A stretch of 64,000 nt of DNA from positions 1-64,000 of the forward strand of contig NZ_BATR01000146.1 in NCBI RefSeq assembly GCF_000739655.1. The letters run 5' to 3'. The notes under the pieces are model-generated. The model did no database searches. It was given only the letters and a program-made list of their open reading frames with translations, and was not told the origin of the DNA. Origin of the DNA: Verrucomicrobium sp. BvORR106 (GTDB taxonomy: Bacteria > Verrucomicrobiota > Verrucomicrobiia > Verrucomicrobiales > Verrucomicrobiaceae). Positions 1-64,000 of the stretch are shown here, in pieces (position 1 is the stretch's first letter; each line of letters opens with the position of its first letter). The translations under genes were made by a program, and so were the position numbers.

Positions 1-71
1 AAAGCTCTGCACTACCTTCAACATCTCCCCTGCTCAACCGTCTCAGGTTCGAGCCCATCACAAGATCCACC

Positions 72-224
72 AAAGCGGCGTCGAGCCGCACGCACTCCAA
101 GGCGCTTCGCGACGTTGCAGGCGCTGGGAACAAGGAACGCCCATCGACTCCTGTCCATCTCACCGCGTTGGCTCATCCAACCACACGCCAGTGTCTTGGA
201 GTGCGTGCGGCTCGACGCCGCTTT
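72..224. repeat. 153-bp element with perfect 30-bp inverted arms
   Basis: Bases 72-101 are the exact reverse complement of bases 195-224. The 93 bases between them show no coding sense. A transcript through this would fold into a long hairpin. The same architecture, with different sequence, recurs at 42982-43138 and 58635-58808. No transposase gene is next to it. The flanks (1-71 and 225-319) show nothing I can assign. Confidence 0.8.
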
Positions 225-319
225 CGCCCGCCGCAACAACCTCCTCCCTCCTAAAAACATCCGCCAGCCGGTAAAGGAGGCGGAGTCTCCGGCCCCGGAC
301 GTCTCCCCAACCCACCCAC

Positions 320-350
320 AAAAAAACGGGAGACGATCTCCGTCTCCCGT
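320..350 (-). terminator. Rho-independent terminator of nrdA
   Basis: On the minus strand a 9-bp stem (ACGGGAGAC/GTCTCCCGT) with a 7-base loop is followed by a run of T (plus-strand A run 320-326). It lies about 70 bases past the nrdA stop and reads in the right direction. Bases 350-420 between it and the gene are low-complexity 'gtcttgcgtcttgtgtctt' repeats, a motif seen again near 7945, 60330 and 61965. Confidence 0.85.
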
Positions 351-422
351 CTCAGTTTCAAGTCTTGCGTCTTGCGTCTTGTGTCTTCCAGTCTTGCGTC
401 TGGCCACTGGCCGCTTCGCGGC

Positions 423-3400
423 CTACTGGCACATCTCGCAATCCTCACCCGCCTGCGCCTTCCGACGGGCCTCGGCGAGGAACTGCTTGTACTCATCCGC
501 ATCCACCTTGGCCTTGTCGGCTGCCGCAGCGGCCGTCTGGGCGACCACGCCGCGGATGTCCGTCTGCACCTGGGTGGTGGAGCCCTCGATGGAGCTCGCG
601 CCCTTCGTGCGGAGATAATAGGTGGTCTTCAGCCCCTTGCGCCAGGCGGCGCGGTACATGTGGCTCAGGGTCCGCATGTCCGTGTCCGGGCACCAGAGGT
701 TCACTGACTGGCTTTGGTCGATCCACTTCTGGCGACGGGCGGCTGCATCCAGCACATAGGCCCAGTCCACGCTGAACGCCGTGGCATACTTGCGCTTCAG
801 ATCCGCGGGAATCTCGTCCATGGCGGCCAGTTCACCGTCGAAATACTTCAGGCGTTCCGCCACCTCATTGGTCCAGAGGTCGCGCTTCTTCAGATCCTTC
901 ACCAGGTACGGGTTCAGCACCACATAGTTGCCACCCAGGTTGCTCTTCGTGAAGTTGTTCGTGAAGAGCGGCTCGATGCACGGGCTGCTGCCCATGATGT
1001 TGGAGATGGTCGCCGTGGGGGCGATCGCCAGGACGTTGCTGTTGCGCATGCCCTGCTTCGCGATCTTCTCCCGCACCGGGGTCCAGTCCATCTTGCCTCC
1101 TCGAACCACTTCCACCGGCTCGCCGCGCTCTTTCTCGAGCAGGTCCACCGTGTCCTGCGGAAGCAGGCCGCGGGACCACTTGCTGCCCTGGTAGGTGGAG
1201 TACTTGCCCAGCTCCGCAGCGAGATCGCTGCTGGCCTCATAGGCGTAGTAGGAGACGGCTTCCATGACCTCGTCGTTGAAGTCCACAGCCTCCTTGGACG
1301 CAAAGGGCAGCCCCTTGCGATAGAGCGCGTACTGCAGGCCCATCACGCCCAGACCGATCGGGCGATGGCGGGTGTTCGCCGTCTTCGCCGCATCCGTCGG
1401 GTAGAAGTTGATGTCGATGACGTTGTCCAGCGCCCGCACCGCCATGCGCACAGTCTCGCGCAGCTTGGTGTGATCAATGTTGCCCGCCTCATCGAGGTGG
1501 TTTTCCAGGATCACAGAGCCCAGGTTGCAGACAGCCGTCTCATCCTTGCTCGTGTTCAGCGTGATCTCCGTGCAGAGGTTGCTGCTGTGGATGACGCCGG
1601 CATGGTCCTGCGGGCTGCGCACGTTGCACGGATCCTTGAAGGTGATCCAGGGGTGCCCGGTCTCAAAGATCGCCTTGAGCATGGACTTCCAGAGATCGAT
1701 CGCCGGGATCTGCTTGCCCAGCACCTTGCCTTCAGCGGCCAGTGCCTCGTACTCCAGGTAGCGTTTCTCAAACGCCTGGCCATAGAGCTCGTGAAGATCC
1801 GGCGTCTCGTTGGCGCGGAAGAGCGTCCAGTGAGCGCGCGCCTCCATGCGTTTCATGAAAAGATCAGGCACCCAGTTGGCCGTGTTCATGTCATGCGTGC
1901 GGCGGCGCTCGTCGCCCACGTTCTTGCGGAGGTCGAGGAAATCGACGATGTCGTTGTGCCAGGTCTCGAGGTACGCACAGCCGGAGCCGCGGCGCTTCCC
2001 GCCCTGGTTCACCGCCACGAGCTGGTCATTGTGCAGCTTCAGGAAGGGAATCACACCCTGGCTCTCGCCGTTGGTGCCCTTGATGTAGCTACCCGTGCCA
2101 CGCACGGCCGTCCAGGAGCCACCCAGACCGCCCGCCCACTTGCTGAGGAAGGCGTTCTCCGCGATGCCGCGGATCATGATGGACTCAATGTTGTCATCCA
2201 CCTTGTACAGGTAGCAGGAGGAGAGCTGGGAGTGCAGCGTGCCGCTGTTGAAGAGCGTCGGCGTGCTGGAGCAGAAGCGGCGGCTCTTGTACATGCGGTA
2301 CAGGGCGATCACCTTCTCCGTGGGATCTTCATCCCGCACGAAGAGGCCCATGGCCACACGCATCCAGAAGAGCTGCGGCGTCTCCAGACGCTTCGCGGGC
2401 TTCGTCTTCTTGTCGATGATCAGGTATCGGTCATACAGGGTGTGGATGCCCAGGTAGTCGAAGTCCATGTCCGCAGCGGGGTCCAGCGCATCGGCCAGCT
2501 TGTCCAGATCGAAGTCCAGCAGTTTGGCGTTGATGCGGTCGATCTCCACCCCGCGCTGCAGATTGCGGCGGAAGGCCCGGCGGTGGAAGGCCTGCAGGGA
2601 GCCGATGCCATCGCGCACGATGTCCCAGCCCAGCACTTCTTCATAAATGTAGCTCAGCAGGATGCGCGCGGCGAAGCGGGCAAAGTCCGCATCCCTGGCC
2701 ATGAGGGCCTTGGCGTTCAGGATGATGGTCTGCTTCAGGTGATCCAGCGAGATGTCCGTGGCCAGAGAGCGGCGCAGGGAGGATTCGATCTCTGCACGAT
2801 TGATGCAGAGGTCCAGTCCCATCATGGCAAAGTCGATGCGCCGCTGCAGATCCAGGCCATCCCAGAGGATGGTTTCCTTGTCCGAGATGCGCACCATGAT
2901 CATCTCCTGCTGGCCGTCATCCACCGGCAGTTCCGGTGCGGAAATGTCAGCCGCCGACTTGGCATCCCGTTCCCGGGAGTCCGCGCGCAGCGCACGGTAG
3001 AGCATGTAGGCCTTGGCTGCCTTGAAGTGGCCCTGCCGCATGAGCTGCTCTTCCACCAGGTCCTGCACCTGCTCGATGTGGATGAACTGCTTGGCTTCCT
3101 CGATCATCTGCTGCGTGAGCGCCTCCGCCACCGCCTTGGCATGCGTGGTGCCCATCTCCACGGACACAAACGCCTTGCTCACGGCCAGCTCGATCTTGTT
3201 GGGGTTCCACGAAACCACCTGCCCGTTGCGGCGGATGATCTTCGTGGGGACCAGCAGGCCCACCGGGGCGTTGGCTTCCGTGTCGGACATGCTTTCGAGA
3301 CGCTGACGGCGGGCAATGACGCTGCGTGCCACATCGTGCGCGTTCTGCTTCACCAGCACGTGCTCGATGGCATGGTAGATCTCCTGCGCCGTGAGCGACA

Positions 3401-3752
3401 GGAGCTCATCCCCCACCTTCTCTGCATTACGCTTGGCACGCTCGTGCAGTTCCTGCGCCACCTGCAGACTGAAAGCCTTCACCCGCTTCTGGTTGGCCGG
3501 GGTGAAGATGTCGGTCTCCTCCTGATTGCGGGAGAGGAGCAGATCCGTCAGGGCCCCACCGATCGTCTCTGCGATTTCCGCCAGGTCAAAGTCACGATGC
3601 TCGCCCCGCACCCGCACCTTCAGAGTCGCCGCGCCGTTCGCGTTTTCGCCAAGGGCCACATTTCGCCAGTCGAAACTGGGCTTTTCGCTCTTCGACTTGG
3701 TGGCAAGTCGTTTCAACTCTAGGTCTTCCTGGAAATGGTGGGTCGAGATCAT
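423..3752 (-). CDS. nrdA: Ribonucleoside-diphosphate reductase, alpha (catalytic) subunit, class I
   Basis: Reduces ribonucleoside diphosphates to deoxyribonucleotides in the cytoplasm, using a radical supplied by NrdB. The 1109-residue product is long for the family because the N-terminus carries a recognisable ATP-cone (about residues 167-260, starting VPTKIIRRNGQVVSW) preceded by a second, more degenerate ATP-cone-like stretch (about 40-150). Active-site elements are present: the SSCYL cysteine near residue 512, NLCTEITLN near 725, AVCNLGS near 739, the radical-transfer tyrosine pair in KTTYYLRT near 1045, and the C-terminal redox pair CEMC at the very end. nrdB lies 253 bases upstream on the same strand, so the two are probably co-transcribed. 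Two ATP-cones suggest dATP/ATP control of overall activity. Confidence 0.96.
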   Translation of the reverse strand: MISTHHFQEDLELKRLATKSKSEKPSFDWRNVALGENANGAATLKVRVRGEHRDFDLAEIAETIGGALTDLLLSRNQEETDIFTPANQKRVKAFSLQVAQELHERAKRNAEKVGDELLSLTAQEIYHAIEHVLVKQNAHDVARSVIARRQRLESMSDTEANAPVGLLVPTKIIRRNGQVVSWNPNKIELAVSKAFVSVEMGTTHAKAVAEALTQQMIEEAKQFIHIEQVQDLVEEQLMRQGHFKAAKAYMLYRALRADSRERDAKSAADISAPELPVDDGQQEMIMVRISDKETILWDGLDLQRRIDFAMMGLDLCINRAEIESSLRRSLATDISLDHLKQTIILNAKALMARDADFARFAARILLSYIYEEVLGWDIVRDGIGSLQAFHRRAFRRNLQRGVEIDRINAKLLDFDLDKLADALDPAADMDFDYLGIHTLYDRYLIIDKKTKPAKRLETPQLFWMRVAMGLFVRDEDPTEKVIALYRMYKSRRFCSSTPTLFNSGTLHSQLSSCYLYKVDDNIESIMIRGIAENAFLSKWAGGLGGSWTAVRGTGSYIKGTNGESQGVIPFLKLHNDQLVAVNQGGKRRGSGCAYLETWHNDIVDFLDLRKNVGDERRRTHDMNTANWVPDLFMKRMEARAHWTLFRANETPDLHELYGQAFEKRYLEYEALAAEGKVLGKQIPAIDLWKSMLKAIFETGHPWITFKDPCNVRSPQDHAGVIHSSNLCTEITLNTSKDETAVCNLGSVILENHLDEAGNIDHTKLRETVRMAVRALDNVIDINFYPTDAAKTANTRHRPIGLGVMGLQYALYRKGLPFASKEAVDFNDEVMEAVSYYAYEASSDLAAELGKYSTYQGSKWSRGLLPQDTVDLLEKERGEPVEVVRGGKMDWTPVREKIAKQGMRNSNVLAIAPTATISNIMGSSPCIEPLFTNNFTKSNLGGNYVVLNPYLVKDLKKRDLWTNEVAERLKYFDGELAAMDEIPADLKRKYATAFSVDWAYVLDAAARRQKWIDQSQSVNLWCPDTDMRTLSHMYRAAWRKGLKTTYYLRTKGASSIEGSTTQVQTDIRGVVAQTAAAAADKAKVDADEYKQFLAEARRKAQAGEDCEMCQ

Positions 3753-3958
3753 GTTGAGCCTTAGGTTGAGGATGGATCGCTGAAGGGGGGCTTTTTGGGA
3801 GTCTGATGCGTTGTGGGGGCCGGAAAAGGGGCGCGAAGTCTAGCGGGGGTCGGGAGCGGCGCAAGCCGGACTCGATCTTTCGTTCGCGCCTCTAGTAGTA
3901 GTACGGGGGGCCGCGCCGAAGGGGGACGGGCGCAGCGCAGCAGGTGGTGGTGGGAGGA

Positions 3959-3976
3959 AGCCCCGGAGCCGGGGCT
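3959..3976. other. GC-rich hairpin between nrdB and nrdA
   Basis: AGCCCCGG and CCGGGGCT are separated by 2 bases and form a strong hairpin 29 bases past the nrdB stop, without a T-run. It could stabilise the nrdB end of a shared transcript or act as a weak attenuator; this is inference. Nothing else stands out between 3753 and 4005. Confidence 0.4.
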
Positions 3977-4005
3977 AAAGAGATGAAATTGGAGTCGTTG
4001 TCGTC

Positions 4006-5091
4006 TTAGAGGTCGTCGTCGGATCCCGTGTGCAGGGAGGAAGCCTTCTGGTAGTCCGTCACGGTGCCCTCAAAGAAGTTCTGCTCCTTGCGGATGTCCT
4101 GCATCTCCGCCAGCCAGGGCAGCGGATTCACGATGCCCGGGGTGAGCGCCGGCAGCCCCACGCTCGCCAGACGGCGATCCGCGATGAAGTCGATGTACAG
4201 CTCAAACTCCCCAGCCGTCAGGCCCACGGCGGCCACAGGGAGGCAGTCGCGGATGAATTCCTTCTCCAGCGCCACGGCCTCCTTCATCAGCTCGACCAGC
4301 TCCTCACGGAACTCTGGCGTCCAGATCTCTGGATTCTCGTCAATGAGGTCCATGAACAGGTTCCGGAAGACCTTGATGTGGTTGCTCTCGTCCCGCAGGG
4401 TGTAGCGGAACATGGTGCCGATCCCCGGGAACTTGCCCTGACGGTAAAGGCTCAGGATCATGCCAAAGAGCCCGTAGAACTGGGTCCCCTCCATGCACTG
4501 GCCAAAGACAAAGATGTTCTTCGCCAGGAGACGCTTGTTCTCGATCTGCGTCAGATCCAGGTCGCGACGCAGCGCATTGGAGGAGCGCGTCACGAACGCG
4601 TTCTTCTTCACGATCGTCGGGATGTCCTCAAACATCGCCTCGCACTCATGCGGGTTGATCCCCAGGGAGGAGATCATATATAGCAGGGAATCCGCGTGGA
4701 TGTTCTCCTCATGGGCGTGGCGACCCAGCACCAGCTTCAGCTCCGGGGCGGTCACCAGTTCCCGCACCACGTGCTGGATGTTGTCCCCCACGATGCCTTC
4801 TGCGGCGGAAAAGTAGCCGATGCCCATCATGATGATCCAGCGCTCCACCTCTGCCACCTGGTCCACAGAGCGCCACTGCTCCACGTCCTTCTGCATCTGG
4901 ATGTCCTCCGGCTCCCAGTGGTTCGCCTTCATGACCCGGTACAGGTCATAGGCCCACTGGTACTTAAGGGGGAGGAGATTGAACGTCATGGTCTGACGCC
5001 CATTGATGACGCGCTTCGCATGAAAGGCGGCCTCAGCTTTGTCCTGATCCAAGACGAAGGTGCGGTTGCCAATTTGAAATGTTTTTTCCAT
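4006..5091 (-). CDS. nrdB: Ribonucleotide reductase beta (radical) subunit, class Ic-like
   Basis: Dimetal radical-generating partner of NrdA. I start it at 5091 (MEKTFQIGN, 361 aa), the usual position for the family; an upstream in-frame ATG at 5307 would add an implausible extension across the NrdR-like site. Numbering from this start, metal ligands fit E98 (YFSAAEG), E129 and H132 (HEENIH), with the later pair in QCMEGTQF and RDESNH. Two features match the Chlamydia class Ic type: the first ligand is Glu not Asp, and the position four residues after H132, where class Ia enzymes have the radical Tyr, is Leu136. The 31-residue spacing from the first to second ligand is the same as in Chlamydia R2. 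I infer a Mn/Fe, tyrosyl-radical-free cofactor. Confidence 0.93.
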   Translation of the reverse strand: MEKTFQIGNRTFVLDQDKAEAAFHAKRVINGRQTMTFNLLPLKYQWAYDLYRVMKANHWEPEDIQMQKDVEQWRSVDQVAEVERWIIMMGIGYFSAAEGIVGDNIQHVVRELVTAPELKLVLGRHAHEENIHADSLLYMISSLGINPHECEAMFEDIPTIVKKNAFVTRSSNALRRDLDLTQIENKRLLAKNIFVFGQCMEGTQFYGLFGMILSLYRQGKFPGIGTMFRYTLRDESNHIKVFRNLFMDLIDENPEIWTPEFREELVELMKEAVALEKEFIRDCLPVAAVGLTAGEFELYIDFIADRRLASVGLPALTPGIVNPLPWLAEMQDIRKEQNFFEGTVTDYQKASSLHTGSDDDL

Positions 5092-5181
5092 GTTGGGAGA
5101 CGGAAGGAGAGATCTGCTTGAGGGAGAGGGAGTTGAGCCAGAACCGAGCGTCGAGAGTCGTGTCGTGGGGCACAAGTAGAA

Positions 5182-5195
5182 CACAATATGTTGTG
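5182..5195. promoter_or_regulatory. NrdR-box-like palindrome upstream of nrdB
   Basis: CACAA-TATG-TTGTG is a perfect 5-bp inverted repeat inside ACACAATATGTTGTG, which resembles the NrdR box consensus. It sits about 90 bases upstream of the nrdB start. NrdR normally binds two boxes about three helical turns apart; I could not find a convincing second box, so the call is moderate. Confidence 0.5.
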
Positions 5196-5199
5196 CCGG

Positions 5200-5648
5200 T
5201 CCAGAGTTTTGGCCACTACAGGCGGGGCAAAAGCCGTCTTCCCTAGTATTTGGCCGGATCTGCGTACTTAAAAAAGTTTTCAAGTAAAAACCCCCATTCG
5301 TTTCCATCGAAATTTTTCAGTCCCGCTTCCAAAGTACCAACTTTTCCAAGCATCTCAGATTGAGCGAAATTATGGAAAACTAAGCTTTTGCGTTCGGAAA
5401 TTTGCTCTCCCCAGCGGCATTGTTCCTGCACCTGAGCGCGGATTTTTTGGTGCCCCAAAAGCGGTAGGTGGTAGCCCGAAAATCCTCGGACGCGCCCCGG
5501 AGCACCTCTGCTAGTCGGGTCCATCGACACAAATTCGGGGTCCCAAGGTGAAACCAACCACCTCAAACCAAACTTCGCCGTTGATCATCAACCGGTAGCG
5601 GATGCTTAACACGCCTCCAGTAGCGGAGATTAGTCGTCCAGCCCCGCC
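5200..5648. other. Intergenic stretch upstream of nrdB, no gene seen
   Basis: About 450 bases with no supported coding region; it must include the nrdAB promoter, but no good -35/-10 pair could be picked out. It is followed by the repeat block at 5650-5799. Bases 5800-6066 are low-complexity CAAACTTC-rich sequence and contain no gene I can support. Confidence 0.5.
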
Positions 5649-5649
5649 C

Positions 5650-5799
5650 CTACCCTCCCCGCTCCCCAGCGGGGCTAGGGCCCCCCCGCCTCCTTTAAGC
5701 TTCCCGGCAGGCGTCACTTAAGTGCAAGGTAGAAGAGCCGTCTCGGCTCTTGCCCCCGCTGGGAGATCTGGAGAACAAGAACCGAGACGGTTCTTCCAC
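5650..5799 (-). repeat. 71-bp double-hairpin repeat plus associated module
   Basis: Bases 5729-5799 form one 71-bp copy of the dispersed element: an outer inverted repeat whose two arms are each themselves palindromes (AAGAGCCG-tct-CGGCTCTT and AAGAACCG-aga-CGGTTCTT). On the minus strand it is followed by the companion module 'gacgcctgccgggaagcttaa' and a GC-rich tail back to about 5650. The same order, hairpin then cttgc then module, is found at 60004, 61806 and 62139, so the two parts travel together. Confidence 0.75.
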
Positions 5800-6066
5800 A
5801 ATCTTGACGTAAAGGCACAACTCCCAAACCACCTCGTAGCGCAGATTGGCAATCGGCACCGGCGCCCCCAAACCTCCAAAGCACGCCCAACCCCACCCAC
5901 CTCCCTCTTCAAATCTCAACTCTTCCGTCTTCCCGCCCCCGCGCAGCAACTCCCCTTCTGAAAACTGAAAACTTCAAACTTCAAACTCTCAGTTGCACTC
6001 CCCCTCCCCTCATGATAAACCTCTCCTCCCGACCCCAAAAAGGCACGGGAAATTAAGACCAAAAAC

Positions 6067-6157
6067 GGAAGGGTGGCTGAGCCCGGTTTAAGGCACACGA
6101 CTCGAAATCGTGCGTAGCCAAAAGCTACCGAGGGTTCGAATCCCTCCCCTTCCGCCA
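6067..6157 (+). tRNA. tRNA-Ser (anticodon CGA)
   Basis: Intact class II tRNA of 91 bases including an encoded CCA. The acceptor stem GGAAGGG pairs fully with CCCTTCC, followed by discriminator G and CCA (6155-6157). The anticodon loop CTCGAAA carries CGA at 6103-6105, there is a long variable arm (GTAGCCAAAAGCTAC), and the T-arm GAGGG-TTCGAAT-CCCTC is perfect. A degenerate copy lies at 18379-18469 in the same orientation. The antisense ORF starting MAEGEGFEPS over it is an artefact. Confidence 0.97.
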
Positions 6158-6194
6158 TGGTTCTTCAATCGCTTAACAGCAAGCCAGCAAGCCC

Positions 6195-7103
6195 TCACGG
6201 CGGAAGAAGCTGAGCCCTGGCGGCATCCATGTGAACCTGCTCACCGCTTTCTAGCGCGAACAAGGCATATCTAATTGGGGTCAACGAAAGGCGTTCTTTT
6301 GTATGATGCGCCATGCGGGGCCAGATTCTACCGCCTGCTGTTTCGTAGTGGTGAATGAGACCCTCCAAGCCTCCTTCACCAAACAGGAGCAGGTGGGAGG
6401 TGAAGTCGATCGAGGGATCACTTATTTCGGCCTCGGTCCAGTCGATCATCCCGGTGACCGCATCCTGGGAATTGACGAGCAGGTGGCCTGCATAAAGATC
6501 CCCATGAACAACCACCGTGAAGTCCGGCCATGAGGTGTCGTCGTTCAGCCAGTCTGCCCAGCGTTGTTTCAAGCCTGGATCAATGCCAAACGAACCGTTC
6601 ACCACCTCAATATCGCGGGCCACTTGCCTGCGTAGGTCGTCGGGGGACGAGTTCTTTAATCCGGCTTGGACGGCTTGCTCCGCAGGAATCTGATGCAACG
6701 CCGCCAACGCACTGCCAAGCGAAGCGACAAATCCATCCGTGTTCCGGTCGATATTCCAGATCACCTCACCAGAGGATGCTTCAATATGGATCGCTGTGGG
6801 ATCGTTTAGCCGGGGATAGGCCACGAGTTCGTCGGACACGATGCGCCAATCGGGAACGGCAAACGGCACTTGCCTTCTCAACAGCTCCAGAGTCCTTGAT
6901 TCGCGGTGGATTTTTTTGATAACATCTGCTCTCCGAGGTATTCTCAGCACCCAAGGCGTGCCGGAACGATCGGCGGTCGTCACGACACGAAAATCAAGAC
7001 CTAGCTCGTTGATGTCCAGATTGGCCGAGAGCTCAAGCCCGTGTCGCAGCGCCAAAGCAGAAACGAGATCGCGTTCAGAGGCAGAAGTTGGAGATAGGTT
7101 CAT
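6195..7103 (-). CDS. mph: Macrolide 2'-phosphotransferase, Mph(A)-like
   Basis: Predicted GTP-dependent kinase that phosphorylates the 2'-OH of 14/15-membered macrolides, inactivating them in the cytoplasm. The 302-aa product tracks Mph(A) along its length as I recall it: RHGLELSANLDINELGLDF, PWVLRIPRRADV, PFAVPDW, the catalytic loop VVHGDLYAGHLLV and the metal site GMIDWTEAEISDP, then AGGRIWPRMAHHTKERL. I chose ATG 7103 over 7121 because the promoter and operator (7123-7152) put the transcript start near 7117, so 7121 would lie outside the mRNA, and because 302 aa matches Mph(A). It begins just after tRNA-Ser and is divergent from its repressor at 7264. Resistance function is inferred, not shown. 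Confidence 0.9.
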   Translation of the reverse strand: MNLSPTSASERDLVSALALRHGLELSANLDINELGLDFRVVTTADRSGTPWVLRIPRRADVIKKIHRESRTLELLRRQVPFAVPDWRIVSDELVAYPRLNDPTAIHIEASSGEVIWNIDRNTDGFVASLGSALAALHQIPAEQAVQAGLKNSSPDDLRRQVARDIEVVNGSFGIDPGLKQRWADWLNDDTSWPDFTVVVHGDLYAGHLLVNSQDAVTGMIDWTEAEISDPSIDFTSHLLLFGEGGLEGLIHHYETAGGRIWPRMAHHTKERLSLTPIRYALFALESGEQVHMDAARAQLLPP

Positions 7104-7122
7104 ACAAAATTGGAGGCTCATT

Positions 7123-7152
7123 GAATATAACCGTCACGTCGGTTACATTCAA
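7123..7152 (-). promoter_or_regulatory. MphR-type operator overlapping the mph promoter
   Basis: GAATATAACCG (7123-7133) and CGGTTACATTC (7140-7150) form an 11-bp inverted repeat with one mismatch around a 6-base spacer. It closely resembles the published MphR(A) operator at mphA as I remember it. On the minus strand a sigma-70-like promoter lies within it: -35 TTGAAT (7147-7152), 17-base spacer, -10 TATATT (7124-7129). Repressor binding would cover the mph promoter; a macrolide inducer is expected to release it. Confidence 0.85.
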
Positions 7153-7263
7153 CTGGATTTCGAAATCGTGCCCTTCCCCGGTCTGCATCCTCCTGTATAT
7201 CCCTTAAACCTGCCAGGAATCGGATTCCCAGAATGCGCGAAACACCCCTTCAAAATATTCCCA

Positions 7264-7854
7264 ATGCCCCGGCCCAAACTGCATACTGACGAAGCCATTC
7301 TGGATGCGACGAGAGTCGTCTTAAAACGGCGGGGGCCATCTTCCTTAACGCTGAACGACGTCGCCAAGGAGGTGGGCATCTCTCGTGCTGCGCTGATCCA
7401 ACGCTTTGAAAACCGCGACACTTTGCTCCGGTGCGCCCTGGAACGCTCCGTGAAAGTGACGAAGGAGTTTTTCGAAAAACTACCCGTCATAACAGGGCCA
7501 CAAGGGCTGTGGATCTTCATCCAAGAACTATGCAAGATATTCGGCCCTGGCGACAGCTACGAGGTTCATCTTCAGATAGCCTGGCATGAGGCTCAAGATC
7601 CTCTCTTGAGAGAGTTGGCCCAGAGGCGCAATGCGTATGTGGAAGCGGAAATTCAGGCCCGATTCCCGAAGGGTCTTCCGGACGAATCCAAGGCGGCATC
7701 GCGCCTCCTGCAGGCGATGTTAGCCGGAGCCACCATGCAATGGCTGCTTAACCGTGAAGGGCGGCTTGACGCCTATGTGCTCGAAAGTTTACGCCAGACA
7801 CTTGTCCTGCTCTTTCCGAAGGAGATTTTCAGCCCCGGTCTGCCATCACATTGA
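7264..7854 (+). CDS. mphR: TetR-family repressor, MphR-like macrolide sensor
   Basis: Predicted DNA-binding repressor of the divergent mph gene, released by macrolide binding. The 196-aa protein starts MPRPKLHTDEAILDA, as MphR(A) starts MPRPKL, and the helix-turn-helix region (about residues 25-55, VAKEVGISRAALIQRFENR) is nearly that of MphR(A). The ligand-binding half shares GPQGLW and AGATMQW with it. The reading frame is open upstream of 7264, but the family start and the operator position argue for 7264. In the mphA-mrx-mphR operon of enterobacteria the genes run in one direction; here regulator and target are divergent and no mrx gene is present. Bases 7855-8019 downstream hold only 'gtcttgcgtcttcaagtc'-type low-complexity repeats. 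Confidence 0.9.
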   Translation: MPRPKLHTDEAILDATRVVLKRRGPSSLTLNDVAKEVGISRAALIQRFENRDTLLRCALERSVKVTKEFFEKLPVITGPQGLWIFIQELCKIFGPGDSYEVHLQIAWHEAQDPLLRELAQRRNAYVEAEIQARFPKGLPDESKAASRLLQAMLAGATMQWLLNREGRLDAYVLESLRQTLVLLFPKEIFSPGLPSH

Positions 7855-8019
7855 AGCTGGGCAGCTCCCAAGTGCAGGCCTGGGCCCCCCGTCTCCCTTG
7901 CTCTCCGCCATGTCTTCAAGGTAGAAGCCCACCCAGCGCCTCAGGTCTTGCGTCTTCAAGTCTTGTGTCGCCCCCACGTCTTCCGTTGCACCCCGCCTCC
8001 CCTCTTTTTATGATGTCGG

Positions 8020-9852
8020 ATGCCAAAAATCCAACCCCGCTGGCTTCGTGATTTGATCCGCTTTCTCCCACTGCGGAGCCAGTTTGTGCTCTCTGGGAAT
8101 GTGCGGGACCTGTACCCGGTGGAACTGCAGCCGGGGCTGGTGGCACCGTTACCGCTGGTTTCCTGCCTGGGCATGGAGTTGCAGCGGGAGGGCATGGCGC
8201 ATTTCCTGACCTACGATCCCGCCCAAGGCTTCTCGGTGCCGATGATCCCCGGCCTGGATCCGCTGGCAGAGCGGGAGTTCTTTGCGAAGCTCCTGGGCCT
8301 CACCTGGGCGGAGAATGGCCGCGCAGCCGCCACGCCGGAGCGCTTCTTTGACCTGCTGGAGGTCATCGTGCGGCATCCCGGGGAGCCCATCGTACTCTTT
8401 GCCGATTTCGCCTCGCGCCTGCTCATTCGGGCTGACTTGCCCTCCGAGGCGGAGCAGCGCGGCTTCACCCGGGCGCTGGTGCTCTCTCATCAGATCCTGC
8501 CTCGACCGCTGGGCCCGGAGGGCAGGCCGTTCTTCAACCCCGTGGTCTGGATCGTGGACAAGGAGGGCGACCTCCCAGACTGGTTCCTCCTGGGGAATCC
8601 GAAGATGCGGCACATCCCAGTGCCGACACCCGATCACTCGGTGCGCCGTCTGGTGGTGGAGAATCTGGCGAACACGCTGCGGGGCGATCTGGCCGCCGAC
8701 CAGGTACCGCGGATGGTGAATCTCTTTGTGGAATCGACCGAGGGCCTCTGGGTCAGTGACCTGGTGGGTATTGCCCAGCTCTGCCGGGGCGAGGGGCTCA
8801 CGCTCGCAGACATCGGGGAAGGCGTGCGACGCTACAAGCTGGGCGTCACCGAGGACCCGTGGAAGCGGGTGAACCGTGAAAAACTCAGCCAGGCCGGCGA
8901 GTTGATCCACCGCCGGGTCAAAGGGCAGGCCCACGCCGTGACTCACATGTTGGATCTGGTGAAGCGGGCCGTGTCCGGCCTGGGGGCCAAGGAAGGCGGC
9001 GGCGGACGCCCCCGCGGGGTCGCCTTCCTGGCCGGGCCCACCGGCGTGGGCAAGACGGAGCTGGCCAAGACGATCACCGAGCTGCTCTTCGGCGATGAGT
9101 CTGCCTGCATCCGCTTTGATATGAGCGAGTTCTCCGCCGAGCACAGTGACCAGCGGCTGATCGGCGCACCGCCCGGCTACGTGGGCTATGATGTGGGTGG
9201 CGAGCTGACCAATGCCGTACGGCAGAAGCCCTTCAGCGTGGTCCTGTTCGATGAAATAGAAAAAGCCCACCCCCGCATCCTGGACAAGTTCCTCCAGGTG
9301 CTGGACGACGGCGTCCTGACCTCCGGGCGCGGAGAGCGGGTGTACTTCTCAGAGGCATTTCTAGTATTCACCTCGAACCTGGGCATCTACCGTCTGGACG
9401 CCCACGGCGAGCGGGTGCCCAATGTCCTGCCGGACGAACCCTATGAGACCGTCCAGGCCAAGGTGAAGGAGGAGATCGCCCGGCACTTCAAGCTCACCCT
9501 GGGACGCCCCGAGATCCTGAACCGCCTGGGGGAGAACATCATGGTCTTCGACTTCGTCCGCGACGAGGTGGCGGTGGAGATCTTTGATTCCATGCTCGAT
9601 GGGCTGACTCTAAAGGCTCAGCAATCCCAGGGCGTAAGCGTCACGATCACCAGCGAGGCCAGAGCAGCCTTGCAGGCCCTGTGCCTGGGGGATCTCTCCA
9701 ACGGCGGTCGCGGCATTCGCAATCAACTGGAGGTGCACTTCGTGAATCCCCTTGCCCGCCTCTTGTTTGATGAAAACGTGCCCGCGGGTGCCGCCCTGCG
9801 CATCACGGGATTGCAACGCGGTGCAGCGACGACCCTGCAAGCCACGTTCTAA
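8020..9852 (+). CDS. AAA+ ATPase with ClpB/ClpA D2-type module
   Basis: A 610-residue, probably hexameric, ATP-driven protein remodeller; no peptidase partner is nearby. The C-terminal half is a clear Hsp100 D2 domain: Walker A GPTGVGKTELAKT near residue 338, FDMSEFSAEHSDQRLIG, pore loop PPGYVGYDVGG, Walker B VVLFDEIEKAH, sensor VFTSNLG, then a D2 small domain. The N-terminal 280 residues look like a degenerate AAA domain with a Walker-B-like IVLFADFASRLL and VVWIVDKEGD but no Walker A. It lacks the ClpB N-domain and coiled-coil arm. First gene of a plus-strand cluster; the radical SAM gene follows after 18 bases. The role is unknown; I infer a chaperone or motor within a multi-protein system. 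Confidence 0.85.
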   Translation: MPKIQPRWLRDLIRFLPLRSQFVLSGNVRDLYPVELQPGLVAPLPLVSCLGMELQREGMAHFLTYDPAQGFSVPMIPGLDPLAEREFFAKLLGLTWAENGRAAATPERFFDLLEVIVRHPGEPIVLFADFASRLLIRADLPSEAEQRGFTRALVLSHQILPRPLGPEGRPFFNPVVWIVDKEGDLPDWFLLGNPKMRHIPVPTPDHSVRRLVVENLANTLRGDLAADQVPRMVNLFVESTEGLWVSDLVGIAQLCRGEGLTLADIGEGVRRYKLGVTEDPWKRVNREKLSQAGELIHRRVKGQAHAVTHMLDLVKRAVSGLGAKEGGGGRPRGVAFLAGPTGVGKTELAKTITELLFGDESACIRFDMSEFSAEHSDQRLIGAPPGYVGYDVGGELTNAVRQKPFSVVLFDEIEKAHPRILDKFLQVLDDGVLTSGRGERVYFSEAFLVFTSNLGIYRLDAHGERVPNVLPDEPYETVQAKVKEEIARHFKLTLGRPEILNRLGENIMVFDFVRDEVAVEIFDSMLDGLTLKAQQSQGVSVTITSEARAALQALCLGDLSNGGRGIRNQLEVHFVNPLARLLFDENVPAGAALRITGLQRGAATTLQATF

Positions 9853-9870
9853 TCTCCCCCGCCCGCCCTC

Positions 9871-10548
9871 ATGCGCCTCTTCCTCAGCCGTCTGCACTTC
9901 CCCGTGACCACGCTCGGTCCCGGGTGCCGCGTGGGCATCTGGTTCCAGGGCTGCAGCCTGCACTGCCCGGGCTGCATCAGTGTGGATACCTGGGCGCACG
10001 GGCAGGGCGAGACCACGGTGGCGGAGGTCATGCGCACGGTCGCGCCCTGGCTGACCGAGGCCGATGGCATCACTCTCTCTGGAGGCGAACACTTTGAGCA
10101 GGTGGACGCCCTGCAGGCCCTGCTGGAGGCCCTGCGCCGCGAGATCGGCCCGGGCAAGGACATCCTTATCTACTCCGGCCAGCCCTGGGAAAAGATCGCC
10201 CCTCACCTCAGCAACTGGCCCGGCCTGGCAGACGCCGTCATCAGTGATCCCTTCATCCGCTCAGCCCCGCAGACGCTGGCATGGCGGGGTTCAGACAATC
10301 AACGCCTGCACCTGCTCTCCCCCTTGGGCCACGAGCGCTACACCGCGTGGCAGCATGCCCTCCGCGACGCCCTGCCGAAGGCCCTGGATGTGTGTTTTGA
10401 AGGGGACACCCTCTGGATGGCCGGCATCCCCGACCCCGGCAGCCTCGCGCTGATCCAGCGCACGCTGGCAGAGGCAGGCTACGCCTCCACCGCTACCGAC
10501 GGGAGCCTCGAAGGCCCCTCCTCCATTTCCGTTCCTGTATTCGCATGA
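9871..10548 (+). CDS. Radical SAM protein, NrdG-like 4Fe-4S single-cluster activase
   Basis: 225 residues. A CxxxCxxC cluster motif (GCSLHCPGC, about residues 30-38) sits in the context typical of NrdG/PflA-type activases (GPGCRVGIWFQGCSLHCPGC and later TLSGGEHFEQ and DILIYSG). Such proteins cleave S-adenosylmethionine to make a 5'-deoxyadenosyl radical. There is no anaerobic ribonucleotide reductase or other glycyl-radical enzyme in the window to serve as partner, so the substrate is unknown; it may be a partner protein in this cluster. Its stop overlaps the next gene's start by 4 bases (ATGA), implying translational coupling. Confidence 0.85.
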   Translation: MRLFLSRLHFPVTTLGPGCRVGIWFQGCSLHCPGCISVDTWAHGQGETTVAEVMRTVAPWLTEADGITLSGGEHFEQVDALQALLEALRREIGPGKDILIYSGQPWEKIAPHLSNWPGLADAVISDPFIRSAPQTLAWRGSDNQRLHLLSPLGHERYTAWQHALRDALPKALDVCFEGDTLWMAGIPDPGSLALIQRTLAEAGYASTATDGSLEGPSSISVPVFA

Positions 10549-13500
10549 TTCGCCACTGCCCCCGCTGCCAGACTGACCGCTCGCTTGAGGAACTCCTCTG
10601 TCAGGGACGTTTCAGCGAGGCCCACTGCGGCTGGCCTCTGTATGACATCCTGCCCACCCCACCGGCCACCGCGCGGGAGGAGCCCCCGGCGGCAGAGGAA
10701 ATCACCACCGGGTTCCCGGAAGTCACCTCCCCCTCTGGCACTGCCGCCACGTGCACCACCTCCACGGGACTGCTGTGCCGCAACGGGCACGCGCTGGAGC
10801 CGGGGGACTTCCTTTGCCTGGATTGCGGGGAACCCGCGATCACCCCCGCCGCTTCGCCATCGGCCCCACCCGACACCGTGGCGATCACCGTTCATGGCTG
10901 GACCCTCGGCGAGGAGCTTCCGGTTCATTCCGGGGAGTCTGACCTGCGTCTGGCCACCCAGGCGGATACCACGGGCGTCTTCAAGCACTACCGGCGCGGC
11001 ATCGAGCCGGAAATTTCCTTGTACCCTGCGCTGCGCACGTTGGACGCGGCCCACGGAGTGCGGCTGCTCGATTCCGGGCGTCATGAGGATCGGGCGTATG
11101 AAGTCTGGGAATACCACCCGCACGGCACGCTGGGCGACATCCCCCAGCAGGAGAAGGCCCGTCCAGAGCTCGTCCGGCATGTCGTTGCCCAGCTCGGCCC
11201 CGCCCTGCACGCCCTGGCCCAGATCCACCTCATTCACCGGGATCTGAAACCTGCCAATGTGCTGGTGCGGAGCCGGGAGCCGCTGGATCTGGTGCTGGCA
11301 GACTTCAGCACCGCCACCGTCAGCGAGTTCGACCTGCAACTCACGCTGTCCCGGCAGACCACCCGCTATGCCGCGCCGGAGACCATCGCCGGCACCTGCT
11401 CACCCGCGTCAGACTGGTGGAGCCTCGGCGTCATGGTGCTGGAGATGCTCACCGAGGGCCGCGGGTTCGAGGGCGTACACGAGCGGGCCTTCCTGCTCCA
11501 CCTGGTCACGCGCGGCCTCCAGGTGCCGGCCGACCTGCCTCCGGACTGGCAGGAACTGCTGAAAGGGCTGCTCGCCCGGGATCCCTCCCAGCGCTGGGGC
11601 TGGCCCCAGGTGGAGCGCTGGCTCCAGGGAGAGCGCGGCATCCCGCATGGCTACTCCGACCATGGCGATGAGGCCTCGTCCTCCGGCGTCACCCTGAGCC
11701 TGGGGGGCCGCACCTGGCCCGCGCCGGAGAGTTTCGCCCTCGCCGCCGTCGAGGCCGCCCATTGGGAGGAGGCCCGCGACCTCCTCCTGAGCGGCCGGAT
11801 TTCCACGTGGTTGCAGGAAAGAAAGAGTGAACGCGATCTCACCCGCGCCGCCCAGGTACGCGATGTGGCGGCGGAGACCACGCTGCCGGAGGACGCCCGT
11901 TTGAGCGCGGCCCTGCTCCTGCTCAATGATCACCTGCCCCTCTGCCTGCGCGGAGAGATCATCACGCCGAACTGGCTGCTCTCCCACCCAGACACCGCCT
12001 GGCAGTGGCTCGACAGCCCCCTTCCCCAACGCCTGCGACAACTGGGGCGCGAGACTTGGTTCGTGCGGTTAAAGGAGCGCGCCGACCGCCTCCGGACCCG
12101 GGTGCGGGAGCTGGATGTGGAGTTCGATGAAACCCAGCTCTCCGCCGCCATGCTGGCCACCTCCCAGACCATGCTGGAGAATCGCTGGGCCCAGCAGCGC
12201 CGTCTCTACCCGGAGGCAGAGCACCCCGCCCTCATCTCCCTCGCCCAGCGCCGCAGCCCCACGGAGGAGGACCTCATCCTGCTCATCTCCGCATCCCAGG
12301 CCCATTTCCGCCCCGCGTCGGATGTGCGGAAGGAGGCAGGCCGGGAGGCCCATCGTGCGCAGGTTCCGTTTACTCCTGAACCCATGGCCGCGTGGTTCGC
12401 ACACAGCCGGGCGGAGATCCTCAAGGCCGTGGATCAGCGGCTGCAAAACTTCGCCCGCTGCGGCCGCCAGATCCCGGATCAATGGGCGGATGACTTCCGT
12501 CAGGACCGTCGCATCACCCTCGCCCGGGCCCTCGTGCTGCTGGCCATTCCCCAGGAGGAGTGGCGTGAGCCCGCCCGGCAGGAGTACGTGCGGAACATCC
12601 TGCACTTCTTCCACCGCCGGCTCGTCACCGGCCTGATCCGCATGACCATCGGCCGTACCTCCGCCCGGCTGGATCTCACGGAACTCGGCGGCCCCGGGCG
12701 GCCGGCCCTCGCCCTGCTGGATGCCGTGCTGACCCGGCTCCAGCTGCCGCTCAGCCTGGATCCCACCCCGCTGCTGGCGGAGCCGCTCCGCGAGAAGCGC
12801 CTGCGCCGTCTCGCGCAGAACGCCCTCTCCTACCGCCGGGACACGGGCATCAATCCGCTCTACCTCGGCTTCCCCTTCATTGTGTTGCGGGACGCACGCG
12901 CCTCAGAGTCGGCCAAGCCCCGCATCGCCCCCGTGCTGCTCTGGCCGGTGCGGCTGGACATGCCCGCCGGCCAGCGTAGCACGGTGAAGCTCGGGTTCGA
13001 TGAAGAACGCGAGATCCGCCCGAATCCGGCCCTGGAGGGGCTGCTCGGCCCCGCCTTCCCCAGCTGGCGGGACATGCTGAATGACCTCCGCGCGCGAGAT
13101 CACCTCGATCTCCAGGCCGTGCTGGATGCGTTCAGCCCACTGGCCACGCTGCCGCCCGCCACGGAGTCGGGCCCCGATTTGTGTCCGCTGCCGCCCGCCA
13201 CCGTCACTGGCACCCCTGGCGCCATCCAGCTCCATGCAGCGGCGGTGTTATTTCATTGTGACTTCTCCGGCCAGACCATCGCACAGGACATCGACCAGAT
13301 CTCGAAGGGCATCCCCTTGCAAGGCACCGCCCTGGAGACGGCAATCCGCGCGGGTGAAACTACCGATGCTCCGGAGACCCCGCCCACTCTGCCTGCGGAG
13401 CTGGACCGCTACTTCACCGCGGCGTCAGATCCCTCGCAGCAGAGCGCCGTCTTCCGCACCCGTCACGGCCCCGGCCTGCTGGTACAGGGACCTCCCGGCA

Positions 13501-16500
13501 CGGGGAAGAGCCAGACCATCGTCAATATCGTGAGCGATGCCATCGGCCGCGGGGAGCGCGTCCTCATCGTCTGCCAGAAGCAGGCCGCGCTGGAAGTCGT
13601 CCGCAAGCGCCTGGATACCGAGGGCCTGGGCGGGCGTCTGTTCTACCTGAAGGACACCACCTCCGACCGGCGACCCACCTTACAGGATCTGCGGGGCCAG
13701 CTGGAGCAGCCCGCCCACTCCCCCAACGACAACGCCCGCCTGCAGCGCGAACGCGAAGGACTGTCCCGCCACATTGACTCGCTGGAGAGGGAGCTCACCA
13801 GCGCCCATCTGGCCCTGCATGAGGGGCCCGCCGACCGACCCGGCCACCTCTCCTACCGCGAGGTGCTGGACGAGCTCCTCCAGCTCGAAAGCGAACGCTC
13901 CCCCATCACCTCCCATCCGGGCGTTGGTGCGTTGTTCCGCGAACTCGATCACGCCGGGGCCTGGCAGATGGTCGCAGAGATGGCCCCGCTCACACCGCTG
14001 TGGCTGAGGGCGCAGTATGAGCAGAGCCCGCTGCATGACCTGAGCTATTTCAGTACGAACGAGTCCACGCTCATCGAGTTTCGCCAGGCGTTCGAGGCCT
14101 TTCAGCAGGCGGAACGGCACCGCCATGCCCTCCTGCGTCAGCACGACCACTTCTTCAGCCTCGATTCACCGGAGCAGTTGAAAAGCTGGCTTGCCGAGCA
14201 TGAGGCTGCCCTGCGGGCCCTGCCCGCCCCCGTCGTCCGCCACCTGTCGCAGTGGGCGGCCCATCTCGCCAAGTGGGGCACAGGCGCATCCTCTTCCGCA
14301 GATCAACTCGTCCCCTGGCTGGAGGGATTGAGCCAGAAGCTGGCCGTGCTCACCCGCTGGACGCTGGATGCCAGGCTCTACGCCAGGCTCGCTGAGCGCG
14401 GCGATGCGCCTCTGCGGCAGCTCTCCCGCGATGCCGCACGCCTGGCTGCGCCCGCCTCCTTTTGGGAGAAGCTCAACCCCACCCGCTTCTTTGCGCGGAA
14501 CAAGCTGCACCGCTGGCTCACCCAGGCCGGGGTGGACCCGGACAACGTGGATCTCACCACGCTCCACCAGGCCGCCGAGCTGGAAAACGAGCTGCGCCAG
14601 GACCGGCCCATGCTGACGCAATGGCTGGAGGTCTTGGCCCTCGTCGAGCCTGGCAGCGCGACACCTCTGCATGTGATGCAGCGCCAGATCCGGCCCCTCA
14701 TTGAGCAGATGCAGCTCGTGCTCGCCGCCGCCCGTCGTGTGCAGTCCTGCCCTGTCCAGCTCGCTGCCAGCACCCTCCTGCAGGGGGGCGACCCCGCCCT
14801 CTGCGCCTCGGTCCTGGACGCCTGCCACGCCAGCCTCTCCCTGTGGCCGGCGGACCGCGAGAGCAAGCTCAGGCTGGACCAGCTGCGCCCGTGGTTCATG
14901 CCGGAGTGGATTGACACCCGGTTAGAGGAAATCGAAACTCATGCACCAGGCAGCGTGCCTCTGGAGCCACTGGCCGCCGCCTTCCCCACCCTGCCGGAGT
15001 TTCAGACCTTCCGCGCCCGGGCCCAGTCGTTCAGCCCGGTGGCATTCGCGGTGTACGCGAAGCTGCGCGAGAAGGAGGCCACCTGGTCTGCGCTGCCTCC
15101 CTCCCGTCTCCCAGATCAGGTCACCGCCACCCTCCAGCGCGAGGCCCTGCTGGAATGGAAGCGCCAACTGGAAGAGTCCCATCCCTCCCTATTGATCGAG
15201 AGCGACGAGTTCGAGGAAAAAGTACGCCTGCTGGGGCAGAAGGACCAGGAGCTCCGTGAGGCTAACCGCCACCTGCTCAGCCGGTGTGCGGCAGATGCCC
15301 CGCTCTCCCCCCGCAGTCATTGGGATGACGTGGTCATGTTCACCGGCCCGCGGGCCCGCCGCCTCAGGGAGGTCGTGGAGCGAGGCGAGCCCCTCGGTCT
15401 GCTCCACCTCCGGCCCGTGTGGATGATGAACCCGGAAATGGTCAGCCGCCTTTTCCCGCTGCGGCCCGGCTTGTTTGATGTGGTCATCTTCGACGAGGCC
15501 TCCCAGCTCCCGGTGGAGAGCGCGCTCCCCGCCCTGTTCCGTGCCAGGCGCATGGTGGTCAGCGGGGATGAGAAACAGATGCCGCCCTCGCGCTTCTTTG
15601 GCTCTCACCTGGAGTCGGATGAGGAGGAGGACGCCGACTCGTGGCTGGCCGCTGATGACGCGGGCCTGGACGACCTCGAGCGGGAGCGGCTCGCCCAGGC
15701 CGCGGGACGTCGCGAGGTGAAGGACTGTCCGGACCTCCTCACCCTGGCGCAGAACCTCCTGCCCACCGCCACGCTGGAGATCCACTACCGCTCGCGCTAC
15801 CGCCAGCTCATTGATTTCTCGAACGCCGCGTTCTACGCGAACCGCCTCAGCGTCCCCGCCCGCCACCCCGATAGCGAGATCCTCCGCGTCCGGCCGGTGG
15901 AGGTGGATCGCGTGGAGGGCGAGTACTTTGATCAGACGAATGAAGACGAGGCCGCCCGCGTCGTGTTCCGCCTTCAGGAGATCTGGCGTCAGCCCGCTGA
16001 GCAGCGGCCCAGCATCGGTGTTGTCACCTTTAACCTCAAGCAGGCGGAGCTGATCGAGCAGGAGATGGAGGAGCTCGCCGAGCAGGATGAGGCCTTCCGC
16101 ACGGCATGGATCGAGGAGCTAAACCGCACCCAGAACGGCGAGGACATGGGCTTCTTCGTGAAGAACCTGGAGAACGTCCAGGGCGATGAGCGGGACTGGA
16201 TCATCTTCTCCACCACCTTCGGCCGGGATCATCGCGGCACCTTCCGGCGGAACTTCGGCGTGCTGGGCCAGCACGGCGGCGAGCGCCGCTTGAATGTCGC
16301 CGTCACCCGTGCGCGGGAGAAGGTGCTGCTCATTACTTCCATGCCCGTGGGGGAGGTCAGCACCTGGTCAGGCCAGGGCGGACGCCGCCCGCCCTCCACC
16401 CCGCGGGATTTCCTCCAGGGCTGGCTCGCCTATGCGGAGCGCCTGCATGCAGGCGAGTTCGAGCAGAGCCGCCAGCTCCTGCATGCCGTCAACGGGCAGC

Positions 16501-16856
16501 ACGCCTCGCACTTCCCCCAGCACCAGAGAAGGGCCGCCGCCTCCCGTTTTGTGGAGGAGGTCGGCGAGTTCATCCGCCAGTTGGGGCACGAACCCGTCCC
16601 CGCCCAGGGCGATGCCTTCGGCCTGGACTTCGCCATCACCCACCCCACCACAGGGCAGTTTGGGCTCGGCATTGAGTGTGACTCCCATCATCATCCCGTG
16701 CTCGCCTCCGCCCGCGCCCGGGAGCTCTGGCGTCCCTCCGTCCTCCGCAGCTCCATCCCCCACCTCCATAGGGTCAGTTCCCGCCGCTGGTATCATGATC
16801 GCTTTTCAGAACAGCAACGCCTCAGCACCGCCATCCAGCAAGCGTTGGCTCCTTAG
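10545..16856 (+). CDS. Zinc-ribbon / Ser-Thr kinase / SF1 helicase / Vsr-like nuclease fusion, 2103 aa
   Basis: Domain order: Cys-rich N-terminus (CPRC at 5-8, further Cys to about 30); a second zinc ribbon near 76-100 (LLCRNGHAL, LCLDCGEP); a protein kinase about 115-365 with HRDLKPANVLV near 229, DFSTATV near 252 (DFS in place of DFG) and YAAPET; a long helical stretch; then a superfamily 1 helicase with Walker A QGPPGTGKSQTI near 981, a roughly 600-residue insertion, Walker B VVIFDEASQLP near 1643, SGDEKQMPPSRFF, EIHYRSRYRQL near 1745, NVQGDERDWI near 1875 and NVAVTRAREKV near 1915. The last 110 residues fit a Vsr/DUF559-like nuclease fold (GLDFAI then GIECDSHHH). I infer a regulated nucleic-acid-processing enzyme, probably for defence. 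The exact fusion is not one I can name. Confidence 0.85.
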   Translation: MIRHCPRCQTDRSLEELLCQGRFSEAHCGWPLYDILPTPPATAREEPPAAEEITTGFPEVTSPSGTAATCTTSTGLLCRNGHALEPGDFLCLDCGEPAITPAASPSAPPDTVAITVHGWTLGEELPVHSGESDLRLATQADTTGVFKHYRRGIEPEISLYPALRTLDAAHGVRLLDSGRHEDRAYEVWEYHPHGTLGDIPQQEKARPELVRHVVAQLGPALHALAQIHLIHRDLKPANVLVRSREPLDLVLADFSTATVSEFDLQLTLSRQTTRYAAPETIAGTCSPASDWWSLGVMVLEMLTEGRGFEGVHERAFLLHLVTRGLQVPADLPPDWQELLKGLLARDPSQRWGWPQVERWLQGERGIPHGYSDHGDEASSSGVTLSLGGRTWPAPESFALAAVEAAHWEEARDLLLSGRISTWLQERKSERDLTRAAQVRDVAAETTLPEDARLSAALLLLNDHLPLCLRGEIITPNWLLSHPDTAWQWLDSPLPQRLRQLGRETWFVRLKERADRLRTRVRELDVEFDETQLSAAMLATSQTMLENRWAQQRRLYPEAEHPALISLAQRRSPTEEDLILLISASQAHFRPASDVRKEAGREAHRAQVPFTPEPMAAWFAHSRAEILKAVDQRLQNFARCGRQIPDQWADDFRQDRRITLARALVLLAIPQEEWREPARQEYVRNILHFFHRRLVTGLIRMTIGRTSARLDLTELGGPGRPALALLDAVLTRLQLPLSLDPTPLLAEPLREKRLRRLAQNALSYRRDTGINPLYLGFPFIVLRDARASESAKPRIAPVLLWPVRLDMPAGQRSTVKLGFDEEREIRPNPALEGLLGPAFPSWRDMLNDLRARDHLDLQAVLDAFSPLATLPPATESGPDLCPLPPATVTGTPGAIQLHAAAVLFHCDFSGQTIAQDIDQISKGIPLQGTALETAIRAGETTDAPETPPTLPAELDRYFTAASDPSQQSAVFRTRHGPGLLVQGPPGTGKSQTIVNIVSDAIGRGERVLIVCQKQAALEVVRKRLDTEGLGGRLFYLKDTTSDRRPTLQDLRGQLEQPAHSPNDNARLQREREGLSRHIDSLERELTSAHLALHEGPADRPGHLSYREVLDELLQLESERSPITSHPGVGALFRELDHAGAWQMVAEMAPLTPLWLRAQYEQSPLHDLSYFSTNESTLIEFRQAFEAFQQAERHRHALLRQHDHFFSLDSPEQLKSWLAEHEAALRALPAPVVRHLSQWAAHLAKWGTGASSSADQLVPWLEGLSQKLAVLTRWTLDARLYARLAERGDAPLRQLSRDAARLAAPASFWEKLNPTRFFARNKLHRWLTQAGVDPDNVDLTTLHQAAELENELRQDRPMLTQWLEVLALVEPGSATPLHVMQRQIRPLIEQMQLVLAAARRVQSCPVQLAASTLLQGGDPALCASVLDACHASLSLWPADRESKLRLDQLRPWFMPEWIDTRLEEIETHAPGSVPLEPLAAAFPTLPEFQTFRARAQSFSPVAFAVYAKLREKEATWSALPPSRLPDQVTATLQREALLEWKRQLEESHPSLLIESDEFEEKVRLLGQKDQELREANRHLLSRCAADAPLSPRSHWDDVVMFTGPRARRLREVVERGEPLGLLHLRPVWMMNPEMVSRLFPLRPGLFDVVIFDEASQLPVESALPALFRARRMVVSGDEKQMPPSRFFGSHLESDEEEDADSWLAADDAGLDDLERERLAQAAGRREVKDCPDLLTLAQNLLPTATLEIHYRSRYRQLIDFSNAAFYANRLSVPARHPDSEILRVRPVEVDRVEGEYFDQTNEDEAARVVFRLQEIWRQPAEQRPSIGVVTFNLKQAELIEQEMEELAEQDEAFRTAWIEELNRTQNGEDMGFFVKNLENVQGDERDWIIFSTTFGRDHRGTFRRNFGVLGQHGGERRLNVAVTRAREKVLLITSMPVGEVSTWSGQGGRRPPSTPRDFLQGWLAYAERLHAGEFEQSRQLLHAVNGQHASHFPQHQRRAAASRFVEEVGEFIRQLGHEPVPAQGDAFGLDFAITHPTTGQFGLGIECDSHHHPVLASARARELWRPSVLRSSIPHLHRVSSRRWYHDRFSEQQRLSTAIQQALAP

Positions 16857-16865
16857 ACCGCGGCG

Positions 16866-16912
16866 CAAACTTCAAACTTCAAACTTCAAACTTCAAACTT
16901 CAAACTTCAAAC
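16866..16912. repeat. Tandem 7-bp repeat (CAAACTT)n
   Basis: About six and a half uninterrupted copies of CAAACTT lie 10 bases after the kinase-helicase stop. A shorter run of the same unit occurs at about 5968-5987. It is in the 151-base gap before the next gene, which also contains a pyrimidine-rich stretch up to the 17008 start. Confidence 0.85.
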
Positions 16913-17007
16913 GTCAGCTCCACCTCTCCACCACTCCCGCCCCACCTACTGCCCACTGACTCCCCTTTTCCCTCTCATCTCCCTCTTCCCTTTTCTCTCT
17001 CCCTTCC

Positions 17008-18354
17008 ATGAGCGGCCCCAAAGTCATCAATATCGAAGCCATCCGACGCCGTCAGAAGCGTGAAAGTCTGGCCCTGCTCCAGCGGCTCGAGCTCGCTCTC
17101 GCCGATTGCGATCGCTGGCAGCCGACGGAGTCCCAGACCTCCAGCGTGATGGACCGCCTCCGCCAGATGCAGGAGGCGGGACAATGGGAGCCTCTTATCC
17201 AGGAAGCGGGCAAACAGTGCAGCTTCTATGAGGAAGAGGCCCGTCGGCTGCGCCAGCTTCAGGTCACTGATCGGACGGCCAGCCTGCGTCGTGAGCATCG
17301 CCTCCAGCAGGGCCTGGCCCAGATGATCGCTCAGCTGCAACCCCTGCCCGTCACCCCAGAGCGGGACCGCATTCTTGGGCAACTCCGCAATGCGGATCCT
17401 GCGGCGCAGCAGAGCGCCTTGGGCGAGGCGTTGGACTTCATCGGACAGCACCAGCAGCATGAAAGCTCCAGCCGACTGCGCGAGCTCGCCGCCGGCCTCA
17501 TGGATCCCGATGCCGATTCATCGAACTCGCCCCTTCCCCAGCTTCCCGCCGATCCCCAGGAGCTGCGTTTGGAAAAATGCTGGGCCCTCCTTGCCGAGCT
17601 CTCCGCCGTGGCGGACTCCGCGGACTCCCCCGAACTTCAAGACCTGACCGAAAAGGCCCGGCGTACCGCCGCCGCTCCTGCGGACCAGCAGGCGTTACTC
17701 CTCGATTCCCTGGCGCTGGAGCTGTCCTCCTACCTGCAAAACCGCCGGGCCGCCCTCGCCCTCCGCCAGGATCTGGCCCTGCTGCTCGCCGAGCTGGAGG
17801 AACTCCACTCGCCTGCCGTCGCCGACTGGAAGCAGCGCCTCACCGCCGCACTCGCCCTGTCAGCCTCCCCTCTGGGGGCCACCCGCGCCCTCGTTCAAGA
17901 AGCCCGGGCCTGGGTAGACCAGACCTTTGCCGAGGAAACCCGCCAGGAGCAACGCGCCGCCGTCCTCCGCGCCCTCAGCGCTGCCGGTTATGAAGTGCGC
18001 GAAGGCATGAGCGCCGCCTGGGTGGAACAGGGCCGCATCGTCCTCCGCAAGCCCGGCGACGCCGCCTACGGCGTGGAACTCAGCGCCCCCGCGCAAGGCA
18101 ACGCGGTCCAATCCCGCGTCGTCGCCTTTAATGCCTCCGGCCGCGATCCCCTCCGCGACCGCGAAGTCGAGGAAACCTGGTGCAGCGAGTTCGAAAAAGC
18201 CCGCGATGTGCTGAGCGACGAAGGCTTCCAGGCAAGTTTAGTGCAGGCCCACCCAGCGGGAGCGATCCCGCTGAAGGCGGTGCCGAACCCGGCGGGTGAA
18301 CAAGGACGGGACGTGCCGCGAAGAGAGGGATTGGGCGGTGCGGCCAGGGGGTGA
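17008..18354 (+). CDS. Helical/coiled-coil protein of the kinase-helicase cluster
   Basis: 448 residues, no family recognised. It starts MSGPKVINIEAIRRRQKRE and is very rich in Ala, Leu, Gln, Glu and Arg, predicted almost wholly helical to about residue 320, with no signal peptide or membrane segment. The last third changes character (AAGYEVREGMSAAWVEQGRIVL, SGRDPLRDREVEETWC) and looks like a small alpha/beta domain. The position, last in a four-gene cluster in one direction, suggests an adaptor or structural partner of the AAA+ or kinase-helicase protein. Two degenerate pieces of this gene occur at 28946-29052 (5' end) and 52843-53016 (3' end), so the system, or at least this gene, has existed in more than one copy. 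Confidence 0.8.
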   Translation: MSGPKVINIEAIRRRQKRESLALLQRLELALADCDRWQPTESQTSSVMDRLRQMQEAGQWEPLIQEAGKQCSFYEEEARRLRQLQVTDRTASLRREHRLQQGLAQMIAQLQPLPVTPERDRILGQLRNADPAAQQSALGEALDFIGQHQQHESSSRLRELAAGLMDPDADSSNSPLPQLPADPQELRLEKCWALLAELSAVADSADSPELQDLTEKARRTAAAPADQQALLLDSLALELSSYLQNRRAALALRQDLALLLAELEELHSPAVADWKQRLTAALALSASPLGATRALVQEARAWVDQTFAEETRQEQRAAVLRALSAAGYEVREGMSAAWVEQGRIVLRKPGDAAYGVELSAPAQGNAVQSRVVAFNASGRDPLRDREVEETWCSEFEKARDVLSDEGFQASLVQAHPAGAIPLKAVPNPAGEQGRDVPRREGLGGAARG

Positions 18355-18378
18355 AAAGGAACCTGCGAGCTTATACAC

Positions 18379-18469
18379 GGAAGGGCGGCTGAGCCCAGTT
18401 TAAGGCACACGACTCGAAATCGTGCGTAGCCAAAAGCTACCGCGGGTTCGAATCCTTCCCCTTCAGCCA
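18379..18469 (+). pseudogene. Degenerate tRNA-Ser(CGA) copy
   Basis: The 91 bases differ from the intact tRNA-Ser at 6067-6157 at five positions, with a shared identical core through the anticodon and variable arms. The changes hit positions that matter: U8 becomes C, the first G of the D-loop GG becomes A, two changes break the T-stem (one gives a C:U mismatch, the other a G:U), and the last acceptor base becomes A, leaving a G:A mismatch at the first pair. I infer a non-functional duplicate. With the intact gene, in the same orientation, it brackets 12.2 kb containing mph, mphR and the kinase-helicase cluster. Confidence 0.85.
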
Positions 18470-18620
18470 TTGCTTCCCCTATGGGATCAAGATTGATGCG
18501 TTGATCGTCGACGTTGGAAGAGTCCCTAAAGATGAATGAGCCGCAGTATGCATCCCCCCATGCTTGCCTCATACAAAGAACAGCATGTGCCATAGAACAG
18601 CCGCTTTGAGTTCTTCCGTT

Positions 18621-21600
18621 TCAGGTTGCAGTTGTGGGAGCCTTCTCCCTGCGGACCCGAAACCAGATGGCATAAAGAGCGGGAAGGAAAGCGAGTGTCA
18701 ACACTGTGCCTACAGCGGTCCCTCCGATCAACACATAAGCCATGGAGCCCCAGAACACGGAATGGGTGAGCGGAATAAAGGCCAGCACGGCAGCCAGTGC
18801 CGTCAGAATGACTGGTCGCGACCGCTGCACGGTGGCCTCGATAATTGCATGATGAAGATCCAGACCCTCCTCTTGGCAGGCATGAATCTGACCGATCAAA
18901 ATGAGAGTGTTCCGCATCAATATTCCAGAAAGACCGATCAGACCAAGGATGGCGTTAAATCCGAATGGTTGCTGAAAAATCAGCAGCGCGGGAACCGCCC
19001 CGATGAGTCCAAGCGGCCCGGTGAGCATGACCATCCACATGGCTGAGAATGAGCGCACCTGGATGATGATGATGGCCAGCATAAACAGGATCATAACGGG
19101 GAAAAGTGGAGCCAGCGCTGAGTTGGCTTTCGATGCTTCCTCGATCGAGCCTGCCATCTCGATACGATAGTTTTCCGGTAGCGATGCTCGGAGCGCCGAA
19201 AGCTTTCCCCAAATTCGGGAGGAGACATCCGGTGGTTGGGAGCCTTCCACATTGTCACCTCTCGCAGTGATGGTGGGAATCCGGTCGCGCCGTTTGATGA
19301 GTGGATCTTCCGGTTGAATTTCGACCCGCCCGATCTGGCTCAAAGGGATCGGTTTTCCGTTCCGGTTCGTGAGGGCGAAATCTTCCAGTTTGGCAGAATC
19401 CAGTCGCTCCGGCCCAGCACTTCTTACCACCAGACTGACCGCACGAATATTCTCTCGAACCTGGGTGATCGTCTGACCGTTGAGAAGAAACTGCAACTGC
19501 TGGGCTGCTTCAGCAGGTGACAATCCAATAAGCTGCAATCGCTCTTGATCCAAAACGAAGTGCAAGGTGGGAGAGCGTTGCCCCCAGTCCACATTCACCG
19601 TACGCATGTCTGGATCATGGCGCATGATCTCTTCTACGCTGCTGCCAATTTCCCTCAGCCTTGCCGCATCAGGTCCCATGACCCGAAAAGCAACGGGAAA
19701 CGGAGAATAGGGACCAAAAACCAACTGCGTCGCCCGAATCCTGGCTTCCGATGCCAAGCCATCGGCGGCAGCTTGGCGGAGACGCAATTTGAGCTTATCT
19801 CTTGCCTCCGCATTTTGCGTCAACACCACGATCTTTGCAAAGGAGGGATCGGGCAGTTCCGGATTGTAGGAGAAGAAAAAACGTGGTGCGCCCGCTCCGA
19901 TATAGGAGGTCACGATTTCTGATTCGGGTTGCTCCGACAGCCAAAGTTCGATCTTCCTGGCCGCTGCGCTGGTCGTCTCGATACTGGTACCCAATGGAAG
20001 CTGAACCTCGACCAACAATTCCGGGCGGTCAGAGTTTGGGAAAAACTGCTTCTTCACCACGGCCATCCCCCCACCCGCCATCAGGAACGCAGCCACCGTA
20101 ACTCCTGCGACGAGATATTTCCGCCTCACGCACCAGGTGACGAAACGGCGGAGACGCCGGTATCCGGGAGTGGAATAGATCCCGGCGTGGCCACCTTCGA
20201 TGGGCTTGATGTCAGGGAGAAGTTTCACCCCCATATAAGGAGTGAAGACCACCGCTACGACCCATGAAACAATGAGGGAGAATCCAACAATCCAGAAGAC
20301 GTTTCCGGCATATTCTCCGGCAGTTGAACGGGCAAAGCCAACAGGCAGAAAGCCGACGACGGTTACCAGAGTCCCGGCAAGCATTGGACCCGCGGTGTGG
20401 CTCCAGGCATAAGCCGCAGCCTGGATGCGATCCATTCCCTCTTCCATCTTTACCACCATGGATTCGATGGCGATGATGGCATCGTCCACCAAGAGTCCGA
20501 GCGAGATAATGAGCGCGCCCAGTGTGATTCGATCAAAAGCCCGATCCGTGATCATCATGATCACAAACACCGTGCCCAAGGTCAGCGGGATTGCCGCCAC
20601 CACGACCATGCCAACTCTCCAACCCAAACTCAGCAAGCTGACCAGCATCACCACGGCGACGGCCATGGCGAACTTGACCATGAATTCGTTCACCGCCGAA
20701 CTGATGTTGATGGCCTGATCGGTGATTTTTTTCAGGCTAACCCCCAACGGCAGGCTGGAGGAAATTCGGGCGCTTTCCTCCTGCAAAGCCTTGCCCAGGT
20801 CCAGCCCGTTCCAGCCTTCTTTCATCACGACACTCAACAACAGGGAGGATTCTCCATTGTGACGGATGACAAAGGTCGCCGGATCTTCGTAACCTCTCGT
20901 GACATTCGCGATATCCGATAGCTTGAAGCTTTGCTGTCCGGCCACAATCGGGGTATTGCGGATTGTATCAATGTCGGTGTAAGCCCCGTCGAGGCGGACG
21001 AACACCTGTGCGCCATCCGTATCAACCGATCCTGCAGGGGTCACCGCATTTTGCCGCGTGAGAGCAGAAAAGATGTCCGCTGGCGAGATGCCAAGGGTTG
21101 TCAGTCGCCGATAAGAAAACTCGACGAATATCCTCTCTTGTTGTTCGCCCACGATGTCCACCTTCTTGACTCCTGGCACATGCAGAAATTGCTGCCGGAG
21201 ATCTTCAGCTACGCGGGTGAGTTTTCGAAGGGGAAAACCGGGAGCCTCCACCGAGTAGAGTGCGAAGGAAACGTCCGAATACTCATCGTTGACGAAAGGC
21301 CCGATCGCGCCTTGCGGCAATTTGCGCACCTCGTCCCCCAGTTTTTTTCTCGCCTGATAAAACTGATCGGCCACTTCCTTGGGCGGCGTTTTGTCAAGCA
21401 GTTGCAGCGTCATCAACGCCAGTCCCGGTCGCGTGGTGGTTTCCACCCTATCATACCAACGAAGTTCCTGGAGCCTTTTCTCCAACGGCTCCGCCACGAG
21501 ATCCTGCATTTCCTGCGCGGTGGCTCCGGGCCACACGGCGCTAACCGTGAGAACTTTTACCGTGAAGGAGGGATCTTCCGCCCTCCCCAACTGAAGATAG

Positions 21601-21692
21601 GCATAGATGCCAGCGAATGCTGAAGCAAAGATGAAGAACAGGGTGATGGCGCGTTCCCGCACTGCCAGTGCGGAGAGATTAAAACTTCCCAT
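18621..21692 (-). CDS. RND-family efflux transporter, inner-membrane subunit
   Basis: Proton-driven pump of the AcrB/HAE-1-like superfamily, 1023 residues from ATG 21692, which has an AGGAGAAGG ribosome site. The N-terminus (MGSFNLSALAVRERAITLFF) is the typical first membrane helix. Motifs include SAVWPGATAQEM, RDRIPT, the transmembrane proton-relay region LGLLVDDAIIAIESM, and GLIGLSGILMRNTLILI. Twelve membrane helices in two blocks with two large periplasmic loops fit the length. It overlaps the membrane-fusion gene by 14 bases and ends a four-gene MarR-controlled unit. No outer-membrane channel gene follows, so it probably uses one encoded elsewhere. Substrate not predictable. Confidence 0.92.
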   Translation of the reverse strand: MGSFNLSALAVRERAITLFFIFASAFAGIYAYLQLGRAEDPSFTVKVLTVSAVWPGATAQEMQDLVAEPLEKRLQELRWYDRVETTTRPGLALMTLQLLDKTPPKEVADQFYQARKKLGDEVRKLPQGAIGPFVNDEYSDVSFALYSVEAPGFPLRKLTRVAEDLRQQFLHVPGVKKVDIVGEQQERIFVEFSYRRLTTLGISPADIFSALTRQNAVTPAGSVDTDGAQVFVRLDGAYTDIDTIRNTPIVAGQQSFKLSDIANVTRGYEDPATFVIRHNGESSLLLSVVMKEGWNGLDLGKALQEESARISSSLPLGVSLKKITDQAINISSAVNEFMVKFAMAVAVVMLVSLLSLGWRVGMVVVAAIPLTLGTVFVIMMITDRAFDRITLGALIISLGLLVDDAIIAIESMVVKMEEGMDRIQAAAYAWSHTAGPMLAGTLVTVVGFLPVGFARSTAGEYAGNVFWIVGFSLIVSWVVAVVFTPYMGVKLLPDIKPIEGGHAGIYSTPGYRRLRRFVTWCVRRKYLVAGVTVAAFLMAGGGMAVVKKQFFPNSDRPELLVEVQLPLGTSIETTSAAARKIELWLSEQPESEIVTSYIGAGAPRFFFSYNPELPDPSFAKIVVLTQNAEARDKLKLRLRQAAADGLASEARIRATQLVFGPYSPFPVAFRVMGPDAARLREIGSSVEEIMRHDPDMRTVNVDWGQRSPTLHFVLDQERLQLIGLSPAEAAQQLQFLLNGQTITQVRENIRAVSLVVRSAGPERLDSAKLEDFALTNRNGKPIPLSQIGRVEIQPEDPLIKRRDRIPTITARGDNVEGSQPPDVSSRIWGKLSALRASLPENYRIEMAGSIEEASKANSALAPLFPVMILFMLAIIIIQVRSFSAMWMVMLTGPLGLIGAVPALLIFQQPFGFNAILGLIGLSGILMRNTLILIGQIHACQEEGLDLHHAIIEATVQRSRPVILTALAAVLAFIPLTHSVFWGSMAYVLIGGTAVGTVLTLAFLPALYAIWFRVRREKAPTTAT

Positions 21693-22833
21693 ATGCCTTC
21701 TCCTCTTTTGCTGGGTTAACGACTTGTCCGTCGTGCAGAAGATGCGCCCCCAGCGCCACCAACTTTTCCCCGACTTCAACTCCGCGCGACACGACGGCCT
21801 CTTCCTGTCCGATGGAGGCAATGTCCACGGCGCGGAACTTCACTTCCGATTTGTCGTCCACGATCCAGACGCCCGGCCCTGTTCCCCGATCATGCACCGC
21901 TCCGATGGGAACGCGGACAGACTCATTGCCAGCGGTGTTTTCGGTGAGTAATGTGACGGTGACGGTGACGGTCGAGCCGAGCGGCGTCGAAGCGGCATCA
22001 CCTTCGAGCACGTAGCGGGCCTCAAAAGTTCGGCTTGCCGGATCAGCCGCTTCGGAAAGCTGGCGCAACTTGGCTTGATAGGCTTTATCCTGCCCGTACA
22101 GCCGCGCCGGGGCGGTCGTACCTATATCCGGCCTCACTCCCTCCGGCAGGTTGATCAAGGCTTCCCGCGGGCCATCATGCGCCAACTGGATCACCGTTTG
22201 CCCGGCAGACACGACCTGACCTGGTTCGCTTAGTGTGCGAACTATCACCCCATCGGCATCGGCAGATAACACGGCATACTCGCTGGAGTTATTGCTGACC
22301 CTAGCCTGAGCTTCCGCCGCTTCCAACTGTGCTTTGGTGCTCTCCAGCATCGCCCGGGCGTTATCATACTCCTGATGCGATACCGCATTGGATTTGACCA
22401 GGGCGGCATACCGCGTTTCATCTGCCTTGGCTTGCGTGTATCTGGCCCGGGCCGCCTCGACGTTTGCTTGTTGCGCGGCCAATGCGAGTTCCAGGTCCAC
22501 GGCATCCAGCCGCATCAGAATCTGGCCTTTGCGAACGCGCTGTCCTACATCCACGAATCGCGCCAGGATTTTCCCTCCGACCCGAAAACCCAAATCGCTT
22601 TGCACCCGGGCTTCCACGACCCCGGTGAAGGTATTGCTTTTCGATCCAGCGGCTTCAACCTTAAAGACCTCCACGGTCGGAGACTGCAGGCGGGGATCTT
22701 TTGCGGCTGGCTTGGAGCAGCCAGCGACCATCAAGGCCATCGTCAGCACTCCCGCAGGAAGACCAATGGTCACCCATGAGACTGCGGGCGTAAACTTTGT
22801 AAGAGGCGTCAGCCCGATTAGTGTGTTCTTCAT
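21679..22833 (-). CDS. RND efflux periplasmic adaptor (membrane fusion protein), lipoprotein
   Basis: Connects the inner-membrane pump to an outer-membrane channel. About 384 residues from ATG 22833; a start at 22854, which overlaps the preceding SDR stop, is also possible. A signal sequence ending in the lipobox MVAGC predicts a lipid-anchored protein. The barrel-sandwich half-motif (GKILARFVDVGQRVRKGQIL), a coiled-coil hairpin (AQQANVEAARARYTQ to EAAEAQARVS) and the return strand DGVIVRTLSEPGQVVSAGQ are in the standard HlyD order. It is tightly packed between the SDR and RND genes. Confidence 0.92.
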   Translation of the reverse strand: MKNTLIGLTPLTKFTPAVSWVTIGLPAGVLTMALMVAGCSKPAAKDPRLQSPTVEVFKVEAAGSKSNTFTGVVEARVQSDLGFRVGGKILARFVDVGQRVRKGQILMRLDAVDLELALAAQQANVEAARARYTQAKADETRYAALVKSNAVSHQEYDNARAMLESTKAQLEAAEAQARVSNNSSEYAVLSADADGVIVRTLSEPGQVVSAGQTVIQLAHDGPREALINLPEGVRPDIGTTAPARLYGQDKAYQAKLRQLSEAADPASRTFEARYVLEGDAASTPLGSTVTVTVTLLTENTAGNESVRVPIGAVHDRGTGPGVWIVDDKSEVKFRAVDIASIGQEEAVVSRGVEVGEKLVALGAHLLHDGQVVNPAKEEKAYGKF

Positions 22834-22846
22834 AAATTTTCGCGGT

Positions 22847-23647
22847 TCACGCATTCATAGCGTAGGACAAAAAACGCTGGTGCAACCAGCGTGGCGTGGC
22901 CCAGGTAAAGAGCACCATGGCCTTGTTGGACAAACCCGGCACCACACTCATGCGTCCCGCGGCAAGCGCGCGGATCCCGGAGCGCACCACGGCTGACGGC
23001 TGCATCATCAAAAGACGCAACGTGGGCGTGATCTTCATTTCAGCCGCCTGTGCGAATCCCGTGTCCGACATACCGGGACAGAGCACCGAGACGGTGACTC
23101 CATCGCGTTTGAGTTCGCGATGCAGCGCTTCACCCAAACGTAATACATAAGCTTTGGCGGCTGAATAGACGGCGAAATTCTGCACGCCCTGATAAGCCAA
23201 CAGGCTGGCCACCAGTAGAATTTTCCCGCTTCCCCGAGCCCGCATGTCTTGAGCAAAGACGTGCGTGACGGCTGTCAGACTTGCAACATCCAACTGCACC
23301 ATTGCCAACGCCGCGTCCAACTGAGCCCCCAAAAACGGACCTTGTAGTCCGTGTCCGGCATTGTTGATAAGAATATCGATCGCGATGTCCCGATCGCGAA
23401 GCCGCTGGTGTAGCTGGGTGACCGCCGCAATATCTGAGAGGTCCACCGGCTCCACAATGACCTCAACGCGATATTGCCGACCTAGCGCTTCTGCGAGACT
23501 TTGAAGCCTATCCAGCCGTCGGGCTACCAAGACCAACGAATGGCCTTTCGCGGCATATTGGCGGGCAAACTCCTCGCCGAAGCCACTCGATGCACCGGTA
23601 ATTAGAACCCATGATTTTTCGGGTGTCGGTCGGTCGGTGTTTTTCAT
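22847..23647 (-). CDS. Short-chain dehydrogenase/reductase
   Basis: Classical SDR of 266 aa: NAD(P) motif TGASSGFG near the N-terminus, NNAGHG, and the catalytic YSAAKAY. The ARR after the second beta strand favours NADP. Substrate unknown. It starts at ATG 23647, 61 bases after the marR stop, and its stop codon overlaps the possible 22854 start of the efflux adaptor gene. An SDR in an efflux operon suggests that oxidation or reduction of a toxic carbonyl compound is coupled with export; this is inference. Confidence 0.88.
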   Translation of the reverse strand: MKNTDRPTPEKSWVLITGASSGFGEEFARQYAAKGHSLVLVARRLDRLQSLAEALGRQYRVEVIVEPVDLSDIAAVTQLHQRLRDRDIAIDILINNAGHGLQGPFLGAQLDAALAMVQLDVASLTAVTHVFAQDMRARGSGKILLVASLLAYQGVQNFAVYSAAKAYVLRLGEALHRELKRDGVTVSVLCPGMSDTGFAQAAEMKITPTLRLLMMQPSAVVRSGIRALAAGRMSVVPGLSNKAMVLFTWATPRWLHQRFLSYAMNA

Positions 23648-23653
23648 AGCAGT

Positions 23654-23665
23654 GTGTATATGCAC
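23654..23665. promoter_or_regulatory. Second MarR-type operator, before the SDR-efflux genes
   Basis: GTGTATATGCAC matches the perfect palindrome before marR (GTGTATATACAC, 24153-24164) at 11 of 12 positions and lies 7 bases upstream of the SDR start. It probably lets the same regulator control an internal promoter. No strong -35 was found here. Confidence 0.65.
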
Positions 23666-23708
23666 ATGTTGAAGCGACTCATCGCTTTAAATATTCGAGG
23701 CTTGAAAA

Positions 23709-24149
23709 CTACTTGCTGAGGGCCTGCGCCGCCGTTTCAAGATCGGACAGGATGGCGGACCACCGCTGTTCACCCAGGATTTTGACCGCAGCCTTTTGGG
23801 CTGAGCGCCAGGCTGGCATGACCTCTTTGATTTTTTCCCGGCCTTTCGCTGTAATGAGGAGTTCCACCCGGCTGCCCCGCCCACCACCCACAATCTCCAC
23901 CCAACCGTCCCGTTGCAATGGCCGAAGATTTCTCACCAAGGTAGTCCGGTCCATTCCAAGCCAACTGCTCAATTCCGCCATGCTCCAATTTTCCTTGGCA
24001 TTCAATGCCTGCAAAATCGCCCCCTGCGTCGTGCGGATGCCGTGCCGCCGCATCTCAGCGTCAAAAAACTGGCTCGCCACCCGTGTCACCCGACTCAAGT
24101 TGAAACAGACACAGTTCGCCACAGACGACATATCCAATTGTTGGGACAT
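23709..24149 (-). CDS. MarR-family transcriptional regulator
   Basis: 146-aa dimeric winged-helix repressor. The reading frame shows the family layout: N-terminal dimer helix (LSRVTRVASQFFDAEMR), the recognition region ENWSMAELSSWLGMDRTTLVRNLRPLQ, the wing GGGRGSRVEL, and a C-terminal helix. I start it at ATG 24149 rather than 24170 because 24153-24164 is the operator and -10 box. First gene of the marR-SDR-adaptor-RND unit. Confidence 0.9.
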   Translation of the reverse strand: MSQQLDMSSVANCVCFNLSRVTRVASQFFDAEMRRHGIRTTQGAILQALNAKENWSMAELSSWLGMDRTTLVRNLRPLQRDGWVEIVGGGRGSRVELLITAKGREKIKEVMPAWRSAQKAAVKILGEQRWSAILSDLETAAQALSK

Positions 24150-24152
24150 GGT

Positions 24153-24184
24153 GTGTATATACACTTCCATCTGGAAGGCGTCAA
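24153..24184 (-). promoter_or_regulatory. marR promoter with embedded palindromic operator
   Basis: On the minus strand: -35 TTGACG (24179-24184), 17-base spacer, -10 TATATA (24156-24161). The -10 is the centre of the perfect palindrome GTGTATATACAC (24153-24164). A repressor bound here would block its own promoter, the usual MarR autoregulation. Confidence 0.75.
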
Positions 24185-24221
24185 GGCATTTTCAAAAGGA
24201 CCTTTCAGGCAGGTCAAGCGC

Positions 24222-24335
24222 ATGAGTGCAAAGATCATGGAAGCCGAAACCAGCCATGTTCCTTTCGTCACCAAGCCGAAGGAAGTGGCTGTAGTGATTA
24301 AGAAAGCGGCGCCCCACCTCCAAGCGGTGAAGTGA
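24222..24335 (+). pseudogene. C-terminal remnant of an alpha/beta hydrolase
   Basis: Thirty-seven in-frame codons reading KIMEAETSHVPFVTKP then EVAVVIKKAA resemble the last strand-helix of alpha/beta hydrolases that carry the catalytic His (SH followed by Pro and a P..VA.VI helix). The rest of the gene is missing, since the marR promoter starts immediately upstream. A strong terminator follows in the correct direction. I infer that the marR-efflux unit replaced or was inserted into a hydrolase gene. Confidence 0.5.
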
Positions 24336-24350
24336 CCTCACCTCGCAGAA

Positions 24351-24386
24351 ACAGGCGGAACCTCAAGGGCGCCGCCTGTTTTTTTT
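24351..24386 (+). terminator. Rho-independent terminator
   Basis: ACAGGCGG and CCGCCTGT form a perfect 8-bp stem with a 13-base loop, followed by eight T (24379-24386). It reads on the plus strand and so belongs to the hydrolase remnant, not to the convergent DUF1330 gene. Confidence 0.9.
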
Positions 24387-24430
24387 GTGGTTTCAAACTC
24401 AGAGAATGAGTGACGCCCATTCGGCTGCAC

Positions 24431-24868
24431 TCAATCCCGAGGGGTCGTTGCCTCGACGAGTATCCCGCGATAAACTGCTCCCTTGAGCCGGTGTTCCCGG
24501 GCTGCCTGATAGGCGGGGCTGTAATACCAAGCCTTGGCGGCCTCCATGCTGGGAAACTCCGCAATCACGACGCCTTCTGTCTTGTCGCCTTCCAGCACTT
24601 CATACGGCCCATAACCTGAGAGCACCTTCATGGGGTGCCCCTCAAGCGAGGCGGCCACCTTCTTCCAATAAATCTCCAGCTCGGCCTGGTCGAGAGTCTT
24701 TTCACGAGTGAAGACAACGTAGGCCGGTTTCGTGGCTTGGACCTTTTGCTCCGGGATCGGAGCAGTAGCTTTAACGGCTCCGGTGCGCGCTTCCTTCTCG
24801 GCAGAATCGCCGGCAGTCAAAGTCATGGCGGCGAGAACACTGGCGATAACAAGAAATGCATGTTTCAT
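24431..24868 (-). CDS. Exported DUF1330 protein
   Basis: 145 residues with an N-terminal signal peptide (MKHAFLVIASVLAAMTLTAG), a short Lys/Ala-rich linker, and a DUF1330 domain (PAYVVFTREKTLDQAELEIYWKK, VIAEFPSMEAAKAWYYSPAYQ). DUF1330 has the dimeric ferredoxin-like barrel fold seen in small monooxygenase-like proteins. Most relatives are cytoplasmic, so the signal peptide is unusual. Last gene of the SDR-VOC-DUF1330 unit, 46 bases after the VOC gene. Function unknown. Confidence 0.85.
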   Translation of the reverse strand: MKHAFLVIASVLAAMTLTAGDSAEKEARTGAVKATAPIPEQKVQATKPAYVVFTREKTLDQAELEIYWKKVAASLEGHPMKVLSGYGPYEVLEGDKTEGVVIAEFPSMEAAKAWYYSPAYQAAREHRLKGAVYRGILVEATTPRD

Positions 24869-24914
24869 TTGTTTGTGGGTAGAGGATTGAAGAGTTTCCG
24901 GGGGGTGGATTCAG

Positions 24915-25301
24915 TTAAACTGGCTCCCAGCAGACGACTTCGATGTTGTAGCCGTCCGGATCAAAAACGTAGGCGGAGTAATAGTCGGGGCCATGGTCTG
25001 GAGTTAGCTCCGGCTCGCCGTTATCCTTCCCACCCGCCGCAATAGCCGCCTTGTAGAAGCTCTCCACTTGCTCCCTGGTGGGAACGCGAAATGCGATATG
25101 GCAGGGCGCAATCAATTCCTGGTTTTCCTGGATGAAGAAATCATGCCCCTGGCCTTCCACCCCAAATCCTACTCCTTTCGCTTTCGTGCTTCCTGAGGTG
25201 TATTCTGGCGTAGCGGAGTAACCCAAAGGAGCAAGAGCCTTTTGGTAGAATTCCTTGCTCTTATTGAGATCGCTGACAGTGATGATGATGTGGTCGATCA
25301 T
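24915..25301 (-). CDS. VOC (glyoxalase-fold) family protein
   Basis: 128 residues, beta-alpha-beta-beta-beta metal-binding fold. It starts MIDHIIITVSDLNKSKEFY with the first metal His at residue 4; CHIAFRVP supplies a second His and GYNIEVVC the Glu. Such proteins act as glyoxalases, dioxygenases or thiol transferases; the substrate cannot be read from the sequence. Lies 69 bases after the SDR at 25371-26207 and before the DUF1330 gene. Confidence 0.88.
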   Translation of the reverse strand: MIDHIIITVSDLNKSKEFYQKALAPLGYSATPEYTSGSTKAKGVGFGVEGQGHDFFIQENQELIAPCHIAFRVPTREQVESFYKAAIAAGGKDNGEPELTPDHGPDYYSAYVFDPDGYNIEVVCWEPV

Positions 25302-25370
25302 GAGATTCCCTGGTGAATGGTTCGGCTTTGATTCTGGCTTTTTTCTGCATATTGGCGGCGCACTTTTGCC

Positions 25371-26207
25371 CTAGGCTGTCGGCACCGTGCCTCCATCGAT
25401 GACGAACTCAGTCCCAGTGATGGCTGAAGCCCGCGGCGACACGAGAAACGCAATAAGGTCGGCGACCTCTTTTGGCTTGGTCGGCCGTCCTAGAGGAATA
25501 CCGCCGAGTGCGTCCATCACCATCTGCTTTCCTCCCTCGTAATCGGTGCCCGCACTGACCGCGAGGCGTTCTGCCAACGCGACGGCGGCTTCCGTCTCCA
25601 CCCACCCTGGCGACACTCGAACAACGCGAATACCCTTGGGAGTGACTTCCTTTGAAAGGCTTTTACTGTAAGTCGAGAGCGCAGCCTTGGCCGCCGCATA
25701 AGCCGTCGTCGATTCCGGCAGCGGAAGCTCGCGCTGGATCGAGGTCACGTGGATGATGACTCCGGACCCCTGTTGGATCATCGGCGGCAGCAGCGCCCTG
25801 TCGAGGCGAACTGCGCTCATCAGGTTCAGATCAAGCTCATGTTGCCAGACATCATCATCAAGGCTGGCAAAACCGCCGCCCGGGGCGCTTGAGCCGCCAA
25901 CGACGTTGACGAGAATGTCAATCCCGCCGAGGTGGCGAAGAGCCTCCTCAGCGACGGTGGCGCACCCCAGAGAAGTTGCCAAGTCAGCGGCGATGTAGCG
26001 CACACCAGCGGTCGGATTCTTTGGCAGTTCGCGTGCCGTGGTAACGATGCTAACACCAGCCTCATGCAGTGCTTGCACCACAGCGGCACCGACCCCTTTG
26101 GTTCCCCCAGTGACCAAGGCTCGACGCCCTTTGAGATGAAGATCGAAGTTGATGCCTGCAGGGGAAGCGGCAATGCCGGTTGGGGATGTGTCTGTTGATT
26201 GGCTCAT
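25371..26207 (-). CDS. Short-chain dehydrogenase/reductase
   Basis: 278 residues from ATG 26207, preceded by AAAGGACGG. Nucleotide-binding [12 protein letters not shown], catalytic [15 protein letters not shown], and the C-terminal region [15 protein letters not shown] are classic. First gene of a minus-strand unit with VOC and DUF1330 genes, divergent from the AraC regulator 130 bases away, which probably controls it. Substrate unknown. Confidence 0.9.
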
Positions 26208-26289
26208 AAAGTGACCGTCCTTTCTGGGGAGACAATAGACGTTTTCCATGGACTCTCAATGGTTGTAAGTCCACATTTCTAGTCCAATC

Positions 26290-26306
26290 GTCCATGTTCA
26301 ATGGAC
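26290..26306. promoter_or_regulatory. Inverted repeat in the AraC/SDR divergent region
   Basis: GTCCAT-GTTCA-ATGGAC, a perfect 6-bp inverted repeat. Further TGGACT/AGTCCA half-sites lie at about 26249-26285 (for example near 26250 and 26281). Candidate binding sites for the AraC-type regulator at 26338. Confidence 0.5.
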
Positions 26307-26337
26307 TTTTAAATGATCTGAACCATACTTTCCCCCT

Positions 26338-27315
26338 ATGGATGTTCTCGCTCATATGATGTCCCTCATGCGGACGAAGGGTTCGTTGTACGGTCGCCTT
26401 GAGCTCTCCGCCCCCTTTGGATTCCGGCTTCCCGCCGACGATGGGATTTGCATCATCGTCACGCGCGGTTCTTGCTTTCTTAGTGTCGATGACTCACCGC
26501 AGGTGTCTCTTGTTGGAGGGGATTTTGTCTTCCTCCCCACACCCAAGTATTACACCATTCGCAGCAGCCCGGAGGTATCGGTTCGCTCGATGCTTGAGGT
26601 CGCCTCACAGGAAGAGTTCCACCGTACACGATTGATCACTTTCGATGGGGGCCGGGGTCCATCGACTTCTATTGTTGCAGGTTGTTTTTCGTTGGCCTCG
26701 CCCGAAAGGAATTTACTGATCAAACACCTCCCCCCGATGGTCCACCTTCAAGGCTCGGGAAGTCATGCGACACCCTGGTTCCAATCCACCCTGCAATTCA
26801 TTGCTTCAGAAGTCTCTCAAAACCTGCCAGGAGGAACCGCCATCGTGGATCGCCTTGCGGAAGTGCTCTTTGTTCAGGCGATGAGGTCCCGCATTGGCTC
26901 CTCATCCGCTGCGGATCATCCCAGCTGGCTGCATGCTTTGAATGACCCGCAGATCGGCGAAGCCATCCAACTGTTGCACGCAGAACCCGAGCGGCAGTGG
27001 ACCGTGGAAGACCTGGCCCGCAGTGTCTCCATGTCCCGCTCTGCCTTTGCCGAACGGTTCCGCAGGCTGGTCGGGGAAACACCGCTGGACCATCTGACAC
27101 AATGGCGGATGGTGAGAGCAGGCAGCATGATGAGAGCAACCCCACCGATGAAGCTGGCCGACATAGCACTAGCGACGGGGTACGAGTCGGAAAGCTCGTT
27201 CGGCAAAGCTTTCCGCCGTGTCATGGGAGTTTCGCCAGGCAAATACCGCTCCCATAACGCCGCTCTTCCTAAAGTGGAATCAAGTGGAAAGCGGACTTCG
27301 ACCGGACGGCGGTGA
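26338..27315 (+). CDS. AraC-family transcriptional regulator with cupin_6 sensor domain
   Basis: 325 residues. The N-terminal half fits the AraC-type cupin_6 domain (LSAPFGFRLPADDGICIIV, GGDFVFLP). The C-terminal half holds two helix-turn-helix motifs: VEDLARSVSMSRSAFAERF and LADIALATGYESESSFGKAF, ending in the typical VMGVSPGKYR. This subfamily usually governs a neighbouring oxidoreductase; here that is the divergent SDR-VOC-DUF1330 unit. The Lys/Arg tail after PGKYR is slightly longer than usual. Bases 27316-27403 downstream hold no recognisable feature. Confidence 0.92.
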   Translation: MDVLAHMMSLMRTKGSLYGRLELSAPFGFRLPADDGICIIVTRGSCFLSVDDSPQVSLVGGDFVFLPTPKYYTIRSSPEVSVRSMLEVASQEEFHRTRLITFDGGRGPSTSIVAGCFSLASPERNLLIKHLPPMVHLQGSGSHATPWFQSTLQFIASEVSQNLPGGTAIVDRLAEVLFVQAMRSRIGSSSAADHPSWLHALNDPQIGEAIQLLHAEPERQWTVEDLARSVSMSRSAFAERFRRLVGETPLDHLTQWRMVRAGSMMRATPPMKLADIALATGYESESSFGKAFRRVMGVSPGKYRSHNAALPKVESSGKRTSTGRR

Positions 27316-27403
27316 GATATTGAAGGGTGTGGACCAGAGACAACAGCAAGTTGTAGATGAACTTGTCCAGAAGCCACAATGAGGGACGTCTGCACTCCAG
27401 GCA

Positions 27404-27745
27404 TCAGCTTTTCGAACCGCTGCCCCCGTACCATCGATCTGCGACTCGTTGCAATTCTCCAATAGCTACCTCAAGCTCCCCGGTCTTTGGGGTAAGAGAA
27501 TAGGTAACTTGAGGAGGAACAGTGGGCTCATAGTGTCTGGAAACAAGCCCCTCACCCTCCAACGTCCTGAGACGTTCCGTGAGTGTTTTTGTGGATACTG
27601 ATCCCAGATGTCGCTTCAGCTCTCCAAATCTAGTCGGTCCATTACTGTGCAGCACATAGAGGATATTCATCGTCCAAACCCCCGAGAGGAGATCGAGAAG
27701 TTTGGGGAGGTGATCTTGTGATGTTTGAGGTTCAGACTTGGCCAT
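27404..27745 (-). CDS. HxlR-family transcriptional regulator
   Basis: 113 residues with the HxlR winged-helix pattern: LLSGVWTMNILYVLHSNGP, RFGELKRHLGSVSTKTLTERL, GLVSRHYEPTVPPQVTYSLT. Dimeric regulators of this type often respond to reactive carbonyls or oxidants and control a divergent enzyme gene, which fits the SDR at 27890. Confidence 0.9.
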   Translation of the reverse strand: MAKSEPQTSQDHLPKLLDLLSGVWTMNILYVLHSNGPTRFGELKRHLGSVSTKTLTERLRTLEGEGLVSRHYEPTVPPQVTYSLTPKTGELEVAIGELQRVADRWYGGSGSKS

Positions 27746-27782
27746 TACTTTCCTTTTGCAAACTCGCTTCCTTTATTGTGCC

Positions 27783-27801
27783 TACTTTACAAAAGAAAGT
27801 A
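27783..27801. promoter_or_regulatory. Candidate HxlR operator
   Basis: TACTTT-ACAAAAG-AAAGTA, a perfect 6-bp inverted repeat with 7-base spacer, sits midway between the divergent hxlR-type gene and the SDR. A further TTACTTTCC half-site lies at the regulator's start (27747-27755). Confidence 0.55.
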
Positions 27802-27889
27802 AAGGATTAAAATCCGATCGTTGCTTCAATCATGGCCAACAAAAGACACGAATGGCCAAAAAACAATCCACAACAAAAAGGAAACTACT

Positions 27890-28636
27890 ATGAACCGACT
27901 AGAAGGTAAAATTGCAATTGTTACAGGTGCAGGTCGCGGCATCGGCCGTGCGACAGCCAAACTGTTTGCGGCTGAAGGCGCAAAGGTGGCAGTAGTATCA
28001 CTTACTCCTGCCAATGTGAATGCGGTGGTCTCTGAAATCGAGGCTGCGGGAGGCACCGCGCTTGGCGTGGCATGCGATATCAGCGATGCCGATCAGATCA
28101 AGAAAGCTGTGGGCAAGGTCGTTGCTGCCTTCGGCGGAGTTGACATCCTGGTGAATAACGCCTTCGATCCGTCTGCCGTCTTCTCCTCGGTCATCGATAT
28201 GTCAGTCGAGAAATTGCAACGTAATTTCGAAATGGGACCGATAGCCTACTTGCGTTTAATGCAAGCCTGCTACCCGCATTTGAAGGCTAGTGGGCAGGGG
28301 CGTGTCATCAATTTTGCATCGGCTGCCGGAGTCGTAGCCCTGTTGCCTTACACTCCCTACGCGATGGCCAAGGAAGCTGTTCGGGCGCTCACCAGGGCAG
28401 CGGCCCGCGAATGGGGTCCCGACAATATTACGGTAAACAACATGCTGCCCGTGGCGGACACATGGGGTGCAGCAGAATCAAATGCGCCGCCGCCTCCCAA
28501 TGCGCTCTCACGCTTCGGCTCGCCTGAAGAGGACATTGCTCCTGTTGTTCTGTTTCTGGCGAGCAAGGATGCGCAGTTTGTGACGGGCTATAGCCTGGTC
28601 CCGGATGGCGGGATGATCATCGACAGTGCACGATGA
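27890..28636 (+). CDS. Short-chain dehydrogenase/reductase
   Basis: 248 residues from ATG 27890, preceded by AAAAAGGAAA. TGAGRGIGRATAKLF cofactor motif, NNAFDP in place of the usual NNAG, catalytic YAMAKEAVRALTRAAA, and the C-terminal GYSLVPDGGM. Divergent from the HxlR regulator, its likely controller. Substrate unknown. Confidence 0.9.
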   Translation: MNRLEGKIAIVTGAGRGIGRATAKLFAAEGAKVAVVSLTPANVNAVVSEIEAAGGTALGVACDISDADQIKKAVGKVVAAFGGVDILVNNAFDPSAVFSSVIDMSVEKLQRNFEMGPIAYLRLMQACYPHLKASGQGRVINFASAAGVVALLPYTPYAMAKEAVRALTRAAAREWGPDNITVNNMLPVADTWGAAESNAPPPPNALSRFGSPEEDIAPVVLFLASKDAQFVTGYSLVPDGGMIIDSAR

Positions 28637-28639
28637 GTC

Positions 28640-28851
28640 TCAGAGTGTGGGTGCGGAATCGGATTTCACCGTCGAAGAAGAAGCCATCGCCACCTGAGCA
28701 CTGCGGGGCATCAAATGGTTTGCCCGCCTGCTTGCTCTCAGCCACGGCCTGCTGATCGCCGAGGAGAATGGGAAGACCTTGGGCATGACCCACGAACACA
28801 TCGCCGAAACCTTCCGTAAATTCGGCCTCATGGCCGTGCGGCTCGGGCAAG
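28640..28851 (+). pseudogene. Decayed coding fragment, unrecognised
   Basis: Right after the SDR, one frame reads as plausible protein (SVGAESDFTVEEEAIAT, stop, ALRGIKWFARLLALSHG, LLIAEENGKTLGMTHEH, IAETFRKFGLMAVRLGQG) with an in-frame TGA and no start, and then runs into the 71-bp repeat. It looks like the tail of a helical domain from a lost gene. Family not identified. Confidence 0.35.
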
Positions 28852-28922
28852 GTAAAAGAACCGCCCCGGTTCTTGTTCCCCACATCACACAGCACCCCAA
28901 AGAGCCGGGACGGCTCTTCTAT
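28852..28922 (+). repeat. Single 71-bp double-hairpin repeat
   Basis: Arms GTAAAAGAACCGCCCCGGTT and AGAGCCGGGACGGCTCTTCTAT. Same length and structure as the copies in the 52212-52576 array, and followed by the same spacer type (tctctcaacgcggcgcccgc). The relic of the helical gene begins 24 bases later. Confidence 0.85.
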
Positions 28923-28945
28923 TCTCTCAACGCGGCGCCCGCCGG

Positions 28946-29052
28946 ACATCGAAGCTATCCGACGCCGTAGCGTAATGGACCACCTCCGCCAGATGCAGGA
29001 GGCGGGACTATGAAAGCTACTCATCCATGAAGCGGGCAAACAGTGCAGCTTG
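28946..29052 (+). pseudogene. 5'-end relic of the helical gene at 17008
   Basis: The stretch matches that gene from its codons for IEAIRRR, then skips about 90 bases and continues through VMDRLRQMQEAG and EAGKQCS (e.g. cctccgccagatgcaggagg in both). The missing part lies between two copies of agcgtga in the intact gene (about 17060 and 17143), as expected for deletion by microhomology. Stop codons interrupt it. No other gene of the cluster is recognisable next to it. Bases 29053-29209 show nothing further. Confidence 0.85.
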
Positions 29053-29209
29053 TTGAAAGGATTAAAGGTAGCCCGTTACTTGACCAGAAGGCTTGATCGT
29101 CTTCGATCACTGTGGCCAATGGATCACTCGCCTTGAAAAGGCAAAATTACTCTTGTTTTCATTGATTGCTTCAATACAATCAGTTCAATGCACAAATGCA
29201 GATATTTTT

Positions 29210-29878
29210 ATGAGAATGTCTAATTTGCTGCTTGCAACGGTCGCTGTATTAGTGGGATTTTCCCGTCTATCTTCCAACGCCCAAACGCTGGATGTGACCT
29301 TTGGTCCTCTTTACGGTGCCAATAGAGACACGGCACCCACCTTGCTCTTTGGAGACGATTATTTTTGGCTCTGCATGGACAATGGTGCCACGGCTCCAAG
29401 CGGCACTCAATCATACTTGATCTCGACTGAGATTCACGACTTGGGCGGATCCATGTGGGACAGCTTCGGTGAGGATTCGAGGAATTCAATCGCAACCTCC
29501 CTCATCAATATTTATGGCAACAATATTGACGCCATCCAGGCGGATCTGACTGGAGAAGGTGTCGCACGGGATTTTCAGCGTGCCGCCTGGGCCTTGATCC
29601 ATAGCAGGGATATGGATCTCTGGACGGGCGCGCTCACCACAGACGGCCTCGAAAGCGTAAAATCGTGGTGGCACTCGGACCCGGGCGCGCATGCCCTGCT
29701 GGACACGGTTTTCATTGACACTGATGTTACGGGGCAAGTGTATTATGGCTCTCCTACCACGACTACGCAGCAACCGGTCATGTTTCTCTCCATTGATGCA
29801 GTTCCCGAACCGTCATCAGCATTGTTACTCTGTGGTGGTTTTCTAATCTTAGCCTTAAGACGTCGTCGGATTTCCTGA
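29210..29878 (+). CDS. PEP-CTERM sorting-domain protein
   Basis: 222 residues: signal peptide (MRMSNLLLATVAVLVGF to SNAQ), an exported domain with no known family, and the C-terminal sorting signal VPEPSSALLLCGGFLILAL followed by RRRRIS. Such tails are recognised by exosortase for surface sorting and attachment. Starts at 29210 or 29216 fit; the open frame back to 29093 encodes no extra signal-peptide feature. Confidence 0.88.
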   Translation: MRMSNLLLATVAVLVGFSRLSSNAQTLDVTFGPLYGANRDTAPTLLFGDDYFWLCMDNGATAPSGTQSYLISTEIHDLGGSMWDSFGEDSRNSIATSLINIYGNNIDAIQADLTGEGVARDFQRAAWALIHSRDMDLWTGALTTDGLESVKSWWHSDPGAHALLDTVFIDTDVTGQVYYGSPTTTTQQPVMFLSIDAVPEPSSALLLCGGFLILALRRRRIS

Positions 29879-30463
29879 CTGTCAGATGGGTGAGCTCGAT
29901 GAGGAAACATGGTTCAGGACTGATGTTTCCGGGCGGTAAAATGAGGTGGGAGGCGCGACGCCGGGGTGTCTACCCGTGATCTGTCCGCCGCCGCCCGCCA
30001 GTGCAGAAACATTGCACCTACTGGCTACCGCTTCCGAGCGACGAGAAAAAGTATAGGGTTAAAGACGATCGAAATGGCTCATCGTCCTGGCAAATTCCAA
30101 TTTTACTCAAGATTGTCTGGTAGCTTTGTCGGATGGGCGTTGGAGCGCGTTGTGAGGAAATCGTCGGATGATTCTGGACAAGTTTGAATTGTTGTCACTG
30201 CCGTGGCAACCCGGCGAAAGAAACCACGGCCATCGTTTTGGTGGTCTCACACTACAGACAAGCGGTCTCCAGCGCAGCACAGACGTTCCAATCAACATGC
30301 CGAGCGCGCCATGCTTTCTCACCTCAACCTCAAGTGCCTATTGCAGGGTGCAAGCATCGCGGAAACAAAGGCAGCGGAAGTCCAAGCCCCGGCGATCGGA
30401 GAGGTTGTAGGTGACCTGGCCATCGTATGCTATGACCTCTGGCAACGTCTGGCTTGTTGACGA
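29879..30463. other. Gene-poor gap, no feature identified
   Basis: 585 bases. A plus-strand reading ending SIAETKAAEVQAPAIGEVV near 30430 looks protein-like, but it has no start, family or ribosome site, so it may be a fragment. No terminator with a T-run was seen. Confidence 0.4.
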
Positions 30464-33448
30464 CTAGGGATACAAATCGCCGTGGCTCACCTTGCGAAAC
30501 TTTACCTGCGTCGCGAGACCGGTGGCGGGATCCAGTTGCCGCAAGGCTTCCAGCATGGTTCGTTGACGCTGCTCCCCCGTGACGCGGAGTTCATGGCTCC
30601 GCGTTTGTTGCAGCGATTGACCAATGGTATAAATGCTGAAAACGCTGCCACGTGTGGTGATGAGACTGGCGATCCCGCGTAGGACGGCCTCGGATAACTC
30701 CCCTTGGTCGGCGACTCCGGCGATTTCTGCAATCTCGCCCGGCGAATCATAAGCTCCCGCATAACCGTAGTTTTTGCCAGCCGTGGCAAGTCGGCGGTGG
30801 TAGATGCTGGCAGCAATCTCCCGTGCAACCGTGGTGTTGAGTAGCCGGGCTGGATCCGTCTCTGAGGGGTTGGGCACTCCGGCCAACACAGCGATGAGCG
30901 GGAGATTCCGTTCCAGTACCGCTGCCAGTTGCGGGTGGCGTGTCTGGTCCGCATAGGGTTCCACTAGGCAGTTAACATTGACTCGCCCTGCAACGGCGGA
31001 ATCGTTGGGCGCAAAGATGGGGCGTGCGGAGGCGGGAACCACGACGGGAGCGGAGAACAAGTCCATGAAAGCCCAGTCCGGCACCACGCTGGTGTCATGC
31101 CTGCTGGGTTGCAGCCGGAGGGTGCGGAAAGGCACGCCTCCGCGGGTGCTGTTACGGTCGGACTCGATACCCGTGTGAATGAAGCCCAGCTCTCCTGCGG
31201 AATAGACAATGCCAGCAGGGTTCTTCGCGTGCCCCTTGGGATAAGGCATGCGCAGGCCTGCATCGGTCACGTTACCGTCCTTGTTTGTGTCAAACTGCGG
31301 AGCACTGCTGGGAGGAAAATCCAGCGAGGCAGCGGCTTTGCCCAAGACATTGAGGGTGCGCCGGTTGACGCTTCCGAAAGTATGCGGCCCCGGAGTGATG
31401 GCTGCGCCGTTTTCATCCCGCGTCCAACTGCTGGCGACGCTGTTGACATTGTATTCCGTGACCTCATAGGATCTGATGTTCTCCTTGCTGACGGTGGGCG
31501 CATCCACCGTCATGGTGAATGGTTGACCGGCGGGTGCCAGTTCCAGACGACGGGCATTGTCAAACACAGAACCTGGATCAGGGACGCCTTCTGTCGCCAC
31601 CTGACTCGCAGTTAACTTAGGGCCCAGTGCCAGCCCCAGACGCATCGGCATCGTGGCGGGACGATTTTTGATCTTGATCAGCGCCTTGAGATACGCCACC
31701 CGGTATTCCCCTGCCTTGATCACCGTACTGCCTCCGACGATCGTGGTGGGATGGCAGGGAATATACTTGCCGGTGAAGGGAGCAAAGGTCGCCGGTGAGA
31801 AGAACTCCCCCGGATCCTTCAGATAGTAGGAGTAGCCGACGGAAACCATTTTCCCATCCACATTGGCCAGATCGATCTCGTCCAACCCGCCGTGCTTGGG
31901 CAGGTGAATCTCGCAGTACAATTCACACGGCCAGTAAGTGGTGCCGCTGTTGATCACCGGGGTATCTCCCACCCAGGCGGACACTTCCGTGATGAAAAGG
32001 CTGCGGGTGCTGCCCTTGTAGATATTGGCTACATTGTTGCCCACATTGATGACATCCGGCACATGTGCGTTGGTGACAAAGGCACCCCGTGCGCCATAGC
32101 TGCCCGCCAGGTCGATGATAGCGCGTATGGGCTCCACCAGTTGCAGGGAGGATTCCGCGCTGCGCACGTATTCCACGATGTTGAGCGCGAGCTGCGCCAG
32201 TCGCAGTTCATTCGCGGCAGGATAGTATTTGGACTGAAGGCTGCTTCGCGCGCCGGAAGGTGGATCTGTCGTCATCGGCCAGTCCGTGCGCTGAAGATAA
32301 GTGATGAGCTTGCGGATGGTTTTGTCCAGCTTGACCCGATCAATATTCTCCTTCGAGGCCTGGCCTGGGTCGCTGTTGGCCACTTTGAGGATATCCAGAA
32401 AGTAAGGCACGCCATTCTTATCTTTCATGAGGGTGCCGTCAGGGTTGCGGGGCGCATATTTCTCCTGCGTGGTGAGGACGAAACGCGGCTCATTAAAGAA
32501 CGTCGTGTCGGGATCGTGATTGTAGTGCGTGAGCTGAAACTTCGCGCTGGAGAGCGCCTTCGCAAAACCGCCGGGGGAATCTGTCAGATGATCCAGGCGA
32601 CGCATCTCCGAGAGATCATTGAAGAAACGCCCGGCACCGCTGGTCAGGTCGGTATAGCGATGATTGGGAGTGATGGCGGCATGCAGGAAATCAGCCTTCA
32701 ACCGCGCGTCTTCCGGCGTGAGTGCCGGATCGGCAGCGGTGAAGAGGCTGCCCAAATTCACTCCGCTGGGATGGGTGGGCAGGAAGGTGTTGTAGTTCGC
32801 CGCAGAAGCGCTGTCCCCTGGCGCGTTGCGTTTCCACGCGGTATTGATGTTGATCTTGCTGGACTCATCGTCGGCCCAGTAGGCGAATCGCCCGGTGATG
32901 GGGTTGGCGGCGTCCGTCAGATTCGGTTCCTCCGCATAGTCAAAGGAACCATCTTCGCGGACATAGACCCAACGGACTGGCAAGGCCATCGGTGTGGAGC
33001 CCGCAGTTACCTCGTCCGTGATAAGATGACTGCCGTCGTCATTGAGCGTGGCCACATTCAGGTTGGCGGGACGCAGGACAGCTTTGACGTCGGAGGTAGC
33101 ATCCAGCAGGCGTGCGGAAGGCATGCCAGAATGCAGGTCGGTCTGGTTGACGAGTTTCGTGGGCTCGCCGGGATCCGCGGTGATCAGCGCGCCCGGGCGA
33201 CTGGCCCAGGTGAGCGCGGGATTCGCAGTCAGATTGCGCAAGGTGGAAGTGACCATGTCCGTGCCCATCTGCGTGTAGAGCAAGGCCCGGCCGCGATCCT
33301 GGTGGGAACTGGACGACGCGGTTTCATTCCGCACAAGATTGGCAAACCCCAGCACCATGACCGTGATCAAGGCCAGGATGATGATGGTCATGATGAGGGC
33401 CGCTCCATCACGACGTGCCACCAGAGGAAAGTGCGTTGCAGGCTTCAT
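30464..33448 (-). CDS. Verru_Chthon cassette protein A (prepilin-like N-terminus)
   Basis: 994 residues. It begins with a type-IV-pilin-like membrane helix (GAALIMTIIILALITVMVLG) after a basic N-terminus, as in GspK/PilX-like minor pseudopilins, then a large extracellular region with repeated Ala/Pro/Asp-rich segments and the phrase DESSKININTAWKRN. The size, gene order and co-occurrence with three small prepilin-like genes match the family named Verru_Chthon cassette A. Last gene of the cassette; its start overlaps the C-gene stop by 4 bases. The function of the cassette is not known; the resemblance to type II secretion minor pseudopilins suggests a surface or secretion assembly. Confidence 0.85.
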   Translation of the reverse strand: MKPATHFPLVARRDGAALIMTIIILALITVMVLGFANLVRNETASSSSHQDRGRALLYTQMGTDMVTSTLRNLTANPALTWASRPGALITADPGEPTKLVNQTDLHSGMPSARLLDATSDVKAVLRPANLNVATLNDDGSHLITDEVTAGSTPMALPVRWVYVREDGSFDYAEEPNLTDAANPITGRFAYWADDESSKININTAWKRNAPGDSASAANYNTFLPTHPSGVNLGSLFTAADPALTPEDARLKADFLHAAITPNHRYTDLTSGAGRFFNDLSEMRRLDHLTDSPGGFAKALSSAKFQLTHYNHDPDTTFFNEPRFVLTTQEKYAPRNPDGTLMKDKNGVPYFLDILKVANSDPGQASKENIDRVKLDKTIRKLITYLQRTDWPMTTDPPSGARSSLQSKYYPAANELRLAQLALNIVEYVRSAESSLQLVEPIRAIIDLAGSYGARGAFVTNAHVPDVINVGNNVANIYKGSTRSLFITEVSAWVGDTPVINSGTTYWPCELYCEIHLPKHGGLDEIDLANVDGKMVSVGYSYYLKDPGEFFSPATFAPFTGKYIPCHPTTIVGGSTVIKAGEYRVAYLKALIKIKNRPATMPMRLGLALGPKLTASQVATEGVPDPGSVFDNARRLELAPAGQPFTMTVDAPTVSKENIRSYEVTEYNVNSVASSWTRDENGAAITPGPHTFGSVNRRTLNVLGKAAASLDFPPSSAPQFDTNKDGNVTDAGLRMPYPKGHAKNPAGIVYSAGELGFIHTGIESDRNSTRGGVPFRTLRLQPSRHDTSVVPDWAFMDLFSAPVVVPASARPIFAPNDSAVAGRVNVNCLVEPYADQTRHPQLAAVLERNLPLIAVLAGVPNPSETDPARLLNTTVAREIAASIYHRRLATAGKNYGYAGAYDSPGEIAEIAGVADQGELSEAVLRGIASLITTRGSVFSIYTIGQSLQQTRSHELRVTGEQRQRTMLEALRQLDPATGLATQVKFRKVSHGDLYP

Positions 33449-34395
33449 GGGGAATTCTCCAAATAAACTTGGATCTGATACGGAACCGCACTGCGCAGCA
33501 CTGGGAGCAGATCTTTCCTGGTCTCGGCCTTCGTCTTCAATGCCTCGATGAAAGCGGCGGCATTCAGCGTGCCCGGACTTTTCACCACCTCCATGACGGC
33601 CGCTTTTGTGCTTGCATCGAACCCCGCTGTCGCGCGGGAGTCAACGGTGACGATGGAAACCTCCACACAGAAGGGCAACACGGGCGCTTCATAGGCCGTG
33701 GTGACACCGTCCACCGTGCTGCTGTAGGGCGCCCTGGAATCATAGAGTCCGGCACCGCCGTTCTGCACGATGGGCTGGCCGTTCCGGTCCAGACACCGGA
33801 CCCAGAACCCCACCACATCCTCTGCGAAGAGGCCCACCCATCCGTTTTGCACGGCAGGCGTCGCGGCATTGGTGATGCCCGCATTCATCCAGGAGCCTAT
33901 CTTGTTCGCATCATAGATCAAATAGTCACTGCTGCCTGGATTGATGAACATGCGGCACAACATCGGCTTGTTACCATCCCAATGCACGAAGTAGCCCACC
34001 TGGGCCAGAGCACCCTGGCTGGTGTCTGTGGCCACGGGTGCCTGCCAGAACAACGCATGAGGATTTTTCAGGCCCCCGCTTAGCGAAGTGGGATTCAGGA
34101 CAAACTGCAAGTCCGCCTTATCACTGAGCACGGCGCGATGCACAGGAAGCGCCGCCGAGCGAAGTTCCCGGCCGATGAAGTCCACAATGGCCCGGCCATG
34201 TTGCCGCCGTTCCGCACGGCTGTGACCGGTGCTCCACGTATCAGCCACCGCGCTGGCCACCTGCACCAGGGAAACGAGCAACAACGCCAGCACCGCGGTA
34301 GCCACCATGATCTCCACCAGGGTAAAGCCTTCTTTGCCCGCGCGGGTACGAGGACTTACTCTCCGCAAGTTAGATGTGTTCTTCTGTTCAATCAT
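33445..34395 (-). CDS. Verru_Chthon cassette protein C (prepilin-like)
   Basis: 316 residues with a class III prepilin signal: basic leader, then EGFTLVEIMVATAVLALLLV, with cleavage expected after the Gly. This is a PulJ/GspJ-like minor pseudopilin layout. The gene overlaps B by 8 bases and A by 4, implying translational coupling and fixed stoichiometry. Confidence 0.87.
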   Translation of the reverse strand: MIEQKNTSNLRRVSPRTRAGKEGFTLVEIMVATAVLALLLVSLVQVASAVADTWSTGHSRAERRQHGRAIVDFIGRELRSAALPVHRAVLSDKADLQFVLNPTSLSGGLKNPHALFWQAPVATDTSQGALAQVGYFVHWDGNKPMLCRMFINPGSSDYLIYDANKIGSWMNAGITNAATPAVQNGWVGLFAEDVVGFWVRCLDRNGQPIVQNGGAGLYDSRAPYSSTVDGVTTAYEAPVLPFCVEVSIVTVDSRATAGFDASTKAAVMEVVKSPGTLNAAAFIEALKTKAETRKDLLPVLRSAVPYQIQVYLENSP

Positions 34396-34846
34396 TGGCC
34401 AGTGTGGCTTGGAAAATACGGATCTCCCCTCCCAGCGTACCGACTGGCCAGTGAAACTTCATCTGCACCATATGACAGTGATCTCCCGGTGTCGGAGGAT
34501 GCGCACCGCCCGGCCTGGTTGCTTCCACAGGAAGAGCCTTATGAGTGATCTCGCACTCATACACGGCATCCCGGGGATCTGCGGTAAAGGTCCCTTGATC
34601 GGTGAAGTACAAGAACCGGGCCCCGGTCGGCAAGGTGGTGGCATACGGCTCTTCCCGCAATCGACCCATGACCTGCGAGCTCATGGCCGGGAGCAGACTC
34701 GTCGCCGTGTTCTTTCTTTCGAAATCCAGCAACATCGGCAACAGGCCCATGACGGACATGATCGCCATGCTGGCCACTGCCAGGGCCAGGGCCACCTCCA
34801 CCAGCGTGAAGCCCCGCCGCAGACTCTGTTTTGTTGGAAGCGTCAT
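34388..34846 (-). CDS. Verru_Chthon cassette protein B (prepilin-like)
   Basis: 152 residues; prepilin signal RRGFTLVEVALALAVASMAI. GspI-like size. Starts within the last codons of D (4-base overlap) and overlaps C by 8 bases. Confidence 0.87.
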   Translation of the reverse strand: MTLPTKQSLRRGFTLVEVALALAVASMAIMSVMGLLPMLLDFERKNTATSLLPAMSSQVMGRLREEPYATTLPTGARFLYFTDQGTFTADPRDAVYECEITHKALPVEATRPGGAHPPTPGDHCHMVQMKFHWPVGTLGGEIRIFQATLAND

Positions 34847-35523
34847 GGTCTTTCCACCTTGGTGCCTCCGGTCGCGCCGATCAGCGTGATCCGGTAGTAG
34901 TTCAGCGGTGACTGACCGCCTCCGGTATGTTTGTAAGTGGTCTGGCCGCCAGAGGTGGTCCCTTCCACAATCTGGAATCGGGCAGGTTCATTCGCGTTTT
35001 TCAGATTGCCGCCTGGCAGGAAAATCCTGGCCGCATACGTCCCGGCAGGCAGCATGGCATGCTGCTGAAAAGCCACCGGAGCGCCCGTCTGCCCGCCATT
35101 GAACGGAAATACTGCCGGGGAATGCTTGGCAAAGGTGTCCAGATTGTCTGCGGAGGCCGAGACATCCAGAGTGGTCCCGTCCGGGAAGAGTTCCCACTCC
35201 CTGGTCTGCTTCCACGGCCCGCCCGGAAGACACTCCAGCACGCAAAAGGCCCGGCCGTCTTCTGGCACGTCCAGATGGGTCAGCGCCACGACCGCCGTCA
35301 GGACATTCGCACTCATGGCTCGCTGACGTGCCGCATCGCACAGCTGCGTCAGTTTGTTGCCCGAGTCCGTCAGCGCCAGTCCGCGCAGCGTCCCGCCCAG
35401 TCCCGTGAAGGCCATGGCCAGGATCACCAGCATGACCGCCATCACCACCAGGATCTCCACCAGCGTGAAACCTGACCGGGAACTTGTGGTGCAAAGGCGG
35501 CTTGAGACCGGAAACGAATTCAT
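34843..35523 (-). CDS. Verru_Chthon cassette protein D (prepilin-like)
   Basis: 226 residues from ATG 35523 (MNSFPVSSR); upstream in-frame ATG 35586 would precede the prepilin leader needlessly. Signal SGFTLVEILVVMAVMLVILA, then a GspH-like body. First of the four overlapping cassette genes, 73 bases after the PEP-CTERM gene at 35597-36469, so the PEP-CTERM protein may be the cargo or partner. Confidence 0.87.
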   Translation of the reverse strand: MNSFPVSSRLCTTSSRSGFTLVEILVVMAVMLVILAMAFTGLGGTLRGLALTDSGNKLTQLCDAARQRAMSANVLTAVVALTHLDVPEDGRAFCVLECLPGGPWKQTREWELFPDGTTLDVSASADNLDTFAKHSPAVFPFNGGQTGAPVAFQQHAMLPAGTYAARIFLPGGNLKNANEPARFQIVEGTTSGGQTTYKHTGGGQSPLNYYRITLIGATGGTKVERP

Positions 35524-35596
35524 GATGCAGATGGGTTTAGGAAACTGCGACACAGCATGCCGCAGCCCCCGTGATGGAGGGGGCAAGCCCCTTTTC

Positions 35597-36469
35597 CTAA
35601 CGACGGCGGCGCAGGACGCAGCCAGTTAGTGCGAGGCTGAGCAGGAGAACCCGGGAAGGTTCCGGAACGGCGGAGGTGACGAAGCCGAGATCATCAATGC
35701 CCAAACGAAGGTCTCCAGTGGTCCCACCGAATGTGACTCTGACGCCACTGATGTAGCTGTTGGCGGGGGCGGTGTAAGAAAAGAACGTGTCATCCACGGC
35801 TTTGCCGATGGCGATGTTGTCGGTTTGTGTCGCCGCTGAGGTGGGAGAACCATTGAGGAGCCAGTCAATGGTGACGTCTTGCTGGATAAGGTTGCGTGAC
35901 AGCAGGGTGAAACCTGCCGTGGTGATTGCCTCGCCAGGGATGCCGCCCGAGATCGCGCCGAAATCGAGCGTCCATGAGTAAACGGAAGTACTGGTGAGGG
36001 CGATGCCTTTATGGGTTAGATCCGGGGTGTTCCCTCCAGGTACATCGATTGAGTTGTCGAACCCAGAAATGGCCGTGAGACTCGAAAAGTTATGGATGTC
36101 GTAGGCGGCGTTGCTGGTGATGTTAAAGCTCTTGCCACTGCCATAGCTGATGATCATCGTCTCGGAGGCAGGGTTGTTGTCGTCGTCGCTGTTGCCCCCG
36201 TTGGGCCGGTCAAAGTTGATGACGCCTCCCCTGCCGGCCGTGAAGGCCGAGCTGACAGCGGTGCCGAAACTGCCAGAGCTCATGGCATTGCCGGGAGCCT
36301 GGCTGTCCACACTATTTGTCGCGAAAGCATTCTCGTCGTATCCTCCGCTCACGGCGAGCGTCACGGCCTCGGCATTGTAAGCCAGACTGGCAAAGGCGAG
36401 GAGAATGGCACCAGAGAGGAGTGATCTGTCCGGCTTGAGCGCTTTTAAGAATGTGAGGGCGGCTGTCAT
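35597..36469 (-). CDS. PEP-CTERM protein preceding the Verru_Chthon cassette
   Basis: 290 residues: signal peptide ending near AEAVTLAVSG, a Ser/Gly/Asn-rich beta domain, and C-terminal VPEPSRVLLLSLALTGCVL followed by RRRR. Same strand and close spacing as the cassette genes, so probably one transcript. Exported; ligand or structural role unknown. Confidence 0.87.
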   Translation of the reverse strand: MTAALTFLKALKPDRSLLSGAILLAFASLAYNAEAVTLAVSGGYDENAFATNSVDSQAPGNAMSSGSFGTAVSSAFTAGRGGVINFDRPNGGNSDDDNNPASETMIISYGSGKSFNITSNAAYDIHNFSSLTAISGFDNSIDVPGGNTPDLTHKGIALTSTSVYSWTLDFGAISGGIPGEAITTAGFTLLSRNLIQQDVTIDWLLNGSPTSAATQTDNIAIGKAVDDTFFSYTAPANSYISGVRVTFGGTTGDLRLGIDDLGFVTSAVPEPSRVLLLSLALTGCVLRRRR

Positions 36470-36533
36470 AAGAAAGTTTAATCGATTGGCTTGTTAACAA
36501 ATCAGCATAAGCATCAAAAAACGACCCACGCCA

Positions 36534-37379
36534 TCACCCCTGTCCCCTGTTTGAATCACTTCCGTTCGCCCCCACTGCCATGGCGCGCTGTGGATGCTGC
36601 AGGCACCCGTTTGACGATCCGTTCAAACCATTTAAACCCGTTCCGTTGCGAGCTTCTCCCCGCAAGGAGTGCAGGAGATGGCGATAGCTTTCGCGCAAGA
36701 ACGTGATGTCCGTCTCGAACGCGAGGTGGGTAAAGCCGAGCGCATGCATCGCCGCCGCATCGTCAGACTGGCGCATGAGCAACCCACACACTTTGCCCGC
36801 GGACTTGGCAGCCTCAGCCACCTCACGCAAGCAGGCTGCGTAGTCGCGAGTCGCCTGCTGCGGATAGGAGCGAAGATTGAGCTGCAAGTCCATCGGACCG
36901 ACAAAGAGCACATCCACCCCATCGACAGCGGCGATGGCGCGCGCGTTTTCCACGGCCTCAATGGTCTCGATCTGGGCAAAAAAGACGGGAGACGGCGCCT
37001 CGTTGTCGAGTCCGTATTGAAAGGCCCTCACCATTCTGGCGAGACCGCGGTCTCCGCGTGGTGGGTACTGCATCGCCCGCACGCACGCTTCTGCGGTCTC
37101 CGCCGTGGAGACCATCGGGACCATGATGCCAGCCGCCCCCCAGTCGAGGGCTCGCATGATCGTATCGGAACGCGGCGAGCCCACACGGACGATGCCTGCG
37201 CCACGCCGGATGGCTTGGAGTTGCGGCAGCACCGTCGCGTCAACGCCGCAGCCGTGTTCGAGGTCAATGAGCAACCAGTCGAAGCCGCTCGCATCCGCAA
37301 GTTCGGCGACGACGGATGACCCGGTTTGCAGCCAGGTACCGTATTGCGGGTGACGTTGGCGCAGAGTGCTGGTGTTCAT
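36534..37379 (-). CDS. HpcH/HpaI-type aldolase (2-dehydro-3-deoxyglucarate aldolase-like)
   Basis: 281 residues. Metal-dependent class II aldolase that cleaves 2-keto-3-deoxy sugar acids to pyruvate or tartronate semialdehyde plus an aldehyde. Diagnostic segments: DWLLIDLEHG, AQIETIEAVEN (metal Glu) and VLFVGPMDLQLNL (metal Asp). The C-terminal 30 residues (Asn/Gly-rich NGTGLNGLNGSSNG) are an unusual extension. Last gene of the GntR-headed unit (42839 to 36534), 53 bases after DUF1501. I infer sugar-acid breakdown; the exact substrate is uncertain. Confidence 0.88.
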   Translation of the reverse strand: MNTSTLRQRHPQYGTWLQTGSSVVAELADASGFDWLLIDLEHGCGVDATVLPQLQAIRRGAGIVRVGSPRSDTIMRALDWGAAGIMVPMVSTAETAEACVRAMQYPPRGDRGLARMVRAFQYGLDNEAPSPVFFAQIETIEAVENARAIAAVDGVDVLFVGPMDLQLNLRSYPQQATRDYAACLREVAEAAKSAGKVCGLLMRQSDDAAAMHALGFTHLAFETDITFLRESYRHLLHSLRGEARNGTGLNGLNGSSNGCLQHPQRAMAVGANGSDSNRGQG

Positions 37380-37432
37380 AGGCAGTGGGATCGTATCGTA
37401 AAGTGGGTAAGAGAAGTGAAAGCGGCTGCAGG

Positions 37433-38848
37433 CTAGGCGAGCTCAGACCCAAGCAACCGGGTGAACGGATGCCCTTCGTTCTGGTCGATGCGCTCAGGCC
37501 GTCCTTTGTGATGGTAGATCAGCTGAGTGTGATCGATGCCCATCAGGTGGAGAATCGTGGCGTGAATGTCGTGGACATGAAGACGGTCCTTCACGGCATG
37601 CAGGCCGAGGTCGTCTGTGGCACCGTAGGTTTGCCCCGCTTTCACGCCGCCGCCCGCCATCCACATGGTGAAGCCGGTGGGATTGTGATCCCGGCCATCG
37701 CCTTGTTCGCTCATCGGTGTGCGACCGAATTCACCGCCCCATATGACCAGGGTCTCCTCCAGCATGCCGCGGGATTTCAGATCTGCCAGCAGGCCGGCGA
37801 TGGGTTGGTCCACAGAATGGCTCAGTTGCGCGTGATTCTTTTCGATCTCCTTGTGACTGTCCCACTTGCTGCCAGCACCGCTGTAGAGCTGCACGAATCG
37901 CACGCCGTTTTCCACCAGGCGACGGGCAAGAAGGCAGTTGCGACCAAAGGTGGCCGTCGTCTTGTTGTCCATGCCGTAGAGCTTCTTCGTGGCGGCCGTC
38001 TCTTTGCTCAGATCGACGGCGTCGGGCGCTTCCGCCTGCATCTGATAGGCAAGCTCGAAACTCTTGATGCGGGCATCCAGCTCCGTGTTGCTAGCGCGGC
38101 TGGCATTGAAATCGCGGTTGAGTCCGCCAAGGAAATCAAGCCGGTCACGTTGGCGTTGACGATCGACCCCTTTCGGATTTTCGAGGTATCGGATCGGCGA
38201 ACCGTCGGAGCTGAGCTCCACCCCCTGATAGACCGCCGGCATGAAGCCGCTGCCCCAGTTGCGCACGCCGTTGACGACGGTGGCCTCGCTGTCCTTGATC
38301 ACGACGAAGGAAGGCAGATTCTGGTTTTCCGTGCCCAGTCCATAAGAAGCCCAGGCGCCAAGCGACGGACGCCCACCAAAGATGGAGCCGGTGTTCATCG
38401 AGCAGACGCCGCCAGCGTGGTTGATGCCGCTGGAGGCGCAGGAATGAATCACCGCAAGGTCATCCGCATGTTTGCCCACATGGCTGAACCAGTCGGAGAC
38501 CCACAGCCCGCTTTGTCCATGCTGTTTCCACGCGCGTTTGCTCTCCAGCAGCGGTGATTTGCCTTCTCCCGCCGCCGTGAGCGGCGTGCCGAAGCTCGGA
38601 GGCAGTGTTTGACCAGCCAGTTGGTTCAGCAGTGGCTTGTAGTCAAAGGTGTCCAGGTGGCTGGGCCCGCCTTCCATGAAGAGGAAGATGACGCTCTTCG
38701 CCTTCGCAGCACGATGCGGCAGACGGCCTGACGAGGCCTGGGCCTGGCCGCCCATCAATGCGGCAAGCGCGACGGCACCGAAGCCGCCACCGGCTGTTTG
38801 CAGGAAGTCACGGCGCGAAGTGGGTAGATCATAGCGATGGCAGGACAT
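37433..38848 (-). CDS. DUF1501 protein, Tat-exported
   Basis: 471 residues with a twin-arginine signal (SRRDFLQTAGGGFGAVALAA). DUF1501 is related to alkaline phosphatase/sulfatase folds: FLFMEGGPSHLDTFDYK near the N-terminus and VIWGGEFGRTPMSEQ, DHNPTGFTMWMAGGG later. In Verrucomicrobia and Planctomycetes it is regularly paired with a DUF1549/DUF1553 cytochrome-like protein, as here with the gene at 38882. Biochemical role not established. Confidence 0.92.
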   Translation of the reverse strand: MSCHRYDLPTSRRDFLQTAGGGFGAVALAALMGGQAQASSGRLPHRAAKAKSVIFLFMEGGPSHLDTFDYKPLLNQLAGQTLPPSFGTPLTAAGEGKSPLLESKRAWKQHGQSGLWVSDWFSHVGKHADDLAVIHSCASSGINHAGGVCSMNTGSIFGGRPSLGAWASYGLGTENQNLPSFVVIKDSEATVVNGVRNWGSGFMPAVYQGVELSSDGSPIRYLENPKGVDRQRQRDRLDFLGGLNRDFNASRASNTELDARIKSFELAYQMQAEAPDAVDLSKETAATKKLYGMDNKTTATFGRNCLLARRLVENGVRFVQLYSGAGSKWDSHKEIEKNHAQLSHSVDQPIAGLLADLKSRGMLEETLVIWGGEFGRTPMSEQGDGRDHNPTGFTMWMAGGGVKAGQTYGATDDLGLHAVKDRLHVHDIHATILHLMGIDHTQLIYHHKGRPERIDQNEGHPFTRLLGSELA

Positions 38849-38881
38849 GACGGTGTGGAGAGGATGGTTCGAGAGTTAAAC

Positions 38882-41800
38882 TTAGTGAAGGTAGAAGAAC
38901 TCGTTTGTGTTCAGCAAAGCGAGGCAGAGATCATTCATGGCCTGGCGGAAGGGATCGTTCTCATGAGCGGACTTGGTGTCAGCACCGCTCCAGGTGAAGG
39001 CGGCCCCCAGCGGATCCGGGGCGCGCCAGACGACGACGCCCTCTTTCCAGCCCCTGGCATCGACATTGAGCGTCCCGTCATGAAGATAACCCTCCACGAT
39101 GCGCAAGGCCTCAATCTGGCCGTCCCACTGACGTGTCGGCGTGCGTTTGCTCAAGCCACCAAGTACAATCGGCGAGGCCCCCTGGCTGATCTTTGCAAGG
39201 CCGTCCAGAGGCACCACGGATGACCGCGCTGCCGCACCGGGTGTATCAAGATCCCGCACGGTGAAGGTGACCTGGCGGCGAGGCCCGGAAACACGCGCCA
39301 CCAGGTGATGACGGCGGCCCGTCTCAAGGTAGATGTTTGAGGCCACCACTTGATAACCGATGTTCGAGTTCTCATCGTGACCCACGATCTGCATGAGCAG
39401 GTGACGCGGCTTGTAGCGCGATTTTTCGCCCGTCACGTCAATGCTCCAGCCGAAGGATTCCGGCCTGTCTTTGCCGCCATCCCATCGCGAAACAAGCGTA
39501 CGCAACTCAGCCCCCTGGTCGATGCTGGCAAGGTTCACGATGGCCTCGACCGTGAAGTCGTCGCCTTCCTTCTCGCTGGTTTCCACCAGCACGCGTTCAT
39601 GCGCGGTGTTCACTTTGAAGCCTGCCGTCGCAGGCTCACTTTCAGGCGCATCAGCCACCACTTGTGCGGCAGCTTCGACCCGTTTCTGCAAGAAACCCTC
39701 CGCCGCAACCCTCTCCTGATCCGTCGGCGCACGCCCCAATACCGCCCACCAGGCACCGTCGATGGTTTTAGCGCGGGAGGCTAGCTTGCTGGCGCGCGAT
39801 AGCAGCCAGTCGCCATTGAGCAACTGCAGCGCTTGCGTCGGCGTCGTGGTGCTTTGGCGTTCCGAGGTGCTGGCAAAACCACCCGGCATGTCCAGCGCGC
39901 GCAGCAGCTCGTTCGGGCTGTTGCGCTTCTTCATCGTATAGACGGAGCGCCGCGTGCCGTTGCCGTCGCCAGCAGGACCGCCGGACTTCCCGTCAAGCTC
40001 GCCACTGACCGCCAGCAACGCATCCCGCACCTGTTCCGCATCCAGACGACGCGGATGGAAGCGCCACAAGTAGCGGTTCGAGGGATCAATCTGCGCCGTC
40101 GCTTCATCAGGCTCACGACGCGCGGTTTGCCGGTACGTGGCGGAAAGCAGGATCTCACGATGCAAGGCCTTGAGCCGCCAGCCACCGGACACGAATTTCG
40201 CGGTGAGATAGTCGAGCAGCTCAGGATGAGTCGGTGCCTCGCCCAGCTTGCCCAATTCACTGGCCGTCCCCACGATGCCGCGACCGAAATGATACTGCCA
40301 CACGCGATTCACGATGACCCGCGTGGAGAGCTGGTTGTCGGGGCGTGTGATCCAGTCCGCCAGCGCTTTGCGGCGTCCGGTGGAGGTCGCGGTGGCAGTG
40401 ATCTGCGGCGGGCTGGCATCCACAATGGTGAGGAAGCCAGGCGGCACGTCTTGCTCGCCTTTGCGGGTCTTCAAGGGATTGGCGGGCGCATTGGGGCCCG
40501 CGTCCGTGACGACAAACGCGTCCAGCAGCGGCTTCGGCTTCAGGTGGTCATACTGCTTCAAGCTCTCACGCAGTTTCTTGTATTCCTCCTTTTTCTCCGC
40601 CGACTTGAGATAGGAGTCCGCGTTGAAGGTACTGCGTGCATACTCAAGTTGGCGGTCGCACAGACCGGCCAGTTGTTTTTCCAGTTCGTCTCTCTCAGCC
40701 ACGGGCTTGTGCGTCATGGCCTGCAGATCCTCAGGGAAACTGACGCGCCAGCGCTCCACCGCCTCATCCACGCCCGGCTTGGTGAGCTTTTCCAGTTGGG
40801 CTCGGATCCCGGCAGTGGCTTCTTCCCACTTGGCCTGCTGCTCATCATAAGCCTGCCTGACCGCCGCAGGCACCAGCTTAAGGTCATCACGCCAGTGCAC
40901 CGGCGTCAGGAAGGCCCGCAGCGCGTAGTAGTCCTTCTGTAGGATGGGATCAAACTTGTGATTGTGGCAGCGCGCACAGCCCATGCTCAGGCCGAGAAAA
41001 AGCTCCCCGGTCGTATCCGTCATGTCCGTCAGAATGACCTCCCACTGACCGCGCACATCCCGCAGGTTGTACTCATACATGGGATGGCGCAGGAATGCTG
41101 TGGCGATGAGGACCTGCGGATCCTCGGGCGCTATTTCATCGCCCGCGATCTGCTCACGCACAAACTGGTCGTAGGGCTTGTCTTCGTTGAGCGAGTTGAT
41201 GACATAGTCACGATAGGGCCAGACCGACGGGCGGTAGAAGTCCACGTTGTATCCATCGCTCTCTGCATAGCGCACGAGATCCAGCCAGTGCTGGGCCCAG
41301 CGCTCACCATAGCGCGAGCTGGCGAGCAGCGTGTCCACCAGCGTTTCATACGCCCTCGGATCATTGTCCTGCACAAAGGCTTCTGTCTGCTCCTTCGTGG
41401 GCGGCAGGCCGTGCAGGTCAAACGTCAAACGGCGCACCAGTTCCCGGCGGTCCGCTTCCGGTGCCGGGGCCAGCTTCATCTCCCCGTGCTTTTCCGCGAT
41501 GAAGCGGTCAATCTCATTGCGCGCCCAGTTGCCGCCTGCGTCCGGCGGCGTCACCTTTGCCACGGGCTTGAAGAACCAATAATCCCGCTGCTCCTGCGTG
41601 AAACCGCCCTCGGTGATCACCACCTTCTTCGCGGCATCCTCGGGCCACGGGGCACCCATCTTGATCCACTTTTCCAGAATCGCGATCTCCGCATCCGGCA
41701 TCTTCTCCTTGGGCGGCATCTGGAAGTCCGGGTTCGAGAAACGCACCGCTTCCATGAGGGCGGATTTCTCCGGCTTCCCGGCTACCAACGCCGGTCCGGT

Positions 41801-42016
41801 ATCCCCGCCCGTCTTCAGGTACCCGATATGGTCCACCCGCAGACCGCCCTTCTGTTTCTTCTCACTGTGGCAGTCATAGCATCGTGAAACCAAAATGGGC
41901 CGCACTTCCTTTTCAAAGAAGGTCATCGCCGCACGTTGCAAGTCGTCCGTCGCCACAGCCGGGGATGCGGCAGAAACGAGCAACAAAAGGAGAAGAGATA
42001 TACCTGGGCGTCTCAT
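38882..42016 (-). CDS. PSCyt1-DUF1549-DUF1553 protein with C-terminal LamG-like domain
   Basis: 1044 residues from ATG 42016 with an N-terminal signal peptide (MRRPGISLLLLLLVSAAS). A cytochrome-c-like domain (CYDCHSEKKQKGG, CxxCH), then DUF1549 (RRLTFDLHGLPPTKEQTEAF, with a second CxxCH in CARCHNHKFDP), DUF1553 (NRVWQYHFGRGIVGT, LHREILLSATYRQT), and a concanavalin/LamG-like region after about residue 830. Probably a periplasmic or surface redox protein acting with its DUF1501 partner 34 bases downstream, perhaps in glycan breakdown; this is inference. Confidence 0.9.
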   Translation of the reverse strand: MRRPGISLLLLLLVSAASPAVATDDLQRAAMTFFEKEVRPILVSRCYDCHSEKKQKGGLRVDHIGYLKTGGDTGPALVAGKPEKSALMEAVRFSNPDFQMPPKEKMPDAEIAILEKWIKMGAPWPEDAAKKVVITEGGFTQEQRDYWFFKPVAKVTPPDAGGNWARNEIDRFIAEKHGEMKLAPAPEADRRELVRRLTFDLHGLPPTKEQTEAFVQDNDPRAYETLVDTLLASSRYGERWAQHWLDLVRYAESDGYNVDFYRPSVWPYRDYVINSLNEDKPYDQFVREQIAGDEIAPEDPQVLIATAFLRHPMYEYNLRDVRGQWEVILTDMTDTTGELFLGLSMGCARCHNHKFDPILQKDYYALRAFLTPVHWRDDLKLVPAAVRQAYDEQQAKWEEATAGIRAQLEKLTKPGVDEAVERWRVSFPEDLQAMTHKPVAERDELEKQLAGLCDRQLEYARSTFNADSYLKSAEKKEEYKKLRESLKQYDHLKPKPLLDAFVVTDAGPNAPANPLKTRKGEQDVPPGFLTIVDASPPQITATATSTGRRKALADWITRPDNQLSTRVIVNRVWQYHFGRGIVGTASELGKLGEAPTHPELLDYLTAKFVSGGWRLKALHREILLSATYRQTARREPDEATAQIDPSNRYLWRFHPRRLDAEQVRDALLAVSGELDGKSGGPAGDGNGTRRSVYTMKKRNSPNELLRALDMPGGFASTSERQSTTTPTQALQLLNGDWLLSRASKLASRAKTIDGAWWAVLGRAPTDQERVAAEGFLQKRVEAAAQVVADAPESEPATAGFKVNTAHERVLVETSEKEGDDFTVEAIVNLASIDQGAELRTLVSRWDGGKDRPESFGWSIDVTGEKSRYKPRHLLMQIVGHDENSNIGYQVVASNIYLETGRRHHLVARVSGPRRQVTFTVRDLDTPGAAARSSVVPLDGLAKISQGASPIVLGGLSKRTPTRQWDGQIEALRIVEGYLHDGTLNVDARGWKEGVVVWRAPDPLGAAFTWSGADTKSAHENDPFRQAMNDLCLALLNTNEFFYLH

Positions 42017-42089
42017 CACAGAAAAAAACAGACAGTCGGCCGGCACCAGATGCGGTGCCCGGCCATGCATGGGGGTTGCCGGGTCAGAC

Positions 42090-42839
42090 TTATGAGGAGG
42101 CGCGCGACGCCCTTTTCATCTTCGCCAGGTTGCCTCTACGAGGAGCGGAGCCGGCTGCGGGAGGGTGTTCCGTCGTCTCGGTGACGGACCATTCCAGCGA
42201 GCCGATGATATGCTGCGACATGACTTTGGCTGCCGCCTCCGGCTTGCGACCAGCGAGTGTCTCCAGCACCTTCCAGTGCCCCGCCACCGTGAAGCGGCGG
42301 AGGTCGTGCGCCGTGTTGATCTGCAGGCGGTGAATGTAGGTCAGAGCCATTTCGAACTGCCAGCGGATGTATTGCCAAAGCACCACCAGCCGTTCATTGC
42401 CGCTGCGTTTCATGATGTATTCATGCATGGCAATATCCAGCAGGCTGAACTCTTCGTCCGTCGTGGCCGCCTCCTGCTCGGCGATGAATTGCTGCACTCG
42501 GAGGGTGTGTTCCGGTGTCCAGTGAGTCGCGGCGAGCCGGGCCCCCATCGACTCCAGGGCGATCCGGGTTTCCACAATCTCCGCCAGATCCTTTTCCTCC
42601 AACGTTCTCACGCGCGTTCTCCCCGTCGTCTCGAACTGTACCAGCCCGGCACGCTCCAGCTCGATGATGGCCTCACGCACCGGCGCGCGACTGACCCCAA
42701 ATCGCTTGGCCAGCACCGGTTCCGCGAGGGCTTCACCAGGATTGATCACGCCGGAGATGATGTCGCTCCGCAGCACAGACACGATCTCATTGGCCAGATT
42801 GCGGCGGGGATGAGGCAGATTTTGGGTCATGGGGGTCAT
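42090..42839 (-). CDS. GntR-family (FadR-like) transcriptional regulator
   Basis: 249 residues. N-terminal winged helix (NLANEIVSVLRSDIISG, LAKRFGVSRAPVREAIIELE) and C-terminal FCD ligand-binding helices (ETRIALESMGARLAA, DIAMHEYIMKRSGN), with the His/Asp residues that in this family bind a metal and organic acid. ATG 42839 lies only 2 bases from an operator copy; ATG 42830 is an alternative. Heads the PSD1, DUF1501, aldolase unit and probably responds to a sugar-acid intermediate. Confidence 0.92.
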   Translation of the reverse strand: MTPMTQNLPHPRRNLANEIVSVLRSDIISGVINPGEALAEPVLAKRFGVSRAPVREAIIELERAGLVQFETTGRTRVRTLEEKDLAEIVETRIALESMGARLAATHWTPEHTLRVQQFIAEQEAATTDEEFSLLDIAMHEYIMKRSGNERLVVLWQYIRWQFEMALTYIHRLQINTAHDLRRFTVAGHWKVLETLAGRKPEAAAKVMSQHIIGSLEWSVTETTEHPPAAGSAPRRGNLAKMKRASRASS

Positions 42840-42841
42840 TA

Positions 42842-42885
42842 AGTGTCGACACTATAAATACAAAGTGACGCAAAGTGTCGACACT
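42842..42885. promoter_or_regulatory. Twin palindromic GntR operators
   Basis: AGTGTCGACACT occurs twice, at 42842-42853 and 42874-42885, exactly 32 bp apart (three helical turns); the second copy extends to a 16-bp perfect palindrome AAAGTGTCGACACTTT (42872-42887). This is the likely autoregulatory site of the gene at 42090. Confidence 0.8.
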
Positions 42886-42981
42886 TTTTTGGTGGAAAGG
42901 TGAAAATAATGGGGAGCACGGCAGCGGCACTCACGTCAGGAGGGCCAAAAGGGAGATCATCGACCTCGCCAGCTTTTCCCG

Positions 42982-43138
42982 GACCGCCTAAAGGCGGAAC
43001 TCCAACCCTGCTTCGAATGCCGACGAGTATCTTGGGGACGTCTTGCTCCTGATGACGTGAGATCTCGAACAGCGAGATTCACTCGAATCCCCCTCTCAAC
43101 GTCCGCGCCGTGGTTGGAGTTCCGCCTTTAGGCGGGTC
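42982..43138. repeat. 157-bp element with 26/27-bp inverted arms
   Basis: GACCGCCTAAAGGCGGAACT and onward to 43007 pairs with 43112-43138 (one base unpaired). The arm tip CCGCCTAAAGGCGG is itself a palindrome. The left arm core (gcctaaagRcggNactccaa) also occurs at about 60165 and, diverged, at 62345. The whole gap 42888-43198 contains no gene. Confidence 0.8.
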
Positions 43139-43198
43139 AATCGACATCGTGCCCAAGACGTGCTTCACCTCCCCTGAATGACCCCGGGCCTACAGCCC

Positions 43199-44068
43199 TC
43201 AACGACGGCGGCGCAGCAGGCAGCAACCCAGGGCCACGCCGAGGAGGAGAGCCCGGGAGGGTTCGGGGACGACATCGCCCTGAATCTGAAGACTGTCGAG
43301 ACGGAGGCTGCCGTTGGTCGTTGAGTACACGCCTACGGTGAACGTGATCGGGGTGCTGACGTTCATCAGATCGGCAGAGTAGGCGCTAAGGTCAAAGGAG
43401 TAGAGATTGGAGGAGGATGGCGCGGTGTTGTTGTTCACCACGGCACCCGTGGTGTCGTAGGCCTTGGTCGTGGTGCCAAGGATGGTGCTGCCTGTCGCGC
43501 TGCTTTGCACAAAATAGGTATAGCTGCCTGTCGAGTTGGTTTGATTCCCCCAGGCGTAGAAGCTGATCTCGGTCAAGTTAAGGGCGTAGCCGCTCTCAGG
43601 GGTCAACGTGACGGAGAAGAAGTCGCTGGCAGTGATCGCGGCGGCGGGCGATGCTGTCGCTGCCGCGGCTGAAGGAAAGACATACGGATTGCTGCCACCA
43701 ACACCCATGACGCCGTTGTAGGCTGGCAAAGTAGCTGTGCCGACACTACTAATCGTTCCTGCTCCGCCGTTGGTTCTCAAGCCCGAACCCACGCTGAGGC
43801 TTGATACAGCCAGGTGGGGCACGGCACCTGCGGCATTCGAATAGGTGCTTCCAGCATAGGGTCCAGCCCCCTGAGCCGTATTCAGGAAATTTAGCTCCGC
43901 CGCATTATTGAAATCCCACAGTCCAAGGGTCACCGCAGACTGCGCCGGTATTACAAGACACGCCAGAACCAGCAACGTCAGGCAGAAGGAGCCATTGCCC
44001 TTCATTCCACCGGAGAATCGTGATGTGGCCGGTCTGGCCGTTTTCAAGGTCGCAAAAGATAGTTTCAT
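43199..44068 (-). CDS. PEP-CTERM protein
   Basis: 289 residues: N-terminal signal helix (FCLTLLVLACLVIPAQSA), Ser/Gly/Thr-rich beta-sandwich-like exported region, and VPEPSRALLLGVALGCCLL followed by RRRR. ATG 44005 (MKGNGSF) is an alternative start that gives a more ordinary signal peptide. Stands alone; the 212 bases to the next gene (44069-44280) contain no strong feature. Confidence 0.86.
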   Translation of the reverse strand: MKLSFATLKTARPATSRFSGGMKGNGSFCLTLLVLACLVIPAQSAVTLGLWDFNNAAELNFLNTAQGAGPYAGSTYSNAAGAVPHLAVSSLSVGSGLRTNGGAGTISSVGTATLPAYNGVMGVGGSNPYVFPSAAAATASPAAAITASDFFSVTLTPESGYALNLTEISFYAWGNQTNSTGSYTYFVQSSATGSTILGTTTKAYDTTGAVVNNNTAPSSSNLYSFDLSAYSADLMNVSTPITFTVGVYSTTNGSLRLDSLQIQGDVVPEPSRALLLGVALGCCLLRRRR

Positions 44069-44280
44069 AGGACGCTTTGGAGTGGAAGCACTGCTTGATA
44101 TTGATCAAGATCATGGCAAAACCACCCCACCCCGTCTCCCTCTCATCATGCACCATTTGGGGACACCTGGTCCCTTGACAAAATCCATTGCCGTAATTTC
44201 CCGGCATTTCTCATCGCCTCGGATGGCATGCCCAAGTGCTCGATAGGTCCGGATAACTGTCCGCAAGGACGAGCTCGGGA

Positions 44281-44904
44281 TCAGACTCTCACAATCCCAC
44301 GCCGGATGGCTTCCGCAGTGGCCTGCGCGCGGTCATGCACACCGAGTTTCTCGAGGATGTGGCTTACATGGCGTTTCACCGTGTCTTCGGAGATGGCAAA
44401 CAATGCGGCGATCTGTTTGTTCGCGTGTCCTTTCGCGATCAGTTCCAGGATCTCCCGCTCACGCATGGAGATCCCGACGCACAGGCGCAGATCCGCCAGA
44501 CGTTGCGCCAGTTCAGGCGGAAGATAACTCCCACCCGCGGCCACCCGCCGCAGCGCCGTCAGCAGCTCGTCGCGAGACGCAGTTTTCTGCAGGTAGCCCG
44601 CCGCCCCGGCATCCAGCGCCATCTGCACCTCGTCATCGTGGGCAAAGGTGGAGTAAACCAGGATGCGGGCCTGTGGATCATGAGCCCGCAGTACGGCTGT
44701 GGCCTGCACGCCGGTGATCCCAGGCAGTTGCAGATCCATCAGTACCACACCAGGCCGCCGGAGCTGGTACACCTCCAGTGCGTCTTCTCCACGCTTCGCT
44801 TCGCCGACGACTTTGACGTCGCTCTCAACCTCGAGCGCCGCGGCCAGACCGCTCCGCACGACGAAATGATCATCGACAATGAGAACCGTCAGCGGAGTGG
44901 TCAT
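44281..44904 (-). CDS. NarL/FixJ-type response regulator
   Basis: 207 residues. Receiver domain with the acidic pair VLIVDDHFVVRSG, phosphoacceptor Asp in GVVLMDLQLPG, and Lys in GYLQKTASRDEL; a C-terminal LuxR helix-turn-helix (REILELIAKGHANKQIAALF, EDTVKRHVSHILEKLGVHDR). I start it at 44904 (MTTPLTVLIVDD), overlapping the kinase stop by 4 bases. Confidence 0.93.
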   Translation of the reverse strand: MTTPLTVLIVDDHFVVRSGLAAALEVESDVKVVGEAKRGEDALEVYQLRRPGVVLMDLQLPGITGVQATAVLRAHDPQARILVYSTFAHDDEVQMALDAGAAGYLQKTASRDELLTALRRVAAGGSYLPPELAQRLADLRLCVGISMREREILELIAKGHANKQIAALFAISEDTVKRHVSHILEKLGVHDRAQATAEAIRRGIVRV

Positions 44905-46997
44905 GAATGGAGCAGCAAATGTTTGGCGGTGTGCCCATGGGCAGCCGCGGCGGAGGTTTCCAGCGTCAGTTCGATCTCCAGGGTGGTGCCCTGCCCTGGT
45001 GCGGAACGCCAGAGGGCGATACCGCCGAATTTTGCGCAACGCTCCTCAATGCCAATGCAGCCGAAGTGTCCCCTTTGTCCGCCGTGCAGCGCCTCGGAGT
45101 CAAAGCCTTGTCCATCGTCCGCAATGGTCATCCGCAAGCGGCTCCCTTCCAGGCCAAGAGCGAGGCGGATGTTAGCCGCACGGGCGTGTTTCAGCGCATT
45201 GGTCACCCCCTCGCGAGCGATCATGCGCAGATGATGGACGGTGCGGGAAGGAAGCGGGGGCATGGGGGCGCGGGCTTCCAGTTTCAGAACGGGACCACAG
45301 CCCAGAGGGTGCTCATCCACGATGGCCTGCAACGCCGCCACGAGGTCCGCGTTTTCCTGGGAAGGCACGCGCAACTCCGAAACGAGGCTGCGTGTCTCCA
45401 CCTGCATCTGCGAGACCAGGCCGCGGGAGGCGCGCAGAAGATGATCGCCCCTTTCATTGACACCATGTGCCTGCACGGCCTCAAGCCGGAGCAATAGTCC
45501 GGTGAGCCCCTGCTCCAGGGTATCATGAAACTCACGCGCGATCCGCTGCCGCTCATCATGCGCGGCTTCGCGCTCGATCCGCCAGCGCAAGGCTGTCGTC
45601 TGACGCCGCACCTGACGCCGTAGCACCGTGATCCACAGCCCCGCCAGCCCCATCGCGAACAGCAGCACGCCCACCACCAGGGCCAGCCGCCGCACCGTCC
45701 ACCATGAGGGTGAGTTGAGCACCGCCACGTCATCCGCACTGCGGCAGCGCAGACTTACTGTACGTGGCACTGACTGGATGCCTGAAGGAGTCATCTTGAT
45801 GGAATCCACCTGGCAGATCCCGGTGACACGTACGCGTGTGCCGACTGGCGGCTCGTGTTCCAGCAGCGGTGCCATGACGCGAAAGGTGATGCCGCCCTCC
45901 TGCAGCACCAGCACCTGCCCCTCCTCCGCTCTGAAGCTGCCGGAGAGAGTCGCGGTCACAGCGACCAGATCGTTGTCATGCGCACCGTTCAAGAGATCGG
46001 TCAGGCTCGCCTCAATCGCTGTTGGCTCCGGCCCAGGCTCCTGCTCAATGAGGCGCGTGTTGACCAGGGATGCGCCAAAGCGCTGGATCTTGGGAAAGCC
46101 CACGGCTTCGATCCTTGTGCCCGCGCTCAAGGGCATGGGCGGATGCAGTTGCAGACCGAGCGCCGTCGCCTCATCGCGAATAAAGACCGTGCCGTCTGAA
46201 AAGGCAGCGACGACCGTGCCAGCGACGCGCACGCGATGCCCGTTTTGCCCCACCACTCTAAAGGCCAGCAGCTTGCTGGCGGAGATGGTCGGCACGTCCT
46301 GCACGGGCGGAGCAGCGTTCAGTACCTTGAGCCAGCTCCAGTCCTGCAACCACAAGATGGGCTGGAGGAGTTGCCGCCGGTGATTGATCGTCCCTGCCGC
46401 CAGCCCTTCGATGCGCACCCGGCTGTCCACCAGCAGATGCCTTTCCTTCGGTGGCGCATAGACATCCACCTCCAGCAGGTCCTGATCCATCGCCAGGTGA
46501 AGGATCGTGTGATCCCCGTCTCCGCTGGCCGTCACGGACTGCACGATGCCTTCCGCCGCCACCCGCTGGTAGTGATAGCGGCCGGAGAGCAGATCGGCGT
46601 AGGACACCGGGGCAGCAGGTGGCATCTCTCCATGCCCCAGCTTTTCAAAGGTGGCTTTTTGAATGCCCGGCAGATACATGCCCGGCGAAGTGACACCTCG
46701 AACCCCCACTTCATCCCCCACCCGCAGCGACATCACGTCTGAGCCGCGAAAGAACGTTCCCGCCGTCTTGTCCTGGACGAGCACCGATCCTCGCGGGTCC
46801 ACAAAGATCACCGTCCCCTGCAGCGCAACCGGCAGTTCCTTCTCCGCTTCCTCCGGCGACAGTGACCGCACCTCCAGAGCGGTTCTCAAAGGCGTCTCCA
46901 CGCCGAACGCCATTGCGCACACCAGACTGCTTCCCAGCACGGCCAGCCAGCTCAAGGCTGGCAGGCGGATTGCGATCATGCTGGGGCGCGGAGGCAT
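44901..46997 (-). CDS. Membrane sensor histidine kinase (HisKA_3 type)
   Basis: 698 residues. Signal/membrane segment at the N-terminus, a periplasmic region of about 400 residues with two or three OB-fold-like repeats (GTVIFVDPRGSVLVQD, GTVVAAFSDGTVFIRD, SGSFRAEEGQVLVLQEGG), a membrane helix near 437-458 (LALVVGVLLFAMGLAGLWI), the phospho-His motif ERQRIAREFHDTLEQGL, and an HATPase domain (ITNALKHARAANIR-like, DDGQGFDS). Partner of the following response regulator. It follows a DUF1501 gene by 16 bases, so it likely senses something tied to that pathway. Confidence 0.92.
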   Translation of the reverse strand: MPPRPSMIAIRLPALSWLAVLGSSLVCAMAFGVETPLRTALEVRSLSPEEAEKELPVALQGTVIFVDPRGSVLVQDKTAGTFFRGSDVMSLRVGDEVGVRGVTSPGMYLPGIQKATFEKLGHGEMPPAAPVSYADLLSGRYHYQRVAAEGIVQSVTASGDGDHTILHLAMDQDLLEVDVYAPPKERHLLVDSRVRIEGLAAGTINHRRQLLQPILWLQDWSWLKVLNAAPPVQDVPTISASKLLAFRVVGQNGHRVRVAGTVVAAFSDGTVFIRDEATALGLQLHPPMPLSAGTRIEAVGFPKIQRFGASLVNTRLIEQEPGPEPTAIEASLTDLLNGAHDNDLVAVTATLSGSFRAEEGQVLVLQEGGITFRVMAPLLEHEPPVGTRVRVTGICQVDSIKMTPSGIQSVPRTVSLRCRSADDVAVLNSPSWWTVRRLALVVGVLLFAMGLAGLWITVLRRQVRRQTTALRWRIEREAAHDERQRIAREFHDTLEQGLTGLLLRLEAVQAHGVNERGDHLLRASRGLVSQMQVETRSLVSELRVPSQENADLVAALQAIVDEHPLGCGPVLKLEARAPMPPLPSRTVHHLRMIAREGVTNALKHARAANIRLALGLEGSRLRMTIADDGQGFDSEALHGGQRGHFGCIGIEERCAKFGGIALWRSAPGQGTTLEIELTLETSAAAAHGHTAKHLLLHS

Positions 46998-47013
46998 TCA
47001 GGCACTCTACACA

Positions 47014-48309
47014 TCAACCGAACAGCGAGGCAATAGGTTTGCCTTCATCCGTGATGGGGATGGGGCGCGAACCGTCCATCAGCGCCCGATGGGGATTGAT
47101 GCCCATGGCCGCGTGAATCGTCGCGTGAAAATCCGGGATCGACACTGGATTCTCCGCGATGTTTTTCGAAAGCTCATCCGTCACGCCATAGGCGCCGCAG
47201 TGTTTCAATCCGCCCCCCGCCAGCACCATGCTGAAGGTCGTGCCCTGATGTCCACGCCCACCTCGTCCGTCGAACTCCGGAGGGCGGCCAAACTCTGTGG
47301 CCATCACGACCAGGGTCTTGTCGAGCAGCTTCTTCTCCTCCAGATCCAGGAGCAAGGCAGAGACGGCAGTGTCCAGATCACGGATGAGCGTGTGCTGATT
47401 GATCTGTCCTTCGTTGTGCGTGTCCCAGCCAGTGCCGTTGATGAAATTCAGATTTTGCGACACCTCGATGAAGCGCACCCCTGCCTGTACCAGCCGCCGC
47501 GCCAGCAGGCAGCGCTGGCCAAACTCGCCGCCGTACTGCTGCCGCAGGGTGCCGGGCTCTTCATCGAGCTTGAAGTGCCGCATGAAGCCTGGTCCCGCCA
47601 GCCGCAAGGCTTCACGTTGCGCCTCTTCGTATTCCCCGGCCATCGTGCCCTCCGGCGCTTTTTCCAGCAACGGTTTCAGCAAGGCCTGCCGCCGCGCGGT
47701 GCGATCCATGTTCACCCATTCAGGGCGCGTGAATCCCGCCGGTCCAGACTCCGTGTCCGTGAGATAGACATAGCCATGGCGCGCCCCGAGAAAGCCCGGG
47801 CCCCGGCTCACACTGGGAAATCCCATGAGCATGTAGGCAGGCACGTCCGGATCGGCCGCGCCACGTTGCTGGGCCACGATGGAACCGATGGAAGGATAGA
47901 TCACCGTGCCGCTGATCATCCGGCCGGTATGGACCAGGTTGGTGGCGAAGGCGTGCTCATCCACGACATGATGATTGACCGTACGCACCACCGTCATCCG
48001 CTCCGCCATACGCGCGAGCTGGGGGAGATGCTCGGTGAACTGCACGCCGGGCACGGAGGTATCGATCACTGCGTAATCCGAGCCCGCTACTTTTGGCGAC
48101 GCCTTGGGGTTGCCACGACGTTTGGGATCAAAGGTATCAACCTGCGCCATGCCGCCGCCCAGCCAGATAAAGATGCAGTGTTCCGCTTTGCCCACAGGCA
48201 TCGGCGCGGCCGCCTTCATCAGGCCCGGCAACAAGGGAGCGGCCGCGAACGCGGCGCTTTGCTGTAGAAAAAGGCGACGGCTGAGGTGGCGGGTTGAGGT
48301 GATATTCAT
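47014..48309 (-). CDS. DUF1501 protein
   Basis: 431 residues from ATG 48309 ([17 protein letters not shown]); the twin-arginine signal [18 protein letters not shown] predicts Tat export. Sulfatase-like segments [39 protein letters not shown] and [14 protein letters not shown]. Second DUF1501 of the window, in an operon with the PSD1 protein upstream and the two-component pair downstream. Confidence 0.9.
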
Positions 48310-48353
48310 GATCGAGGGGGGAAGGAGTAAAAGAGAGAGAGTGTGTGTCTGCA

Positions 48354-51300
48354 TCAAGGGGCGGTGATCCAGCCCGGCGCATTGATCAATGCCCACACCA
48401 CATCTTCCAGGCGGCCCCGCCAGTCAGCCTCCAAGCGTGAGGTAGGCGCATCGCCACGGCGGGCCAGCTCGGCGTGCTTCTCTCGCAGCACATTCGCTGC
48501 GGCATCCACGTGGTTCGACCAACTAACATATTTCTCACGCACGCGAGGTAACGGGGTTGATCTGGGAAGTTTTTCCACGGGCACAATGCGTTCCGCATAA
48601 CCTGCCGTGAGCAGAGAGACATAGAGGGTGCGCTCTTCCGCCGAAGGCTTCCGGGTGAGCAATCGCAGAAAGAGCCGCTCCACCAGCGCATCCACCGGTT
48701 GATCTTCCATCGCCAGTTGCGTGAGTGCATGATCATCACTGAGCCGCGTCAGCCAGCCCCCCACGGTGCCGTTCGAGATGATCGCAGGTTGCAACACATT
48801 GGGGGCGGTCTCCCGCTTGCTGACCGGGTCCACGCGAGCTCCACGCCAGCCAAAGATCTCCAAGACATCTGCCACCGCTTGAATGCGCGGCAGCATCAGG
48901 CTTGGGCGGTCACGCTCATTGGAAGTAGAGGCCAGCATCCAGGCGCGGCGCGGCTTGCCCAGCGCCAGTGCGAAATCAGCTCGACGGTCGCCATCAACGT
49001 CCAGGCTCATCTCCTCCAGCGCAAAGGGCTTGCCCGTGGCGGTGAACAGGGAATCAACGATCTGCTCTGCCGCCAGTCGGCGTGGCGCGGGCGAGACAAA
49101 GAGAGGCTCCTGGCCGGCCAGCATGGGATCCACCTGCCGCTGGTAGGCATGCGAGTTCAGGATGAGACGCTGGATCGCCTTGGCGCTATAGCCAGAGCGC
49201 ACAAACTCACGCGACAACCACTCCAGCAGCTCGGGATGCGACGGTCTCCCCTTCTCCCAGTCCTCGACCGGTTCCACGATGCCGCGCCCCATGAGCTGCT
49301 GCCAGAAGCGGTTCACCACCACCTGGGCGAAGCGGGTGTTCTGCGGCGCGGTGAGCAGTGCTGCGAGCCGGTCGCGCGAATCATCCGGCTTCATCGCCAG
49401 CGAGGCCGCCGCGCTCTCGGAACTCATCTGGCCCAGCGGCCACTTGGGCTCCACCGTGCTGCCCGGTTTGAGCGTGACTTTGATGAGCGGTTCACGCCCA
49501 CTCTGATGAATCCTGTCCAGCGGCACACTGCTCGTCTCTGGCAGTTTGATCGGCTTCCTCCCCATCATCGCCGCCAGCTCGAAAAGATCCTGCTGTTTGG
49601 TCAGGTTGGCCGGGGAATCGTGGCACCGGGCACACTTCATCTCCACCCCCAGAAAGGCGCTGCTCACGATCATCGCCTTCTGCGCCATCGGCACATCATT
49701 TTGCGATGCCATGCCGAACCCCGCTGGTCCGCCAAAGAGTCGGCTGCCTTCCATGCGGATCAGTTCCGTCACGAACAGGTCCATCGGCTTGTCATCCAGC
49801 AGCGACTCGTAGATCCACCAGCGGAACGGCCCCGTGTTGTTCAGCGTAGGGTTCAGGAGATTAGGATTCTCCGCCAGCACATCCTGCCAGTAGCCCATCC
49901 AGCGGTCCGCCCAGCGAGGGTCCGCCAGCAGACGGTCGATCACCTTCGCACGCCGGTCCGGCGACGCATCCGCGGAGAAATCACGAATCTCCTCCTCACT
50001 CGGCACCAGGCCCACCGTATCGAGCGTCACGCGACGGAGAAACGTCAAATCGTCGACAAGCGGCGTCATCTTCAGTGTGGAAAAGCGCAAGTCCGGCCAG
50101 TGCGCTCCTTCGGCAATCCAGCGCTCCAGGGTTGCCAGCTCCGCACGATTGAGCGGCTCACCTTTGCCTTCCGGCGGCATGATTTCGTCCGGATCCGCTG
50201 TCGCACGGATGAACAAGGCACTCTCCGCAGGCTTGCCTGGCACGATGGCTGGGCCGTCGGATTTGCCGCCCTTCAGCGCGGCCGTCAGTGTGTCCAGTCC
50301 CAGCTTGCCTTTGGCACTGCCACCCTGATGGCAGCTGTAGCACTTGGCCTCCAAGATCGGCTGCACATCGCGGTAGTAATCCACCCCGTCAGCCGGTGTG
50401 GCGGAGCGATCCTCCGCGATCCCAGCGATGCGTGCCGCTAGGAACCGATCAATCGTATTGTGCACGGGAAACCCCGGTGGCAGATCCGGCACCGGCACCT
50501 CCGGCGTGGCGGCCAGCCACTTTGTCGCAGCATCTCGTCGTGCCTTCCAGTAGGGTGCATGCTCGTGGCGTCGCGCCGCGCGCGCCTCCGCATTCACCTT
50601 CACGAAGTGGGCACTCCGCTCCGCCTCGTACGCCGCCCAGCCCGCATCGGTGTAGGGTACCTGCCGCGAACCTGGGGACAGCAGCGACCACGTCGTCTCT
50701 CCCTCTGGACAAACCGCCGCCACCGTCTCCCCCAACTCCGGCCGGAAGGGATTGCTGGCGGAGCCACCGCCCACCACGGTCTCCAACACCACAAGGTGCT
50801 CTTCCCCATCGCCAGTGAAGGTGCCCGTCACCTCGCTGTTCCCCGGCGGCGCAAAGCGGAAATCGGGGCCAAGCTCCAGATAGCGGTCCTGATCTGTCAG
50901 GGGGGCGTAGCCTGCCCGATCGCGCTGCGGGAAAGGCGTCTTCAACACCTCCTGGCCGTCGATGAACAACCGCGCGGCACCCAGCCCGCGGAGCAGCAGC
51001 CGGTTTTTGCCCTTCGGCAGCCGCACCATCGCTGAAGCACGCAGCATAAAGGTCGCCGCGCGATCCCCGCGCACGCCGGTCGCCACATAGTGTTGCGGCA
51101 GCTCGGAGAAGCCGAATACCTCCTCGATATACGACTCCGTCGCGACGGGCGATTCCGCAGGCCACATGGGCTTCTGGGGAACGCCTTTCTCGCACAGCTC
51201 CACCAGCACTCGCCCGCCCGGCAGCTTGCTGCGATCGATCTCTGGAGCCGGTGCTGGAGCCACCACGAAGCGCGTTTTCAAGGTGGCCGCAGACAGCGCG

Positions 51301-52100
51301 GTGCGATGGATGGCCACCTCGTCCAGCCAGCCATCCAGCGTCTCCGCCGTGCCGCGCGTGTATCCGGTGCCAATGACCAGCGTATCGCCATCGTGCACCG
51401 GCCCCGCATCGGTCGCACCCCCCAGATCCCAGGCGCCCTTGATCTCCACGCCATCGATGTAGCCCCGCAGGCTGTCTTTTTTGCCAAACGTGTAAGTCAC
51501 CGCGAGGTGATGCCATCCGGTGTCGGTCTGAAAGGTCACGTTGCTCCACCAGCGGTGCCACTTGGCCGCCTGCCCATCCGCCGCGGCACTGGTGAAAATA
51601 AACCCAATCGCCGCACTCCCCTGCCCGCCTCTCAGCCGCAGTCCGTAGTTTTGGTTGTTGTCGCCAAACTCTTTGGTTCCATTGCGCCCTTTGCCCATGA
51701 GATGCACGATCTGTCCGTCGCGGATCTTGCGCACCTTCACCCACATCTCGATCGTGATGGAGTTGCCCTTTTGAAAACGCAGCTCCGGCATATCCGGCAC
51801 CACCAGCGCCGCGTCCTGCCCGGCCAGCTCCATCGCATGGTTTCCTGCCGCAAACGTCGGATACCCCGGCCCCTGCGGGCCCGGCACCTGGCGAGAGCCC
51901 TTCCCCTGCCACACGCCCAGCGCATCCCCGCCCTCGAATCTCCACTGGGCCACGGGCGATTGTGCTTCTGACTCTGCTTTTGCTTCTGCTTTTGGATCTG
52001 CGGAATGGGCGATGCTGGTGGAGAGCAGGGCCAACACCGCGCATCCCAGCCAACCTGGAACAGAGAGGAACAGCAGAGCAAATCGAGAGCGCATGGGCAT
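48354..52100 (-). CDS. Large LamG/PSCyt1/DUF1549/DUF1553 protein
   Basis: About 1248 residues (start 52100 or 52094). Signal peptide ([17 protein letters not shown]), an N-terminal concanavalin/LamG domain ([32 protein letters not shown]), an intermediate beta domain ([19 protein letters not shown]), a cytochrome-like domain with [14 protein letters not shown], then DUF1549 (second CxxCH in [14 protein letters not shown]) and DUF1553 ([17 protein letters not shown]). The LamG domain is at the N-terminus here, but at the C-terminus in the paralog at 38882. First gene of a four-gene operon; probably an exported redox protein acting on polymers, by inference. Confidence 0.9.
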
Positions 52101-52211
52101 AGAGAGGGAAATTTCGTTGCCGATTCTATGCGTGCGGAAGGAGCACCGCACCGCAGGTGCCATCACACGATCGTGCGCGAAAAGAGCGCCGGGGTCCGTT
52201 CAGCCGCCACA

Positions 52212-52603
52212 GTAGAAGAACCGTCTCGGTTCTTGTTCCCCAAATCACCCAGCACCCCCAACAGCCGAGACAGCTCTTCTACTCTCCCAACACAGCGCCC
52301 GCCGCCAATGTAGAAGAACCGTCTCGGTTCTTGTTCCCCTAATCACCCAGCGCCCCCAAGAGCCGGGACGGCTCTTCTACTCTCCCAACGCAGCGCCCGC
52401 CGCCAAGGTAGAAGAACCGTCTCGGTTCTTGTCCCCCGCATCACCCAGCGCCCCCAAGAGCCGAGACGACTCTTCTACATTCTCAACGCAGCGCCTGCCG
52501 CCAACGTAGAACAACCGTCTCGGTTCTTGTTCCCCCCAATCACCCAGCACCCCAAGAGCCGGGACGGCTCTTCTACCATCCCAACGCCGCGCCTGCCGGG
52601 AAG
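52212..52603 (+). repeat. Tandem array of four 98-bp double-hairpin units
   Basis: Four 71-bp copies at 52212-52282, 52310-52380, 52408-52478 and 52506-52576, each followed by a conserved 27-base spacer (tctcccaacgcagcgcccgc type): the period is exactly 98 bp throughout. Each copy has two palindromes with 3-base loops (AAGAACCG-tct-CGGTTCTT and AAGAGCCG-gga-CGGCTCTT) whose arms can also pair with one another, giving two alternative folds. Not CRISPR: spacers are nearly identical. The companion module (cgcctgccgggaagctc) follows copy 4 at about 52590. The stretch 52101-52211 has no gene. Confidence 0.9.
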
Positions 52604-52842
52604 CTCAAAGGAGGCAGGGGTTCTCAGCCCCGCAGGTGAGCGGAGCGCATCCTGGCGGCTGTATACTATGACCCACTGACCGCTGCCAATCACGGCCAGT
52701 CGAAAAGATGGCTCTGGCCTGAAGGACACAGAGAGTCCAGCCAATGGGCCAATGGCCGCGAAGTGAACGGAGAACCTGGGTACGGACGACCCCGCGAGTG
52801 ACTGCATGAAGGACCGCGAGAGACATCCGCCAGTCCGGCGTT

Positions 52843-53016
52843 CCCGCCCAAGGCAACGCCGTCCAGCCCCATATCGTCGCCTTCACTACCTCCAGCCGCG
52901 ATCACCTCCGCGACCGAAAAGGCGAAAAAAGACAATGCGGCGGCATCCAAAAACCTCGCGGTGTCGTGACTGGCGAAGGATTCCAAGCCGCCTTGAAGCA
53001 AGCACATCCGGCTGAA
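52843..53016 (+). pseudogene. 3'-end relic of the helical gene at 17008
   Basis: Reads QGNAVQ, HIVAFTTSSRDHLRDR and, in a slightly shifted part, TGEGFQAALKQAHPAE, against QGNAVQSRVVAFNASGRDPLRDR and SDEGFQASLVQAHPAG in the intact protein. Small indels and lost codons make it non-coding. It starts about 240 bases after the hairpin array. Together with the 5' relic at 28946 it may represent one gene split by rearrangement, or two separate decayed copies. Confidence 0.85.
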
Positions 53017-53377
53017 TGCGATGGCTCGACCGACATCTGCCACCGGTAGCTTGTGCGGGATCAGTGATAGTATGACCCGGCTAGACTCGGGATGAAGAGG
53101 CAATCAGAATAACTCCCAAGCCATCCAGTCCCCCCCTAACTGAAAACGAGCCCCCCAAATCCCACCCAGTTCACAATAGGCAAACTTGGTCGTTCGCGCT
53201 CTCAGACATCATTCTGAAGCACACAATTTTCCCCTATGCAACCATTCGATAGGAGCCTAGTATTTCTAAACTCAGCAAGATCCGACAGCACACTTCCACC
53301 CACGTGTCAAAATCGCCTTCACGCGCCAACGCACAAATGCTCCAAGTGTCCTCACCTCCAGCGCCGCCATCAAATAA
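53017..53377. other. A/T-richer boundary region of the Argonaute island
   Basis: 361 bases without a supported gene. Base composition changes visibly from GC-rich to A/T-richer from about 53100 and stays so to about 58050. The Argonaute promoter should lie here; no clear -35/-10 pair found. Confidence 0.4.
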
Positions 53378-55714
53378 ATGAGAAATTTACATCTGAACAT
53401 CTTACCTGTCGATCTTCCTGATGTCGAAATCTGCGTAGGGGTCCGACCCTTTGACTCTGGGGATGGGATGCGTGAATTGCGGAAGGCACACGTCGGAACA
53501 CACATCTTCAAAAGAGTGACCGTTGACGAGTATGGCAAAAAGCTAGATTTGATCTACGCTGTGCAGCTAGACGGTAAGGACTGTACTGTTCTAGACGAAA
53601 CAAAGACAATTCGATTACACGAAAACTTGGGCATAGCACGCCAACTAGTGAATGAGAGCTTCCTCGCTGGTTTCGCACGAAGGAAAGAGAGGCAAATTGT
53701 GGACATAGAGCCATTAAAAGTGGTTTCCTCAGAAGAAGAGCACAACTTTATTTCTCAGGCAGTCAAAGGCGCTAAAGTTCCCGAATGGTTGGTCGTAAGG
53801 CTGGCACACACAATAGATGCCCGTGTTTTTCATTTTGACGGAAGGCCTCCATTCCTCGGACTGGTGCTTGATCATCACACGCACCGTCGAATGGCGAGAC
53901 GATGTTCGGAATGGCTGGCTGATGGACTTGACCTAGCTGGGCTTTATGTATCTGAAAAGGTTCCCTTCCACGACACTAGGATTGAACCGCGTGCTCGTCT
54001 GGTAGGGCGTGTATCTTCGATCAGCGGTAGCACACTGCACCTGACAGACTGTCGCGAGGGTCGCGACACAGTAGAAGCGAGAGACGTTGAGGTTGAAGCT
54101 GACTATGAGGGCTTTTTGCGATGTCTAAACGCCACTTTCAATGGCAGGGGAACAAGTATAGACAAGGCATTGTTCAAATTGCAATCAGAGGCTCAAGTTG
54201 GCCCCAAAAAGCTAAGCGAACTTAGACGCATCGAAAACCGTCTCATTTCCAAACCACTCCGACTGCTTCCGGGGATTGATGCACATGTGATTCCACACCT
54301 TGACACAAACGGGAAGCGCTTCCCAGGCGTTCATAGATCGTCACAACCGCTCTACGTATTCGACCGAACTTTCAACAAGCCCGCACTAAACGACGCCAAG
54401 CGTGGAATTTCCGAACTCGGGCCATATAGCCGGCAAGGATTCACACCCTCGACCCCGAGATTCTGCGTGATATGTGAACGCAGTCGCAAAGGCGAAGTAG
54501 AACAGTTTCTACGGAAGTTTTTTGAAGGCAACAACGAGCCGGGAAGAAGATGTTTCTTTCCGAACGGATTCATCAAAACATACGGACTGCAAGGGAAGGT
54601 AATCCGCTTCTTTCTTGCTGAAAACGCATCTGCCACGGCTTATCGAAGTGCTGCTCAGGATGCATTAACCGCGGTCACAACAGAGGCGGAACGTTGGCAT
54701 TTGGCGTTCGTACAGGTAAATGAAGCAAGTCACAACCTTCGGGGGGACAACAACCCTTACTTGGTCACAAAAGCGGCTTTTCTTTCACAGCAGATACCCA
54801 CTCAGGAGTTCATGATTGAAACCACGCGTCGAAAAGGGACGGGGCTTGACTTCATACTGAGCAACATAGCACTTGCAAGCTATGCCAAACTCGGCGGAAC
54901 ACCATGGCATCTAAAAGTAAATAATCCCATGGCACACGAGTTGGTTGTTGGGCTTGGCAGCGCCTCAATCAGCGACTCAAGGCTTGGCTCTCGACAACGC
55001 ATGGTTGGCATCACAACGTTGTTCACAAGTGAAGGACGTTACTTACTCGGCAACATGTCCAATGCCGTCCCGTTTGAAGAGTACGGAAAGGCAGTTGTGC
55101 AGATGCTTACGAGCGCCATTGAACGTGCACAAACTGATATGAACTGGCAGAGGGGCGACGAAGTGCGGCTCATATTCCATGCGTTCAAGCCTCTTAAGGA
55201 CACTGAAGCTGAGGCAGTAAAGGCAGTCACAGAAAGTTTGAGCGGTTACAATGTTGAATTTGCCTTCCTTCATGTTTCCCAGGATCACGATATCGTATTG
55301 TACGACACCGACAATCAAGGAGTTAAAGCCTTCGGCGCGGGATTCTCGAATGTAAAGGAAATGATGAAAGGTGAGTTCGCGCCAACGAGGGGAGCATATC
55401 TCACCCTCAACAGATCCAGCGCTATCCTATCGCTCACGGGGGCAAAGGAGGTAAAGAAGCCTACCGACGGATTACCCTATCCGGCACTGCTCCACCTCCA
55501 TCGAAGCTCCACATTCACAGACATGAAATATCTCGCAGAGCAGGTCTACACGTTTGCATCTCATTCGTGGAAAAGCTTCGACATGTCCGGAATGCCGGTA
55601 ACAATTGGCTATTCACATCTTATAGCGCGACTCCTTGGTAGGCTCGGAGGATTGCCGCACTTCAGTGTGGATTCAATACATGGGAGACTTAACCGGCTGA
55701 GATGGTTTCTATGA
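53378..55714 (+). CDS. Long-B prokaryotic Argonaute, predicted catalytically inactive
   Basis: 778 residues. The C-terminal half is a MID-PIWI module in the style of long-B pAgos: GTGLDFILSNIALASYAKLG, TPWHLKV, HELVVGLGSASISD, RLIFHAFKPLKD, PYPALLHLHRSSTFTDMKYL, VTIGYSHLIARLLGRL. The DEDX tetrad is broken: the first Asp (usually in VG-D-x-S) is Gly in VVGLGSA and the later Asp site reads HAF, so guide-directed target binding without cutting is expected. Sequence before about residue 250 is not assigned to a named domain. Codon use and base composition are lower in GC than neighbours, suggesting transfer. The patatin-like gene overlaps its stop by 4 bases (ATGA), the arrangement expected of a sensor-effector pair. 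Confidence 0.87.
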   Translation: MRNLHLNILPVDLPDVEICVGVRPFDSGDGMRELRKAHVGTHIFKRVTVDEYGKKLDLIYAVQLDGKDCTVLDETKTIRLHENLGIARQLVNESFLAGFARRKERQIVDIEPLKVVSSEEEHNFISQAVKGAKVPEWLVVRLAHTIDARVFHFDGRPPFLGLVLDHHTHRRMARRCSEWLADGLDLAGLYVSEKVPFHDTRIEPRARLVGRVSSISGSTLHLTDCREGRDTVEARDVEVEADYEGFLRCLNATFNGRGTSIDKALFKLQSEAQVGPKKLSELRRIENRLISKPLRLLPGIDAHVIPHLDTNGKRFPGVHRSSQPLYVFDRTFNKPALNDAKRGISELGPYSRQGFTPSTPRFCVICERSRKGEVEQFLRKFFEGNNEPGRRCFFPNGFIKTYGLQGKVIRFFLAENASATAYRSAAQDALTAVTTEAERWHLAFVQVNEASHNLRGDNNPYLVTKAAFLSQQIPTQEFMIETTRRKGTGLDFILSNIALASYAKLGGTPWHLKVNNPMAHELVVGLGSASISDSRLGSRQRMVGITTLFTSEGRYLLGNMSNAVPFEEYGKAVVQMLTSAIERAQTDMNWQRGDEVRLIFHAFKPLKDTEAEAVKAVTESLSGYNVEFAFLHVSQDHDIVLYDTDNQGVKAFGAGFSNVKEMMKGEFAPTRGAYLTLNRSSAILSLTGAKEVKKPTDGLPYPALLHLHRSSTFTDMKYLAEQVYTFASHSWKSFDMSGMPVTIGYSHLIARLLGRLGGLPHFSVDSIHGRLNRLRWFL

Positions 55715-57669
55715 ATAAGAACGATCTAAAAGCAGTCTTTGACGCTCGCGATGTCCTACTGAAGACTGCTCTTGCTGAAGCAGGGCAAAATCCATTGGCA
55801 GCAGCATTCCTCGGTTGGCTTCTCCGGAGTGCCAACACTCTTCATATGCTAGAGGAGGCAGCAACGCGAGCTGCCGCAGCTAAGGGTGCAGACCGTAATT
55901 CTCGCAACGTTGCAGTACTAGGATTTGCATGTGGAGTGGACTCATTGAAAAGCCGCTTTGCGCCCAGCTTTAAAGCACAACTTGAGTGGTCTACTGGTAG
56001 ACCAAACATTTCAACTGTGGGCGAACCGTCCGGAGTTGTCGCGGACCCTCTCAGTTTTACCGGGATTATTGTCGGTGTGGACGGTATTCTTAACGAAGTG
56101 GAGCGTCACCAGATAGCAAACTGGTCTCGCTCAGTTTGGACGGATTCCAACGTATTGTTCTCGGATGGGGGATGGAGGCGAGGCTTGCTTGAGACGCTTG
56201 GATTTCGACTAACTATCTTGGACGTAGTCGGCAACAATTCAAATCACCCCGAGTGGCTTACCGCAGCGTTGATCCGTCGAGGATGGAGTCTACCTTTCGA
56301 AAAGTCCGCCACAGAAGTATTGGATCGGGCGTTAGAGGAATCGACTAGAGTTGCAGATGCCTTCGAAGCCGGGCTACGAGTAGCCGCAATTGAATGGGCC
56401 GTCTCACGCTACGAGCGTCCGATTACCCTTGTCCTGTCGGGCGGAGGGCTTCGGGCAACACTATTCCAACTTGGGGTAGTGGCATATTTGGTTCACATGA
56501 ATGACCTTGGAAGGGTCGGTGGCTTGGTGTCGGTTTCAGGAGGTAGCATACTTGCCGCGCACTTAGCCTCTCGATGGAGGGACGCAATAGAAAGCCTGCA
56601 GTCGTTCGTCACGGTGGCGGCTGATCTTGTGCGCTTCGCGCGTTCCGACATACGTCACAATATAGTTGTCCCTTGGATTTGGTCGCGCCTAAATCCCCTG
56701 GCATGGTTTCGAGAATCAGCGTCACTTAGCGGCAGGTTGCGTTCTGCATTTAACGTGCATTTTTCGAAAACTCGATTGGGCGATTTGAACCAGCCTGGAT
56801 TCCCACAAGTCGCTTTCGTGGCAACGGATGCCGTAAGGCTTGAGCGCATTGCATTCACAGCAGGTAAAGTCGCGAGATTTCCAGTTTCCCCGGACGCCAT
56901 AGAAAGTGGACACACTACACACATAGTAGCCGACAGCACAGGAGTACCTCTATCGCTTGCAGTCGCAACTTCTGCTTGTTTTCCGCCTGTTTTCCCTAGG
57001 ATGAAGCTCACTCATCGCGACTTTGGACTTCGCTATGATGAGTTCAAGGATGAACTTTCACTCAACGATGGGGGCGTTATCGGAAATCTTGGTATTGAGG
57101 TGTTGCTAAGCCTTCGCGATGCGGGATGGAGCCTTGCCGACGAAGTCTTGGTCGTCGATGCAGAACGCCCACAAGGCAAAAAGCCGGGAACAGGGCCGGC
57201 AACAGACGTGGGCGCTCAAGGAGCTGCGCTTAGTCGGGCAGCAGTGGACCTCGCCAAACAGCGACTGGGAGCGGACTTGCGTATCATCAGCTTTTCGAAA
57301 CGACAGCCTACTCCACCGGAGTTGGCGTTTACTACACAGACGCCACTTGCTTCGTTTCGAACTGATTTGGATGCCCCAAATTGGCGAGAATGCCAAGCTC
57401 TAATGCTTCACGGCTTTGCGGCAGCTACTGTAGCTCTCGGCAAGCCAGTCGAACACACTGAAACCGCCAAAGCAGGAGAAAAGATTGTATCGTCCATACT
57501 AGAAGGTGCAGGTGCCCCCCAATTGCATGGCACACCCACGGACATTGACCTTGAGAAGTCGCAGCAGCGGCCGATGGCCCGGGTGATAATTCATGGACTA
57601 TTGGTGCTCTGCATCGCCATCGTCGTGTGTTTTTTGGTGTATCGCATCTACGTTAAAACACTTTGGTAA
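55711..57669 (+). CDS. Patatin-like phospholipase with C-terminal membrane anchor
   Basis: 652 residues from ATG 55711. N-terminal 230 residues unassigned, helical; then a patatin fold: oxyanion loop LVLSGGGLRATLFQLG near 242, nucleophile elbow VSVSGGSILAAH near 274 (Ser where the first Gly of GxSxG usually is, closer to GVSGGS of cPLA2-like enzymes), and catalytic Asp in LNDGGVIG near 450. A single membrane helix closes the protein (LLVLCIAIVVCFLVYRIYV). Predicted to hydrolyse membrane lipids. Co-translation with an inactive Argonaute suggests a toxic effector released when the Argonaute detects invading nucleic acid; inference. Confidence 0.85.
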   Translation: MNKNDLKAVFDARDVLLKTALAEAGQNPLAAAFLGWLLRSANTLHMLEEAATRAAAAKGADRNSRNVAVLGFACGVDSLKSRFAPSFKAQLEWSTGRPNISTVGEPSGVVADPLSFTGIIVGVDGILNEVERHQIANWSRSVWTDSNVLFSDGGWRRGLLETLGFRLTILDVVGNNSNHPEWLTAALIRRGWSLPFEKSATEVLDRALEESTRVADAFEAGLRVAAIEWAVSRYERPITLVLSGGGLRATLFQLGVVAYLVHMNDLGRVGGLVSVSGGSILAAHLASRWRDAIESLQSFVTVAADLVRFARSDIRHNIVVPWIWSRLNPLAWFRESASLSGRLRSAFNVHFSKTRLGDLNQPGFPQVAFVATDAVRLERIAFTAGKVARFPVSPDAIESGHTTHIVADSTGVPLSLAVATSACFPPVFPRMKLTHRDFGLRYDEFKDELSLNDGGVIGNLGIEVLLSLRDAGWSLADEVLVVDAERPQGKKPGTGPATDVGAQGAALSRAAVDLAKQRLGADLRIISFSKRQPTPPELAFTTQTPLASFRTDLDAPNWRECQALMLHGFAAATVALGKPVEHTETAKAGEKIVSSILEGAGAPQLHGTPTDIDLEKSQQRPMARVIIHGLLVLCIAIVVCFLVYRIYVKTLW

Positions 57670-58045
57670 ACTTGATGATGTTCCGACAAATTTGGAAGGC
57701 GTGTTACGTTATCACCATGAAAAACGTTCCACACCCAAGGAGTTGCCACGAGCGGTGGGACAGCAGTTAGATATTATCGTTGAGAAAATAGAAGCAGAAG
57801 GCAGATCCAAGAGTTATCACGATGCACTTGCACTCATAGCCGCATCCTATTAACTAGATGGTGACTTGTTGCAGAACTTTCTTGAGCAGCGCGCAAACGT
57901 GGTCGGCAACGATTCTAAGATTCCGATGAATCAAAGAGTTTCTGCGCTCAGGGCGGCGGGACTAGAAACAGTTCCAATGCCATCGAACTGGCCTCAGCGT
58001 AGAAATTTCGACTCAGAATACGCGCATCTTATCGAACATCCTTAA
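57670..58045 (+). pseudogene. Interrupted small ORF after the patatin gene
   Basis: One frame reads FGKLDDVPTNLEGVLRYHHE, KELPRAVGQQLDIIVEKIEA, LALIAASY, TAA stop (57851-57853), then immediately LDGDLLQNFLEQRANVV and RRNFDSEYAHLIEHP to a stop at 58043. The two halves share a frame and look like one protein of about 125 residues with a premature stop. No good ATG start; it overlaps or abuts the patatin end. May be a third system component that has decayed, or a readthrough or split gene. Function unknown. Confidence 0.4.
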
Positions 58046-58222
58046 ACATTGGCCCAACCTCTATCACCCGCTGGATCCAGCCTCCACGCATCGAATCAAG
58101 GAGGGTCAGGTGTCCGACTTCGGCATGAACTCCGACCCCACCCCTGACTTTGGCGGGCGGGTCATTCCGGTCGCCGACTTCAAAAAGGAAGTTCAGGCAC
58201 TGCTGCCAAAGCAAAAATAGGC
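58046..58222 (+). pseudogene. C-terminal fragment of an unrecognised protein
   Basis: Open frame without start: HWPNLYHPLDPASTHRI, KEGQVSDFGMNSDPTP, GGRVIPVADFKKEVQALLP, KQK, stop TAG. Composition is host-like GC-rich, unlike the preceding island. It looks like the tail of a normal gene cut off at the island edge, which would mark the right boundary of the Argonaute island near 58046. Confidence 0.4.
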
Positions 58223-58951
58223 GAGACAGAGGAAGGGAGGCCATGCCAGCAGCAGGCGAGGAGATGAGCCGGTGCCAACGCACACCTCTCCCCTCCCCGC
58301 CCCAACCCTCTGCGGCTGATGGAGCCCCCTGAGAAGCCCGGGGAGCGCCCGCATCCTGCGGGCTGTTCGCGGCATCTTGCCGCGAACGTCAGTCAGTTCG
58401 CGACGTCGCATCCAAATGACGTGGAGGTGTTGAAGGCGATGGGGAAGAAGCGGATGCTGTCGGCCTTCCCACCTGATCATCTGCTGCGGCAGTACCCAAC
58501 GTTAACTCGCTTAGGGCTCGTCCAACGTTGGGCTGTGTTAGAGATCCCCGCTGGGGATCAGCTTCCGATGGAGGCGGGCACCTCCAGGTGGTTCCTGGGC
58601 GGCCACCCCAAATGCGTGGCAGACGCTGCAGCCAGTGCCTCCTCACGTCGACAACTACAGGGGCGCTGGGAAGATTGGCGATCAAACACCAGTGGGTGGG
58701 AGGAGAGGCGTGAGCTATCGGCGCGCGTGCGGATACCGTAGCTGTTTGAGAATGCCTTCTGCCATGGGGCCAACAACACCGGTCGTAGTTGTCGACGTGA
58801 GGAGGCACTAACTTCCCGGTCTGCGATGTTTCCTCGTGGAGATCAGCCAAGAGCCCAAGGGCTACTCCTTGACCGCGAGGCGAAGCAGCATCTTCCCCCC
58901 AGACATCCCCTTCCCCTTCCTCTTAAGGAGCACAAGACATGGCTGCTGGCC
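58223..58951. other. Gene-poor region with palindromes
   Basis: 730 bases with a 9-bp inverted repeat CCCAACGTT/AACGTTGGG at 58495-58532 and the larger element at 58635-58808. A 140-codon ORF crosses the region but spans the repeats and has no family, so I do not call it. Confidence 0.45.
58635..58808. repeat. 174-bp element with perfect 24-bp inverted arms
   Basis: GTGCCTCCTCACGTCGACAA through 58658 is the exact reverse complement of 58785-58808. The 126-base interior has no coding sense. Same architecture as 72-224 and 42982-43138. Confidence 0.85.
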
Positions 58952-59878
58952 CTACCCCGCACCCCCTGTCCCCCGCCCCAGCCGGGACTTCAGGGCGATC
59001 ATGCGGCCGAGGGTCTCGGTGATCGGGAGGGACGCGGGCGGCTCCAGGGCGGCACCGATGCGGGCGAGTTCGAGGTTCAGGTAGTCGATCTCCGTCTCCC
59101 GGTTCTCCCGCAGGTCCTGCAGCGTCGAGATGGCCTGGGTGGAGTTGGCGCTGATCTTCAGCACCCGCTCCATGAGGGCCTCGACCTCCACGGGGATGCC
59201 CAGACGGTTCGCCAGGGTGACGCCCTCGGTGACGATCTTGCGCGCCAGGTCTCGGGCCTCTTCGTTCTTTGAGAACAGGCTGTTGTCCACCTCCAGCAAC
59301 GGGCAGACGGCGTTGAACACACAGTTGATAATGGTCTTCGTCCAGGCCTCGCGCTGGATGTCCGCCTCCGCCCGCAAAGGGAAGCCGACCGTATGAAGCG
59401 CGGCCAGACAGGCCTGCAGCCGCTCCTCCGTGCCGGTGACGACTCCCACCGGCGAGGGCGTGACGGCGCGGAAGCGGAAGCCCTTTTTCAGATCGCCTTC
59501 GCTCACGACATACAACACGGACCGGTAAATCTCCTGAAACCCGGCCTCTACAAACGGGCGCTCCACGCCCAGCCCATTCTGCATGATGACCACCGGCCCG
59601 CTCACCAGCGGAGCCAGCCGCCGGGCCAGGGCCGCATTGGCATGCGCCTTGGTGGCAATGACCACCGGCCCCTTGATCTCCCCCAACCGACCGATGCCAA
59701 CCGTCTGAAGGGGCAGGTCCAGCGCCCGGTCAGCCACCGTGACGGGGACGGTCACCGTCTGCTCTGGCGCGTCTTCCTCACTGGCGCGGACGCCGATCAC
59801 TGGCCGCCCCGCGGCAGCGAGACAAGCCATCAAAGGCACCCCGACGGCGCCGCATCCAATCACGTAAACAGGTTCCAT
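58952..59878 (-). CDS. panE: 2-dehydropantoate 2-reductase (ketopantoate reductase family)
   Basis: 308 residues. Reduces ketopantoate to pantoate with NADPH in coenzyme A synthesis, or a related 2-keto acid. N-terminal Rossmann motif VYVIGCGAVGVPLM, substrate region VVIATKAHANAALA, QNGLGVERPF, catalytic Lys in EAWTKTIINCVFNAVCPLLE, and the C-terminal helical domain with SNSTQ-like SANSTQAISTLQDL. The gene stands alone between repeat-rich gaps; several paralogs of this family are not pantothenate enzymes, so the symbol is tentative. Confidence 0.85.
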   Translation of the reverse strand: MEPVYVIGCGAVGVPLMACLAAAGRPVIGVRASEEDAPEQTVTVPVTVADRALDLPLQTVGIGRLGEIKGPVVIATKAHANAALARRLAPLVSGPVVIMQNGLGVERPFVEAGFQEIYRSVLYVVSEGDLKKGFRFRAVTPSPVGVVTGTEERLQACLAALHTVGFPLRAEADIQREAWTKTIINCVFNAVCPLLEVDNSLFSKNEEARDLARKIVTEGVTLANRLGIPVEVEALMERVLKISANSTQAISTLQDLRENRETEIDYLNLELARIGAALEPPASLPITETLGRMIALKSRLGRGTGGAG

Positions 59879-60003
59879 AGGTTGTAGCAGGAAGGTTCGA
59901 GGGAGGTCAGACCCTTTTCCCTACGCTAGAATTGGTGTGCTGGACGCCTGGGGTAATTCCCGGGCTGGGCGCTGCCCATGAGTGTCATTTCCGTGAACCC
60001 CAG

Positions 60004-60240
60004 AGAGCCGGGACGGCTCTTCTACCTTGCCCGGCGCAACGCCTGCCGGGAGGCTCAAAGTAGTGGTAGGCTTTAGCCTGCCTTTTCCAGCGAAGGAGGA
60101 AATGGGCAATCGGGATAGAATGCGATGACTGTCTGCAACGCCCTCGGTTTCTCGACTGAGCCGCCTAAAGACGGTACTCCAACCCTGCCGACGGTCATCT
60201 AAGATCATTTGGAGGTTGGGGGCCCATGCGACGTCAGGTG
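60004..60240 (+). repeat. Left copy of a ~240-bp direct repeat
   Basis: Half of a 71-bp hairpin (AGAGCCGGGACGGCTCTTCT, 60004-60025), then the cgcctgccgggaggctcaaa module, a small hairpin taggctttagcctgc, and an inverted segment with cggtactccaaccctgcc and ttggaggttgggggcc. The same order of parts occurs at 62186-62433 on the other side of the M20 gene. Bases 59879-60003 show no gene. Confidence 0.75.
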
Positions 60241-60261
60241 AGCGGAGGGGACTGGCGATCA

Positions 60262-60367
60262 AGGGACGTTTGGTGCGTGAGCCGGTTGGCACAACCGGAC
60301 TACGCCTATAGCGATCTCTTGTGCGAGAGCTCAGGTCTTGTGTCTGGTGTCTTCTAGTCTGGCGTCT
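60262..60367 (+). repeat. Left arm of a ~105-bp inverted repeat around the M20 gene
   Basis: Runs through gagccggttggcacaaccgg, actacgcc, tcttgtgcgagagctcaggt and cttctagtctgg. The reverse complement, with a few changes, is at 61957-62057. The inner part ggttggcacaacc is itself palindromic. With the outer direct repeats, it gives the M20 gene nested repeat borders. Confidence 0.8.
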
Positions 60368-60458
60368 CATCAAACCCTTTGTGCCTTCGTGCCTTTGTGT
60401 GAGAACTCTCAGGTTTTGCGACGTAGATGTTTGCGTCCCGCGAATGCCATGCCCTGAA

Positions 60459-61772
<1,314 letters not shown>

Positions 61773-61805
61773 GGCCAGGCCTCGGGGCAGCTTGAGGTCG
61801 GGACT

Positions 61806-61880
61806 GTAGAAGAACCGTCTCGGTTCTTGTTCCTCGAACCACCCAACGTGCGCCATGCAAGAGCCGGGACGTCTCTTCTA
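61806..61880 (+). repeat. Double-hairpin repeat, 75-bp variant
   Basis: GTAGAAGAACCGTCTCGGTT and AAGAGCCGGGACGTCTCTTC arms, 4 bases longer in the middle than the usual 71; followed by cttgc and the companion module. Located 33 bases after the M20 stop, so it may act as a 3'-end structure. Confidence 0.8.
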
Positions 61881-61956
61881 CCTTGCTCTGTGGCGACGCC
61901 TGCCGTGAAGCTTAAAGGAGGCGGGGGTTGTAGCCCTGCCCGCTGCGCGGGAGACT

Positions 61957-62057
61957 CCAGACTAGAAGACACAAGACACAAGACCTGAGCTCTCGCACAA
62001 GAGGTCGCCACAGGCGTAGTCCGGTTGTGCCAACCGGCTCACCAGCCAAACGTCCCA
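61957..62057 (-). repeat. Right arm of the ~105-bp inverted repeat
   Basis: Reverse complement of 60262-60367 with a small number of substitutions: tctcgcacaagag, aggcgtagtccggttgtgcc, aaccggctcacc. See that entry. Confidence 0.8.
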
Positions 62058-62138
62058 CGATCATCTCCCCGCTCCGCCCACTCCACATACGCGGGGCTGG
62101 GAACCCCCGCCTCCTTTACTGATTGCGGCGTTCTCAAT

Positions 62139-62209
62139 GTGGAAGAACCGTCTCGGTTCTTGTTCTTCGAACCACCCAGCGCACCCAAGAGCCGGGACGG
62201 CTCTTCTAC
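62139..62209 (+). repeat. 71-bp double-hairpin repeat
   Basis: GTGGAAGAACCGTCTCGGTT and AAGAGCCGGGACGGCTCTTC arms; its right half begins the second copy of the direct repeat at 62186-62433. Confidence 0.85.
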
Positions 62210-62433
62210 CTTGCCCCAGAGCGACGCCTGCGGGGAAGCTTAAAGGAGTGTTAGGCTTTAGCCTGCTTTTTCGAGCGAAGGGGGAAATGGACAATCGAGC
62301 TTGATTGCCAGACCGTCTGCAACGCCCTCAGTTTATCGACTGAGCCGTCCCGCAACGCGCGGACGGTACTCCAACCCTGCCGGCGGATGTTTAGGATAAA
62401 TTGGAGGTTGGGGGCCGATGAGACGTCACATAC
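62186..62433 (+). repeat. Right copy of the ~240-bp direct repeat
   Basis: Same part order as 60004-60240: hairpin half, cgcctgcggggaagcttaaa, ttaggctttagcctgc, gactgagccgtcc, cggtactccaaccctgcc, ttggaggttgggggcc. Downstream, 62434-62606 contains a further companion-module copy (gcctcctttaagcttcccc) and no gene. Confidence 0.75.
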
Positions 62434-62606
62434 GCGGGGCTAGGAACCCCCGCCTCCTTTAAGCTTCCCCACCCTTTGTGCCTTCGTGCCTTTGTGTGAG
62501 GAAACTCAGGTCTGGCAGTCTGGCGCCTTCTTCACTACAGGTCCCACTATGGTGTGATCTCCCTCCCCTTGTGCTCCCACCCAGTCCAGACAAGCATTCC
62601 CTCACC

Positions 62607-64000
62607 ATGCGAATCACAAGCCGCTTTCAATCCGTGCGCCACACGGCACTCCCTCTCTGTCTCGCCCTGATGGCCGCCAGCGCAGGGGCCGCGGATCCAG
62701 TGCCCCCAACTCCCGCCACGCTCTCCCCCAATCAACTGACTCTCGCGACGGGCAATCCCTCCCTGGCGCTCATGTCGAGCAGCCCTGTTCAGCTCCCCGT
62801 CTGGTCGTTATCCGGAGGCACGGTGGGGCAGTCGGTGGCCGGGCTGGTGACAGGGCTGCCCAGCGATTGCGCGGCGGTGAAGGTGGAGGTGGTGGTGACC
62901 CAGACGGATGCCTCCACGAGCCCGGCGTTTGAGGACGTTTACCGGGTGCATCTCTCCCAGATGATCGGAGACGGCCCGTTCACGGCCCGCTACAAGCTGG
63001 GCACGCCGGTGCGGACCACGTTGCCCGCGGGACCGTTCCACACCCGCACCATCGTACTGGAGTCCTACTACGAGCTGGTGCCGGGCGCGCCGCTCTGGGT
63101 ACGCCTGCAGCGGGAGCCTGGCGATCCGGCAGACACATTTACCCACCCGGCCGGTCTGGCCTTGGTGAAGGTGACGCCGGTGCAGGTGCCCAAGAAGGCG
63201 CACGTCGTGGAGGACGTGAAGGGCTACAACTCCTGGCCGATGCTGCAGGCCATCGGCGACAAGCTCGTGTGCGTGTACACCCGGGGCTCCGGGCACACGA
63301 TCGGCGAAGACGCCCGCGCCACCTATGCGCGCACCTCCACGGATGGAGGCAAGACCTGGACGCAGGAAACAACGGTGGCCAATTCACCGGGGTACGGCGA
63401 TGTCCCCGTGGGGAAAGGGCTGGATGCCAACGGGGCGATGCTCCTCTGGGTGCGCCGCGTGGGGAAAGAGCGCATCCACGATCTGTACCGCAGCACGGAC
63501 GGGGTGACCTTTACCCTGCTGGCGACGCCCCAGCTGGCGGTGTCTCCCATGCAGATCACCGACGTCTTTGCCGTGCCGCAGGTCGGGCTGATGGCCCTGT
63601 GGTTCGCAGGAAACTACACGGACGAACCCACCAACTCCTGGGGCATCGTGACCAGCAGCGACAACGGCACCACCTGGACCCAGACCACCGTGGAATCCGA
63701 GCTACCCAAAGCAGAGTGGCCCACCGAGCCCTCCGCCGTGTACCTGGGCGACGGCAAGATCCTGGTCATCGCCCGCACAGAGTCAGGAGTTCTGACCACG
63801 GACCGAGCCCAGTTCCAGATCGTATCCACCGACAACGGCGCGAACTGGAAGCGCTCGCGCACAAACATCGGCGACATAACCGGCTCCACCCCGAGCTTGA
63901 TCCTCGATGCCAAGACGGGCCTGCTGAGCAACTACCACTACCACCGCGGTCACGGCATCGTGCGGCGTCGGGTGGTGGATCCGGACACCATTTTCAACGC
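62607..64000 (+). CDS. Exported sialidase-like (BNR/Asp-box) protein, truncated by window end
   Basis: Open from ATG 62607 (MRITSRFQSVRHTALPL, signal peptide to about SAGAAD) to the last base with no stop, 464 codons visible. After a roughly 180-residue N-terminal beta region, at least three Asp-box motifs of six-bladed propeller sialidases appear: STDGGKTW, SSDNGTTW and STDNGANW. Probably a secreted or cell-surface glycoside hydrolase of the exo-alpha-sialidase superfamily; the catalytic residues cannot be confirmed here. Consistent with the polymer-degrading lifestyle suggested by the LamG/DUF1501 loci. Confidence 0.82.
   Translation, partial: MRITSRFQSVRHTALPLCLALMAASAGAADPVPPTPATLSPNQLTLATGNPSLALMSSSPVQLPVWSLSGGTVGQSVAGLVTGLPSDCAAVKVEVVVTQTDASTSPAFEDVYRVHLSQMIGDGPFTARYKLGTPVRTTLPAGPFHTRTIVLESYYELVPGAPLWVRLQREPGDPADTFTHPAGLALVKVTPVQVPKKAHVVEDVKGYNSWPMLQAIGDKLVCVYTRGSGHTIGEDARATYARTSTDGGKTWTQETTVANSPGYGDVPVGKGLDANGAMLLWVRRVGKERIHDLYRSTDGVTFTLLATPQLAVSPMQITDVFAVPQVGLMALWFAGNYTDEPTNSWGIVTSSDNGTTWTQTTVESELPKAEWPTEPSAVYLGDGKILVIARTESGVLTTDRAQFQIVSTDNGANWKRSRTNIGDITGSTPSLILDAKTGLLSNYHYHRGHGIVRRRVVDPDTIFN

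Follow-up and report, generated by a model that had tools for sequence, protein, structure and literature searches.

The window analysed here is the first 64,000 nt of contig C64, an 86.6-kb contig of the genome under study (G000; other genomes carry handles of the same form). In its right part lies a prokaryotic Argonaute gene, and adjoining it a 180-base stretch related to a gene for a helical protein, of which an intact copy, called the parent gene below, is found about 35 kb away in the same window. A second fragment of the same gene, from its other end, lies between the two (Table 1). We refer to the fragments as the 3′ relic and the 5′ relic.

Table 1. Coordinates of the features of the 64,000-nt window treated in the text.
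Feature	Position	Strand	Basis or remark
ClpB-type AAA+ ATPase, operon partner	8020..9852	+	Profile matches
Radical SAM activase-like protein, operon partner	9871..10548	+	Profile matches
Protein kinase + DUF4011 + SF1 helicase + MTES_1575 nuclease, 2103 aa	10545..16856	+	Profile matches, including PADLOC
Parent helical gene, intact, 448 aa, starts MSGPKVI	17008..18354	+	Homology search; AlphaFold2 model
Hairpin unit abutting the 5′ relic	28848..28945	+	
5′ relic of the helical gene, codons 9-15 and 46-73, with TGA	28948..29051	+	Homology; also in G001
Array of four 98-bp hairpin units, each a GTAG-ended palindrome pair (REP dimer)	52203..52600	+	Left flank of the hot spot
Resident left flank, from hairpin array to 3′ relic	52601..52828		Common with G001 to 52828, with G003 to about 52772
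Variable hot-spot content	52829..58050		G001 and G003 have other content between these flanks
3′ relic, decayed fragment	52837..53016	+	Matches codons 359-418 of the helical gene
Prokaryotic Argonaute, Piwi domain	53378..55714	+	PADLOC pAgo_II
Argonaute-associated gene, Aga_Helical-REase N-terminus, then patatin-like phospholipase domain	55702..57669	+	Aga_Helical-REase E 2e-14, part of the profile
Right edge with 3′ remnant of a resident gene	58051..58310	+	Gene intact in G001 and G003 (187 aa in G003)

In a search of the whole 8.69-Mb genome, the DNA of the 3′ relic at 52843-52988 matched the intact gene at 17008-18354 with 75% identity (E 4.4e-20); a second DNA comparison gave 71% over 175 nt, and 52843-53022 is 74% identical to the G001 orthologue. 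The translation of 52837-53016 is 57% identical to residues 359-418 of the parent protein (E 3.0e-14), in an alignment of 60 codons without gaps or stops. Judged by these comparisons the homology is far beyond chance, and an earlier note that had read the 3′ end of the helical gene at 52843-53016 was borne out, its bounds holding within a few bases. What is left amounts to 60 of 448 codons, most of the gene being absent. In the AlphaFold2 model of the parent protein (mean pLDDT 75.8, seven aligned sequences), long helices run to about residue 325 and an alpha/beta domain spans about 337-425, of which the 3′ relic covers only a part. Searched against Pfam, PADLOC and NCBIfam, the parent protein gave no match at E ≤ 0.01, and a comparison of its model with the PDB returned nothing at E ≤ 0.001 (145 entries at E ≤ 10). 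A PDB sequence search brought up three weak chains of the ribosomal-protein-L35 type (E 0.017-0.046), which we take as chance.

The parent gene is the last of a row of four, in the order ClpB-type AAA+ ATPase, radical SAM protein, kinase-DUF4011-helicase-nuclease protein and helical protein. The large third protein matches the PADLOC profiles PDC-S37 (1e-148), Hhe (3e-66) and MkoA (3e-54) and the NCBIfam profile antiphage_ProA (4e-148), with scores far below the NCBIfam cut-offs (495 vs 1500 bits, and 328 vs 2000 for Hhe). The PADLOC matches point to a role in defence. Whereas the large protein is thus comparable to Hhe, PDC-S37, Mokosh MkoA and antiphage_ProA, the three partner genes are additional here. 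Conflict systems with AAA+ and radical SAM parts have been described (PMC7159879); in the portion of that paper covered here no system matching the four-gene row was seen, and a search of the open-access literature did not find the operon as a described system. The operon at 8020-18354 looks like an undescribed or poorly described defence system. The row recurs in unchanged order in G004 and G104, G001 holds the whole region, and contigs of G022 and G117 carry the kinase-helicase end together with the helical gene. In G004 it lies near genes for a phage-type integrase, a DUF3987 protein, an HNH protein and an Avs4-like protein. The distribution of the helical gene is patchy, with matches in 6 of 142 relatives at E ≤ 0.001 and in 8 of 384 genomes of the class at E ≤ 1e-8, the own genome included in both counts; in five of these eight the matches are weak and mostly partial (about 29-33% identity).

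Several minor features surround the operon. A tandem heptamer repeat (AAACTTC) occupies 16858-16906, between the kinase-helicase gene and the helical gene, and similar stretches occur elsewhere in G001 and G003. A tRNA-Ser (cga) at 6067-6157 and a 95% identical copy at 18377-18470 bracket 12.3 kb, ARAGORN reporting only the first of them, and G001 holds 17.6 kb more at the same tRNA-Ser. Between the helical gene and the second tRNA-Ser copy, contig C119 of G001 (L035 4110-5210, minus strand) also has about 1.1 kb that is absent from the window and that, by reading alone, looks like an antitoxin gene with a putative zeta-type toxin gene.

The surroundings of the 3′ relic were compared with those in G001 and in G003, a one-contig genome. 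The window and G001 are collinear from 6152 to 52828, interrupted by smaller gaps and by extra sequence in G001, about 1.1 kb of it following the helical gene and 3.2 kb at 24.2 kb; within this range 24206-42973 aligns in a straight line at 96% and 43193-52500 at 95%. In G003 the segment from 6158 to about 43190 is missing, after which collinearity resumes and extends to 52772. The common right flank resumes at 58051 in the window, where the resident gene is truncated; G001 and G003 have that gene whole, and in them the flank begins about 395 bp earlier. Between these same flanks the three genomes hold three different contents. G001 has ShosT/ShosA-like and BstA-like genes (ShosA 9e-89, ShosT 8e-12, BstA 2e-120), and G003 encodes a protein of 1378 aa whose Pfam matches are Mrr-like (Mrr_cat) and, below threshold, nSTAND, and which has no PADLOC match. 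The cargo is thus defence in two of the three genomes (pAgo_II in the window; ShosA, ShosT and BstA in G001), and 52829-58050 is a small immune-cargo hot spot. It resembles the core defence hot spots cDHS1 and cDHS2 of Pseudomonas aeruginosa, as presented in the part of PMC10250203 covered here, in that varied immune systems sit between conserved flanks; it differs from them in being bounded by a hairpin array on one side and by a resident gene with no Pfam match on the other, in a comparison of three genomes. G014 has the gene left of the hot spot, but in the 18 kb beyond it neither the 43-64 kb part of the window nor any of nine selected proteins found a match. G002 gave no match in the hot-spot comparison, no stretch of viral contigs matched the search patterns, and no genome was found with an intact helical-gene copy in the hot spot.

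About 10 bp separate the left edge of this hot spot from the start of the 3′ relic, the homology to G001 ending at 52828 and the relic beginning at about 52837, and it is the first recognisable sequence of the hot spot from the left. Neither neighbour has it: in G001 the relic DNA matches the intact gene only, and in G003 only a 27-bp stretch overlaps (E 0.003). An interspersed intergenic repeat at 52713-52822 ends at the hot-spot edge; a 75% copy of it occurs at C159:41964-42074, and shorter copies are found in G001.

The left flank of the hot spot includes the hairpin array. As read from 52212-52282 and its copies, the 98-bp unit consists of paired palindromes with GTAG at the outer ends, and related units stand at the same place as the 52203-52600 array in G001 and G003. 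In their GTAG outer ends, pairing and tandem grouping, the hairpins of the window resemble the GTAG-tagged REP dimers of PMC3733652; that paper, in the part covered here, describes GTAG-tagged REPs as GTAG-ended palindromes that occur paired and in tandem groups, and lists them from the superphylum with Verrucomicrobia. The own genome has 18 matches to the Y1_Tnp transposase family (PF01797), and these genes are candidates for the enzyme that moves the GTAG hairpins. Hairpin matches in the own genome number at least 59, 17 of them on the 86.6-kb contig, with opposite-arm matches counted and the total a lower bound, as the first look scored 40 of 83 candidates. The hairpin is enriched on this contig.

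The earlier note had both relics following a 71-bp hairpin. This holds for the 5′ relic, which abuts a unit, but not for the 3′ relic, which begins about 240 bp past the end of the array. About 230 bp of that gap (52601-52828) is resident sequence, which is found in G001 as well, and to about 52772 in G003, with no relic after it in either. With gene limits chosen by us from the list of open reading frames, 15% of the intergenic bases of the window lie within 250 bp downstream of one of its five hairpin clusters and 1.9% within 30 bp. The closeness of the 3′ relic to a hairpin is therefore not unusual for intergenic sequence, whereas the abutting 5′ relic is closer than most. Given the resident sequence in between and the 15% background share, the hairpin is not supported as a landing site of the 3′ relic.

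The pattern of substitutions suggests that the 3′ relic is a dead, non-functional gene fragment. Its private substitutions amount to 0.208/0.208/0.225 per site at codon positions 1/2/3 (60 codons; references G000 and G004), with a mean of 0.214 (bootstrap 0.156-0.281), all private branch lengths being uncorrected distances. With G022 or G104 as the outgroup the means were 0.172 and 0.203, again even across codon positions. In contrast, the identical formula gave 0.067/0.042/0.383 for the functional G004 gene (references G000 and G022). Because its private substitutions are spread evenly over the codon positions, the 3′ relic would have decayed without constraint. Of 13 residues invariant over seven intact homologues it retains 7 and has lost 6. 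At codon positions 1 and 2 that are invariant in five functional genes, it differs at 15 of 83 sites, against 5 of 88 to 10 of 93 for single functional genes in a similar test; by this measure alone the contrast between relic and functional genes is modest. The classical marks of a pseudogene, stop codons or indels, are absent from the 60 aligned codons; they are common in pseudogenes but not needed for so short a piece. Homology, loss of the start and most of the gene, and relaxed constraint are all found, and the fragment presumably does nothing now. A role as a functional RNA was dismissed, since Rfam at the gathering threshold gave tRNA only over the whole window.

As to its kinship, the 3′ relic joins the G000 and G001 genes in an HKY+G tree, apart from those of G004, G104 and G022 (bootstrap 82 of 100), on a long branch (0.38). 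At the 45 sites that distinguish G004 from G000 and G001, these two being identical there, the relic has the G000/G001 base at 30 and the G004 base at 5. The G022 gene matches the first 88 bp of the relic with 78% identity (E 1e-13). Sites at which G000/G001 stand apart from all three outgroup genes at once number only 7; the relic sides with G000/G001 at 3 of them and with the outgroup genes at 2, which leaves its exact kin uncertain. A source within this genus is favoured by these data, but not proved.

The 5′ relic consists of two pieces (28948-28968 and 28969-29051), the second with 89% identity, and is found at the collinear place in G001 (C119:30222-30317). The relics do lie about 24 kb apart and represent opposite ends of the gene, as had been noted; "complementary" goes too far, as much more than half of the gene is in neither (codons 9-15 and 46-73 against 359-418). 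The private branch of the 5′ relic is 0.080 per site (CI 0.025-0.142, 27 codons) vs 0.214 (0.156-0.281, 60 codons) for the 3′ relic, which showed no excess of private substitutions over the 5′ relic in only 0.18% of bootstrap draws (0.0018). Gene conversion by the intact gene could lower the value of the 5′ relic.

That both relics stem from one gene copy split between hairpin repeats, as the earlier note suggested, would account for opposite ends of one gene on the same strand with hairpin repeats upstream of each. But the rearrangement between the two sites that this calls for is not seen, G001 being collinear over 24.2-52.8 kb, with no inversion spanning 28.9-52.9 kb; moreover, G001 shares the 5′ relic and not the 3′ relic, the two halves have decayed to different degrees, the middle of the gene is in neither, and resident sequence separates the 3′ relic from the array. 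We regard such a split as very improbable. The other suggestion of that note, that the gene repeatedly lands in repeat-rich, defence-prone sites, survives in part. The 3′ relic does lie at the margin of a hot spot that carries different cargo in each of the three genomes compared, recognisably defence in two, and the parent operon is patchily distributed and has an integrase nearby in G004, but a specific link of the 3′ relic to the hairpin is not supported. If the helical gene or its DNA moved alone and was repeatedly dropped at repeat-rich sites, one would understand why this gene of 1.35 kb is the source of both relics while its three operon partners, 8.8 kb in all, have left none, and why the 5′ relic abuts a hairpin. 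Against this, the helical gene follows the kinase-helicase gene in all five other genomes in which its context was seen (G001, G004, G104, G022 and G117; five further genomes with weaker matches were left out), and only two relics are known. Independent movement of the gene therefore seems improbable to us, less so than the split copy.

A stronger contender is that the 3′ relic arrived with the Argonaute cassette, from a donor that had the cassette downstream of the operon, and never belonged to an earlier occupant of this site. The relic lies wholly within the segment that varies between genomes and is not found in G001 or G003, and in G082 (L081) the nuclease-domain end of the large operon protein has a weak match (32% over 63 residues, E 8e-6) some 7.5 kb upstream of an Argonaute gene. 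However, Argonautes of this kind occur in 5 of 189 genomes, the own genome included, and at the four other loci (46, 46, 34 and 27% identity) no credible copy of the helical gene was found in the stretches fetched, the only relic match being at chance level (E 0.055, G057, L082). Furthermore, the GC content changes after the 3′ relic and not before it, and the relic leans to the genes of this genus. We consider joint arrival rather unlikely overall. Far less likely still, indeed barely credible, is a function of the stretch as a short gene or as a leader that regulates the Argonaute gene. The frame around the 3′ relic is open for 79 codons, which would suit such a role. Yet no in-frame start codon precedes the match, the only GTG or TTG codons of the open frame (52966 and 52993) lying within it, the fragment is a part of the alpha/beta domain with the first strands cut off, and its substitutions are even over the codon positions.

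On balance, the 3′ relic is probably the leftover of a second copy of the helical gene, the torn edge of an earlier occupant of the defence hot spot. On this reading, a related copy of the gene would once have stood here in the + orientation, probably with its operon, and most of it was later removed, leaving a break that is visible as a junction at about codon 359, the timing of which we infer. The remainder would then have decayed without constraint, as the codon pattern suggests, and the AT-richer cassette of Argonaute and patatin-domain genes came to occupy the space to the right, where its far edge truncates the resident gene. In G001 and G003 the relic would either have been replaced by other immune cargo or never have been there. 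The drop in GC content, from about 0.62-0.64 to 0.50, is placed at 53060 (support 52870-53208, two ranges tested), beyond the 3′ relic; in G001 and G003 the corresponding drop comes within 22 bp of the end of homology. This change point fits a relic older than the Argonaute cassette, although the high GC of the relic is no proof that it preceded the cassette, because the parent gene is itself GC-rich (0.67).

Fragments of the other three operon genes (8.8 kb) were not found in the own genome at E ≤ 1e-5, and a whole operon copy at the hot spot is for that reason put forward with caution; three extra matches to the ATPase-domain part of the first gene (within 1005-1292 of the query) look like Clp-type paralogues. 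With two relics, it may be chance that both come from the helical gene. An effect of the operon edge would explain the 3′ relic, not the 5′ relic. We hold it possible, tentatively and at somewhat less than even confidence, that the four-gene defence system once held the hot spot and was displaced, its intact copy surviving in the tRNA-side island about 35 kb away. The 3′ relic itself is a product of ordinary decay; its use is as a marker, evidence that the cargo of an immune hot spot has turned over. It ties the patchy four-gene operon to a site that now carries Argonaute, ShosTA/BstA or an Mrr/STAND protein in three close genomes. This tie strengthens the argument that the operon serves in defence, and it shows cargo being replaced at one address. 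If the former-tenant reading is true, torn edges of this sort would make it possible to work out in which order immune systems followed one another at one site.

The present cargo deserves comment as well. The Argonaute gene overlaps its patatin-domain partner gene (53378-57669). The locus resembles the Long-B Argonaute systems with toxic effectors (PMC10620215) in that the associated gene adjoins the Argonaute gene, a class likeness by gene context. The effectors named for Long-B Argonautes in the part of that paper covered here are of the nuclease, Sir2 and membrane types, and the patatin-domain partner is unlike them, the words "patatin" and "lipase" being absent from the text of the paper. 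A lipase-type Argonaute partner could be an effector variant that has gone unreported.
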